A stretch of DNA of 64,000 bases from Sinotaia quadrata (taxonomy: Eukaryota; Mollusca; Gastropoda; Architaenioglossa; Viviparidae). Below are positions 1 to 64,000 of this stretch, one piece after another. The notes beneath the pieces are model-generated. The model was not told where the DNA came from and ran no database searches. It saw nothing but the letters and a program-made list of their open reading frames with translations. How positions within the stretch are numbered: the stretch's first letter is position 1; each line of letters starts with the position of its first letter. A program made the position numbers and the translations under genes. The stretch spans positions 100,926,058-100,990,057 of the forward strand of contig CM054178.1 of assembly GCA_028829895.1 (NCBI GenBank), written 5' to 3'.

Positions 1-469
1 TAATGTTTTAAATAAATTAATCCTTTGTTGTTTTGAAATATTATCAAGGAAGTTGTGGATCAAATAATTGTAAAAGCATTAATAGTACTATGTTTTAAAT
101 ATATTAATCCATTGTTTTTCAGTATGCCACATGAAAGCACTTTACAGTTAATGTATAATGACACAAATTATATACTGGTAGTCTTAGTTCTTATTTGTAG
201 AAAATGTATTAGTCATTACTCTTGAAATGATGTGGGATTGATTAGTGATTCTGAGATAATTTCTTTTTAGGTGAAAAATTTAGAGATAATTTTTTTTCCT
301 GTGCATGCTTGCTTGTTGGATGTTGAGATTTTAGTTTGAGCTTGGTTTTGAAAAGCAACTACTATACGCTTCATGATTTTTATTTGCAGCTAGTTTTTAT
401 ATTTCATGAATTTTATTTTTAAATTTGTGATCTTTTTGCATTTTGGATTTGGGCTTTTTCTATCCACAG
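1..469 (+). other. Intron upstream of the first visible host exon
   Basis: AT-rich non-coding sequence that ends in a pyrimidine-rich tract and CAG at 467-469, the acceptor of the first visible exon. No other feature is seen. Confidence 0.7.
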
Positions 470-1156
470 TTTTTCCCGTTTGGTGCACAGGCGCAGGTCT
501 CTGAGAGTACTCCTATCTCAAATGCTTTAGTTTCTGAACTTGCCAGTAGCTTTGGCAAAACAGTAGGCATTACCAGTACTGTTATGTCTGGAAAAGAAAC
601 TTTACCTGAGAGTGCCACAATCACTGTAACACATGGTAATCTCTCCATGGCTTCTTGGGACTCCTCATCTAGTGAAGCAGAAAACAAGAGTAGTAGGGGC
701 AGTACTATGCAGCGTAAAGACAGCTTTTATGAAACTGATGAAGAATCTCATACTCCAAGACACACTTCCCCTCTTAAACAAAAAAAGCTTGCAGAGGAGC
801 CACCTCCATCATATGAGAGTGCAGTGGAAGTGTCTAGAGAGGTCACTAACATTATGCACCCTCCACCTCTGCCACCCCATCCACAAACAAGGCATCCACA
901 AGATATTGGTGGGCAGATGCATGATGGTGCTTATGAGAATGTTGTTTCAGGCTTTCATCAAGAGTTGATGATGGTAGTGAAGAACAAAGGTATGGCACCC
1001 CTGCCATCCTATGAAGAAGCCATTTTAGGTAGCGGTGAAGTTGATGTGACAGAAGCACCTCCCATACCCCCCAGAGGTGAATCCAAAGGAAAGTCTGGTA
1101 CTGAGACTTTGACAGTAGCTGGAGATGCAAGAGAAGGCAGTGCTGACCTGGATCAG
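470..1156 (+). CDS. PATJ: PATJ/MPDZ-like scaffold, proline-rich linker exon (exon A of five)
   Basis: This 687-nt exon encodes 229 residues of a multi-PDZ polarity scaffold; the assignment rests on the PDZ exon at 35942. The exon begins after a pyrimidine tract and CAG (467-469) and ends at GATCAG|gtacaa, both borders in phase 0. The protein is low-complexity and probably disordered, rich in Ser, Glu and Pro. Visible motifs are PPSYE (from 803), a related LPSYEE (from 1001) and APPIPPRG (about 1053-1076), resembling WW and SH3 ligands. PATJ family members have long linkers between PDZ domains, so this fits an inter-domain segment. The reading frame stays open for 17 codons beyond the donor and then stops at 1208-1210, so an intron-retained end is possible but less likely. 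No homology to the linker itself is claimed. Confidence 0.75.
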
Positions 1157-2018
1157 GTACAAGAAGTATGTGGCATTGATTGTAGATTTATTGGTATAGA
1201 ATTTTTGTAAATGTTCCTGTTGGTTAGCAGTTGTAATTGCATAGCACCCATTTTGTGTTGTAAATATGGACTATTTTAACTTAAAAGTTGACTTCTTAGT
1301 TCTTTATCACAGACCATTGTCACTGTATAGATATTTAATCACTGTTTATTATAAAATTGTTTAAATATTAATTATGAATATATGTATATAATTTTCTCCA
1401 CCAAAGTGCCAAATTTACAAAAGCTGAATTGTTAATTGTATTCATGTGTAGCTTTCCTTTTTCAATGATTAGTCTAAGAATATTGTTTCCCTTATTCATC
1501 ATACCATAGAAATTAATATATTTCCTTAAAAAGTTCATTTGAAACACCTCTTTGGAATTGCAGTTTTAGTTAGAAATAAAATCTTCATTACATTTACTAC
1601 TTGAATTTATTTTAGAAGGTGATTACAGTAAAATGTTAAACTTTTTTTTGTATTTTGCTGTTGCCTATCAAGTGCTTGTACATTTAAGCTTGCTTTTTTC
1701 TTTTTTTAACCTAATTTAGTTGCACAATTATTTGTGGTGGAGAGTAAATATTTTACAGTATGCTAAATGTATCTGTTACTAAGGACATGACTTTGGTGAC
1801 AGTTTATATTATTTCTCATTGCACTTTTATTGATAATATTTAGTTAATTATTTGTGTAAAAATTCTGCTACTATGTATAGATAACACTGTATACAGAAAT
1901 TCTTTGTTCCTCCATTTTCTTTCTTTAGACTAAACCAACACACAGCACATGTAACAACTTAAAAAATATCTTTAGTACTGGCTGAATGAAAATAGTTTAC
2001 TTCTAAACATTAAGGAAT
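1157..2018 (+). other. Intron 1, 5' part
   Basis: AT-rich intron sequence after donor gtacaa. No gene, RNA or recognisable repeat is seen before the target duplication of the solo LTR at 2019. Confidence 0.6.
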
Positions 2019-2052
2019 TATACTGAGATGTCAAAGCCACCTAGTTAATGGT

Positions 2053-3598
2053 TGTCACAGTCTGATAAAATTGTCCGACTTCGCGACCCACTTGCCTTGT
2101 TTACTTCAAATTCAAATATTTGAAACCCTTGGCCCTTTGTTCAAAGCTTCCTTTTTCTAGGCGCTTCTAGAACAGGTCAAGATGTTATGTAACTTTAGGA
2201 CCATTGTCCAGTTCTCGAACCAACCACATGCTTTGCGAACAGTCACGTGATACGCAATATACCTTTCTATATATGTACCCACACGCTTCCGCTCCCTCAC
2301 TTCGAGCACATTTTAGCTAATTCCATCAGCTTACTCGGGTCGTGAGAGGCAGCCGGCGCCATAGAGAATCAAGGTACCCTTCGACTTCTCTCAAAGGTAT
2401 CATTTTATTTAATAGTATTTGCCTATGTATTGTTTAAGTATGTATTTGTGCTATGTATTATATGATTTCCATATACACTTGAGCATGGTTCAGAGAAATA
2501 GCTGAAAACCTATATGTTACGGAATATAAATTTATTGTAACCATTTTTCCATTTCTGTACTTTAATTTATATTGTTTTAATTCACTAAGAGCCAGAATGC
2601 TGCGCTCGATATGAATTCTTCATGTAATTCAATTATTGCGTGTAATTTTAATTGTAAATTGTGAAGCGCTCTGTCGGCTTGAATTACCCCTTGTATGAAC
2701 ATTAATTTAACGTTGTATCTATTTTATTGCTTCATACGTCATGACTGTTAAATGGAACACATGTGAGACGATTATATTTTTTCTAAATCTAATTGTAAGC
2801 ACGCGAGGTCGAAACTCTTTGTTCAGCGCATTTAATTGAGCCATGCCTAGGTAGGACCTGTTAGGTTGAGAATTATATCCAAACACGTTGCATCCACAGG
2901 TCGGCTCATGGTTCATGTTTCACCATGCCTCACCTGCATTAGCTTATTGGTGTAAGCGTGTCGAAATCCACTCTGAGGGCCATGCTGCAAAAAATTCCAG
3001 TTCCTAGCCACTAACAAAGGGACATCATTCCTTATGCACCACGTGTGTCGTTAAAGGGGGACTGAGGGAACGAATCAGCATGACTGAGTGTTGAGACCAA
3101 GGATACAAGAATAGAGCTAAGTGCAAAATCAAGTGTATAGATCTCAAAGGAACACTTTTCTGGCAATTTAGATTGACAAAAATCAGGCATAGGCGCGTAA
3201 AGACAGAGTGAAGACTATTCGCGTTGCATTCGATTTATTGTTAATTTGTTAAACTTTATTAAATCTTATTTTCTTTGTTAATACCTCTTAGTAGTTGATT
3301 TCTATGCACAATAGACCAATTAGATTAATTCTTAGATTTGAATGGGGGCGGATGAGCAGAAAGATTGATGACGAGTGCATATTAATTTAGAGGGGTTTAA
3401 CTGTTTTCAAATCTAGCTAAAAGTTCGCAGTTTATTAGTCTGTAAATTTGTCGTCTGAACTACAAGACGCACTTTTAATTAGTCAGATAATAAATTGAGC
3501 AACCAGTCTGCGTAGAATATGAGAGGAAGAATTAATTATATTTAAAGTCTTTTAATTATTCTAAGCAGGGTCTTTAAATAAATACTGGAAACGTAACA
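2053..3598 (+). repeat. 5' LTR of the Gmr1-like element
   Basis: 1546 bp, begins TGTCACAG and ends GTAACA, directly repeated at 8776-10321. A 65-codon antisense frame occurs at the same place in both LTRs; I do not regard it as a gene. Confidence 0.95.
2244..2300 (+). promoter_or_regulatory. Probable LTR core promoter
   Basis: A CACGTG E-box lies at 2244-2249 and a TATATATG TATA-like box at 2268-2275, about 25-30 bp before a pyrimidine-rich CTCACTTC stretch that could hold the start site. The 3' LTR repeats this arrangement, with its TATA-like box at 8991-8998. The role is inferred from motif spacing only. Confidence 0.45.
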
Positions 3599-4217
3599 AG
3601 TGTGGGTCGTCGCGGGATTGATATGTATTAAATTGTAAATTGTAACATTTTTATACATAGGGCGCATCATAACCTAGAAACGAACGAACGAACAGAATTG
3701 CCAATTGTTCTTTTGATTTTTGTATCACTGATTTTCTTTGCTTTTGTTGTGACATGTGCATGTATTCTTTTGCAGAGTAGCGTGCATGTTAGTTAATGTT
3801 GATATATTTAAGCGTAGTTAAATATGTCATGTTAGCTATTGAATGATTTATTTAGTATTGTGTTACTGAGTACTTCATTGTGAGGAGTCGAAGGTTATAC
3901 CGCCAGCTAGGAGAGTTATCGGTAGTAACAGACTTCGGACTATTATATTTAGGGTGCTAGATATAATGTGTAATGTTGTATGGTAGGAGCCGTGACATTA
4001 CGAAAGTCTTGGAACAGCGGACACTGTGACAAGCAGGTGAAACGTGTAAAGAGTTAACGCGTAATTTATTTCGGAAGGTGTTCTGAGTAAATTAAATAAT
4101 TTTTGTAAGGTTGTAGCCTAAAAGTTATTTTCGGGATAAGCGGAGTTATCGCCGACGGTTAAAACACACAATTCACGAGATACATTCTTATTGTAGCCAG
4201 CGCGCTAAGACAGTAAA
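3599..4217 (+). other. Untranslated leader with possible primer-binding site
   Basis: Non-coding leader between the 5' LTR and the gag start. A TGG-starting stretch at 3603-3620 (TGGGTCGTCGCGGGATTG) lies four bases past the LTR and could pair with a tRNA 3' CCA end. I could not assign the tRNA. The start codon context is AAAATGG at 4215. Confidence 0.5.
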
Positions 4218-7200
4218 ATGGATCGCAAACAGGTTATCGAAGACCTGAAAGAAGCCGGTATCATGATAGGATATCAAGGTGACGAACTGACGAACTACAT
4301 CAAAACTGAGTTAGCTCTAGAGAAAGAGAGAGCGGAGAAAGCGGAAAAGGAGAAAGAAAGAGAAAGGGAGGAGCGTGTAGCTGCTCGCGAGCTGAAAAGG
4401 TTAGAAACTGAAAAGTTAGCCGAAGCTAAAAAGTTAGAAGCCGAAACAGAAGCGAAAAAGCTAGAAACAGAAGCCAAACGCATCGCCGCAGACGCGGAAA
4501 TAAAACGGTTAGAATGGGAAGTAAAGAAACTAGAAGTTACCAATCCAAACCGTGATCGCAGAAGCAGTGGTGATTCGCGTTCTAGCGATGGAAATAATCA
4601 CAGTAGAATTGAAAATATCATTCCAAAGATAAATATGGTCCCATTTGATGAGAACAAAGATCAAATAGACGCGTATTTAAAAACGTTTGAAAAGTTAGCC
4701 AGAGCAACAAACATTCCAGCGGAACATTGGGCGATAAATTTATCGGGGTTATTGCAGGGCAGTGCGAAAAACGAGTTCAATAAGCTTAGCGATTCTGAGT
4801 CAGATAATTACGACACAGTCAAGGCCGCATTATTGAAACGTTACAAACTCACAGCAGATACATACCGACGTAAGTTTAAACAGGCCACTAAAGCCAGTTC
4901 AGAGACGCACGCACAGTACATACGACGTGTAACTGACTTGTTCCAAAGATGGATAGATCTAGCCGAAACTCCACAGACGTACGCAGGTCTTAGGGATGAA
5001 ATGATAAAAGACCATATTCTCGGGTCATACAAATCAGATCTACTGATTCACTTAGCAATAAGGGAAAAATCTACGCTAGAGGAGATAGGCAACGCCGCCG
5101 ATCGCTTTGATGACGCACATTCTCAATTCTCGAACGCACACGCGAACAACAAGTCTCGACCGAACGAACCGCAGACTCGAAAGGATAAGAAAAATGACGG
5201 GAAGGCACATAGTGAGCGTGATGATAAAACATCTAAACCCGATACTAAAAACAAGTCCGACAAACAGAAAGATAAAAAGAATCTTGCATGTTACACTTGT
5301 GGTGATAGTGGCCATTTTTCACGAACATGTCCTGGAAAGAAAACAGCTAAGGTTTACGCAGTAGAAAGTCATACACCTAAAACAGAAAAGTCGAATCGAA
5401 CACCAGTACAGGCAAACGGTCACGATACAATCGCTTTGCTTGATACAGGGTGTGAGCTAGACGCTATTGTAAATGCATCATTAGTTAACCGTACCGACTA
5501 CACAGGGGAGACAATCTCTGTCACCTTTGCAAACGGCGAACAAGACATTTTACCAGTAGCTGAAGTCTCGATTGTTTCAGACTTTGTAGAAGGAACAGTC
5601 AAAGCGGCAGTTATGGAAAACTCACCGCATGACGTGATCCTTGGTTGCAAGTATGTTTTGCCGTGCAAAAAACAAACTTCAATCGAACCACCACTGGTTA
5701 ACGCTGTAACCAGAGCAGCGAGTAGTAAAGACAAATCTGTAACTGCACCGATGTCTGCCGCACCAGCCGTAGATAAAGCAACAGTTAGCGAGATTAAAAT
5801 ATTACAAGCTGAGGACGAAACACTAGACAAGTTACGCAGACAAGCTGTACTTGTTAGTGACGTCAACACTGACGATTCGAATAAGAAAGCGTGCATTATT
5901 CTGAAAAAGGGTTTATTGTACCGCTATTCGAAAGTGGGAGACGAATTTCGGAAACAATTAGTCGTTCCACAAACCAAACGAAATGACGTATTACGATTAG
6001 GTCATGAGAGTCTTTTTGGTGCACACATGGGTGTACAAAAAACAACTAGTCGTATTACAAGTGAGTTTTATTGGCCGGACATCACTGCCGATATCCGTAG
6101 ATTCGTGTTAAGTTGCGACACATGCCAGAGAACACAGTCTAAAAATTCAATCAGACCCGCACCGTTAGGAGAGCCTGAACTGATCAGTGAACCCTACAAG
6201 CGCGTAGCATTGGATTTGATTGGGCCTATAATACCCACATCAACGAGAGGTAATCGATACGTGCTGACCACTATTGATTACGCAACAAGATTCGCCGACG
6301 CAGTACCATTGAAAAATATTGATACTGAAACTGTCGCCGAAGCCCTTTTCGGTCTTTGGAGTCGTGTTGGAATTCCTACTGAAATTTTGACGGATCAGGG
6401 GAGTCAATTCATAGGCAACGTAATGAAGGAAGTAAATCGTTTACTTTCCATCAAACATCTTACTTGCACACCATACCACCCCCAGGCAAATGGTCTGATT
6501 GAAAAATACAATGGGACATTAAAAACAGCACTTAAAAAGCTCGCCACAGATAAACCGAAAGACTGGGACAGATACATCCCTGCCCTACTATTTGCATATA
6601 GGGAGGTGCCACAATCTTCCACCGGGTTTTCACCATTTGAGCTACTTTACGGACGTACTGTACGCGGACCGATGATGATTTTGAAGGCACTTTGGACTGA
6701 TGAAAAGACAGATGACGAAGTTAAGACAACTTATACATACGTCACTGACTTAAGAAACCGTCTTGAAACTATAGGCAAGATAGCACGGGAAAACTTGACG
6801 ATAGCTCAGTCTAGACAGGCAGAATATTACAATAAGCACACCAAACCTAGAGAATTTGAAGTTAATGACAAAGTGTTACTGTTGCTTCCTGAAGCACATA
6901 ACAAACTTCAGATGAAATGGAAGGGGCCCTTTGTAGTTACCGCCAAGCTAGGGGGACTGAACTATAAGGTGCAGACAGGAAAGAGAGAGAAAATCTTTCA
7001 TGTTAACCTACTCAAAAAGTACATAAGCCGTGAGGATCAAACCACTCAAGCTGATTTTGTCGTAGCGACGATAGTTACAGAAGACGAGGGGGATACTGAT
7101 TGCGTCACTGGTACCTTACCAAACTGTCCTCTACAGACGGACGAAACTGTCAAAGACGTTAGGGTAAATGAAGCCTTGACAGAAAGACAGAAAAAAGAAG

Positions 7201-8552
7201 TGAATGAATTGCTTAATGAGTTCTCATCTACTCTGACAGACAAACCAGGGTTGACAGACTTAATAGAATTTTCACTGAAGCTGACTGACAACAAACCGAT
7301 ACGTTTGAAGCCGTATCCGTTGCCACACGCTAAGATAGATGACGTTAGACGTGAGATTAAGACTATGCTAGATCTAGGGGTCATAGAGAAGACTGACAGT
7401 GCCTACGGATCACCCATCGTGTTGATTAAAAAACGTGATAACTCGTTCCGTTTTTGCGTAGACTACCGCAAACTCAATCAAGTGACAGAGTTTTGTGCCG
7501 AACCTCTTCCTGATCCGGATCTCATCTTCACTAAGCTAGCTAACGCTCATTACTATACCAAAATAGATTTGTCACGCGGTTTTTGGCAAATCAAGGTCAA
7601 GGACACTGATCGACACATACTAGCTTTCACTACACCAGTAGGAAACTACACATGGAAAGTTATGCCTTTCGGAGTTTCAAACGCTCCAAGCATTTTTTCT
7701 AAAATGATGCGGTCATTGTTAGAACCACTGTACGGACGTGGAGTTGAGAACTTCATGGATGATTTAATTCTAGGCACCCAGACATGGGAGGAGCACTTAA
7801 CACTCTTACGAGATGTGCTAGCCAGATTAAAACAAGCCAACCTCACTGCCCGCCCTACGAAGTGTGAAATAGCACAATTCTCCTTAGACTTCTTGGGACA
7901 CAAGTTGAGTCATGGAACTATGTCGCCAAGTGAAGCTAAGATAGCACAACTTAAGGACACTTCACAACCGCTAACAAAAACACAAGTTAGAAGTTTTCTT
8001 GGTCTTGCTAATTACTACAGAAAATTCGTACCAGATTTTAGTGCCATTGCATGTCCTCTGACTGACTTGACACGTAAGAATATGCCTACAAAAGTAGTGT
8101 GGACTGATGCATGCCAAAACGCTTTTGACACACTGAAATCTAGACTGACTTCAGATTTAGTTGTTAAACTGCCAGATTTGACAAAACCATTCTTGTTAAG
8201 GACTGATGCTAGCAACACAGGATTAGGAGCAGTGTTATTACAAGAACACAATGACACCAAACACCCAGTTGCATATGCAAGCCGTAAACTCACAACTACT
8301 GAACAGAAATATTCCACCAGTGAAAAGGAATGTCTTGCAATAGTTTGGGCCATAAAAAAGTTCGAAAACTATTTGTACGGAAAAACCTTTGTCATTGAGT
8401 GCGATCACCAGCCGTTGGCCTTTCTCGGACAGGCGCAATTTACGAACAGCCGTTTAATGCGTTGGTCTTTGTTTCTGACACAGTATGACGCAAATATTCA
8501 TTACATCAAAGGGTCTTTGAATGTTGGCGCAGATTACATGAGTCGTGCTTGA
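4218..8552 (+). CDS. Gag-Pro-Pol polyprotein with integrase before reverse transcriptase
   Basis: Single 1444-residue frame. Gag starts with a charged coiled coil (about residues 25-110) and ends in a CCHC knuckle (C358, C361, H366, C371). Protease follows with LLDTG (D409). Integrase comes next: zinc-binding H596, H603, C633, C636; catalytic D666, D726 and E762 with DD35E spacing; then a GPY/F module (about 899-935). Reverse transcriptase follows (about 1025-1240) with KIDLSRG (D1117) and FMDD (1179-1182). RNase H ends the protein (D1330, E1371) at a terminal ADYMSRA. The protein would package, reverse-transcribe and integrate the element RNA. No frameshift separates gag and pol, so how the Gag:Pol ratio is set is unclear. 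ATG 4218 is chosen because it opens the gag coiled coil; no upstream in-frame extension is apparent. No envelope frame follows. Confidence 0.95.
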   Translation: MDRKQVIEDLKEAGIMIGYQGDELTNYIKTELALEKERAEKAEKEKEREREERVAARELKRLETEKLAEAKKLEAETEAKKLETEAKRIAADAEIKRLEWEVKKLEVTNPNRDRRSSGDSRSSDGNNHSRIENIIPKINMVPFDENKDQIDAYLKTFEKLARATNIPAEHWAINLSGLLQGSAKNEFNKLSDSESDNYDTVKAALLKRYKLTADTYRRKFKQATKASSETHAQYIRRVTDLFQRWIDLAETPQTYAGLRDEMIKDHILGSYKSDLLIHLAIREKSTLEEIGNAADRFDDAHSQFSNAHANNKSRPNEPQTRKDKKNDGKAHSERDDKTSKPDTKNKSDKQKDKKNLACYTCGDSGHFSRTCPGKKTAKVYAVESHTPKTEKSNRTPVQANGHDTIALLDTGCELDAIVNASLVNRTDYTGETISVTFANGEQDILPVAEVSIVSDFVEGTVKAAVMENSPHDVILGCKYVLPCKKQTSIEPPLVNAVTRAASSKDKSVTAPMSAAPAVDKATVSEIKILQAEDETLDKLRRQAVLVSDVNTDDSNKKACIILKKGLLYRYSKVGDEFRKQLVVPQTKRNDVLRLGHESLFGAHMGVQKTTSRITSEFYWPDITADIRRFVLSCDTCQRTQSKNSIRPAPLGEPELISEPYKRVALDLIGPIIPTSTRGNRYVLTTIDYATRFADAVPLKNIDTETVAEALFGLWSRVGIPTEILTDQGSQFIGNVMKEVNRLLSIKHLTCTPYHPQANGLIEKYNGTLKTALKKLATDKPKDWDRYIPALLFAYREVPQSSTGFSPFELLYGRTVRGPMMILKALWTDEKTDDEVKTTYTYVTDLRNRLETIGKIARENLTIAQSRQAEYYNKHTKPREFEVNDKVLLLLPEAHNKLQMKWKGPFVVTAKLGGLNYKVQTGKREKIFHVNLLKKYISREDQTTQADFVVATIVTEDEGDTDCVTGTLPNCPLQTDETVKDVRVNEALTERQKKEVNELLNEFSSTLTDKPGLTDLIEFSLKLTDNKPIRLKPYPLPHAKIDDVRREIKTMLDLGVIEKTDSAYGSPIVLIKKRDNSFRFCVDYRKLNQVTEFCAEPLPDPDLIFTKLANAHYYTKIDLSRGFWQIKVKDTDRHILAFTTPVGNYTWKVMPFGVSNAPSIFSKMMRSLLEPLYGRGVENFMDDLILGTQTWEEHLTLLRDVLARLKQANLTARPTKCEIAQFSLDFLGHKLSHGTMSPSEAKIAQLKDTSQPLTKTQVRSFLGLANYYRKFVPDFSAIACPLTDLTRKNMPTKVVWTDACQNAFDTLKSRLTSDLVVKLPDLTKPFLLRTDASNTGLGAVLLQEHNDTKHPVAYASRKLTTTEQKYSTSEKECLAIVWAIKKFENYLYGKTFVIECDHQPLAFLGQAQFTNSRLMRWSLFLTQYDANIHYIKGSLNVGADYMSRA

Positions 8553-8775
8553 TGCCATCAAGTGCCGGTACTGATAGAATGTTGTTTAATCAATTAACTG
8601 AACCCTACGGATTCCTTCCTGTAGATATGAAATATAGTTGCACACTTTATTTCTAGGAATGTCGAAATTTTTTTTGTGTAAATTTTTCTTCATTGTGGAC
8701 TTCTACATTTTATCATACATAATTTGTAGGAGGCATTTTATCTTTGGCAAGATAAACGCCTCAAAAGCAAGGGGG
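8553..8775 (+). other. 3' untranslated segment with polypurine tract
   Basis: Short non-coding segment between the pol stop and the 3' LTR. It ends with the purine run AAAAGCAAGGGGG (8763-8775), the expected plus-strand primer for reverse transcription. Confidence 0.8.
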
Positions 8776-10321
8776 TGTCACAGTCTGATAAAATTGTCCG
8801 ACTTCGCGACCCACTTGCCTTGTTTACTTCAAATTCAAATATTTGAAACCCTTGGCCCTTTGTTCAAAGCTTCCTTTTTCTAGGCGCTTCTAGAACAGGT
8901 CAAGATGTTATGTAACTTTAGGACCATTGTCCAGTTCTCGAACCAACCACATGCTTTGCGAACAGTCACGTGATACGCAATATACCTTTCTATATATGTA
9001 CCCACACGCTTCCGCTCCCTCACTTCGAGCACATTTTAGCTAATTCCATCAGCTTACTCGGGTCGTGAGAGGCAGCCGGCGCCATAGAGAATCAAGGTAC
9101 CCTTCGACTTCTCTCAAAGGTATCATTTTATTTAATAGTATTTGCCTATGTATTGTTTAAGTATGTATTTGTGCTATGTATTATATGATTTCCATATACA
9201 CTTGAGCATGGTTCAGAGAAATAGCTGAAAACCTATATGTTACGGAATATAAATTTATTGTAACCATTTTTCCATTTCTGTACTTTAATTTATATTGTTT
9301 TAATTCACTAAGAGCCAGAATGCTGCGCTCGATATGAATTCTTCATGTAATTCAATTATTGCGTGTAATTTTAATTGTAAATTGTGAAGCGCTCTGTCGG
9401 CTTGAATTACCCCTTGTATGAACATTAATTTAACGTTGTATCTATTTTATTGCTTCATACGTCATGACTGTTAAATGGAACACATGTGAGACGATTATAT
9501 TTTTTCTAAATCTAATTGTAAGCACGCGAGGTCGAAACTCTTTGTTCAGCGCATTTAATTGAGCCATGCCTAGGTAGGACCTGTTAGGTTGAGAATTATA
9601 TCCAAACACGTTGCATCCACAGGTCGGCTCATGGTTCATGTTTCACCATGCCTCACCTGCATTAGCTTATTGGTGTAAGCGTGTCGAAATCCACTCTGAG
9701 GGCCATGCTGCAAAAAATTCCAGTTCCTAGCCACTAACAAAGGGACATCATTCCTTATGCACCACGTGTGTCGTTAAAGGGGGACTGAGGGAACGAATCA
9801 GCATGACTGAGTGTTGAGACCAAGGATACAAGAATAGAGCTAAGTGCAAAATCAAGTGTATAGATCTCAAAGGAACACTTTTCTGGCAATTTAGATTGAC
9901 AAAAATCAGGCATAGGCGCGTAAAGACAGAGTGAAGACTATTCGCGTTGCATTCGATTTATTGTTAATTTGTTAAACTTTATTAAATCTTATTTTCTTTG
10001 TTAATACCTCTTAGTAGTTGATTTCTATGCACAATAGACCAATTAGATTAATTCTTAGATTTGAATGGGGGCGGATGAGCAGAAAGATTGATGACGAGTG
10101 CATATTAATTTAGAGGGGTTTAACTGTTTTCAAATCTAGCTAAAAGTTCGCAGTTTATTAGTCTGTAAATTTGTCGTCTGAACTACAAGACGCACTTTTA
10201 ATTAGTCAGATAATAAATTGAGCAACCAGTCTGCGTAGAATATGAGAGGAAGAATTAATTATATTTAAAGTCTTTTAATTATTCTAAGCAGGGTCTTTAA
10301 ATAAATACTGGAAACGTAACA
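8776..10321 (+). repeat. 3' LTR of the Gmr1-like element
   Basis: 1546-bp direct repeat of 2053-3598, ending GTAACA and followed by the target duplication ATGGT. Near its end AATAAA motifs occur that could serve polyadenylation. Confidence 0.95.
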
Positions 10322-11537
10322 ATGGTTATTATTATTGTTAATTAATTAATCGTCCATAACTAATTACAAGTGATGAGAATCTTAATTTATTTAATTTATA
10401 TTTGTCTCTCTCACTTGGCAGATATGTGGGCACTGTAAACGTTTTCTCTCTTCCACAACATTAAAGACAAACATTTACTGTTACACAAAATTTTCATAGG
10501 TGGAAAACTTATTATTAAAGGAGAAGACATTCAGTCTTTAATCCATATTTAGTGAGCCCCCATCTGCTGACTTTCTTCTACATAAGGTTATCAGTATGTG
10601 TAAGAAGCTCAATAAATTTAACAATAAATTTATTAAATCAACAATCAATTATACATATAGCAAATGCAGTGAAAAAATTACTTGCCATCAATACTTCCAT
10701 GAATCCATGTTTCAATAATTTTTATATTTATAAAATCTTATATCCTAAATATAGTTCAACAATAGTGTCAATACAAATCACAGGATAGTTCTTATCAGAG
10801 AACAGAAATGGAGTTATTAGAGATAAGCGATAATAGCTTCTACATAACCTTTTCTAGACAAAGCTGCAATGTTCTTTTCACACGCTTTTCATATCAAATT
10901 CACAAGTTTATTGTCCATGTCAATTCCACATGTTTCTCTCCTCGTGTAAAAACTGATTTGCTGATATTTTCTTGAAGTTAACCTGGGCATTCATTTGCCT
11001 TACAAGCTCCTTCAAGCAAAACAACAATTGTAAAAAATTTCAAGTAATTTCTTTGTACCAGAAATTGCTCAGTGTAGTCAGTATACCTTGCCATCATATA
11101 TCAACGGAGTGTAGTGTATTATTTACACTTAAATACACTTAAATGATAAATGCTTCCCTTGTCTACCACAGTCATAGGGGGTTATAATCAATAAATCAGG
11201 AAATTCAGATAACATGAGAAAAGCTGCTTTGTCACAGTAAAAATACAATTAGGGAACAAATGCTAAATTTCCAATTTACTCCTTTACCCCTTTTTAACTC
11301 CATTCTTACATTCAAGTCTTAACTTACAGTTTTTTATTATATTTATTTTATTATATTTATTTACAATATTTATTAGCATGATACTTGCACATATAATAAA
11401 TACAGCATATCAGTTTTATGAGCAGGTTCACTAGAAACAATGTCAAGTGTTTAGTATACCACATATTAGCATCATAGTTCACAATTTGCAGAAATAATAG
11501 TCTACTCATATAATACATCTTTACCTAAAACACAAAT

Positions 11538-11606
11538 AATATTTTGTGCATTTTTGCTACTGATGTTATATAATATAACATCAGTAGCAAAAATGCACAA
11601 AATATT
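11538..11606. repeat. Perfect 69-bp palindrome
   Basis: Two 34-bp arms around one central base at 11572, with no mismatch that I can see. It lies inside solo LTR copy A. The sequence would form a cruciform or a hairpin in RNA. It may be the remains of a small inverted-repeat insertion; no function is implied. Confidence 0.85.
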
Positions 11607-11995
11607 TTAAAGGCCATTCTCTCTCAATCAGTCAGTTAACTCACCATTAAGCTAACAGCCTCCTTTCATGATAGGACTTCTTGCACACCAAATTCAAGTG
11701 ATTAGACAATAGAATAGACAAAATTCTACAGCATGTGAATTTTTTATCTCCGCCCATTGGCTGATCTCATTCTTGTAAATCTTAGCCATTGGATAATTAA
11801 AACTACTCATCCAGTTGGAACTGGTTTGCATTACATCAGCATTTTCTAGCATTTTCTCATATCGAGTGTTTACTCCAACTCTGATACTTACAAAAATGCC
11901 ATCATAAGGAGATCCCAAGGTTGGGTCACTTCAACAATTTATATTACAGTTATGTTTAGAAATAGGGCTATCCAAATTTACTCCACTATATATAC

Positions 11996-12702
11996 TATTT
12001 GATACTATTTGATTAAATGGAATCAGCACAGTTTTTTTTAACCTTGTGTTTTCAGGAATATATAAATTTAACTATATTTTTGTAGTTTATTTTGATATCT
12101 TCAGCAGTAATTAGAATATAATATATATATTGCAAATACTTCACTCTTGTTGAAACTTTTAATTAATCTCAAGTAGCATAAGGAATTTAAGAAGGCAAAC
12201 AAACCATCTATTGAAATGTGTTTATAAACCAAATGTACAAAAGAAATTATTTGTAAATAAGTAAAGTTTGCAGTTGTCAATGTTTATTTATACTGTCTGA
12301 TAAATTATAAATGTTGGGAGTCAAAAAACAAATCATTTAGTTAAATTTACCTAAGCCATTAAGAGAAAGCTTATCTGTTGTAAATGGGATAATTTTATTC
12401 AATTTGGAATTGCTGCCCCTTAATGCATAACTGTTCGGGTTTGCTGTTGTGTAATGTGACATTGTTTTCATCAATCTTGCTCAATGGTTGTTGTTAACCA
12501 GTAGATGTGCTGTCTTGCTTAATGACTGTTGTTAACCTTAAGGGTATGTTCTGTAAGAGTTGTTATTCACAGGGCTTGCTTTTTTGACATTTGATCGTTG
12601 TCTCTTGGGTATCCTGCTGAATGGTGTTTGACTGTTGTTACCCTGCTGGCTTGCTGTTGTGTGCTTTGTGATTGTTGTTGTGTCCTGAATTCTGTTAACT
12701 AG
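11996..12702 (+). other. Intron 1, 3' part
   Basis: AT-rich and T-rich intron. From about 12430 it contains loosely repeated TTGTTGTT/GCTTGCTGTTG phrases, then the acceptor TAACTAG before exon B. No gene is seen. Confidence 0.6.
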
Positions 12703-12855
12703 CCCCTCCAGTCATATGGACAGGCACTCCAAGTGCCTTCAAGTGTTCATCCGGAAACCCAACCTTCTCGGCCTGTGGTGGGTACTCAAGCAGGGAGGGG
12801 GAAGGGACCACCTCCCCCTATCCCTCCCAAACCACGTTTTGCTCCAAGCAGGAAG
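12703..12855 (+). CDS. PATJ: PATJ/MPDZ-like scaffold, proline-rich exon B
   Basis: A 153-nt exon (51 codons) from acceptor ACTAG|CCCCTC to donor AGGAAG|gtaaca, both in phase 0 and so in frame with exons A and C. It encodes a proline-rich stretch including PPPPIPPKPRF, a likely SH3-ligand-type motif, surrounded by Ser, Gln and Arg. A second possible acceptor CAG at 12709-12711 would remove three codons without changing the frame. Supported by phase continuity, composition and splice sites; there is no domain to confirm it. Confidence 0.65.
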
Positions 12856-13494
12856 GTAACAATACATAGGGATATATCCCTTTCATATTCCTTAAATCTC
12901 ACATTTCATAAACCTCTCACTGGCGCCAGGTTTGATTCTTGTGCATGCCCTTCTTCCTTTTTATCCACTACCTCCTCCCCCTCCCCATCCCATTTAATGA
13001 GGATTGGGTTTGCTTTCATTTAGAATATTCTTTTTGACCAATAATTCTGCATGTGCAGTAGTACTTGGTTTATGCTTTGATACCTGTTAATTCAGCATGC
13101 TTTGATTAAAATGCATTTGTCATCTGAATGTTTATTTGTCATGTACAAAAATGTCTTTAATGATTTTATATTATCCAATTTGGATAGTACTACTACTGCA
13201 TTTAATGCTTCTACCTTTGAGATTAAACCATGAAGAAAGCTAGCAGTTTGTAAAATAATAAAGGACTAAAATGGTGAATTTACAGTTACATATAGACAGT
13301 CATATTTAAGATAGAAGATTTGCATAAACAACATTATGATATTTAGACATGACAAATTCTTTTCATGGAAAGCACTCATGTATACATATTTATAAAGATT
13401 TGGTTAAATAAATACTTTCATTGTCTTTGGTATGAACATAGACTGTACGCACCTACTAGCAAGTTAGGTTGGTATTAACTGTACACTCATTTTT
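12856..13494 (+). other. Intron 2, start
   Basis: AT-rich intron after donor gtaaca. No recognisable gene. Confidence 0.6.
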
Positions 13495-14760
13495 AGTCAG
13501 TCTATATGCAAATTTTGTTTAGTCAGCATATTTGCACAGTTTATATGCAGTTTTGTTTAGTCAACCTATTTCCACAGGCAATATGCACATTTTGTTTAGT
13601 CAGCATATTTGCACATTCTGTATGCAGTTTTGTTTAGTCAGCCTATTTCCACAGGCTATATGCACATTTTATTTAGTCAGCCTGTATGCACATTTTGTTT
13701 AGTCAGTGTATTTCCACAGTCTGTCTATATGCAATTTGTTTAGTCAACCTATTTCCACAGGCTATATGCACATTTTGTTTAGTCAGCATATTTCCACAAG
13801 CTATATACACATTTTATTTAGTTTATGTGCACATTTTGTATAAGTCAGCACATTTCCACAGGCTGTATGCACATTTTGTTTATTCAATCTATATGCACAT
13901 TTTGTTTAGTCAGCATATTTCCACAGGCTATGTGCACATTTTGTTTAGTCAACCTATTTCCACAGGCTGTGTGCACATTTTGTTTAGTCAGCCTATTTGC
14001 ACAGGCTATATGCAGATTTAGTTAAGAGCCTATGTCGACAGGCTATATACACATTTTGTTTAGTCAGCATATTTCCACAGACTATATACACATTTTGTTT
14101 AGTCAGCCTGTTTGCACATTTGTTTAATCAGCCTATAAGCACCTTTTATTTAGTCAATGTATATGTACACTTTGTTTAGTGAGATTGGTAATTATCAGCC
14201 TACATGCATATTTTGTTTAGTGAGATTAAAGATCATTAGCTTATATGCACATTGTGTTTAATGACATTGGTGATAGTCAGCCTATTTGCAAATTTTATTT
14301 AGTAAATTTGGTGAGTCAGCTTTCAATGTATATTTTGTTTAGTAAAATTGGTGATAGCCTATATGCACATTGTTTAGTGACATTGGTGATAGAGAGCCTA
14401 TTTACAAATTTTGTATAGTGAAATTGGTGAAAACTTATATGTAAAATTTGTTTAGGAGATAGTAGTCCTATACACCTAATTTATTAGTAAGATTTTTTGG
14501 TCATAGATTATAATCACCCTTTATATACTTTATTTAGTAAGATTAATGATGGTCACCCTGTACATACTTTATGTTTAGTACAATTAGTGATGGTCAGCCT
14601 ATACATACATGTACTTTGTATAATAAGTTTAGTGATAGTCATCCTATTCTTACTTTCTAATAATAAGATTAATAAGATTAGTGATGGTCACACACTGCAT
14701 ACTTTCTGTTTATTAAGATTGGTGATTGTCAGCCTATATACCTCTTCTGTTAAGTGAATA
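13495..14760 (+). repeat. 39-40 bp minisatellite
   Basis: Tandem units of about 39-40 bp built on TATGCACATTTTGTTTAGTC plus AGCCTATTTCCACAGGC. The array is clear from 13495 to about 14220 and increasingly diverged to about 14760, where units keep only TTTGTTTAGTGA and GTGATAGTCAGCCTAT. Open frames rich in Cys, Phe and His here come from the repeat and are not genes. Confidence 0.85.
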
Positions 14761-16598
14761 ATAGATTCAACAATTTAGCTGCTGTTTTCCTAGCTTTCTA
14801 GTTTAATCAAGTGTTTTAACTTAACCTGCATGATTTTGCATAATTTTTCATTAACATTATATTGTTTTAGTCTGAATAGAACTACTTTAGTGTGATGCAC
14901 AAGATTGTATGTTTGCATGTAGTGGTGTAAAATCACTGTTGCTTGTGCTTATGCATACATGAGTGTGTATGTGTGAAATTTACACATATCTAAGATTGTT
15001 AGAATTTTACATATACCTCTAGTTGTTTTCTTTCTTTTTTTTTTATTATATAATTATTCTTGCTTATGGTTATATGTGTATATAGTTGTAATTAATACAC
15101 TTTGCTAAGTTTTTAGTATTGTTTTGGAATGCTTTATTATATGTCGATATTTAAAAGAAAATGACAGGGCTTTGTTATCAAGGAAAGCAAAACTTGCCTC
15201 CACATCAACAAAACTTAAAAGCCTATTTTGTACAGTGGAATCAGCTGATACGTTTGTTCTGGTTAAAGCCTTTTTCAGTAATGTACTGTTTTTTGTCTTT
15301 TGTGTTTTAGTTAGACATTTTACAGGATTATTTATCTATATTTGTTTGTTGTCAGTTTTATGCACTTAGTTGTAGTAGATTGATTTTCTAGTTGTCTTGT
15401 GTTTGCCATGGAAAATCAATTTCTTGTTAAGCATAGCATATAAATCAGTGCCAAATTACACTTGCCAGATAGTGAAATGTCGTGCTCTTGTTGGCAGAAA
15501 TGTCATGCTCTTACATTAATTATCATCAGAGATGGCATTCTCTACTTCTTAGATCCCTGGATCATTTAGTTTTACAAGCCTTGTTTACAATTGTGTCATA
15601 GTTTACAGGTGTACTTTAATAATAATAAAAATAAGATGATATAATAATATTAGAGCTAGCAGAACAACAGCACTACTAATGGTATTTTGTTAGAGTAATT
15701 AATAGTTAATCTATCCCAAATCTGTCGATACTTATGTTTAATTATAATTATCAAAACAACCTAGATGCAAACACACAATGCAGAATTCTATAAATGCTTT
15801 TTATACTTGTAAATGTTGAAGTTGGTTAGCAAAACCAACAAAATATAAATGAAAAGTACAAGAAATAAAGTTGATAACAAATGCATGAGTACCAATTCAT
15901 ATAGATGGAAAAAAAGTTCTTGACGGATATGAATGCTAATTCTGTTCATATTGATGGAAAATAGTTCATGTATGAATACTGATTCTATTCATAGAGACGG
16001 AAAAGATATAAAAAGATGTGTTATACATTTTGAGATTAAGGTGCATTGTGCACACAAAAAAATTAGTACTAAAAGAATATTTAGTGCAGAGAATAAAATT
16101 GAAAACTCTTCAACTTGAGACCTTTATAACCTTGTTCCCCATTGACCTATTTTGTAGATTTGCATTTGAAGGGAGTTGACTTACATTTAGCATGAAGGGT
16201 TCATGGCATCAGTTAGTTTCTACAGAATCTACTAATCATGGCATTGTTGTGCTTAAACACTAGAACTGAAAGAATGTATACCATGCATACTTTTTATTGA
16301 CAACTCATTGTTGGTAAAGGTGTTTAGCATTAATTCTGAACTTGTACAAGGTCTTAAATATTTTATAGTTTTAAAGATATATCAGGATAGACAAAATCTG
16401 TCTATTTGTCTGTGTCTATACAGTCTATCTGTGTCTTTCTTTCCACCCACCTCTCTCTCTATACAGTCTGATCTAATTTAGCCTCTTAGTCTGATATACT
16501 AATATTCCCATTCTCTTTGCTCAGTAGATAACAAAAGTATAAAAAAAATTAACAGCATATGAACTCCAGTGTAATATTTCATTGTATTTTAAACATTG
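14761..16598 (+). other. Intron 2 sequence, mostly unique
   Basis: AT-rich intron. The only structure seen is a short degenerate tandem repeat of about 55 bp at about 15890-16010 (units with AATTC/TATTCATA..GATGGAAAA). No gene is seen. Confidence 0.55.
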
Positions 16599-17404
16599 GA
16601 TTGTGTGATGTGAATGCCACCTTAGTTATTGGTTATGATTATTATTATTAATCACACATAGCTAATTACAAGTGATGAGAATCTTAATTTATGTTATTAA
16701 TAATTCTCCAGCAGACACCACTCAGCTCTTTCACTTGGCGGATATGCAGGTGCAGTAAACGTTTCCTGTCTTCCACTATATTAAAGATAAACATTGTCCA
16801 TTACACAATATTTCTGTAGGTGGAAAACTTCTTACTAAAGGAGAAGTCCATCTTTTAATCTATATTAAGCAAGCCCCCATCCACCCACTTTGTTTTACAA
16901 CATACAGTTATCAATATGTGTAAGAAGGTCAATAAATTTAACAGTAAATTTATTAAATCAACAATCAAATATACAACATATGAACATAATCTAAGAATGT
17001 TGACATTTACATCACTTCACAGCAATATTTGATCAATGCTGAATAATTATTCAGTTAACTTACCATAAGCTAACGATCGCCGTTATGACCGGACTCTAAT
17101 TATGTTCAAATTCAAATTGATCAGAGTACTTCTTCAGCAAAGAAACTTTAGGTCTGTCCCCACTGGATGAGTTTGTTATGAACAAAGTGTGAGACTATTA
17201 GTCAGAAAAACTACTCATCCAGTTGGAACTGGTTTGGATTGTATCAGCAGTTTTCTAGCATATTTTCAACCCAAGTTGTTTACTCCAATTTGGACACTTA
17301 AAAAAAATATCATCATAAGGAGTGCCCAAGATTGGATTACTTTGACAATTTAACAATTTATATTAATAATTAAGGGATAGGCAAATTTACTCTGCCACAG
17401 ATTG
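16599..17404 (+). mobile_element. Solo LTR, family X copy B
   Basis: Unit 16604-17399 (796 bp) starts TGTGATG and ends CTGCCACA. It is flanked by GATTG at 16599-16603 and 17400-17404, a perfect 5-bp target duplication. It aligns with copies A and C at both ends but lacks roughly 0.85 kb of their middle, so it is an internally deleted solo LTR. Short inverted termini (TGTG/CACA) fit an LTR. Confidence 0.7.
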
Positions 17405-17459
17405 ACACTCAGAGTAACCAATAGTGTATCATTTGGTTTTGAAAGAGTGCTAGTTTTAA

Positions 17460-19416
17460 CAACAGTTAATGTAGTTTGTTGAATTGTGTTCCATTGTCAG
17501 ACTTCATGGGGAATCCCCACGTGGCCCACACTGACAACAATGCCTCTGTGACTCACACAGTTTCTATTTTTGCATAGCGCGATGGCCTTGGGGTATCGCA
17601 TCACAAAGTCCACAATCATCAAAATATAGGAGTGTCCACTCATAGACCATTGGTGCTAACAGTCTATGGCTACATGGTTGAACAGTACATTGGTTAATAG
17701 TGTATCTCCTAACGGTATGGATTTCTGTGTATTTTTTGTTGTTGTGCGCTGACAAATGTCACATGATTTACAAAAATTTTTAATGTCATGCATTAAGCCT
17801 GGCCAAAACAAATCTTTATATTTTGGTTGTCTTCTTGTCACTTGTATGCCTCCATGTTAAACTATCATGAATGAGAGTAAGAATTTCTTTCCTTTTTGTC
17901 TGGGGCATGACTACTTGCTTACAGCAATTACCCCCTTTCTTTGTCTCTCTGTACAAAATTCCTTTCTTGTACACATACTCTACACATCCACTAGCGCCAT
18001 TGCTCACATGTTTGTCCACTACAAATTTACATCCAGCATGTCATCTGTCTGCTGTAGCATTTTAAATACTTATGGTATAGTATTTGCTATAGGTCTGGTG
18101 TTTATGGTCAGAGGTTTGTCACTTTGTCTTTTGCTGCTTGCCCTAGTCTCAGCTATATGTATGTGTGTGGGTACTTGATTACACATCTCAGGATTTGGGG
18201 AAGGGTAGAACATAACGACAACCTAAAATTCCTTGATACATGTAATTCATCAAGACTGCTGCTTGTAAGTCTCCTTGTCACATAACTTGTCTCAATGCAG
18301 ACTTTTGCTATGAGTAATATATCACATACCATTAGCATATGACACTGATACTGTTTCTCCAGTATAGTCCTTTTTGTCTACTAACATGGCATCAAGAAGT
18401 ACAGGAAAACTACACCCAGTGTCTAAAACAATATTTATTTCTTTGTCCCCACAAAACCATGAGTCATGTTAACTGGATGCATCCTTGTCTTCACTGTTTT
18501 TTATCACACAGACACAGTTTGGTAAATGCATGTACGATCATGTGCCAAATCATGTGCCAAATGTCCTCGCTTGTTATAGTTGTAACACACCCTAGCCTAG
18601 GGCTGTTCTCTGTCATCTTTGTGGCTTAATTTGGGGGTGGGGCTTAATTTCTTCTTTAAAACTTTTTTCCTTTCCCCAAAACTACTGCTTTGGAATAATC
18701 CTTTATTTACACCAGTGCAATGCACTGTCCGGCTATTTTCAGTACAAATTTCACTGGATTTACCATTTTGTGGTTGCTTTGTGTTGCATTATAGTGGTTG
18801 GCCCACACAGCTATATCATCTAAATCTTTATGGTCCCTCTCAGCCAAAAATGTGATCAAGTACGGCCTTTGGTTCTCCATCATGTTTTCTTTAATACACA
18901 GCTCTAAGTCCGGAGAAACTTGTCTTGATCTCTGCCAGTGTAATCTTTTTCTTGAATAAGCGATGTAACTTAGAGTGATATTGGTGGTGAATAATGCAGT
19001 TTCTTTTTTGCATGTGCCTAAACAGTTTTCAGTATTGCTCAGCTGAAATTTTAAATCTTATGTGTGAAGCTTTGCCTCATTTTTGGGCAAGGTGTGGTAC
19101 ACATCATTTGGCTGTCTGGTAATAAACAAGACACATTTATTGCACATTGCTACTTTGGAATTTAGTGTGCTTTGGCCAAACGTTCAAACTGAATCAAATA
19201 TTCCTCTATGTTTTCTCCTTTATCGTCAAAACTTTGGAAAAGGATTTGCACAATACATTTGTCACATCTTGGCATGAAATGACTCTCAAAGACATTTGCA
19301 TCATCTACACCCTCTGGATCTGTTCTGACTGAACCCTCCCCCTTCTTTGCATTAGCTTCAGCTAGTTTGATTTTTACCTCTAAACTGTTTAGGCACATGC
19401 AAAAAAGAAACTGCAA
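17460..19416 (-). pseudogene. Decayed Gmr1-like retrotransposon: gag, protease and integrase remnants
   Basis: Read on the minus strand from 19416 down. A gag-like stretch (19416-19162) includes ENIEEYLIQFERLAKAH, matching the capsid style of the intact element. A damaged CCHC knuckle follows near 18590-18545. A protease stretch at about 18460-18320 has VLDTGCS, then DYTGETVSVSYANG, very like the intact element. Next are an integrase zinc-binding region (about 18019-17760, with CDICQRT) and core fragments with HVAIDC (near 17662) and SDNGTQF (near 17496). Several stops and frameshifts break it. Protease is followed within about 150 codons by integrase with no RT between, the same unusual order as at 4218. 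No LTR was identified for it; family-X copy B lies alongside at 17399, possibly by chance. Confidence 0.8.
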
Positions 19417-19440
19417 TACTCCCAGTTAGTACAGTTTAAT

Positions 19441-22400
19441 ATTCTTTGAAGCTGTTTCTTTAAACAACTAAAAAATGTGGACAGTTCATACACGACAGAA
19501 AAGATCCCTCATTATAATATGGCCTCACATACAATGCAGTCACATTTTTTTGATCCAAAGGATCACATTATATCAATTCACCAGCGTATTTTCATTTTTA
19601 TTAATGTTAAAAGAACAGCTGGATAATTGAGTGGCAAGAAACTACTGACATTTTAAAATTAGATTTCTTGGTCCACACATATTAAATACACACTCCCAAT
19701 ACTCACATGCAGGCATATCATGGATCATAATATATTAATAATAATACATAATTTTAGTTTAGCATAAAGATTTTTGTATTAGACTAATATACTTGAGCAT
19801 TTGAAATCTGAATTTTGTTATTTGAATTTATTTAAACTGTTAATATGTCTAAATGTCAGACTGTCATTTACAAAGATCACTTTGATGTCTCTTATGGGTG
19901 ATCATTAGAGTGTTTCCTGCTGTGCTATTAATATAATTTTTCAGTGCAGCTTAAAGTAGATAATGCTCTTAATTTAAGGTTAGGTTCTGTATCACTCCTT
20001 AAATATATATTTCTCCTTCTAGTCTTTTTTAAAATTTTTGTTTTATTTGGCAGGAATTAAAAAAAAAAAGAAAACAAACACTCCATCCCCACCAAAAGAA
20101 TGAGAGCCAAATACAAAAAAATTCTCACAACAAAATAAAACTATTGTCTTTAGAGTTTGGTGGTAATTTTTATCCCACCAGTAATGAATGCAGTGATAAC
20201 CTCACAGCCTCATTCACGTGCTTTGCTGTACATTTGCTCTTTAAGAAATCAGTGGCCAAGAGCATTGAGAGGCAAGTTAAATAAAATATAAGCAGAGTGC
20301 AAGAACAATTACTGCCCCCAACATACTGCAGAATAACATAATAAAATATGTATAGATGAAAAGTAAAAAAAATGCCATATATAGAGCAATGTAAATGGAC
20401 ACATGAATGACAACAATATTTACATATTCAGAGGCTTAATGGAAAATAAATGGTAGCATTTGCTAGATGCCAGAAATGACCTGACGAGGTAACTAAAGGC
20501 AGGAGAAAACATATCGTGCCTGTAAGAGCCAGCAGTAGCATGATTGACAGAAGAAAACAAACATAAAGAATCAGGATGGTAAAAATAAATATTTGTCATC
20601 ATTAGATTTTTTTAAAAATAAAATAAAAAGATCCTACAGCAAAGACAAATAATTGTCAGTAAGGTTTTATTTATCATATAATGTGTGTGAAATTTTGTGG
20701 CAATATGTTCTTGCATCTGCATCAAGTAGAGAAAACCGTTTTCAGTTATGTATGCATTTCTATCAGTAGCATATTATTATAAGTAATATAGGTATGTAAT
20801 ATGTATATTTATGCTCTATTGCTGCTGACAATGGCAAGCAACCCATCAAATAAATAAATACCTCAAATAGAGAAATGTGCAGATAAAGAAAGAGTCCTCT
20901 TAAGTGCACTTAGGAGAGTTTCAGAGCCAGGCCACCATGGTGATTTGGCTTTGTGAAGACTTAATCAGTTTGATACATATAGTCAGTAAATTCAAGCAAT
21001 GCTTAGCATTATAGGGCTTTTGTGTGTGAATCAGTACAAAACATATTCTTAGTAATTTCAAGCAATGCTGGGCACTATATCACTTTGTGTATGTGATTTT
21101 CTGCAAGTTCTCATGTAAAGCAATTAGTTGCTACAGTGCCATAAAGTCATCTCATAAACATTAGCATTCTTTGGAAATTGTTCTTTATTATATGTAACAG
21201 TAAGTAATTGACATCATTTTAAAAGAACTTGTTTATATGACTACATGATGTTAATAACGTCATATTTCTCTTCCAGTTAGTTTTGAAACAGAGACAATAT
21301 TAATATATATTTTGTAGGTATTTTTACATAACCAGTCTGGTATTTTGGGGGGTTTGTTCTAAATTGTTAGTTTAATAATTCTTCATGGCTTAAATTTTGT
21401 GATTTACATTGCATGTAAAACCTTCAGAGAATGTTACTGTTAGGTTAGTAATTTAGCTTTAAAAAGTCAAAATTTTAAGAGTCTTTGAACATATCTGTAT
21501 TTTTGTAGTTTGTGATTATTCACCTGCATGCTTATGTGCGCACACTAAAATCTGCAAGCTTTTATGTGCACACACACACACTCACACTGACAATTCCTTT
21601 TAACCAGAAAGTTTAGTAATAGTTTTATCTTTTTATTTTATTTTATTTCTTTTGGGTTACAATTTACAGAATATTAGGTTAGAAATTTCACTTTTAAGAG
21701 TCCATAGGTTAAAAAATTATGTAGTTACATAGGTCATGATTACTGACATTCTTTTACACAAATTACCAGCATTAACATGCATTATCTCACTCACTCACTC
21801 ACTCACTCACTCATATGCATGCATGCATACACCTGCACACACATAAAATTTTCTTCTCCCACACCTGGAGTTTTAAATTTACACATATCTAAAGATGGTT
21901 TCCATCAGAAATAGAAATTATTGATATAGTAATTATTTTCTCTGGTTTGTTTTATGAATTATTATAGATATTGATTTTTTTAGCACAAAATATTCTGCTC
22001 TGTTGGGCCTGCCCCTTACTCTTAAACATAATTTCTTTATGATTACAGTACATATATGCACACCTTTTCATTTGTTATGTTTCTCATTCTTGTGTGCCTG
22101 ACTGAGAAGTACTGCTAGGTTTGTGGGTGGGGCATTTTTGAAGGCATATGCTATTTCCTTTTGTGCGTTGCGACAGATTGCACAAATCATCATCTTGATC
22201 TTCTTAGCATCATGGCTTATACTCATTGTTACTGCTCGGCTTTCATCTGTTTTAGTAGTTTGGGATTATAATTATGTCTGCATTCAGGAGCAGATAGTAC
22301 TGAGTCCTCACGCTATGAGCGAAATAACATATTCGATTTTCCTTCTCTGTTGGTCCTCTCAACATCATACTGGCTCTCATCAAAATGAATCTGGCTGGCC

Positions 22401-24235
22401 CTTAATGGTTTGCTCGGGGTTTTGTGGAGCATGGAGCATCATTCTTGTTGTTTGTGACTGCTAACACTTGGTGGTGTCATGGATATAATATGTTCTTCAG
22501 TGCCTTGATTTTGAGTTCTGGTGGTGAAATGGAACTTTGGATATTTTTTATGTGCACTGTTTTTGGAATGTCTTGTTAGTGGTAGTTTTATTTAAGTGTA
22601 AAATACTTCTGGTTCAAATTCATTGTTAGCCTTGTAAAATAATTTGTAATTCTTTATTATTTTAATTTTTCATTATAATTGTTTGGATCATAATTCTATG
22701 CTATTGACAGTTTTTATTCACTGATTAGGCTACTTGTACCTTCCTACAGATTTGACATTAGTCAACTAAAAATTGTAATAAAAATAAAAATTTCTTAACT
22801 TCTAAAATTAACACTTGTATTTTTGTACAACAATTTCTTATGTATATAAGTTTTTGTTGTTTTTAATAAACATATCATCAAATAATTATTCTCTTTCCAA
22901 ACTTAGTCAAAAAGAAAAAAATTAGATCTTGTTGAATTATCCACTACTAGAAATGTTTAAATTCTTTAAACCTTTATTTAGAGATACGTTTTCTTGAAAG
23001 TTGAAAGAATAATAGCATGTCTACTTATATTTTGCTTTAAAAATTTCACTGTAGAAATATCAGGTTGTGTGCAATAGATATTTCTTGATCAGGCTAGACT
23101 TTTAGAGATGGTTAGGTTCTAAAAAACATAAACAAAAATAAAACAAATATGTTTTATATATCTGTCAACATCCTCAGCATATGCATCGTTAAAAAATGCA
23201 CTGATGAAAACAGTGATTTGAGTGCCAAAGGACCAACAGTTGAGCATTAGGTTTTTCTTCAGGAATCTTAGTGTGTGTGCATAACCATATCATTTGATCA
23301 TCTAGTCTTGTGAATGAAGGCCTTTGGACTCTCACACTTGAGCAGAAATGTATGTGTTCTGCTGCAGAAAGACTAGAACTCTCTCAATAAGGTCTCTGTC
23401 AGGAAGCAGGAAACACCACACCAATACTAAGGTAACTAGCTCACTGTCTGCATCATTGTAGTAGAACTTGATTGGAGCTGATTGCTTTATTTATTCTTGT
23501 GTGGATGGATGGATGAATATTTTGTTTGAAATGAGTTAACAAATAATTTGGTGGATATCCAGTTTGAAATGAGTTCAGAATAATGTGGTGGAGAAATTAC
23601 TTGCTTCTATTCAGATTTGTCTAGTTTTGTTTCTGTTCAGTATGACTTTAAACTTTGGTAAATTTTGTGAATGAGTTAAATCTAAAAAGAACATAAGAGT
23701 TAATAAATAATAAAGTTATTTTTTTTAGTTATAATGTTAATAAAATACATGACAACTGCAGAAAAAGGTTTATTGAAATGAACGTAACATTGTTAGTTAA
23801 TTTTTATTATTTTTGCTTATTACTTTTCTTCATTAATTATTTCTGGCACTCAATCTGGGCTGCACATGTTGAAATTCCAGTGATTTCCTGAAGGAGATAT
23901 ACTCTCAATATAACTGCCAACTTTCCCTGGCCATATTCCAAAAAGTTTAGGTGGAACTGTTGGTATTGTCCATTACATGTATTTCTTAGATGGGGATTTA
24001 GCCTTGTCTGCCTTCTTCACTTTCTCTGTTCTTGTTTTTGGGGAGGATGGAGCTGGGTCTTATTCATTAATACTCTAATAGGTCTGTTTCAGCATTACAT
24101 TATTAATATCAATGGCTTGTTTCTGTTCTAATCATGCCTGTTTCAATCTCATGTTGTTTACATCACTGGTTCGTTTTTATTCTGTTTTTTCTTTCCAGTC
24201 TCCATAAGGATTTGATATATATTTGAGTTTATGGT
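19441..24235 (+). other. Long stretch of intron 2 without recognised genes
   Basis: AT-rich intron sequence. Open frames such as 22123-22464 look random and match no family that I recognise. A CACT microsatellite at 21787-21813 is the only clear simple repeat. Confidence 0.5.
21787..21813. repeat. (TCAC)n microsatellite
   Basis: Six perfect TCAC units plus a partial one. Confidence 0.9.
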
Positions 24236-24735
24236 TTATTCAGAGGGTGTAATTTATAATTCATTCAAGGGTCATAATTTGTGATTCATTCAGGGGTCTT
24301 AGTTTGTGATTCATTTAAGGATTGCAATAAAGTGGCTCATTCAGAGGGTGTAATGTATAATATAATTCATTCGAGCATAATAATTTGTTATTCATTCTGT
24401 AGTCATAGTTTTTGATTCATTTAAAGATTGCAGTTTATGGTTCATTCATGTGGTGTAATTTATGATTCATTCAGGGGTTGTAGTTTGTGATTTATTTAGG
24501 GATTGTAATTTGTGGTTCATTCAGGTGTACAGTTTGTGATTCATTCAATGAGTGTAATTTATAATTCATTCAGGGGTTGAAGTTTGTGATTCATTTAGGG
24601 ATTGTAGTTTATGGTTCATTTAGGAGGTGTAATTTGCGCTTCATTCAGGGGTCAAAGCTTGTGATTCATTCAAGGGTTTTAGTTTGTGATTGATTTAGAT
24701 GGTTGAGTTTGTGGTTCATTTAAGGGTGCAGTTTG
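24236..24735 (+). repeat. Minisatellite of about 28-30 bp units
   Basis: Degenerate tandem array based on GTAATTTATGATTCATTCAG and GGGTTGTAGTTTGTGATTCA phrases, with many small indels. It is non-coding. Confidence 0.8.
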
Positions 24736-25718
24736 TAGTTTTCATTATTTTTGCTTGCATGTAATATGTACTTGAACCAGCAGTTGCACAATCTCTTTCT
24801 AAATCCTAGCTGCAAGTCATGGTTGTACAGTTCATCCTTTTGCCAGTTGAGTTCCAGAAGCTTGATGCTTTGTTTCTCTATCAAGTACTCAGAGTCTCTG
24901 GTGCATTCTTGGATCAGGTTTACTTTAACTCATACTTGTCTGATCCAGCTTGGATTTTATACGCATTCATCAATACTTATATATTTGGAAGGAGACCCTT
25001 GTCATTCTTATATGAATATAGCATGCTGGATTTGTAGTATGCATATTTAAATTGTCACAATAGCTGCTAGATTATTATAAAACCACTGCCACATCCTCTT
25101 CTTTCTCCTTTCCTCCTCTTGTGGGTTTATCATTACTGGCAGAGAAATTTACTTTTGTCTTGGTATAGAAAGTGATTATTTATGTGGTTATGAATTCATA
25201 TTAAAAGTCCATCTTTATATAGTAAAAATAATAATTATCTGAATGGGAGGGAGGTGGGGGTGGACCCTTACCCCCATCCAGTTCAATTTCTGTACTTCGT
25301 ATACAGTGTTCAACTTCTTGAAGCCATAAATCTAACTAATGCAGACAGACAGACATAGAGACACATTTTGGGGCTTTATTTATTAGATTATTATTATTCT
25401 CCATAATAATTTTTTTTCTAACAAAGCTTTGAGGTTAAACTTGTACTTTGTCATTTTAACTCTTTTGTGGTTTAAGACATAATTATATTGTATCCTTTGA
25501 TATTTAAAAAATAAACTTAATATATACATACACTCTCTCTCTTAAAAATGTGTGAACATGTATACATGAGTGTATATATTCTAACAAGAATAGTAATGTG
25601 TGCATATGCATGCATTGTATGTACAAATGATGTTTTAGAGCTTGGTAACAGATGGCAAAGAGGTAGATTAACACAGCACTCTTTGATCAATATGTTGGCA
25701 TTGATATACTGCATTTAA

Positions 25719-25995
25719 GGCTGTCTTTACATTTATTATATACTTTGCCTTATATTTAAAGCTGTCTTTTATATTTAATTTTAAAGCTGTCTTTACATTC
25801 ATGATATATTTTGCTATATACTAGTTACTACATTTAAGCTGTCTTTACATTCATGATATATTTTGCTATATACTAGTTACTACATTTAAAGATGTCTTTA
25901 CATTCATGATATATTTTGCTGTATACTACATTTGTTATACACTATGCTCTATACTACATTTAAAGATGTCTGTACATTCATTATATAGTTTGCTG
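25719..25995 (+). repeat. Tandem repeat, units of about 60 bp
   Basis: Four to five units sharing TTTAAAGCTGTCTTTACATT, CATGATATATTTTGCTATAT and ACTAGTTACTAC phrases. Confidence 0.8.
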
Positions 25996-26943
25996 TTGTA
26001 TTCATTATTCATTTCTAACATAATTGATTTATTTGAAGTTTAGATGGCTAAAGTTAAATGGCAGAATTATTATTACAGACCATTGTGTGTATGCAATTCA
26101 CTTATGTGTTGATGTGCACATTTAGAATGAGTAATAGGCACATTTGCTATTATTTATTATTCATGGCCATTAGCGATCAGACTAATGCTGATTAATGCAA
26201 TATTTTGCTTATTTCTAGCAAGCACCAGACAAATTACATTATTGAATAATGGAAATCTGATTCCTTCTGCTTTTTTTCTTAAAAGTTTTTTTTTTACACA
26301 ATTGTTTATATACTTGAGATGCCATATTTGAGGGTACTTTCAGTTCATTGAATGATTTAGTGGTTAACATATAGAATTAACTGAATCACCATTTAGTATT
26401 TAAATTTTTATTTGACACTTTATAAAATTTAAGAACATAAATTTAAACTTAAAAATCTTTTTGTTGTACGGCCTGCAGTAGTTCCTTGCTTAGTCTGTCT
26501 CGTGTCAATATTGCCTTTGGTTGTCTGTGTTTATTTCTACCATTTATACTGTTTCAAAGAATTGTTATTAAATATTTGCACAGTAAGATTGTAGTTTCTT
26601 GGTAATTATGTATACAAACACTATGAATGACTAGTAAAATAGAACTGTGACATTGACTTAATATCATTTTGAAAGTTTTATTAAGTTATATATATATATA
26701 ATGTACTATATTTTAAATTGTGATTGATTCATTTAGTTATTGCTGTTTTGGAGTTTTAAAAAGTATTTGAAATTCAATATTTCTTTAGATTGCAGCTGAC
26801 TTTCATTTATTCCTGTCTTGGAGTTTTGAAAGTATTTTAAGTTATAATTTCTTTAAATTGGTGATTGGTTTATTTATTTAGTGTCAGTTTGAAATTTAAC
26901 TAGGTACAGCAAATTAACAATGTGTTGAAATACTTTTTTCCAG
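25996..26943 (+). other. Intron 2, end
   Basis: AT-rich sequence with no gene seen, ending in the T-rich tract and CAG (26941-26943) that form the acceptor of exon C. Confidence 0.6.
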
Positions 26944-27072
26944 AACACTCCACCTCTTCCCATAACTTCACCACCACCACCACTGTCTGTTCATACGTCT
27001 TCCCCAACTGTATTGCCGTCCACTCCAGCCCTTCGACCTGCACCCTCCTCGCCACGTCACGACCTTGATAGG
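26944..27072 (+). CDS. PATJ: PATJ/MPDZ-like scaffold, proline-rich exon C
   Basis: A 129-nt exon (43 codons) between TTTTTTCCAG and AGG|gtgtgt, in phase 0 at both ends. It encodes a Pro/Ser/Thr-rich linker with a PPPPL stretch and ends RHDLDR. Its splice sites, GC-richer composition than the surrounding intron, and frame compatibility with exons B and D support it. There is no domain. An antisense open frame over the same bases is taken as a shadow. Confidence 0.65.
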
Positions 27073-27789
27073 GTGTGTATAGCTCTGTATCAGATATTTT
27101 CATTTTCACCTACTTTCTAAAGTTAAAAAAAGAATTGAAGCATTGTCAATTTTTAATAAGTGTAATTAGAAGGGAAGTAAAAGGGAAAGAGAACTTGTTT
27201 TCTAAAAATAAAGTCACTGGAATATGTTAAAACAAAATGAACAAAATAATACTCTTATGCATAGTGACTGCTTTAAGAGTGGCAATTTGAAGTTTTCAAC
27301 TGTAAAGCTGTCAAATTGTCACTTTCACCATCAGATTAAGAACTTGTGACATGTTCTCTAGCATAAAAATTCTGCTAATTTATTCAAAATATATATTTAG
27401 TAAAAGGTAGCATTAACACAACTTCCAGTTAGTGTGATTTTCTTGTTCTTCTAGGCAGCACTTATTATTGTCTTAGATTTAGCTGGATAATTTAAATTAG
27501 CGTTTATTCAATTCAATCCGTAGATTTTCTTCATATGGAAAAATAACAAATATCACTTAATCTTTTAATTATTTATCTATTATAGAAAATGATGTTCTTT
27601 TAAGATGAAATTGCATGAGATGAACCCCTTTAGTTCTCTTAATCTGATTTCATTGATTTATTTCTGCTTAATGTCCACTTCCAGCCTTATTTTTGTAGAC
27701 TGATTCATGTGGTTGTTGCCAGCTCTATAATAAAAATATAAAGTATACATAAATTTATTTAAAAATTTACTATGGTGTATTTCTCTCGG
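27073..27789 (+). other. Intron 3, start
   Basis: AT-rich intron after donor gtgtgt. Nothing recognised. Confidence 0.6.
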
Positions 27790-29345
27790 GTTTGTGCAAC
27801 TTTCCATGGACAAGATTGAGCCTGAGCATTCATTCTCCCCGTTGGTGCACGATCATCTGTCTTTGCTTTTAAAGAATTCGAGCTCTACTTCCCAAACACA
27901 TCAACACACTTCGCTTCGGACCACTGACGAACGCACTCCATCCATCGGACCGCCGGGAGGAGAGTCATGTCAAAGTGCCACACCAGACAAGCCAGCATCA
28001 AGCCTCAGCCCTTTTTAGGGCTGGCAAAAACGCCACTACTGCCCACTCCACCAAGTGACATTTTACGCAATTCTGAGCCAGTCACAGAAGATGCGGATGG
28101 CCCTTTCTGTTTCACAAACGAGCGCATAGCCCAGCTGAGACAGATACGGCAAAAGAGGCTTGAAGAGGTGCAAACATTAAGAAGTACACAAGAAGAAGAC
28201 TGGACAAAATACTGCTGTGAAATCAGCATACCAACTGAAAATGGGGGCATATGAAAAGTTACCCCCTTCACCTTTACACTAGAAACTGAAAACAATGAAT
28301 TAAAAAATGCGTTCATAATTTGCTGTTGACCCTCTTCCACACAAAAACGCAAGATGAACTTACCACTAGACAACAAGCCATCTTAACCGCAATTGGTCTC
28401 CACAAGATCTTAAACAAGCACCTGACAAGACAATCGGAAAAAAACTACATCAACAGACTGTGAAACACAGTCATACATCATCTGGAAAATAACGCCGACA
28501 ACAAAAACATGCTCTTCACAAACGGAAAAGGAGGAAACAACGCAAAAACCCACACAGGAAGACGGCACAACTCAAACAGTCTTTGAAGGAAAAAGCCTCG
28601 TTTCCACCCAAACTCTACAAGCCACTACCACAGAACAGGGAATAAACACCAACATCATCTAATTCCACCTACGGCCAAAGTGAATTCAACTCAAACAGCA
28701 AAACGAGAAATCAGACAGGCATTCTCGCAAACTCCAAAACCCACAACAGATACTAAGGAAATTCAGACTACAAGCTCTATCAGCAAAGAAAAAGAAATTA
28801 AAACAACTACCACCGAAAATAAGAAGAAACGCCAAAAAATCTCCAGCACACAAACGGTACATATCAAGACGCAAGAAAGAAAAATACAAACAGAAAAAGA
28901 AGTGAAGACAATTGACGCACAGACCGAAACAGAAGTTGACAACGCTCCAACTACACCACAAGAAACAACAACAACAACTAAACCAACTGCCACCAATCCA
29001 CAACCAGAGTCACCACCAGTGACTGCAACAAAGACAACCACAACAGACACACAAGGAAAAACTACAGAACGGAGCCCCAAATCAAAAAGAAGGTGCCTGC
29101 CACAACACATCAGATGACAACAACAGTATCATCTACTACAGCCACAACAGAACCCACAACAACAACGGTGGCAGCACAGGGAGCAACATCACATGCAGTG
29201 GGGATATTATAACCACCCCATTGCAGATCTAATTCAACTAATGCTAGACTACCTATATTGGCCGCCAACACCTACCTACATACAGCCCAACGGATACCGG
29301 GGACATCAACAACAACAGTGCCAAACAACACCACTGGTGAACATT
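27790..29345 (+). pseudogene. Unidentified T-poor, A/C-rich decayed coding block
   Basis: About 1.5 kb that contrasts sharply with the AT-rich intron: plus-strand T is scarce and A and C dominate. Open segments in shifting frames look protein-like. One at 27967-28254 includes ERIAQLRQIRQKRLEEVQ, apparently a short coiled coil. One at about 28320-28500 includes TRQQAILTAIGLHKILNKHL, broken by a stop. One at 28680-29114 is Lys/Thr/Glu-rich with repeated QTE/IQT phrases and a basic end. They may be fragments of one longer protein with a few frameshifts. I do not recognise the family. Candidates are a retroelement ORF1/gag or an endogenous viral gene; neither is shown. It is followed directly by a GT microsatellite and a hAT end. 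Confidence 0.4.
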
Positions 29346-29346
<1 letters not shown>

Positions 29347-29443
<97 letters not shown>

Positions 29444-29478
29444 GCGTGCGTGCATGCGTGTGTGCGTGAGTGTGTGTG
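29347..29478. repeat. (GT)n microsatellite
   Basis: About 80 bp of nearly uninterrupted GT, followed by GC/GT and GTGC-containing variant units. Cys-Val and Thr-His open frames on both strands here are artefacts of the repeat. Confidence 0.95.
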
Positions 29479-29484
29479 AACATC

Positions 29485-29987
29485 CCAGGCGCACATACAC
29501 ACTAAGTACAGACGATGTGGTATTAGCCTGGGTTCTGTTAACCCCCTCACCCACCTATACAACAACGGCCATCACAGCACTTAAATCCCTATTGCCATTT
29601 CCGACATCTTATCTGTGTGAAGCGGGGTTTTCTGCAGTGACAGCAACCAAAACAAAACAACAGATGGACATAAGCAACACACTTCGGGTGTCATTGTCTC
29701 CTATTACCCCCAGATGGAACCGTCTCGTTGCAAAGAAACAAGCTCAGGGTTCTCATTGATTTAGCGTTCTAGTGAGTTAAAATGTTAAATCACTTTATAT
29801 TCATTTTTTGGTGTAACTGTATTTTAACTTGAAGGCACGTTTAAATACAATTAAATTAAAATTATTAAATCAAAACAATCTAAAATATAAACAATCAACG
29901 TGCTCCCAACATCATCGGGCCGCGGTAAATTTATCAAACGTTGACCGGTCCGCACCGATGATAAGGTTGGGGACCACTGCTCTCCAT
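29485..29987 (+). pseudogene. hAT transposon 3' end with transposase C-terminus
   Basis: The frame up to the stop at 29757-29759 ends with LLPFPTSYLCEAGFSAV, KTKQQMDISNTLRVSLS and KKQAQGSH. This matches the C-terminal dimerisation region of hAT transposases of the ZBED5/FAM200-like type as I know them. About 220 bp later the sequence ends at 29979 in GGTTGGGGACCACTG, the complement of a hAT-type CAGTGGTCCCCAACC terminus. The adjoining CTCTCCAT (29980-29987) would be the 8-bp duplication. I did not find the matching left terminus, and the rest of the transposase is missing upstream of the GT repeat, so this is a truncated copy. Confidence 0.7.
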
Positions 29988-30662
29988 TATTGCATTCTGT
30001 TGTGAAAAAATATAAAAGAAAAAAATTAGAGTTATAAACCATGTATCTTTATATTTCATTTACAAGCAAGAGGTTAATGCCTGTTTGGGCAGTTGATTTC
30101 AGATCTTAAAGATTGAGCCTATACATCATTTAAGTATTATCATGGAATTAATGTAACCACAGTTTAATCATCTATTTTATATTGATCATGTAACAGTTCT
30201 GGTTTATATCATTGCATTATTTTCACCTTGTAGAAAATGTTGATAGAAGAATGCCTAAGGAAAACTCCTTACGTTAATGATATATTTTTTGGATCAAAGT
30301 TTTATCATATGAATGAAGTGAATAACTTTATAATATCTTCTTGATTGTTCTCAACATTATTAAAAATATTTTTAATTTCAGCTTTCTTGTATAATCTTCA
30401 TTATGTATAACTACAGGAGATATATCTGCAAATAATAAAAATCAAAGTAATACTGCTGTTAATCATCTAGGTAATGGTGCATGTGCAAGTGATATGACTT
30501 ATCTGACTGTTTCTTAACTGTTTTCAAGTCATCTATCCTTCATTTTCTCAGATTAAACCTTCAGACTGTTGTTGTATGGTAAATCTTTCCAATCTAGAAA
30601 ACCTAAAATGGCAGGCACCAGCTTTTTATGCATCATCTTTTTATCTCTTCATAAATGTGCAG
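29988..30662 (+). other. Intron 3, end
   Basis: AT-rich intron with nothing recognised, ending in TGTGCAG at 30662, the acceptor of exon D. Confidence 0.6.
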
Positions 30663-30921
30663 TTTTCCGGACGAATCCTTCATCGCAAAACTAGCAGTCA
30701 GGACAGTTCTGCTTCTTCTTCGTCTGATCACACAACACTAGTCACATCTATTAATGTGGCACCAGCAAGTGACCTTAGGGGCACGTGGAGCCCCCCTGCC
30801 TCTCCACGTGCTGTCTCACCTGGTTTGTCTCCTATGGGATCCCCACAATTGGGACGAGGAGATGGTGCTTCCTTGGCTGTGGAAAAGTCTATACGGTTGT
30901 CAAAAGGAAGTGATCAGCTGG
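30663..30921 (+). CDS. PATJ: PATJ/MPDZ-like scaffold, exon D: linker and start of a PDZ domain
   Basis: A 259-nt exon between GTGCAG and CTGG|gtatgt. It starts in phase 0 and ends in phase 1, matching exon E. It encodes a Ser/Pro-rich linker (with SPPASPRAVSPGLSPMGSP) followed by EKSIRLSKGSDQL. The last part is the beta-1 strand and the residues just before the carboxylate-binding loop of a PDZ domain; the loop GITV is completed by exon E. A PDZ domain split at this loop by a phase-1 intron, with both halves joining in frame, is the strongest support for the exon chain. Confidence 0.85.
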
Positions 30922-31564
30922 GTATGTCCTGCTTTTTCAAACCTATCTCATTTTATTTTTAATAATAATAGTTAATAATAATAATAGTGGATATTCATTT
31001 GCACATATTCTCCAGAGCTTTAGCGTTTACAGTCATGGTCAGTTAGCTCAACATTTTTGAGTTAGGTAGTAGGTGAAAATCAGGATAGAAAAATCCAGAA
31101 GCTGAACTCAAGACCTCAGACAATCACAACCAAAAAGTTCATTTACCAGTCACATACATCTCTTTTACTATGTTATTTAGTACTTATGGAGTTAGCAGTT
31201 ACTTTTATTGAAATTTATGCAGTTCTTTTTCTTGAGCAGATAGGATACAGGTGTTCCCCTACTTTTCGACAGTCTGTTCTTTAACATTTTTCATTGATAA
31301 TCAGAACCCATACATTTGAAGTTTGATCCGCTCTTTTAACCTATTTTATCATGTTTCCATGACCTTCCACATGCTTCTTTTTCTATCAATCGACTCAGCA
31401 CCGTCTTTTTGTTTAGTCTGTATATAGAAGTCATTTGTGATGCATCTCTTAGAAATTATGCACAGTGTGTCTCTTATATTTGTTCTTATAATGTTCATAA
31501 TTGCACCTAAGTATAGTGATAAAGGTAAAAGAACCCATAAGATTGTCAGTTTTCAAGAAAAGCT

Positions 31565-31733
31565 AGAAGCAGTCAAACTTAATGAGAAAAGTGTGTCCAT
31601 GACTGATATATGCCACAAGGTAGAACCTATTAAACTTATGAGAAAAGTATGTCCATGACTGATGTAGGCCACAAGGTAGAACCAATCAAACTTAATGAGA
31701 AAAGTATGTCCACGACTGATGTAGGCCACAAGG
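31565..31733 (+). repeat. 57-bp triplication within the transposase helix-turn-helix
   Basis: Three consecutive copies of about 56-57 bp (ending near 31620, 31676 and 31733) share AAACTTA(A)TGAGAAAAGT, GTCCA(T/C)GACTGATRTA and GCCACAAGGTAG. Tigger-like proteins have one such segment, so this is a local duplication; the middle copy has lost one base. Confidence 0.8.
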
Positions 31734-31926
31734 TAGGCATACCTAGGTCAGCAGTTATCACAATTCTTAAGAATTAAACCAAAGTGTTTGACAGAATTGA
31801 AAAAAGTTACTCATACTAAAGTTATTAGAAAGCAGGATAACCTAAATGCTGATAAAACCTTTTGAATGTGTGGATTCAAGACCAAATCAGCTAAAATATT
31901 CCTCTAAGCACAGCCAAAGCCTGTTT

Positions 31927-34471
31927 AATACTGTGGTGGAGTAAATTTGCCTATTCCTATTTTAAAATTAATTGTTATATAAATTGTTAAATGTCAAAGT
32001 GACCCAACCTTGGGCACTGCTTATGCCAATATTTTAAGTGTCAAAGTTAGAAATAAATAACTCAATTGAGGATAGGCTAGAAATTGCTGATGCAATCCAA
32101 ACCAGTTCCAACTGGATGAGTAGTTTTTCTGACTAATAGTCTCGCACTTATTCATAATAAACTCAACCAATGGGGATGGACCAGAAGTTTCTTTGTTGAA
32201 GGAGTACCCTATTCTAATCACTTTGAATTTGAACATAACTGGAGTCTGGTCATAAAGGCAATTGTTAGCTTATGGTAAGTTAACTGACTGATAAAGAAAG
32301 AATGGACTTAGAATATTTCATACATGTTTGCTATTGATATATGATTTGAATTTGAGAATGCTTATGTAATTGAATCATTATACCATTATTTCCATGTTCA
32401 CAAATTTGACTATGTTGTACATTATACATTGTGAATTTTGATCGATGCTATATTTCTTATGCTGTATGTGTATCGGGCTAATGAAATTGTTGCAGGATTT
32501 GTAAGTTGAGAATGTTGTAAGAGAAAAAGGAGTTTAGAGATGAAATATGCCTGAAATTTAGTGCTGCCTTAATTTAACTTTTGCAGAGCAAACCTTTTTG
32601 TTTTACTTTTGTCTTGTCATACTAGTGTGGCTACTTTACTCTACTAGATTACGTTGGTGTGTGAATCCAATGTTGTCATCAACTTATCAGTAAAATGTGT
32701 TCTGTAAATTGATTCCTGTGAATTCCATTTGAGTACCAATACGGCAGAAATTGTGGCTTGAGTTTGGTCTCAAGAATTCTTGAAGATTATTTTGAATGTT
32801 CCTCTTGTTGTGTTGAGTAAACGCGCATGGAAGATCAAGAACATTCCTCCTTGATAGCATATGTTAAATTCAGGATGATTTTCTATGGTGTGTTTAGAGA
32901 GTGTGTTGAAGATTCTGGAACAGTTGTATAACGTACCTCAAGAAGGGACACATAGGACCTTGCCTACATATGAAAGGCAGTGATTTGTTGCAAACTCCAT
33001 GACTGTGAAATACATGCCGGCAACAACCGCCATCTTTGAACAGGTTATGTAAATAGACTTGAATTAATTCTTAACACTGCTCTCTTTTCCATGATGATAT
33101 CCATGAATTTGATTATGTATTTATGTTAATTGATTGCTTATGTCTATACTAGGATAAACTGAATGATTAATTGAACAATGTTGTTAAGTGATGTAAATGT
33201 CAACACTCTTTTGATTCAGTTGAACACACTTATCTCAACCTCAGTTAACTCGCCAACCCTGTTATGTCGATGCTTTTGAAGTGGAACCGCCAAATTCCCT
33301 TTTTGTCTTAGCATTTTCTCATGGTTATGTCAATTCTTTTATGTTGCTGAACTGCCGAACCCTAATATCTTGAGCACAAAAGAGGGCAAAAATCACCAAA
33401 CATTGGTTATCTCAATCCTCATGACTAATCGCTGGCTTTTGAAAATGTTGTTAACAACCTGCAGCTTAAACTTAATACATGTAAGGGCATTGTTTCCCTC
33501 ATCAGTGCATGATCCTGCCACGGGCAGAATAGGCGCACTTATGCCCTTCAACTGGCTCAGACCTTTTTTATGTTAATTAACCCACTTTTGAAGTAACCAC
33601 ATGTACAATACTTTTTCAGAGCTGTGTCAGAGCGAAATGACTCGTGAATTTAATTTTGACACTGGTTAGCTTTTTTGTAAAAACGAAATACAGTGTACAC
33701 CCCACAGTTTTTTTGTGATTTTGTGAGCGATCTTTGTGTTTGCAATGTTGGAGAATATAATGAAAGGTTTGTACATTTTTATTGTATACATGTACTGGTA
33801 AATCTCTGCTGTTAGTTGGTGCACATAAGTCTTTAGTTGTTAGCAAACAATGTACATGTACATGTGTGTACATTTTTATAGCATGCCGATCACATCATCA
33901 AACAAATTGCGGCAACGCTGTTGTGCAAGAAATCACCAAAAACACATGCATGTACATTCTCATTTATTAACACACATCACATACATAAAGAGCACATGTT
34001 ACAGTACTGTAATATATTGCTGCCATATTGGTTTCATTTATCTTGATTATCTTGACACATTTTGGCAAACCCCTAGGCCGGCGACATAACTGGGTTTGAC
34101 TGTATATTCATGTGTTGTATATTTGATTGTTGATTTAATAAATTTATTGGCCTTCTTACACATATTGATAACCTTATGTTGGAGAAGAAAGTGGGTAGAT
34201 GGGGGCTCACTAAATATAAAGATGGATTTGTCTTCTCCTGTAAAAGGTTTTCCACATACAGAAATATTGTGTGACAGTAAATGTTTGCCCTTTAATGTTG
34301 TGGAAGAGAGAAAATGTTTACAGCACCCACATATCCGCCAAGTGAAAAAGACGAGTGGTGTCTCCTGGGAATTATTAATTAAGATTCTCATCACTTGTAA
34401 TTAGTTATATGTGATTAATTTAACAATAATAATTGTAACCATGACAAGCATGGAATAGGCATCAGAAATAC
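31927..34471 (-). mobile_element. Solo LTR, family X copy C (inverted), inserted in the Tigger element
   Basis: Unit 31932-34466 begins TGTGGTGGAG and ends GGCATCAGA. It is flanked by AATAC at 31927-31931 and 34467-34471, a 5-bp duplication. It is the reverse complement of copies A and B over both terminal blocks (31932-32290 and 34103-34460). The split Tigger transposase sequence resumes directly on the other side, which confirms the borders. Without the nested element at 33217-34102 it is about 1.65 kb. Confidence 0.75.
33217..34102 (+). mobile_element. Small non-autonomous Tigger/pogo-like element nested in LTR copy C
   Basis: The left end starts CAGTTGAACACACTTATCTC. The right end, read backwards, starts CAGTCAAACCCAGTTATGTC. 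The left side is preceded by GATT and the right followed by TA. Comparison with copy B shows family-X sequence continuing across these borders, so the 886-bp unit is an insertion. It contains repeated GTTATGTCRATKCTTTT-type phrases near both ends, as in Tigger MITEs. No transposase frame is present. Confidence 0.65.
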
Positions 34472-35360
34472 AATGAAGGCTGAAAGAGAAGAGACATCTG
34501 CAGAAGAAACATATGAATCTAGCAAAGGCTGGTTTAATAGATTTAAGACAATCTCCAATTTCCATAATATAAAAGCGCAGGGAGAAGCAGCTAGTGCAGA
34601 TACTGCAGCTGCAGAAATATTATACAAGATGGTGACTATACATGTAGATGTAGATGAAATGGCCTCTATTGGAAGAAAATGCCAGCTAGAACTTTTATTG
34701 CAAATAAAGAGAAATCTATGCCTGGATTCAAAGCTGCAAAAGATAGGCTAACACTTTTGCTGGGAGATAATGCAGCTGGTGACTGCAAGCTAAAGCCTAA
34801 GCTTATATATCATTCAGAGAATCCTAGTGCCTTTAAAAACTAAAGTCTAGTCTTCCAGTTTATTATAAGAGAAATTCAAAAGTCTGGATGACAGCTGATT
34901 AATTGCAATTTATTATTTCAAGCCTACAGATGAAGCTTATTGAAGGGAGCAGAAAATTCCCTTTAAGATTCTGCTGCACCCTAGATCTCTGACTTTTCTA
35001 AGAAATTCAAGTTGCCTTCATGCCTCCAAACACAACCTAATTGCTGCAGTCAATTGATCAAAATGTTATTTCAGTATTCAAATTTTATTAACTAAGGAGG
35101 ACTTTTGCACAAGTCATCATAGGTAGCAACATCAGTCACTGATAAGATCTCCATCAAAGTCCCCTTCTGCAAAAAGAATGAGATTGTTTGAAGTTTCTGA
35201 TGATGAGGATCAATTATCTCCTTCCAACTTTCTTTAATAAATCACCATCATTCAAATATATATTCACAGTCCACATATACCAGAATCAAAATATTTAAAG
35301 GTAAGCTTTTTACTGTAGTTTTACTTTTGTATATTTAAAGGTACTCTTTCGTTCATTTTA

Positions 35361-35369
35361 CTCTCTTTC

Positions 35370-35406
<37 letters not shown>
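35361..35406. repeat. (CT)n microsatellite
   Basis: CT repeats with one TTT and one CG interruption, inside the 3' part of the Tigger element. Confidence 0.9.
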
Positions 35407-35941
35407 TGTGTTATTTGACTTTCGCACGCATTTGCAAGTGACATATAGTGCATTATTTACATTTTTTGGTGGCTAAAATGCATTTGCAAGTTAAAAAAGA
35501 CTGGGTTCTGCATTTTGATGATTTCCAGTTTTCGACAGTGCTCTGGTTCTAATCTGTTGAATAAGCAGGGGATGCCTGCATAGTGATCTCCTCTTATTTA
35601 AAATTCTTCAAAGGTAGCATTGATTAAATATGCTGTATAAATTCTTTAAACAATTATATCATAATTCTTTACAGTATATTAATGACTATTTGTTCCTGAG
35701 ATTTTGAGGCTCTTGAGTACACATTTTGAAAAAATAAGAAGAATTGGAACCTTTAAATGTATATTTAAAAACAAAACAAAACAGTTACAATCCTAAAAGT
35801 TTTATTTTTATCCAGTTAAGTTTAATTAAAATACTTAAATTCACACCCATAAGGATGCTTCTTTGTGTGCATGCATTTTTTTTGTTTTAATTAACTTAGT
35901 GCAATATACTACCCTTCATTAGCTGCTTTTAAATCTTTCAG

Positions 35942-36143
35942 GCATTACAGTTGAGACAGTTGACAAAGGTTTGAATGGTTGCAAAATCAAGACTATCACA
36001 AAAGGAAGTGCTGCCCACAAAGATGGTCGTTTACAAGAGGGAGACTACATTCTCTCCATTAATAACGAAAGTCTTCGCCGCATAACAAAGGCTCAAGCTA
36101 GTGCTATTTTGCGACGGACATCCTTTCTAAGTACAGATATCAA
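35942..36143 (+). CDS. PATJ: PATJ/MPDZ-like scaffold, exon E: PDZ domain body
   Basis: A 202-nt exon from TTTCAG|GCATTA to ATCAA|gtaagc, phase 1 to phase 2. Joined to exon D it gives a nearly complete PDZ domain: carboxylate-binding loop LGITV, then KIKTITKGSAAHKDGRLQ, GDYILSINNESL and KAQASAILRR, ending STDI. The GD.ILSIN.ES...AQA.A.LRR.S pattern is what I recall for an internal PDZ domain of human PATJ/INADL, which supports that family over other PDZ proteins. Such scaffolds sit at apical junctions and bind membrane-protein C-termini. The carboxylate loop reads LGIT rather than GLGF, as in many family members. The terminal strand should start in the next exon, which I did not find in the window. 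Confidence 0.9.
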
Positions 36144-38066
36144 GTAAGCACTTTTTGTTCTTTAAATCTTAAGCATGTTTGTTCATTTTTAGTTTTAGTA
36201 CATATATTGTTTTTGTACTATTTCTACATTGCTACAATGTTATTTTTTCAATGTATAATTGTCAATATATGTTGCTGGATTCTGTAGTCCTTGGTGTGGT
36301 TATGATAGTGTTGTCAGAAGTTACTGTAGACTTAGAATGTCTTCATGCTAACTGTTTTATTCAGAACCCACAGATCATTTTACTGTAAAATGGCCAGATT
36401 TTCAACTGTAAATGTATTCTTTGTAGATGCCTTGAATTGTGTTAGAAATGTGTCTGCTTCTGTCATTTATAAATATTTGTGTATGAGTATATGTGTATAT
36501 GTGTGATTTTCTAATTTTTGCCATATGATTTAACTACATTGCCAAGTGTCTCTCTGTGACTCAGGCATATCTTTCTTTCATTATCTATCTGGCTTGAAGA
36601 GCTACATTGTTAAGTGTCTCTCTATCCAACATGTCTTGTTTACAATAATTGTTAAGCTTAAAGAGTTACATTACCATGCATTTCTCTGTGAAGCATTATT
36701 AGATTAAAGAATCTACTTGGAATTATAGCAGCCCCCAGATTCCTTTAACTTATGACCTTTCTGTCCTAATGTTTAACTGGCAGAAAAAGTACATAAATGT
36801 GCTGCAACCATTACAGATTTTGTTTTGATGTCGATGAGGCTGTTTAAGTGTTAATAAAGAACTTTGTTAAAAGTTAACAATTTGATTTAATACTGTTTAA
36901 TCAGTAAATATCTGTTTCTTTTTAACTATTCACTAATACCTGTATGAAATTTATTTTGACTGCACTAAAATAAATGAAAATGCATGCTAACATTCAAAAA
37001 GCCTTAAGCTCATGTTACTTAGGATGCAAGTTTACTTTATGACAGTTTACTACCATAATGCATTCTTTGAAATATAAATTATAAGAATGTGTTGTACTTT
37101 ACATGTTAAAAATGTTACACTGCTGATTGTAAGATTTATGGTCTCATTGTTTTGAGCATTTCTTATTTGTATTAATTAAATGTCCAGCTTAATCAGTTAT
37201 TATATTGCCAAGAAAGGGTTATATTATTTGTCTTTCTGACTCAAGCACATCTTACTTTCATTAATTAACTGTCCAGCTCAAAGAGCTACCTTGCTAGATG
37301 TCTGTCACCTAAAAGAATATTGTTGTATATTATGCACTTTATTTATTTTAATGAATAAAATGACGTAAAAATTCACTTGTATTTAGATTGTACAGATCAG
37401 ATTCAGAGTAAATTATGCCTAACAGATTAGTTTGAATAAAAATGATTACTTCTTAACAATACTTTTTTTTAAATGAAAAAAATAGACTGTTTCTTAATGG
37501 TACTTTTCTTTTCATTCAAACATCAATTTTATTAAAAAGCCCAAACATTTGTGGACATTTACTTCTGTCATAAAGTTGTATGGGAGATAATTTATTTCGA
37601 TTTGAGAAATTTTCATTTTTTGCCAGTATGAGTTATCTACTTCTGGCTTTTTAAAATCTTATTCTGACTGTTCATTTGTTGCAGTGTGTATTTGGGTGAC
37701 TGAAATTCCTATTGATAATGGTGACCCAGTAGCTAAGAATTAATTTTCAAATCTGACTCACTCGAGTTTAATTTGAATGATTCTGATTGAGTAAAGTTGT
37801 AAACTATCAATAGCAGAACACAAAACAAACAAACAAAGAAATAAAATAATATAAAAATAAAATGAAAGAAAAAGGAAACGGAGAATGCACTAGAAGAACT
37901 TGCTTGGTAGAGTATTAATAACAAAAGGGTTTATTTTTCATCACATTTTAATGATTATATACACAGCATTAGTAATAATTATATATTCAGGTATGTGGCT
38001 TATAATGTTGAAAAATCTGTACATTTGCTATCATATTTTTCTGTTTGTGTGAGTGTGCTTGGCCAA

Positions 38067-38104
<38 letters not shown>

Positions 38105-38178
38105 TGAGTGAGTGATTAAAGTAGACAGGCAGTTGAGTTTATTGAGATTAAAATGAATCATTGAAATATATTCATTAG
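36144..38178 (+). other. Intron 5, start
   Basis: AT-rich intron after a strong donor gtaagc. A loosely repeated phrase (ACTCARGCAYATCTTWCTTTCATT, near 36562 and 37240) suggests an old duplication. A GT microsatellite lies at about 38069-38114. No gene is seen. Confidence 0.55.
38069..38114. repeat. (GT)n/(GA)n microsatellite
   Basis: GT run followed by GAGT units. Confidence 0.9.
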
Positions 38179-40371
38179 TGTCACGGTCATGAGGGAATAT
38201 TAATATTTTTTTTTCTCTCTCTCTAAAAGATTAACGAAACAGCTAAATTAATTAAAACAGGGACAGGGGCGAAAACTAAGTTGAAAATGCTAGCCTTAGG
38301 TTGTGCCTGGGAATGGAAAGGCATAATTAAATTTCGAGGGACGCTCACCTCTGACCCTCCGACCCTCCGTGGTCAGGACGCCACGCCCATAAATCGTCAT
38401 GCAGTGGGCCGCTGAGATGCTAATTTTGTCTGTGAGAAGACAGGCTCTTGGGTTTTGAAATGTAAACAATTTTTAAGAATCACAACTATGTTTGGTAGTT
38501 TAAGTTGTATTGTGAAATTATTTGTTGAAATAAAATTTTGAGATTATTGGAAAGTTAAGATTTATATTACTACAGTTAAATGTGTTGGTTTGTGTGTACA
38601 ACCATTTCTTGCTGTGATTAATGTACACTGGCCAGGTGGCCATGAGTCGCCATAATAACTGTAGTTTTAAAAACAAAATAAAAATAATGTGCTCTCAGAG
38701 ATCCATGCTCTGAGCTAGCTAGGTAGGTCAAATTGAATTGTCAATCAAAGGTGCCAACTTGGAACTCGGTACTTGGCACTAATAGAAAGTGGACAGTCAG
38801 AATGGTCAGAATATTCGTCAGCACGAATATGCAGTGCTGGATTGGGGTACTGTGTGCTGGAGGGGGTGTGTTCTAATCAGCTCAGTGAAAGTGATGTACA
38901 AGAACTTTGTGCATAAAAGGGGATACGGAGACAGAAATGGATGGGAAACATCAAGAATGTAGCATTTTGTAGAGGGGTGGAAAGACCCTCTGTTAGAGTT
39001 TCTCCCTGCTTTTTTGTACCAGGGACTTTATGGGCTGGGAGGCAACCAGCGCTTGAGAACTCTTGGACACTGCAATAGAGTGCCAGACATCACTTGGCTG
39101 TATATGGAAGACGTGCTGTCACAGCCGTCAACAGATCAGGATGAACCAGTCATACAGGACAGTCATCTCTGGGTTTTTCATCTCTGTGCTAAGACCGCGG
39201 GCGATCGATTATTTTCCAATAGAAGTAATTAATTGGACGTATAATGTCGCAGCGCACGGGATATGTTGCAGATGCAGTATATTGCAGAGAGGCAGTATAT
39301 TGCAGGAAGCAGTCAGCAGTCCTGCATGTGGCATGCCGCTGAAGAACAGCAGGGTTGGACGTTAGTCTAGTACGTAAAGAGAAGAGATGATAGACATGAG
39401 AGAAGAGGAGAAACGAAGATAAGAGGAGAAAAGCGGTAAAATGAGAAGAAATGGGAGAAGAGCGCAGCGGGAGTGCGAAATTGTAGCAGCCATCATAGCA
39501 GCGAGGACGGCCGTGGGAGCAAACCATGAAGTCAACGGTGTTTTTGTGTATCATCAAAACCCCCCAGCACAAGGAGAAAGTGACAATAACTGTGTGAGCC
39601 CAGCACAAGGAGAAAGTGACAATACCTATGTGAGTAAAAGAAAATTCTAACTAGTGTAGGAATCTCAGAGTACATAAACTAAAACTTAAAACTAGAGCTT
39701 GGGAATCTTAATTAAACATTAAACCTAAAATTAAAAATAAACATTAAGTTTAAATCATCGTTTTTAAGTAAAGAATGGCTTTAAGATTAATATAAGAAAA
39801 TATTAATGGAACTGATTGAAGAGGACTTACAAGTCAAATGACGTTGTTTATTGTTGAACTATTGAATTTTCATATAGGAGCAGTGGCTCCAGAACTTTGA
39901 AATAATGACGGTTATGTTGTAAAATGCTTAGGCTATTTTAGAAGTAATACTGCATGAAGAAATTGAATTTCATATTTCTTTTATTTTATTCATCATTCTT
40001 TCTTTCTTTCCCCCTACCCATGGGTGTGAGTGTGGATGACTGACTAACCAACGTGTGAGAGGAAACCCATAGACCAATAAATTTGAATTTATACTTTGAC
40101 ATTGAGACTTTTCCTGTCTGGTTTTGAAAGAGCAGTTGTGGTCGTTACATGTTGTGTCGTCTGTGCCGTCTACACTTCACCCTTACCCATATGCAGTCAC
40201 ACATGCAAACATGTCGGCAATACGTAACCTACATGCAGAATAAAATTCGAGCCAAACAACCATCTTGGTATTCTGTGTGGATTTGTAATAATATTTATGC
40301 AAGTCCTACGTGGCGTCGACTAGCCACCACCCTCCTTTCGTCAGAGAGAAGGTGGGGTGGGTGACAATTAG
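38174..40371 (+). mobile_element. Large solo-LTR-like unit D
   Basis: Unit 38179-40366 (2188 bp) begins TGTCACGG and ends GGGTGACA, flanked by ATTAG at 38174-38178 and 40367-40371. The perfect 5-bp duplication and TGTCAC/GTGACA termini fit an LTR. It is GC-richer than the flanks. It contains a possible TATA box (GCATAAAAGG, near 38912), a 30-bp tandem duplication at about 39565-39630 (AGCACAAGGAGAAAGTGACA) and AATAAA near 40077. No gag or pol domain is visible, so it is a solo LTR or a non-autonomous LTR element. Open frames inside are not supported as genes. The + orientation is a guess based on the promoter-like and polyA-like motifs. Confidence 0.65.
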
Positions 40372-41590
40372 TATTTGTAAAATGAATAAATATTTTAAGG
40401 AAGCAGATGCTAAACTTTTCTAGCAGCTAGCTACAATGATTTCCAGTCCGGCCTAATCCCCTCCCCCCCCCCCAGTTATTTATTATTGGATCCGGCCTAA
40501 TGAATTGTTGCTGTTTTGTTTCGCTTCATTACTGCTGGTTGCAGCTCAAGCTGTGACCCATGTTTAATTTTAGAATTGATGTCAGGTGCTTGTATGAAAC
40601 AGAAGGGTCTTTGAAAGGTCTTTTCATACCCTTTTGACTGAGGTATGGTGTTAATCCATTAATGTACTCATGACCTGTGGTACAAACACAATCCAATCAA
40701 ATGCGAGCTATCTAAATTACTAATTCTTATAACAAAGGCTTCCAGCGTGTATCGAGTGTTCTTCCCTAGGCAAATTCCGAAGTGAAATTGGTAAGTTTAT
40801 ACTAAATTTAATACTGCATTATTAATTTAGATAAGTACTTTAGTTGCTATTCTTTAAAGGGATTATAGTTTTATTATGTAGTTTAATATAATTAGAAGTT
40901 TGTTTCCATCGTTTTTTCGTAGTAGTGAGTCTGCCACATGCTTGTGCTCTTGAACCAGGAATGAACATTCATGTTGCAATCGATATAAAATGTAGAAAAT
41001 ATACTAAGTTTTATGAAGATAAATTACATACTTAGCAGTGCTATTATTTCACTCTAATTTTATAGATAGATGTTTGATGTGACTTCGTTTTTCATAAATC
41101 AATGTTAAATTAGGTCAGTACAAAAATCAAGGAAGATTATCAATATTTACATAACATTGCAAAGATGTTACTTTCACTTCTAACCTTGACGTTCCCAGTT
41201 TTACTTGTCTGTTTAAATAATTAGGCCTATTTAACATTTCAACAGTCTAAATTTAGTTTATTTTAAAAAAGTAAGAAAGCCGAAATTATTTTAATTGTAC
41301 AAGCACTGGCTTAGTTAAGTTCAACATTAATGCATGTACTGTAGGTATGACTGGCCTAATCAATCCGCATATATAATTTTTTCAAATATTTTTCTAACTT
41401 TTTTCCATCCTACCCTTTGAAGTCTTCTTTTTATTACACATTAAATTGCACAAAATAAAGTGCAAAGATTTTTATTCAAGCTTGGTAATGGTGTACTTTT
41501 GACCGTTTTCTTAATGAAGAAAATTGCAGATTATTTGTGTTTAAAATTCATTTTTAAAATATGTACAGAATAAACCAAACCAAACTTCAT
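40372..41590 (+). other. Intron 5 sequence
   Basis: AT-rich, with a C homopolymer near 40464-40474. No gene is seen. Confidence 0.5.
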
Positions 41591-41594
41591 AGAA

Positions 41595-41860
41595 GTGGAT
41601 GTAGCATTTAATTATCTTTATTTCAGTCGCAGTGTCTTGAAGCGTGTCTTTGCCCTCAATATGAGATCGTTTCCTTCATCAGTGAGAGGGGCCTCAAAGG
41701 CTTTCAAAAGTTCTCTGACAAGGTTTGGCTGTTGGTTCGGCTTCCTCACTGATATCAGCTCTCACCTTAACAAACTTAACCTGAAGCTGCAAGGACATGA
41801 TGTGCTCATCACGAACATGGAAGCCCAATGCAGGCATTCGAAACAAAGCTGATTCTAAAG
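41595..41860 (+). pseudogene. hAT transposase fragment
   Basis: A short open stretch contains FGFLTDISSHLNKLNLKLQG. I recognise this as the conserved segment of ZBED5/GTF2IRD2/FAM200-like hAT transposases, where a similar DI..HLN.LN..LQG occurs. The frame ends after about 85 codons. I saw no terminal inverted repeats, and the C-terminus is absent. It could belong to the same broad family as the remnant at 29485-29987, but the two cover different parts of the protein, so that cannot be tested directly. Confidence 0.55.
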
Positions 41861-42632
41861 ATATTCAGAAGATATATTAAAACAAATTATGTAACTCTAA
41901 TAACCTTTTTCATATATTTAATTTGTTTCTTCTTACACACGGGTTTTTCCCAGTCTTGCACAACCATTGAGAAACTTCCGTTAGGGATTAAGCTTAGAGT
42001 CTGATGAAATACCTGTTTACTCCTTCAGAGAAATTAGGCTAAACCACTAACTATCCATGTATGGTCATTTGTTTTCCGGTAAATGACGTAGAGCTAAGTT
42101 GTGAACTGACCCCTATGCCATTGATAAAACCACGTGAATGGGTGGGCCACAGGAGATGCCACACTGCATTGTGCCCGACTTACATGGGTAAAATTAGAGA
42201 GCCATCCATCTCTTCGACCATGCCTATCAGAAAACAACACAGTGGTAATATCTTGATATCTCTGTACTGAGTCAAATTAACTCTTGTATTATGAATATAT
42301 GTAGAATTTCCTTCTGAATTTTATTGCTGTTGATAATATATTGGCACAACTATATATTGCTAAATGGCACAGCTATGTTACATTTGTAGTAGTGGTGAGG
42401 ACACCACAAGTATGTAATTGAACTACCGTTGATTAATTGTTATCACGGTAGAGTCAAACCTGCCACGTTGTCATTAGCTAAATTGTATTACTAGCAATTT
42501 TGGATTAATGGAAGAATATATATTTTGTAAAGATTTTATATATTTAAATTTTCATGTAATATAAATTGTGAGTTAGTGAAGATTGTAAAGAATGATTAAC
42601 GCTGCTGTTGTAAGACCCATAAAGGTCATTAT
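41861..42632 (+). other. Intron 5 sequence
   Basis: No gene or repeat recognised. Confidence 0.45.
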
Positions 42633-43573
42633 TGTCACACAAAGTTATAACATAAATAACTATGTATTTGCAGCCGGTCTTGAGTTTCACCTCATAACTC
42701 AGATCTCATTTGCTAGCTGTTCCTTGGTGGAAGTCCAACCTTGCTAAGCGTGGAGTCCAGGACAAGCAAGCATACACAGGAGCTGAATCCATATTACCGT
42801 CTGTTGAACGACGAAAGTTGCCAAAGATCACGGAGGTCAGCGTGCATCAGTGGATGACAACATATGTTATATACAAGCTAAGTCAAACAAAGAGACAATC
42901 GAGATAAATTTTCAATGGTGTGAATAATATTGACATTCTGGGTCACGCGTTAACATTCTATTCGCGGAAACCAATTTGTTCATTTCTTGTTTCAAATTTA
43001 ATTTTATTGTAAATTTCTTAACTGTTATCTCTCTATATTATTACATAAGTATATGTACGACCAAAAGGGACTGCTACTGGGGGCTGAGCCATAAATAGAG
43101 GAATAAAGAACCATATTTATTAATCTATAAATAAAGGCGGAGATAACATTGTAGCAGAGAAGTCAACTAATTTATCCAACTAGGTGTCATGAACAATCTA
43201 GCTAATATTGTGGCATTAGGCAAATCCAGACGTCGCTAAGGTAAGGGGTTATCCTATAAATTAATATTGATAATCAGTGCCTAAATTGGGACGGGGTCAT
43301 AAAATGAAAACTGGACATGTGACACTATGGTAGAAACGGCTGTATAAGGGCGACTATGTCCATTTCCCTCACCTCGCCCAGTGTGATACAGCCCTTGTTG
43401 ACACCAATGCACAGCTGAATCAAAACTTAAACATATGTATACCCTCTTCCAATCACTGCTGTTAGAAAGTAAAATGTATTAGCAACAAGGTTGTGATGCT
43501 ATACATGAAAGATGTGAGCATTATTATAAATGATGGCACTCACAATAATGAGGCAGTACTGTTTAACAATTAT
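42628..43573. mobile_element. Possible solo LTR G
   Basis: TGTCACAC at 42633 and TTTAACA ending at 43568 are flanked by ATTAT on both sides (42628-42632, 43569-43573). A CATAAATAG TATA-like motif lies near 43092. The AT-rich 5-mer could match by chance and there is no second copy in the window, so the call is weak. Confidence 0.3.
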
Positions 43574-44236
43574 GAAATTATACATGAGAATGTATTGTAT
43601 ATGGCTGATGACAATAACAACATTTTATTGAAACAATCATACAAATACTAGAGAATAAATTGCTAAAGAATATGAAAATTATCTGACAATGGTTGTTGTT
43701 TTTTTACCAGCATATTGTTGTTAACTTGTGTAACATTTTCTTATATAGGAATTAAATAGGAGAGTTGATCAGTACACTTCTGGCTGGAAATAAACAATTA
43801 TTAACCTTTCAGCAATTTAGAATTGTTATTAAAGTTGTAATTCTCCTACATGTCAATGAACATGTCACATTATTGTCTTCTAATTGCTGGCAAAGGAGGT
43901 GGATGTAGTTTAAAGAGATACTACACCTAGATATTAGTTATGATTAAATTTCCTTTTCTTCAGGACAAAATCTCTAGTTAGAATTTCAATCAAACTTAAA
44001 AACAGCCTCCATAAAATAACAATTATTTAATGTAAACTTATATTCAACTGCCACCACTTGTATGTAAGTGATTCAAATGTCATTCAAAACACTGTCCTTT
44101 CTTAACCTAAATGCTACTGGAGACTCTTTCTATTCATTTGATTAGGCACAGACATGTATGTCAGTTTTATGACTAGTAAATCTTAATGGTAGCTTCAAAT
44201 TATTGTTCTTGCAAGATGCCACTACTTCTCCTGTCT
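43574..44236 (+). other. Intron 5 sequence
   Basis: AT-rich; nothing recognised. Confidence 0.5.
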
Positions 44237-44582
44237 AGACACATTTTCCTCTGCCCACTGTAAGGACTGATGTCTGTGTTATATAGATCTGGAGTTATAA
44301 AGTCAGAACTCACTGGACTGCAATCTAATCACATTCAAGATTACAAACATGACACAAGCACTTGCCACTGAAATAATAACTATGACTGTTCTCAAAACAT
44401 CACCTTTTTAGACACTTTTTCCCTCTGCCCACTTTAAGGAGTGATGTCTGTGTCATGTAGATCTGGAGATGTACAGTCAGAACTCACTACACTGCAATCT
44501 AATCACATTCAGGATTACAAACCAGGACACAAGCACTTGCCACTGAAATAATAACCATGACCATTCTCAAAACATCATCTGT
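44237..44582 (+). repeat. Tandem duplication, two units of about 174 bp
   Basis: The second unit starts near 44410. The units share CTCTGCCCACT, GTGATGTCTGTG-type, AGATCTGGAG, CTGCAATCTAATCACATTCA and CACAAGCACTTGCCACTGAA blocks with only scattered differences. Confidence 0.9.
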
Positions 44583-45779
44583 TAAATATTTTTTTTTTTT
44601 AAATGACAGTTCTGATGATTTACACAAACATAACTACAATAGAGCTCACATCTCTCACAGTGACTCTTAGTGCAAGTCTAAGATTTTAACACTATTAATG
44701 TAATACATTTCTAAATACTGCATTTTGTAAAATAAATATTAATTATACAGCATGAGAAATTCAAGTAATTCATTTGTATTTGACCTCTATGATTTCTGAC
44801 AAAAAGCCTCCCTGGCACTATGGGTCCAAAAGCCAAACCTTTTTTATGTCACACAAGACATAAATAAAAATCAAGGAACAAATAAATGCTAATTAATTCC
44901 AACCTTTTACAGATAGAGAATTTGGTCAACTAATTTAAGTTTTATAAATCTTGTCATTGATGTTTCTCTTTACAAATTAAATCATTTACCCTCAACATGG
45001 ATCATAATTAAAATTTGCTATTGACATATATAGTTTCCATTCAGCTAATAAGTTGTTTTTTAAGGTAAATAACAAGAAGAATATTGCAGACATTTCTTGT
45101 CAAATGTAAGTACACACACTCTTCACACTCTCAACAAGTTTATTCTTATTACAGATTGAACAAATACACAGAAGTGAAACCAGTTTGAATGCAATACCAT
45201 AAATTACCAAAGGTAACAAAAAGGTTCAACTAACCTGTTTTTGAAAATTGTGAAGAAAATATGGGATTATTCATGTCTTTTCCATTTGGTTGGTACACCA
45301 GCTTTGTTTGAGTTTAGTGCAGAGGCCTTTAGTTAGTGGGCATCACATGACAGGCAGATCTTCTTGATTGCATTTTGTAGCAATCAGAGACACTGCCAGT
45401 AGACTGATTTTGTAATAGTGTGTAGATCCTTAACAAAAATAAATACATCAATATCTGATTCATGCATAAAATAAATATCTCTAGTCACATGCATGGAGAT
45501 TGTTATTGCTAATGTAAAGCTATATTTCACATATACATGTTAGTTCCCAATAATGTAATATAATTAGATATTAAATCAAAATATGATAGGTTAGCAACAT
45601 ATAGAGATCCCTGGTTCAGAATTCCTTGCCACTGTCTGGCCACTATTAGGTCAGTACTGAATTATTTTTAATTTTTTTTTTTTTAAACAACATGATTAGG
45701 TTGTATTGTTAAAGGAATTTTTATTATGGTTTGTTTGGATTTTATTTCTTCAAGTATGCAGAAATAAATATATGAATTT
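44583..45779 (+). other. Intron 5 sequence
   Basis: AT-rich; nothing recognised. Confidence 0.5.
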
Positions 45780-45784
45780 AAGTG

Positions 45785-45985
45785 AGTTTGTAAAATGACT
45801 GTTTAGCTGGGAGAATGAGCATACTTGAATGAAAATTCTTGAAGAACAGACATACTGTTATTGGACTTGTAAAATGGGCTACTTAGCTTGGAGAACATAA
45901 ATGAAAGTTCTTGGACAACAGACATGCTTTTATTGGGCTTGTAAAATGACTGTATAGCTTGGATAACATCTATATTGTATTTTCT
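45785..45985 (+). repeat. Tandem repeat, three units of about 72-85 bp
   Basis: Units share TTGTAAAATG, TAGCTTGGAGAACATA-like, GAAAGTTCTTGGACAACAGA and CATGCTTTTATTGGGC phrases. The antisense open frame across it is a by-product. Confidence 0.8.
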
Positions 45986-47539
45986 TTGTTGGGTATGGGT
46001 ATATTGTTCTAGTTTTGATAGCATTAAGAGATGCATTATAAAATTCTATTTGAGATTGGTAGTTGTTGATGGTGTCGCCGCTGTACTCTGGGGTGACTTT
46101 GTAATAATGAATTATATCAAATATGTGTAATTAGTTATGATACAAGACATCTGCAACTGTTACGCCGATATACTGGTACGTCACCAAGTTTGGCTCCACC
46201 CCCACTCAGATTTCGCTGAGAATCAATGTTTATGAATATGACGATTATAAATAGACGAATAGAGGACAAGATGTAGCCATTAGATTATCACTTCAGTCTA
46301 TGAAAACAAACAATAGAAATTACTTCACTAACAAATACACGTTTAAAATAATAACAAGAAATTTAATAAAGAAAAGTTAACAAGATAAAAATTATAAGTA
46401 ACAAAGTCATCAACAGCAATTTTGCTACACTGGAGTCACTTCCTGATCGGGACTTAGCTTATGCTCTGGAATAGTATGGTAGACTTGAATATGACACGAT
46501 CTTGCATCCTCGGTAAGACAAATAATCACATTAAAACAGAGTCAGTCAATATGGTAACCAGCCACCAAGGCAGACAGCTACAAAAACAGGCAGCTACAAA
46601 ACAATCAGCCAAAAAAACACAGCAGTCAAAAAAACCCTGAAACACAAGCAATTGCAGAGTCTAAGTGTCCAGTCAATTGCTCTATTAATAAATACTAAGC
46701 TTGGCATAAGCCTCTGAAAGAAAGAAATGTTAACATGTTCCAAACAAAACATAGCATACAACATCCTAATAAGACTTAACCATTCATACAATACAAAGAC
46801 GTTTTACCTTATACAGCCAAGGGTTTTACTCTCATTTACGACCTGCTAGGGAAGGACTCCGATTTCCAGTTGCCACCCAAAGACAATTTCAGAAATGAGT
46901 GCTGGCAAAATCCACTATTCCCCTTTTATCACCCTTAAAATCACACCTGGTTTTGTTAGACACACTTTCGATTTGACCAATTACTTAGCGCTAATACATT
47001 TATAGCTTTCTAACAGCTTCTAAACGCACATGCCCATCTAGTTAACAACGCTTCCCGTTGTATACCAAAACACACATGCACCGCAAAATAATCTCTAGCT
47101 AGCTTATTGGCCATTGATCACGCAACTTAAACAACAAACACTCAATCACCTATCTGCCGCAAACATCAAACACCGATCAATAAATCTACCACGATGCACG
47201 ACTCATTCGTTCAGGACCTCACTTCTAAACCAACACGACGCAATATGCACACGTCATTTAAATTACAATAACGTTCAATTTAAATGCAACAATGAAAATT
47301 TATATAAAATATATGGAAAATTCCTCATCATACAACAGATAGAAATGGTTGTACATAAACGTATACGATTTCTCAACATATCAGACTAATTTGATCTTTT
47401 TCAGTGTTTTAGGGGCAGTGTTATTAACATTAAATGTTAGTAAAGGACGTGTTTGAATCTCTGTTTGAATTTAGATAGTCATTGGGTGAGATGCTGTCTG
47501 TCTGCTTAAGGGATTTTAATGGCCAAGGAGGCAGTACGT
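45986..47539. other. Intron 5 segment, possible LTR fragment from 46158
   Basis: At 46158 the sequence turns from minisatellite-like to less AT-rich, starting TGTTACGCC and followed by a TATA-like ATTATAAATAG near 46247. That resembles an LTR start and the TGTTACC start at 59238. I could not find a matching end or target duplication, so no element is called. Up to about 47400 the strand is T-poor. No gene is recognised. Confidence 0.25.
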
Positions 47540-49320
47540 TGGATCTTATTATAGATATATGTTAGCAGTGAAAATGGATGAAAGTGTTTTGGTTGTAAAA
47601 ACTTGTTAGTAGTAAAATGGACTGAAAATGCCAGGTTTGTAAAACTTGTTAATAATTAAAATAACTGAAAGTGCTTTGGTTGTAAAACTTGTTTGTAGTG
47701 AAAATGACTAAAGTGCTAAAGTTGTAACACTTTTTAATAGTGAGAATAGCTGACAATACTAGGGTTGTACAAATTGATTCAAAGTGCTAGGGTTGTACAA
47801 ATTGTTGTTAGTAGTGAAAAATGACTGAAAATGCTATGGTTGTAAAACATAGTAGTGAAAATGACTAGGTTGTACAAATAGTTGTTAATAATGAAAATGA
47901 GCAACAATGCTAGGTTTGTTCAAGTTGTTAATAGAAAATTACTGAAAATGCTACGGTTGTAAAGCTTGTTGTTAGTAGTGAAATTGACAGAGAGTGCTAG
48001 TGTTGTAGTACAGGTTAATAGTGGAATAGACTTTTAGTGCTAGAGTTGTATAAATTGTTAGTACATGTAGTGAAAATGACTAAAGTGCTATGGTTGTAAA
48101 ACATATCAATAGTGAAAATGACTAGGTTGTTAGTAGTGTAAATGACTAAAAATGCAAAGTTTGTGCAAGTTGTTAATGGCTGAAAATACTATGTTTTTAC
48201 AAGTTGTTCATAGGAAAATAGCTGAAAATGCTAGGGTTAGTAAACTTGTTAGTAGTTAAAAATTACTGAAAGTGCTAAGGTTGTAAAACTTGTTGTTAGT
48301 AGTGAAAATGACTAAAATGCTTGGGTTGTACAAGTTGTTAGTAGTAAAAATGACTAAAAATACTAGGGTTGTAAAACTTGTTAGTAGTGAAAATGACTGT
48401 TAATGGTTGTACAATTTGCTTTTAGTACTGAAAATGCAAGGGTTGTAAAAGTTATTATTAGAAATGGAAATGATTGAAAATGCTATGGTTGTAAGACTTG
48501 TTAGTAGTAAAAATGTCTGAGTGTTAGAATTATAAAATTGTTTGTTTAGCATACATAGTTGATAGCTGGAGAGCATGCACAAATGTAAGTGTTACTGTAT
48601 GCAACTGGTTGTTTAGAATAGAAAATATATAAATGAAAGTGCCAGTGTTACATATGTTGTGATTTTGTTTTTATTATTGAAAACATATGTGTTAGTGTAA
48701 CAAAACTGGTTGTTTTGTAAAAATATGAATGAAAGTGTTGTTTTTTTTTAAAAAGAAATGTTACCAAATTAATTTTGAGGTATACAGAATGACAATGGCA
48801 GAGCTGCTTAGTAGTGAAAACATAATACAATAATGAAAGTATCAGGGTTAGAATAGATGATCATATGTGAATAAAATAAAGCCAGAGTTGTAGAACTGGT
48901 TGTTTGGTCAGAAGATTATATTAATTGAAATGTATTGGGGTTGTGAAAAATGTTTTAAAAAATGTTTTAAATATATTTTTTTGGTGAATGAATGAAAAAA
49001 ACTGTCAAAGTTGTAAAACTGGTTGCTTGAAATGAGAACTTGTATAAATGAAAGGGTCAAGGTTGTTTAAGAGAGCATGTATTAATGAAAGGGTCAAGGT
49101 TGTAAAACTGTTTGTTTAAGAGAGCATCTATTAATGAAAGAGTCATGGTTGTAAAACTGTTCTTTTAGAAAGGAAACAATAAATGAAAGTGTGAGGGCTT
49201 AAAATTGGTAGCTTGGTAGAAGGAACTAATATACTTGTAAATGAAAGTGTTGTGTTTGTAAAAGTTTTCTTTTTTTTTTTTAAGTAAGGAAACATACATG
49301 AATGAAATGCTACTGATAAG
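47540..49320 (+). repeat. Minisatellite of about 42-45 bp units
   Basis: Many diverged units built from GTTGTAAAACTTGTTAGTAG, TGAAAATGACTGAAAATGCT and AGG, with the clearest copies at 47540-48530. From 48530 to 49320 units are longer and degenerate (TGAAAGTGTTAGGGTTGTAA-like). It is non-coding. Confidence 0.85.
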
Positions 49321-50114
49321 TCTCTTTCCATTCCTAGGAATTTATAATGAGAGACCTTCTAGCCTTTGGAGAGGGAAGCTTTACAATAAAAAATAACACT
49401 GATAGATCAGAAAGAAAATACAAGGAAACTTTACACCACCACCACCCCACACTCCTACTGTTAACATTTTGGGACATATCAGCATCTTTACATATGAAAT
49501 TGTTATCTATCATCTGATGATAATATAAATTTATACTAAAAATGCATGCATGCACACCCTCTTTCTCTCTCTTCTCTCTCTCACACATACAATCTAGAGC
49601 ATATATGCACTGATTGTTATATAAAATTTCTTCTCTGTTTGACTCTCTGTCCATAGTATGTACCTGTCTTTTATTATCAAATGTAATCTTAACTAATCAC
49701 CTTATAGAAACAGTTATTTAACAACAGACTGACTTCGCCACAAATAACTAAATATGGTCCTTGAATTATTAAAAGTTTCTCCTGAAACTGATCTCAGAGA
49801 ATTTAAATACACTTATTTTAACACAATTGCAGATTGCCATGAGTGATTTGTCAATCAAATGTCTGTTATTGATTACTTTTGACTACAACTGACATTTGTT
49901 GTTAAAACCCATTTGTTGTGCATTTAAGCAAGTGATTGATGATCTGAGCAGTGTAATGTTTGTTGACTAGTGACAATCATCTTCTCCCAATTTTTGTTGT
50001 AAAGTTTTCGATAATTGAACATTGTTGTCCATTTCACACATTATATATCTGTAATAGACATATAGAAGATGTGTGATCTGCTATAAATTTGTATCTATAA
50101 TTGAAATAGAGTTG
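49321..50114 (+). other. Intron 5 sequence
   Basis: No gene or repeat recognised apart from a short CT-rich run near 49560-49585. Confidence 0.5.
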
Positions 50115-52885
50115 GGCATTGTCACAAAATGCCGTTGGTTCGGTCACCAGTTGTCACAAAATCTGGCTGGTGATACTTTTAAGCCGGCTACGAGCCAATG
50201 TTAGAGATACAAGGGGTGAGGTCTGTTTTCGCCCACTCCGGTGCACCTCCAAGAAAAGCCCATGTGACATGTGCCAATAATATGTTGTGTCAGGTTGTTA
50301 CATAGACACACATGACATACACCATTGATGATTGGGTGGGGCCCAGTTTTATTATGTCATGCCAAGGAACGTTTTATTGGCTGTGTATGTTGTGAGCGAG
50401 TATCATGAAAGTGAATAAATGGATGAACAGACGAACGGTACAAAACAATACAAATACAAATTCTTTCGCCCCTCTCAAAAACTATGAATAACAAGGTAGC
50501 TGAAAGTGGTTAAATCAGGTTGTTTATTTCCTGATTTAAAGGGGGCACTACTCTTTCACACAATGATTTGTCATACATTCAACTTTCCAATGTCATACAC
50601 TCTGTGGGAAATAAGGGGAGATGAAAATGATAGTATTCCAAAAATGTAAAATAAAAGTTAATCATACAATTCTTCTTGTGGTCAATGCCACCGCTATCAT
50701 CTACAATTCGTATACAAAAATAGGCCTACATTAGCCATCATATTAAATTTACATTTATACAAATACCCAAAATCAATAGTGAATTTCTGTTCACAAAAAT
50801 TATAGCAATAATAATAAATTTCTGATCAACCAAAAAATACAATTCTATGTTCCTATCGCTAACAGTTCTAGGTGCGCTTTTGCCTTCTAATTTTATTAAC
50901 TACTCACAGTACTGTCAGAGTTCGAAGGTCAGTGACATAATCTCACATGTCACTTATAAGGGATGTTTTGAAGAGTTGACATCACTCATGGAGATGTTTT
51001 GGAGAGAAGATGATGCATCGTAGCCTGGCTCATAAGATACTTCGAAGTGAGGATTACATAATCTGTCGCGTCACTCACAAGGGATGCTTGAGAAGATGAG
51101 ATGAAAGATGGCGCCTCTTAGCGTTGTTCATAAGAATGCTCTGAAGAGAAGTGAAGTACTCTGTTGTGTCACTCATAGAGGTGTTTTGGAGAGATGATGC
51201 ATTGTAGCCTGGCTCATATTCATAAGATGCTTCGAAGTGAAGATGACGTAATCTGTCGCGTCACTCACAAGGGATGCTTGAGAAGATGTGATGAAATATG
51301 GTGCCTCGTAGCGTCGTTCATAAGAATGCTCTGAAGAGAGGTGACTACTCTGTTGTGTCACTCATAGAGTGCTCCGAAGAGAAGATGACGCATCGCTCGT
51401 TTGGATGCTTTGTTGAGAAGATATAGACGCCTCGTAGCGTCCCCATAGTAGGTGAAGATTTGCAGGAATCTAGGCACCCTTTCAGATCATCACATCTGAT
51501 ATTCAGTTGACCGTTGCCAACCTCGATAATTGTCGTTGTTTCTTGGTTGCCGTGACGACGGAAAACCCAATGACATTTGGCATTATCGGATGATTCGTCT
51601 AGTGAATTGTGTCATCGCATCCTATCGAATGCAGAACTCCTCGTGTCCATTGAGGAACATAGGTACTGACCCATCGACTGCGGAATAGAGAATTCAGACA
51701 TAGCTCAGACAGGGGAGAACAAAAATGGCCTCTTGTATCATTAACGCATGCAACCCCGTTGCATACTTGAGCTGTCTAGAAGACTGAACTTATTCACTTG
51801 CCAGGTAGTCATTAAGCAAATTACCTCAATGCTTAATACAAGGCGGTCGATGAGATGAAAGATGGGTGGAGAGAGATATTTCCAGCTCTCCTCAGTAAAT
51901 CTCCGTATACGAGAATTTACTACATAATTGAAGATAACAGCTGCTTCGAATATATGTTTCCCATGTTCATCAAACAAATAAAGAATCTTCTTTCTTCCTT
52001 CTAGCAAAAAGACTGCATTCTTGGACAAATTTGCTGTTACAAAAGCTTGATGTTACAGGGAGAGAAATGCTTCTTTGTCTTCGTCCGATGGCCACACTGT
52101 ATGACATGAGGTCATAACAGCAGGCATGTTTCTCAAAGTGTTCCCATAGCTGATGTTAAAACTCCCTCTCTCAGGTGTTATTTCTCTCTCTCTCTCAGAT
52201 GTTGTTTCTCTGTCTGATTTTATTTCTCTCTCAGATTTAAGCTTCAGTACTCCTTATTTATACAAGTTTGAGAACTGTAGAACCTTCTAGAAGTTTTTAG
52301 TCTTCTGACTGGTTTTGTCCTTGAAAGTTTATTTTCGTCGCGCTGTGCGCTCTCTTGACCTGTCACACATTGGCTTTCTTCACTCTCTGTGGTCATTTCT
52401 AATACGCATTGGCTTTCTTCTTCGTAAACAACATTTGACCCCAGTCACTTCTACTACACATTGGTTTTCTTCTTCATAAACAAGTATGCATGCATCTATC
52501 TAATGGGGGGGGGGGGGGGCGCTTTCGGCTTCCGCCGCTTTCGCGCTTTGTATGCATGCACACATGCATCTGTGAGTATGAATACAACTTATTCATTTAT
52601 TATATACATATAAAAACCCTTCTTCAACATATATTTATATACACATGCATGAAATAATATACACGTACTATGTCTACATACAGTCTGTCTTATCTAGATG
52701 ATATAAGTGGATGAACTAGTGTTTAGATATTAAAAGTTATCTAAGCATTAGGGTGTGAGGCATTACAAAAATTGCTAGTTGACCGAATTACCTCCCTTAC
52801 TTCGCATTTTGTTTACGTTGTACTTACGTGATTTTAAGTAAAATAAAATATTAATTCTGAGTCCCCTCATCCCCGTGACAGGCAT
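50115..52885 (+). mobile_element. Large solo-LTR-like unit E
   Basis: Unit 50120-52880 (2761 bp) begins TGTCACAA and ends CCCCGTGACA, flanked by GGCAT at 50115-50119 and 52881-52885. The termini resemble unit D. It is richer in GC and CpG than the surroundings. It contains a 187-189 bp tandem duplication, CT-rich patches near 52170-52235 and a 15-G run at 52505-52519. No retroviral-type domain is visible. A solo LTR or non-autonomous LTR element is the best reading; the length is large for an LTR. Strand is uncertain. Confidence 0.65.
50983..51370 (+). repeat. 187-189 bp tandem duplication inside unit E
   Basis: Units start CACTCAT at 50983 and 51170, with a third beginning at 51359. They share TAGCCTGGCTCATA, CTTCGAAGTGA, TCTGTCGCGTCACTCACAAG and ATAAGAATGCTCTGAAGAGA. 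Confidence 0.9.
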
Positions 52886-53412
52886 ATATAATCTTTAACT
52901 TTTATAGTGTGAATATGTGGGTTGGGTTTTTGTTTTTTTTGTTTGCTGATTTGTTTACATAACATTAAATCTGTGTACAGGCTTATTAAACAATGCCCAG
53001 GATTTTATTGCTTAATATTTCAGCAAATTCAAAATTTGTACTAACATAAACATTATTGATATAAGCAGCATCTAAGTTTTGATCCTCATTCTCCCTCCAC
53101 ATTACTGAGGAGAGTTTAAAGGCCAAGTGAAATGGAATCTAGGTCAGCTAGAGATAAGAATAAATCCATATGAAATGAGTAATTCCCATTCTTAGAATCA
53201 AGACTGCAAAATTTAAACTTTCAGAGATTTGTATAAATGCATTTATTTTGGTATTGAAAGTCAATATTTCTTAAAGAAATTAGAGCTCTCGTTCATTTGC
53301 AAGACTGACTTCTCACCATAGCAACCTTGCATATGACGTCACGAGTGGGAACAACAATTTGCAAGCAGTCTGACATGTCTTGTGCTAAACATCTGGTTTG
53401 AAAAATTAAAAC

Positions 53413-53730
53413 ATGGTAAAAAATATTGCAGTGCATATGGTTGCACAAACAGCAGACAACCCAAAAAATATTAATTTTTTTACAGCTCCCAAAGATAACA
53501 AATTACAAAAAAAGTGGATTACAAAGCTGAAAAGAGAAAACTTTTATCTGACAGCACAGACAATAGTGTGTAGTGAGTACTTCCAAGAAGAAGACTATGA
53601 AATGCAAAGCAGACAGTCTTTTCAGGACAGTTTAGCAATGCCAGGTGTTGAGGTGCTAAAAGTTAGAATTAATCAGTTTAAAATCAGCTTTACACATAAC
53701 ACAGTTATAATTCTATTGTTTGATCATTGA
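53413..53730 (+). pseudogene. THAP-domain remnant of the Kolobok-like element
   Basis: In one frame, ATG at 53413 leads, after a shift, to FFTAPKDNKLQKKWITKLKR and later TIVCSEYF, which is the body of a THAP zinc finger. The N-terminal zinc ligands (C-x4-C, reading CSAYGC at 53427-53444) are in another frame, so two compensating single-base frameshifts in A-runs bracket them. The final zinc ligand, His in the usual C-x2-H, is Tyr (CSEYF). The protein would therefore not fold as a normal THAP finger. In the family, this domain binds the transposon ends. Confidence 0.7.
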
Positions 53731-54030
53731 CATTGATTTGTAATTTTACATACAATCAGTTCATTACAGTGACATCTGTCATAAATATGCAGTGTGTAAT
53801 GTAATTGAATAAATTTTAAATCCATTCATTCAGTGAATCTTCTTGTAACTGGGGAGTTAATAAGTAATCACAGAAAATTTATTGAAAATTTTACTATGAT
53901 TTCTGATGGGTTTTATTTTTTTCTTAATTGCAGATATGTAATTAATTTTTTATATAATTAAAAACACTCTTGGTAAATTAATAATGAATATTAGTTGGTA
54001 AGTGCCTAAAAACAGTTGTACTTGTAATGA

Positions 54031-54385
54031 ATTATTAAAATAGGTACTTCTTGCAGTTTGAACTTGAGATGTGTTGTTGACATGATTATTAGTATGATTA
54101 ATTAACTATCATTTAATCAAGTGTTTTATATTACTTTGCAATATCTGATTTAATAAAAACAAATCTACTGTATAAGATATTTCATATGTTAAATATGATG
54201 ATAGGGGTTTGATGAATATATATTTAACATATGAAATATCTTATACAGTAGATTTGTTTTTATTAAATCAGATATTGCAAAGTAATATAAAACACTTGAT
54301 TAAATGATAGTTAATTAATCATACTAATAATCATGTCAACAACACATCTCAAGTTCAAACTGCAAGAAGTACCTATTTTAATAAT
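54031..54385. repeat. Long perfect palindrome, 166-bp arms and 23-bp loop
   Basis: Arms 54031-54196 and 54220-54385 read as exact reverse complements; I found no mismatch. The loop is 54197-54219. It lies in the middle of the Kolobok-like element. It may be a fold-back duplication, a nested inverted-repeat insertion, or a sequencing or assembly artefact. Confidence 0.9.
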
Positions 54386-55389
54386 CTGAATTTGTATGAA
54401 TGCATTTTATTACATCAGTGGTTGCTTGTGTGTTAACTGTAACATAATATTTTACTTTATATGCTGTACTTTTAACACTATTCATAACATGACTCTATAT
54501 GACAAATTTTCTTGAATAGATAACCTTATTACTCTAGCTAGTACCAGGACAAAAACTGAAGTCTTTATTTTCTGTTGCTAACTTTAGTTGTTGAATCTAT
54601 TAGAATTTGATCATTATTATCATGCATCTGCCAAAAATATTTGTGTACAAATGAATACTTGAAGCAACTTGATTATAATTAAATATTTTACACTATAGTT
54701 CATGATTTCATAATACTGCATATTAACAAAGTTATAGAATGTTGTTGCACTAATTATGCCACCACTAGTAAGGTGGCAAAAACTGGGATTTTTAGAATTT
54801 TAGCTATTTTTTTTTTTTTGTAACTACTTGATTGTTACTTTAGATCATGTCTGCACAATATGCTAATACTTGTAATATTAATAAGAAGAAATGCATATAT
54901 TTAAGCTTTATAAGACTATCCAAATATTAAATTAATATAACATTGGCTATTAATTGTTAAATTTAAAAGCTTTTGATCTACAATACTAAATAAATAAATC
55001 AGTACACACACATACACACAAAAATAAACGCACATAAGACTTACATGACAATATATATAGAGAAATATAAAAGAAACTACTAGTATGCAAAGTAATTAAA
55101 AGTTATACATATAAAATATGAATAATAATCACTCAATTAAAAACAAGACTATAGTGCTATTCTCTGAATGTTAGTACAGATCGTTAATATTGTCACTAAT
55201 AGTAATAAATATCGGTAGTAAATGTAATATGTGTATATATATATGACAATTACAAAACTGTACTTAAAAAGCATTTGTCATTCATATAAAAATCACACAT
55301 AATTCATTTTAATAATCAAAATATGTCTGTGAGCTTAACGATGACTACAAATGTATGGAATGTAGTACACTTGCTATATTATCAGAAAA

Positions 55390-55620
55390 ATAACTTACCA
55401 GACATGGTCATCATCAGTCATTATTTCCTCTGTATCTCCAGCATCATTAGAAATGGTATGCGAACTACTGTCAGGTGAACTTTTGCTGTCATCAGCATGA
55501 ATTGGATCAAAATCATAAAGTGTACCAGAGAAAATTACATTGGCGGTCATTTGACCCCAATTCATTACATCACTTCTGCTTGCTTTTATTGCAGGGGCAA
55601 ATCTCATTCTCAAACTAGGT
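55390..55620 (-). pseudogene. Possible exon of the Kolobok-like element, minus strand
   Basis: A 72-codon open stretch reads inwards from the right terminal repeat. It starts near MRMRFAPAIKASRSD, becomes acidic and Ser-rich (DDSKSSPDSSSHTISNDAGD), and runs into CATGTCTG|gtaagt, a good splice donor on that strand. It could be the first exon of an element gene. No family is recognised and there is no second exon to confirm it. Confidence 0.3.
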
Positions 55621-55899
55621 TTGACCTAGATTCTATTTCACTTGGTCTTTAAGGAATTTTGAGAAGTAGAAATCAATGGAAAGATCTGCTTCTCAACACT
55701 CTAAAAGACTCCCTTTTTCTTGAGAGTAAACCACTAAGTACTGTATAGTCCATAGAAAATTACTTTGAATGGTCACATCTAACTTGAACTCAGCATGAGA
55801 TAGCATGGACTGAATAGGCACCATATCATTTACTGGTTCAGGCATTTCTTGTGAACATCATTGCGTATCATATCATGTGAATATCATTACATATCTAAT

Positions 55900-56535
55900 A
55901 ATGCTTGTCAACAAGTTCTTTGTAACTAATGTAAGATGAAGATCAGTCAACAAAGTTCTTTGTAACTAATGTAGGATGAAGATCACAGTCAACAAATTCT
56001 TTGTGACTAGTGTGATGAAGATCACTGTCACAAGTCTTTTGTAACTATTTTATGATGAAGATCACAGTAACTAATGTATGAAGATCCACAGTAAGCAAAG
56101 GATATATGATGAAGATTACAGTAAACAAGAGTTTTGTTGTAACTGATGTATAATGAAGATTACAGTAAGCAAGAGTTTCATTGTAACTGATGTATAATGA
56201 TGATCACAGTAAGCAAGGAGTTCTTTGTAACTGATGTATGATGAAGATCACAAATCATGAAATTCTTTGAATGAAAGTTGTATGATACTCAACAAGACTT
56301 GTAGCTGTGTGCAATCATTGAGTGAAAGTTGTATGATACTCAGTAAGACTTGTAGCTATGTTCGTCACTGAATGAAAGTTGTATGATACTCAACAAGACT
56401 TGTAGCTGTGTGCATCACTGAATGAAAGTTGTATGATAATCAACAAGACTTGTAGCTGTGTGCATCACTGAATGAAAGTTGTATGATACTTAACAAGACT
56501 TGTAGCTGTGTGCATCACTGAATGAAAGTTGTATG
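55900..56535 (+). repeat. Two adjoining minisatellites
   Basis: From 55900 to about 56250 there are diverged units of about 45 bp with TTTGTAACTAATGTATGATG and AAGATCACAGTAA. From about 56265 to 56535 there are five to six units of 50 bp, GAATGAAAGTTGTATGATAC plus TCAACAAGACTTGTAGCTGT and GTGCATCACT, nearly identical. Confidence 0.9.
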
Positions 56536-58074
56536 ATAAGAACACATGATTGTGATGATTGTGATGCTGCGGGGTGAATTGTCTTGAGAGCAGGGGCTCT
56601 GCCTATACCAAATATTCTCCCTTTTTCCACCTCCCAGACCAGAATCAATCTTTCTTACCCATCGATCAATAACTCTTCTATGAGGGGCCCTGCCTGGCTG
56701 CCAGCCAGTTGCTACAGTCAGACCAGGAAGAGGGGCGGGTGGACATATGTAGTCTTCTAATTAAAGTGTTCAATAAAATATACTGGACTATGTGGCCTTC
56801 ATTTGTGGATAAACCATAACAGGTATGAACAGGAGTTAACAGCATTCTCTTTAGATTTCCATTTTAATTGAGCTTCCCAGCTTAATGACAGGATTATGTA
56901 GATGTAAGCTTCAGAAACCAGAAGGCAGAAAAACTAGTGCAAGTAAATCAGGGTGACATTATGCAAGATTGTGGTTGGCATAGTTACTATGGTTATCACA
57001 TTGATTTTTTTTTTAAAGCATCAGATCTTTAGAATGCTTTGTTTGACAACAATCACACGAAACCTGTTGAGTAGGAATCTTTGCTTAAAAGCAGCAAGTA
57101 AAACCGATACACCATCTTAGAAAATTTAGTTATCAGCCTGCTTGGTTTTGCTGGTTGGTTTACTTGAGAGTACCATTTATTTTTCCTTTTCTTTAACCAG
57201 TATGGGTGGAAGAAGCAATATAAGCTTGTCTAGTGCATTTATTCTTATTGTTCCTTTTATCTGGTGTTTTTGTTATTGTTTTACTTATATAAATAAATAT
57301 ATTCTGACAGGATTGAGAGCCAGAGCTAGAATATATAAATTGTTCTACTTATATAAAATAAATGTATTTTGAGAGCCAAAGATAGATAGATTGATAGAGA
57401 TATTGGCCGAGCAGTCATAAACTGATCAACAGATTCATTGATATGATAATAGAGTTTCCTGTTTTAGGAAACCATTAATGTTTAACTATTATTTCTTTAC
57501 ATTTAAAGTCATTTATGAATGATAGTCCTTCAATTTTGCATGCAGCTTTTAATTCAAAATTGTTTTGAACTGAAGAATATTGACACTGGTTTTGAATGAG
57601 GTATACAGAGAATTGTAATTTTTTTGGTGTTAATTGTTTCATATATCTGATTAGATAAATGGTTGCTAGTTGTAATGATGCCATGGACACTGATGCAGTG
57701 GCGTGTTCGTAAATTTCAGAGTGCCAGGAGAGTAGTCTTGTTTATCATTAGTCAGCAGCTAATGCTCTGTAATGCTGGTGTAAAGTATGAATGCTTCCTG
57801 TGTGTTTCTTGACTCCTTTAGTCTGGCACTAGTGCATGATTTGTTTCTCTAACTATTGATTTTTCTCATGCTTGAAAAGAATTGAAAACATTTGACTTGC
57901 AAGCTAAATTTCCTCAAATTCCATCTTTTAGTGCTTTTGGTGTTTATTTTGCCTAAGACTACAGTTCTATTCTATTGATGGCTATATTTTTTCATGTGTG
58001 TGTGTGTGTGTGTGTGTTTGTGTTTTAGCGTGTTATTTATATGATTTATGTAAATTGATATATTCTTACTACAA
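56536..58074 (+). other. Intron 5 sequence
   Basis: A GC-richer patch at 56560-56760 ends near AATAAAATATACTGG and could be an old repeat fragment. A (GT)n run lies at about 57996-58017. No gene is recognised. Confidence 0.45.
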
Positions 58075-58345
58075 TAGAAGTAAATCTGAAGAAAATATTG
58101 TAAATTTGAGTTACTTAGACATTCCTATTGTTTGTGAATATAGTGTGGTAAGATCCATAGATTTAAGGGACTAGGAAGAAAATATTGTAAATTGAGTTAC
58201 TTAGACATTCCTATTGTTTGTGAATATTATAGTGTGGTAAGATCTATAGTTTTAAGGGACTAGGAAGAAAATATTGTAAATATGAGTTACTTAGACATTC
58301 CTATTATTTGTGAATAGAGTGTGGTAAGATCCTTAGTTTTAAAGG
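58075..58345 (+). repeat. Tandem repeat, three units of about 85-90 bp
   Basis: Units share GAAGAAAATATTGTAAAT, GAGTTACTTAGACATTCCTA, TTTGTGAATA and GTGTGGTAAGATC. Confidence 0.9.
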
Positions 58346-59134
58346 ATTAGGATGATCAGGTCTTTGTGGTAATTGCAGAATATGGTTAATAGTAAATGTA
58401 TTAGACACTAGGCTTGATAGATCTTATTTTTGAGTATCAAATGATAGATTGTTTGGTAAAATTTGTTTGTGACTAAAGTTGAAAACTAGATGTTGAAAAA
58501 ATCTGTTAATGAGTATAAAGTTGTAGATTAATGATGTGTCAGATTAGTATGATAGATTTGAGATTTTGGCAGAACTCATTCATGATTTTAGTATGATAAT
58601 GTAAGTTTGGAAACAGTTTCTGAGAGTAATTTGATAGTCATTAGGTTTGATAATTGACACGACTTGATTATGGTGCATTAAAGGTGAGTTTACTGGTGAA
58701 TATCATGAAATATTGTGATTTTTTATAGGAATTGTTTGTGAGTTTAGTGTGATTAGTTTGAAAACACCTGTCCAGTTTTATTATATTGTGTTGGACATGA
58801 GATTTGAAAAGCAGTGTGATTGATGTGATGTTTGCGTGACCTTGTGAGATTAGTGAGATATATGTGTAAAATTTGGGAAGATCTGTTTATATAAGTAGTA
58901 GGATAGTTGCATGGTTTGATAACACTTGATAAACGTAGTCCAGTAGACATGCAGTTTGATTGGATTCTTTGAGAGTACAGTCGATTATCTGAACACCACT
59001 TATCCAGATCATTATAATAATAAGAACAGTGAAGGAAAGAGTGTTATATACACAATATGTAATGAGTTATGAGAGTGTAGGATTTGTTGTATGGAATTGA
59101 ATGTATGGTGTAACAGATAGAGTATTACAAGATC
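58346..59134 (+). other. Intron 5 sequence
   Basis: Contains scattered GTGTGATTAGTTTGA-like and GATAGAT phrases that may be decayed tandem units. No gene is seen. Confidence 0.45.
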
Positions 59135-61620
59135 TGCAACCCATGAGGTCTGATAGAGCAGAATAAGTCACTTTCAATAAGTATATGGTAAAATGAGGTC
59201 TGATAGTGTAGAATAAGCCACTTTCAATAAGCATAGGTGTTACCACTACCCAGGAGGGGTTAGTGGTCTACTTATGCACCAAGCTTGCAAGATGGAAATT
59301 AACAAACTCTCACACACACAGACACCATGATGTTCTTGTGAGGGGGGGGGGGGAGGATTTTATTCTGAGTGTGAGGTTAAGTGTGAGAGTTGGCTGTGTG
59401 AGTGTACGCATATGGGTTTGAACATATAATGTGGACAAACAAGACGAACGGACAAACAACTGCACTATGCACCACTTTCGTAAAGCCAAAACAGACTCTT
59501 GAATAAGAGTTAACAATGAGAATTTATTCTCGGTAATATGGGCGTACTTTTGCACGGCTGTTAATCATTTATCCAGAAAACATCAAACACAACATTCATG
59601 GGGTGGGGGACCAGAACAATGAAAAAAATATTTCCTTACTTGACTGGGATGTAATAATACAATATATTATCTAATATTGCACAAAGTGTAATGTCGATTT
59701 CAGACGTCAGTAATACAATAATAAGATACTTCGTCGGACTGACATTGTGGATGATGATAGTTGGGTCTTGCCATGTAATTTTACCACTACACCAACAAAT
59801 CTGGGTGTAATGCCATCTTAATTTCTGGCTTCATTATGGAGAGCTCAGACAGTGGATATTATACCCACTAGAAGAGGTGTGTATGGTACCAACATGGGAT
59901 CAAACTATGCCAAATTTGCCATTGCCATAAATAACTGGTAAGATGGCTGGCAGGGGAGGAAGAAAAAGAGGGCAAGTGGATTATGCCATTCGTGATAGTG
60001 TTAAAGGCTGACTGTGTCAGCAAAGTTGCGCCTAATGGTAAGAAATAAAACTGCTGCTAAGTTAGAATGACGGGTTTATAATTACACTTTTATAGGTGAA
60101 AGCAACCTGTCTTTAATGGCTTTGTCGATGTCTCTTGTGTGTCCTTTCAGCATATTCCACTTCTGCTGAATAAAAATAGCATGACAACCATGGGAAGAGA
60201 AAAAGTGATATAAACATCCAGCTAAGTCTTGTGCACAATACACATGGAGGATCCACAAATGGATATGATGATGGCCACCCCTACTGTACTGGGGTTTCCA
60301 AATGACATAAATGAAATACACCTCACTGCCTTCTAAATTTAAATCCCAACATCCAGATGGTTATGGGTATCCCGATGTATTTGTGAGCGAGTGATGATGT
60401 ACCATGCATGGTAGTATTAAAGGCTGTCTGTGTTTGTGAAGTTGCACCTGACAAAGGCGATGCAGCAATGTGCACAGAAAGTTAGCACCTATGACACCTA
60501 TGTTCATCATGTCAGATGATCGCGGAAATGAGGCATCATCACCATCAGCAGAAATGTCACTAGGGCTCTGATCTGGTTGTAGGAAGAGAGAAATAAAACT
60601 TTATTAATCCTGCGGTCTCTATGATTAAAGCCATTGTCTCTGACCTGGGTATTTTCTCACGTTGAAAAAAAGTGTCGAGAATGCTTCTCTCTGAACAGGG
60701 ATGAAGGTGGCACAGGTGAAGACCAAGTGCTCAAAGAAAAACTGATGGTGTCACTGAACGCTCTGTCCGAGGCTGATCCTACACCAGCAGCTTTGGAATG
60801 TGTGGGGGGGGGGGGCACATTTGCGGATAACTGCCATCTGGAGTTGTTGTTGTTGGACTGGACTCGGGGTCACCTTGACCTGAGTCACTTGAAGACTGTA
60901 TGGTTGGGTTCTTCCAGCTGCCATAGATAACAAGAACGAATGCTTGATGTGTTCTTCATAAAAATTCTCAAAATTTTATGAAAATGACAGATCCTGGTCA
61001 TAGTGCAGAAGAGAATACAATCGGTCTCTACATCTTTACCTCTGGCTGCAAGTACACACACTGCTGAAAAAAGGGCATCTCAGTCCTTATAAATGATCAT
61101 AGTTTTTCCTTAAAATGTCAAAAGCATGCCTAGAAAGTCATGCTGTCGGTAAACACTATTGTATTAGGGCGCTTCTCTGCTAGTGTTAATGTGCATTCTC
61201 AATAACTACACTAAAAAAATTAATAACTAAATATAATCCCTATCTCACAGTCACATTAAAGAATTTAAATAATGATTAAATACAATCCCTATCTACCTCT
61301 AACATAATTAACTAGTTGGTGAAGTAAAGGAATAAATAAACCTTTATAGTTAAAATGACACACATGCATAACAAAATGTACACACACACAAACTCACTGA
61401 ATGTGCATGTATCGACACTGCTTTCATTCCAAAAAAGATATATAAAATGAATGCACCTAAGGGAAATAATTCTTTAAAATAATAATAAATTTTAAGGATT
61501 ATTCCCTCTTGACCGTGACATTATGGTAGAATGAGGTCTATTAGTGTAGAATAAGTTACTTTCAGTAAGTATATGGTAGAACAAGGTCTGATAGTGTAAA
61601 ATCACTTTCAGAAAGTATAT
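59135..61620 (+). repeat. 55-bp minisatellite interrupted by an insertion
   Basis: Units with TGAGGTCTGATAGTGTAGAA, TAAGTCACTTTCAATAAG and TATATGGTA occur at 59135-59237 and resume at 61521-61620. The sequence between them (59238-61520) is a later insertion. Confidence 0.8.
59238..61520. mobile_element. Probable solo-LTR-like unit F
   Basis: A 2283-bp block that splits a 55-bp minisatellite. It begins TGTTACC and ends GACCGTGACA, like the end of unit E (CCCCGTGACA). The flanks (ATAGG, TTATG) do not form a clean 5-bp duplication, though both resemble the TATGG expected from the minisatellite unit. It contains G runs at 59342 and near 60806 and no recognisable coding domain. The insertion is well supported by the minisatellite; the class is inferred. 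Confidence 0.5.
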
Positions 61621-62089
61621 ATTATTTCATGAGATACCTTGGGGTGACTTATAACAATGTACTATACCAAATTTTTTGTTAAGGATGTAACACATCTATA
61701 AAGTGCTGATACATGGAAGACTCCTGGTTAAAATCTTATGTATGTGCATCTGTTATGCTAATAGTAAGGGAGATGCTACCGGTCATTAGACTCATTGCTC
61801 CCACTCAGTAATAGGTTGAGAAATAGATATCAAATAGATATATAGATAAATAGAGAACAAATATATAATTACTAATTATTAATAAATATATTACCAGTAC
61901 ACAAAATATATAATTATGCTATCATTACAGTTTACTGCAAACAAAATAAAAAGAAGTTATGCCAACAGGTTTATGAGATGAAGACATTTAACAAAATACT
62001 TTCTTAATACAGCCTTTAAATGTTCTTTATTGACCTGCTACACTCTTACTAGTGTTTTAACTTAAAGTTATGAAGTTCAGAGTTCAGTT
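61621..62089 (+). other. Intron 5 sequence
   Basis: AT-rich; nothing recognised. Confidence 0.5.
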
Positions 62090-62990
62090 TTCACATTGTC
62101 ATCAATCCACAGTAAAGACTTAAAAAATGCTTGATATCAATGAGGCACATTTTCATCATTCTTAATAAAGACTTGACTTTAAAAAAACATTTGATAACAA
62201 TGTAGCACACTGTCATCATTCCACAGTAAAGACTTGACTTAGAAAAACACTTGATAACAATATAGCACACTGTGATCATTTTACAGTAAAGACTTGACTT
62301 AAAAACACTTATAACACTGTAGCACACTGTTATCATTCCATATAAAGACTTATAAAACACTTAATTTAATAACGATGTAGACCACTGTCATCATTCCATA
62401 TAAAGACTTGACTTAGAAAAACACTTGATAACAATGTAGCACACTGTGATCATTTTACAGTAAAGACTTGACTTAAAAACACTTATAACACTGTAGCACT
62501 GTTATCATTCCATATAAAGACTTGACTTAAAAAACACTTAATAACAATGTAGACCACTGTCATCATTCCATATAAAGACTTGACTTAAAAAAAACACTTA
62601 ATAACAATGTAGCACACTGTCATCATTCCATATAAAGACTTGACTTAAAAACCCACTTAATAACAATGTAGCACACTGCAAACATTCCACAGTAAAGACT
62701 TGACTTAAAAACAGTTGTTAACAGTGTAGCACACTGCCATTATTCCATATAAAGAATTGACTTAAAAACACTTAATAACAAAGTAGCACACTGTTGTCAT
62801 TCCACAGTAAAGACTTGACTTTAAAACACATGATAACTCAATGTAGCACATAGTCATCATTTCAACTTGAAAGTTCAAAGACTTGACTTTAAAAAAAAAA
62901 CACTTGGTAACAATGTAGCACACTGTCATCATTCCTTATGAAGACTTGACTTTAAAACACTTGATAATATTGTAGCACACTTATACAGTA
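62090..62990 (+). repeat. Minisatellite of about 58-62 bp units
   Basis: About 14-15 units sharing CATTCCATATAAAGACTTGA, CTTAAAAACACTTAATAACA and ATGTAGCACACTGTCAT. Some units carry CCACAGTAAAG in place of CCATATAAAG, giving two interleaved variants. An antisense open frame over the first units is a repeat artefact. Confidence 0.9.
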
Positions 62991-64000
62991 AAGACTTTTT
63001 TTTTTTTTAAACTTGATAATTTTGACTTTACATGAATTTTATTTGATATTGGAACATAACTTCCCCCTCCACCCCAAGATGTCAAGATGTGCACATGTTA
63101 TCATGAGGTTTGTTTGTTATTCTAGGGTGGGTCAGTGCCTTTTGTTTTATGGTAGAATGTGGTGTGATTTTAATAAGAGTCATAAACAGAGTAAAAGTAT
63201 GAAAGATAAAGAGATATGAACCTTTGTTAGAATTAGAACAAGTTACTGTTTGCTTTGTGATATTTCAATATATAATAAGTGAACACGTAATTCATGGAAT
63301 AGGAGTAATAAGACAACTTCACAAACCAGTGAAACACAGACACTAAAGGATATGTGGGTTTTTTAAACTCTTACTGTAAAAGACAAAGTAATAAAAGAAG
63401 TTGTTGAATTTTAGAATAATTGTTTGCATTTTGGTTTTGCATTGGATAATTATAGAACTATGAACAATAAATGTTTTAAAAATTGTAAAGACTTTCTGCA
63501 TGAATGAGACATCTGTAACATTATTTAATTGTAACCCAAGACATATTTGTAACTTAACATTTATCTTCAATTTTCACAGAAATGCAGTATAATACACCAC
63601 AGATTGTGATTTAAAATTTGTTTTGCAAAATTTCCATGACACATGCATTTGATTAGTAGAGCTAATTCTTTGAAAGTGGGTTGTATAGATGAAAATATTG
63701 AAACTTAAAGCAGAGTATAACTATATACTACCTTACAGAACTATGACATAAATAGATTCACTTGTTTTAGTTGTATTTTTAATTGTAATACTGGCTTTCC
63801 ATTGTAAATGGCATAAGATACACATTTTCAAATTCTAGGCTATTGTTTATTATAGTTTTGAATTGCTTGGCCTTTGTCATCACTATTTTCTGCTACTGGT
63901 TATTCAGTCTTATTTTATTTAATGCATCTCTTAACTCACATCTAGATGTTTGACCTGAAGTTTTAAATGGATAACAGTAACAATTATATGGCTAGAGGTA
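62991..64000 (+). other. Intron 5 sequence to the window end
   Basis: AT-rich sequence; no gene, exon or repeat is recognised. Confidence 0.5.

Follow-up and report, generated by a model that had tools for sequence, protein, structure and literature searches.

An apparently complete, Gmr1-like retrotransposon with integrase ahead of reverse transcriptase in the gastropod Sinotaia quadrata

The window—the whole stretch of 64,000 nucleotides analyzed here—harbors a complete LTR retrotransposon at positions 2053–10321 (8,269 bp). Judged by its sequence, this element has very probably inserted recently, is apparently complete and belongs to the Gmr1-like, integrase-first lineage of Ty3/gypsy. Its LTR pair, target-site duplication and polypurine tract mark it as an LTR retrotransposon. 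The elements of this architecture are:

2048..2052, unstranded: left copy of the target-site duplication, ATGGT, beside the 5' LTR
2053..3598, plus strand: 5' LTR, 1,546 bp, ends TG...CA, 0 differences to 8776–10321
3599..3617, plus strand: expected primer-binding site region, directly 3' of the 5' LTR
3618..4217, plus strand: remaining untranslated leader; it contains ATGs ahead of the frame and, with its end at 3775, an acceptor-like site
4218..8552, plus strand: single unbroken Gag-Pol frame, 1,444 codons
8763..8775, plus strand: polypurine tract AAAAGCAAGGGGG, which includes one C and abuts the 3' LTR
8776..10321, plus strand: 3' LTR, 1,546 bp, identical to the 5' LTR
10322..10326, unstranded: right copy of the target-site duplication, ATGGT, 5 bp, beside the 3' LTR

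Joining the flanks of the element yields a 75% match to a dispersed repeat at 16604–16946, and this match spans the insertion point. A tRNA search within the 64-kb window found none. The initial annotation gave the frame alone, which now lies within an element extending over 2053–10321; its description of the element as intact is borne out by the identical LTRs, the target-site duplication, the polypurine tract and the unbroken frame.

Within this frame, Pfam places Gag, protease, integrase, reverse transcriptase (RT) and RNase H one after another:

4593..5132, plus strand: Gag capsid region, about residues 126–305 (alignment, model and Foldseek; positions approximate)
5286..5333, plus strand: Gag zinc knuckle, residues 357–372 (PF00098)
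5403..5648, plus strand: aspartyl protease, residues 396–477 (PF13650)
5964..7019, plus strand: integrase with zinc site, DD35E core and GPF motif, residues 583–934 (PF17921, PF00665, PF22938)
7425..7907, plus strand: RT core, residues 1070–1230 (PF00078, RVT_1)
8100..8486, plus strand: RNase H, residues 1295–1423 (PF17919, PF17917)

The motifs agree with these calls, and the order which the initial annotation had read in the frame, from the Gag knuckle to RNase H, holds. The knuckle motif CYTCGDSGHFSRTC lies at residue 358 and the DTGC of the protease at residue 409, the protease call (E 1.4e-4) being weaker than those of the other domains and slightly below the curated cut-off of its family. 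Integrase comprises Integrase_H2C2 (583–641), rve (659–755) and a C-terminal subdomain (903–934). Its zinc site, read by eye from the translation, is Hx6Hx29Cx2C, and a pattern search of the frame with Hx4H spacing returned no match; the catalytic triad is D666, D726 and E762, with 35 residues between the latter two, and KGPF stands at residue 902. RT bears FMDD as active-site motif at residue 1179. Since the integrase zinc site, integrase core, RT and RNase H are called at E 4e-11 to 5e-40, chance matches are of no concern for them.

Ty3 is the best solved relative both for RT/RNase H (E 1.8e-75) and for integrase (E 4.4e-35). Together with the published Gmr1 anatomy, this sustains the further claim of gypsy-like motifs in a copia-like order, as in Gmr1. 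The copia-type RT family is named RVT_2 in Pfam; it is absent among the 13 families called in the frame at E 0.1 or better, which include RVT_1 and RT_RNaseH.

The capsid region may be of SCAN kind, a trait seen more clearly in the relatives than in the window element. The second half of the capsid (about residues 210–303) aligns over the SCAN domain of relatives, and PF02023 (SCAN) is called in Gag of all six relatives scanned. In the window's own Gag, Pfam calls no SCAN domain, even at E 10. Foldseek on the predicted Gag structure finds the SCAN domains 4e6s and 4bhx with probabilities of 0.98–0.99, but at E 0.33–0.84; at E 0.001 there is no match for this model. Among frog elements, a SCAN-type Gag is reported for Gmr only (PMC4131045).

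The odd order could in principle be private to this copy: an ordinary Ty3/gypsy element, whose RT and integrase would be Ty3-like as found here and whose integrase stands last, might have had its integrase moved by a rearrangement. We consider this highly improbable: among the 120 top RT matches, 104 repeat the order, 13 are RT-first and 3 carry RT only, with five rows reassigned by hand. The best 120 integrase matches comprise 108 with IN-RT, one tandem IN-RT-IN-RT, 11 without RT and none with RT-IN. Even within the window, a relic bears Gag-protease-integrase in the same succession:

17500..19254, minus strand: decayed remains of another element, with Gag pieces, protease and integrase again in this order (tblastn)

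Five of its pieces match at E 1.8e-11 to 5e-15 and one at 4e-5, stops interrupt all three frames, and RT was not found at E 1e-3.

An assembly join or a chimera of two elements around 7000–7300, which the initial annotation had named as an outcome that would speak against its reading, has nothing in its favor except the odd order and carries hardly any probability. A single contig from another source (P0001) crosses this junction and covers residues 140–1444 with 1,301 of 1,305 residues identical, i.e., four differences. A second relative, P0002, shows the same order at 84% identity in integrase and 87% in RT (865 of 1,051 residues overall). A join is excluded by these two observations. P0001 aside, relatives with this order reach 44–87% RT identity.

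By species name, the IN-first relatives are spread over 16 molluscs, 10 echinoderms, one tick and one newt—a tally made by hand from the listed matches with domain order rechecked, in which the apple snail entry has an RT match of just 41 residues and 22 bits. The label "rare" given to the lineage by the initial annotation does hence not fit. Its remark that Gag and Pol share one frame without a shift is true of this copy, but the trait is not peculiar to it: of the 74 IN-first relatives with a length of at least 1,350 aa, 73 have Gag in the same protein as Pol.

The first RT and integrase trees combined the window with 39 matches drawn from the 104 IN-first ones and 11 drawn from the 13 RT-first ones. 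Apart from the window, all rows are listed matches, none of which is named Gmr1, and the likeness to Gmr1 rests on its published anatomy. Both trees unite the IN-first rows in a single group, with SH-aLRT values of 100 (RT) and 92 (integrase), which again argues against a private rearrangement. After row changes—the added rows include the newt P0126, which fills 45% of the RT columns, and the ordinary-order P0124—the support is only 44 for RT and 91 for integrase. A grouping of RT and integrase with normal-order clades, the other outcome named in advance as speaking against the reading, did not appear, as the IN-first rows stand apart in both trees, with the lower RT value in the later one.

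These trees also bear on a mosaic origin, in which a gypsy RT backbone gained its integrase long ago from another LTR lineage and thereby acquired the copia-like order. In the first RT tree, rooted at the midpoint, the IN-first group is nearest to fish and algal rows (support 93). The first integrase tree does not resolve the nearest ordinary-order kin of the group, its deep sisters being uncertain, nor does it unite the window's near kin besides P0002; these observations would suit a mosaic. On the contrary, the integrase is Ty3-like, the copia RT family is uncalled, and six rows (window, P0002, P0006, P0008, P0010 and P0107) form one group in both later trees with a support of 93 each. We hence regard a mosaic as improbable, if less so than a rearrangement or a join, and retain a Gmr1-like element of integrase-first descent.

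The proposed steps from transcription to integration are those of LTR elements in general. The 5' LTR would drive an RNA serving as both messenger and genome, and the one polyprotein made from it would be cut by the element's protease within the Gag particle. RT and RNase H would then make a double-stranded copy, with the first strand tRNA-primed near 3599 and the plus strand primed from the polypurine tract, and integrase would insert it with a 5-bp staggered cut. After polyprotein cleavage, the odd domain order should matter little. Because Gag runs into Pol with neither a frameshift nor a stop, the surplus of Gag relative to the enzymes is most likely established post-translationally, through unequal cleavage and turnover, as in the one-frame element Tf1. 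Being intact and young, this copy could be used to study two questions: does it matter where integrase sits in the polyprotein, and by what means does an element with a single frame maintain its surplus of Gag?

Tentatively, and with somewhat less than even confidence, integrase-first gypsy elements with SCAN-type capsids might constitute a large bilaterian lineage, common in molluscs and echinoderms and there unrecognized as such, since the surveys relied on RT/RNase H trees alone to classify gypsy elements. A 2018 mollusc survey with Gypsy Database references tabulates 21 gypsy clades, none of them called Gmr1, so in RT trees the IN-first elements of molluscs may fall outside Gmr1 proper (PMC6238403). 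Some of the new MolGy clades of this survey, or its Cigr-1 clade, might then be IN-first under other names, and the capsid type held to be ancestral to vertebrate SCAN would be more widespread than its vertebrate record suggests. The vertebrate SCAN domain is held to descend from the type of gag that the relatives of the window element possess (PMC4592553, PMC3424704). The reading of a large unrecognized lineage is tempered by an annelid survey that already lists Gmr1 as one of five clades shared by several phyla (PMC8556966), and by a Ciona element counted in the Gmr1 clade, whose citation may be that of Cigr-1 (PMC8220671).

Among known systems, Gmr1 is described as a Ty3/gypsy element with the anatomy PR-IN-RT-RH (PMC2582038, PMC8220671, PMC3587641), and integrase upstream of RT in a Ty3/gypsy pol is given as the definition of the Gmr1-like clade (PMC6238403, PMC8220671, PMC2582038). 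The window element shares this order with Gmr1 and the Gmr1-like elements of cod, other fish, Ciona, crustaceans, an annelid and frogs. On its sequence features, it is very probably a new specimen of an already described lineage, Gmr1, whose printed mark is the order itself. Fish Gmr1–Gmr4 are reported to encode one Gag-and-Pol product of 1506–1634 aa, like the one frame of the window, a trait reported for fish Gmr and not a strict definition of the clade; at 8,269 bp with 1,546-bp LTRs, the window element is longer than these (6,058–6,465 bp, LTRs of 337–518 bp; PMC11117352). Its relatives share the SCAN-type Gag of Gmr1 (PMC4131045, PMC4592553), whereas Pfam leaves SCAN uncalled in the window's Gag. 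An ordinary Ty3/gypsy clade with integrase last in pol does not accommodate the element, in which Pfam places integrase before RT; in the Ty3 polyprotein, RT (598–1008) precedes integrase (1085–1449), the reverse of the window. With Ty1/copia, the element shares PR-IN-RT-RH, but its RT and RNase H fit gypsy-type Pfam families and copia-type RT is uncalled; an assignment to Ty1/copia was rejected on the uncalled RVT_2. Tf1 of fission yeast is encoded in one frame like the window element and differs from it in its ordinary RT-IN order; its Gag excess arises post-translationally, as the products are cleaved and turned over unevenly.

The element carries its integrase (IN) upstream of its reverse transcriptase (RT) within a single open frame of 1,444 codons at 4218–8552, as the initial annotation had claimed from the sequence alone. 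Pfam returns the domain order proposed there—Gag zinc knuckle, protease, integrase, RT, RNase H—and the expected motifs are present: DD35E as D666/D726/E762 with 35 residues between D726 and E762, GPY/F as KGPF at residue 902, and FMDD at residue 1179. The protease bears its catalytic motif DTGC at residue 409.

Features in the window (forward strand unless stated) and Pfam domains in the Gag-Pol frame (residues)
2053–3598, LTR, 1,546 bp
8776–10321, LTR, 1,546 bp, 0 differences from the first
357–372, zinc knuckle
396–477, aspartyl protease (weak, E 1.4e-4)
583–641, integrase zinc site
659–755, integrase core
903–934, integrase C-terminal piece
1070–1230, reverse transcriptase
1295–1423, RNase H
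19254–17500, reverse strand, decayed second integrase-first element with successive pieces of Gag, then of protease, then of integrase
10322–10655, 16630–16988 and 34442–34103 (descending), dispersed repeat of ~350 bp, copies 77–78% alike

Judged by related sequences, the integrase-first order is real. P0002, a relative from the sequence searches, shows the same order with identities of 84% in integrase, 87% in RT and 865/1,051 residues over all. The relic on the reverse strand has stops in all frames, and no RT was detected in it; in an ordinary gypsy element, the protease is followed by the RT. An assembly join at 7000–7300, the artefact considered in the initial annotation, is rejected by P0001, a relative on a separate contig that covers residues 140–1444 with 4 differences in 1,305.

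Among the best 120 of 5,311 RT/RNase H matches (threshold E 1e-20), 104 are integrase-first (including P0001), 13 RT-first and 3 RT only; the automatic call was 109/8/3, five tandem ordinary gene models then being reassigned by hand. A search with the integrase as query served as a control against choosing rows by RT: its best 120 of 3,263 matches comprise 108 of IN-RT order—two of them by virtue of RT matches just 41 and 46 residues long—one tandem IN-RT-IN-RT and 11 without RT, with RT-IN order in none. Integrase-first hosts among the matches listed, tallied by hand with the order rechecked, comprise 16 species of mollusc and 10 of echinoderm, together with one tick (Ornithodoros turicata) and one newt (Pleurodeles waltl), under the records' own species names, which may include contamination. 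The closest named integrase among these matches (65%) is that of the apple snail Pomacea canaliculata. Two predicted proteins of Littorina saxatilis, P0144 and P0146, join a SCAN-type Gag and integrase to PF01661, the Macro domain, and neither has an RT match.

Separate RT and integrase trees, suggested in the initial annotation, set the integrase-first rows apart from ordinary ones, the latter being high scorers rather than a chosen panel of named clades. These quick trees, computed without bootstraps, held the window, 39/104 integrase-first and 11/13 RT-first matches; integrase-first rows form one side of a branch with SH-aLRT 100 for RT/RNase H and 92 for integrase, and P0002 pairs with the window in both. 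With eight rows dropped and five added, including P0124 and the newt sequence (45% of columns filled in the RT tree), this side recurs in both trees, with support of 91 for integrase and only 44 for RT. P0124 has the ordinary order and a Gag matching that of the window (E 8.6e-12); it possibly points to an ordinary-order ancestor, and is sister in neither second tree.

A Gag match lies within the same protein in 73/74 integrase-first relatives of at least 1,350 residues, so that the one Gag-Pol frame, also claimed initially, is by this count a habit of the lineage. The mechanism preferred here for the Gag:Pol ratio would be uneven fates of the cleaved polyprotein parts, as in Tf1. Pfam calls SCAN in the Gag of 6/6 relatives scanned and not in that of the window, which aligns with SCAN-bearing relatives across this stretch. 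An AlphaFold model of Gag (58 rows; mean pLDDT 80.4, pTM 0.59, 162/283 residues at ≥90) retrieves the PNMA2 and Arc capsids best in Foldseek and the SCAN domains 4e6s (2.5 Å over 82 columns) and 4bhx lower, every E being > 0.001. From Pfam, alignment, model and Foldseek matches together, the capsid probably belongs to the Arc/SCAN kind, the SCAN label being tentative for this copy.

The element totals 8,269 bp, is flanked on either side by the 5-bp duplication ATGGT, and has a purine-rich tract immediately upstream of its 3' LTR. Since 0 differences in 1,546 bp bound LTR divergence below ~0.2% (at 95%), the insertion is young by this measure, barring LTRs made alike by the assembler. The leader (3599–4217) holds 11 upstream ATGs, or 36 when the count starts at a guessed cap site within the LTR. 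It also has an acceptor-like site whose end lies at 3775, and the element RNA may have a spliced leader.

One dispersed-repeat copy begins in the right flank of the element, which lies at the start of that copy; further copies run from 16630 up and 34442 down. Joined without the element, the flanks match 16604–16946 at 75% across the insertion point, with the target region present once only in that copy, and the match to the copy at 34442 starts only at the insertion point—the pattern predicted if the duplicated target site lay close to the border of an older repeat. Elsewhere, 54031–54385 matches its own reverse complement at 94.5% over ~355 bp and is possibly a fold-back element, and self-comparison finds tandem arrays at 13492–14738, 24226–24740, 47560–48545 and 62092–62997 (shifted copies 66–82% alike). 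Long forward-strand frames at 431–1207 and 12703–13020, proline-rich with PPxY- and SH3-ligand-like stretches, look like host exons; the former matches no Pfam family at cut-off.

In the available parts of the cited papers, an upstream integrase marks the Gmr1 clade (PMC8220671, PMC6238403), so the element fits an already described, Gmr1-like kind, as initially proposed. These parts also place Gmr1 among five gypsy clades found in several phyla (PMC8556966) and name crustaceans as the first protostome source of Gmr1-like elements (PMC3587641). The number of mollusc hosts is mildly new, since the 21 gypsy clades in the accessible part of a 2018 mollusc survey using Gypsy Database references include none named Gmr1 (PMC6238403); one of its MolGy clades, or its Cigr-1 clade, may be this lineage. 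SCAN is tied to the gag of Gmr1-like elements (PMC4592553, PMC3424704), and in frogs occurs in over half of Gmr elements and in these only (PMC4131045). Fish Gmr1 to Gmr4, tabulated as single Gag-and-Pol products (PMC11117352), share the undivided frame, and Gmr1 the PR-IN-RT-RH order of Pol (PMC2582038). Among solved structures, Ty3 ranks first for both halves of the window Pol, RT/RNase H (E 1.8e-75) and integrase (E 4.4e-35).
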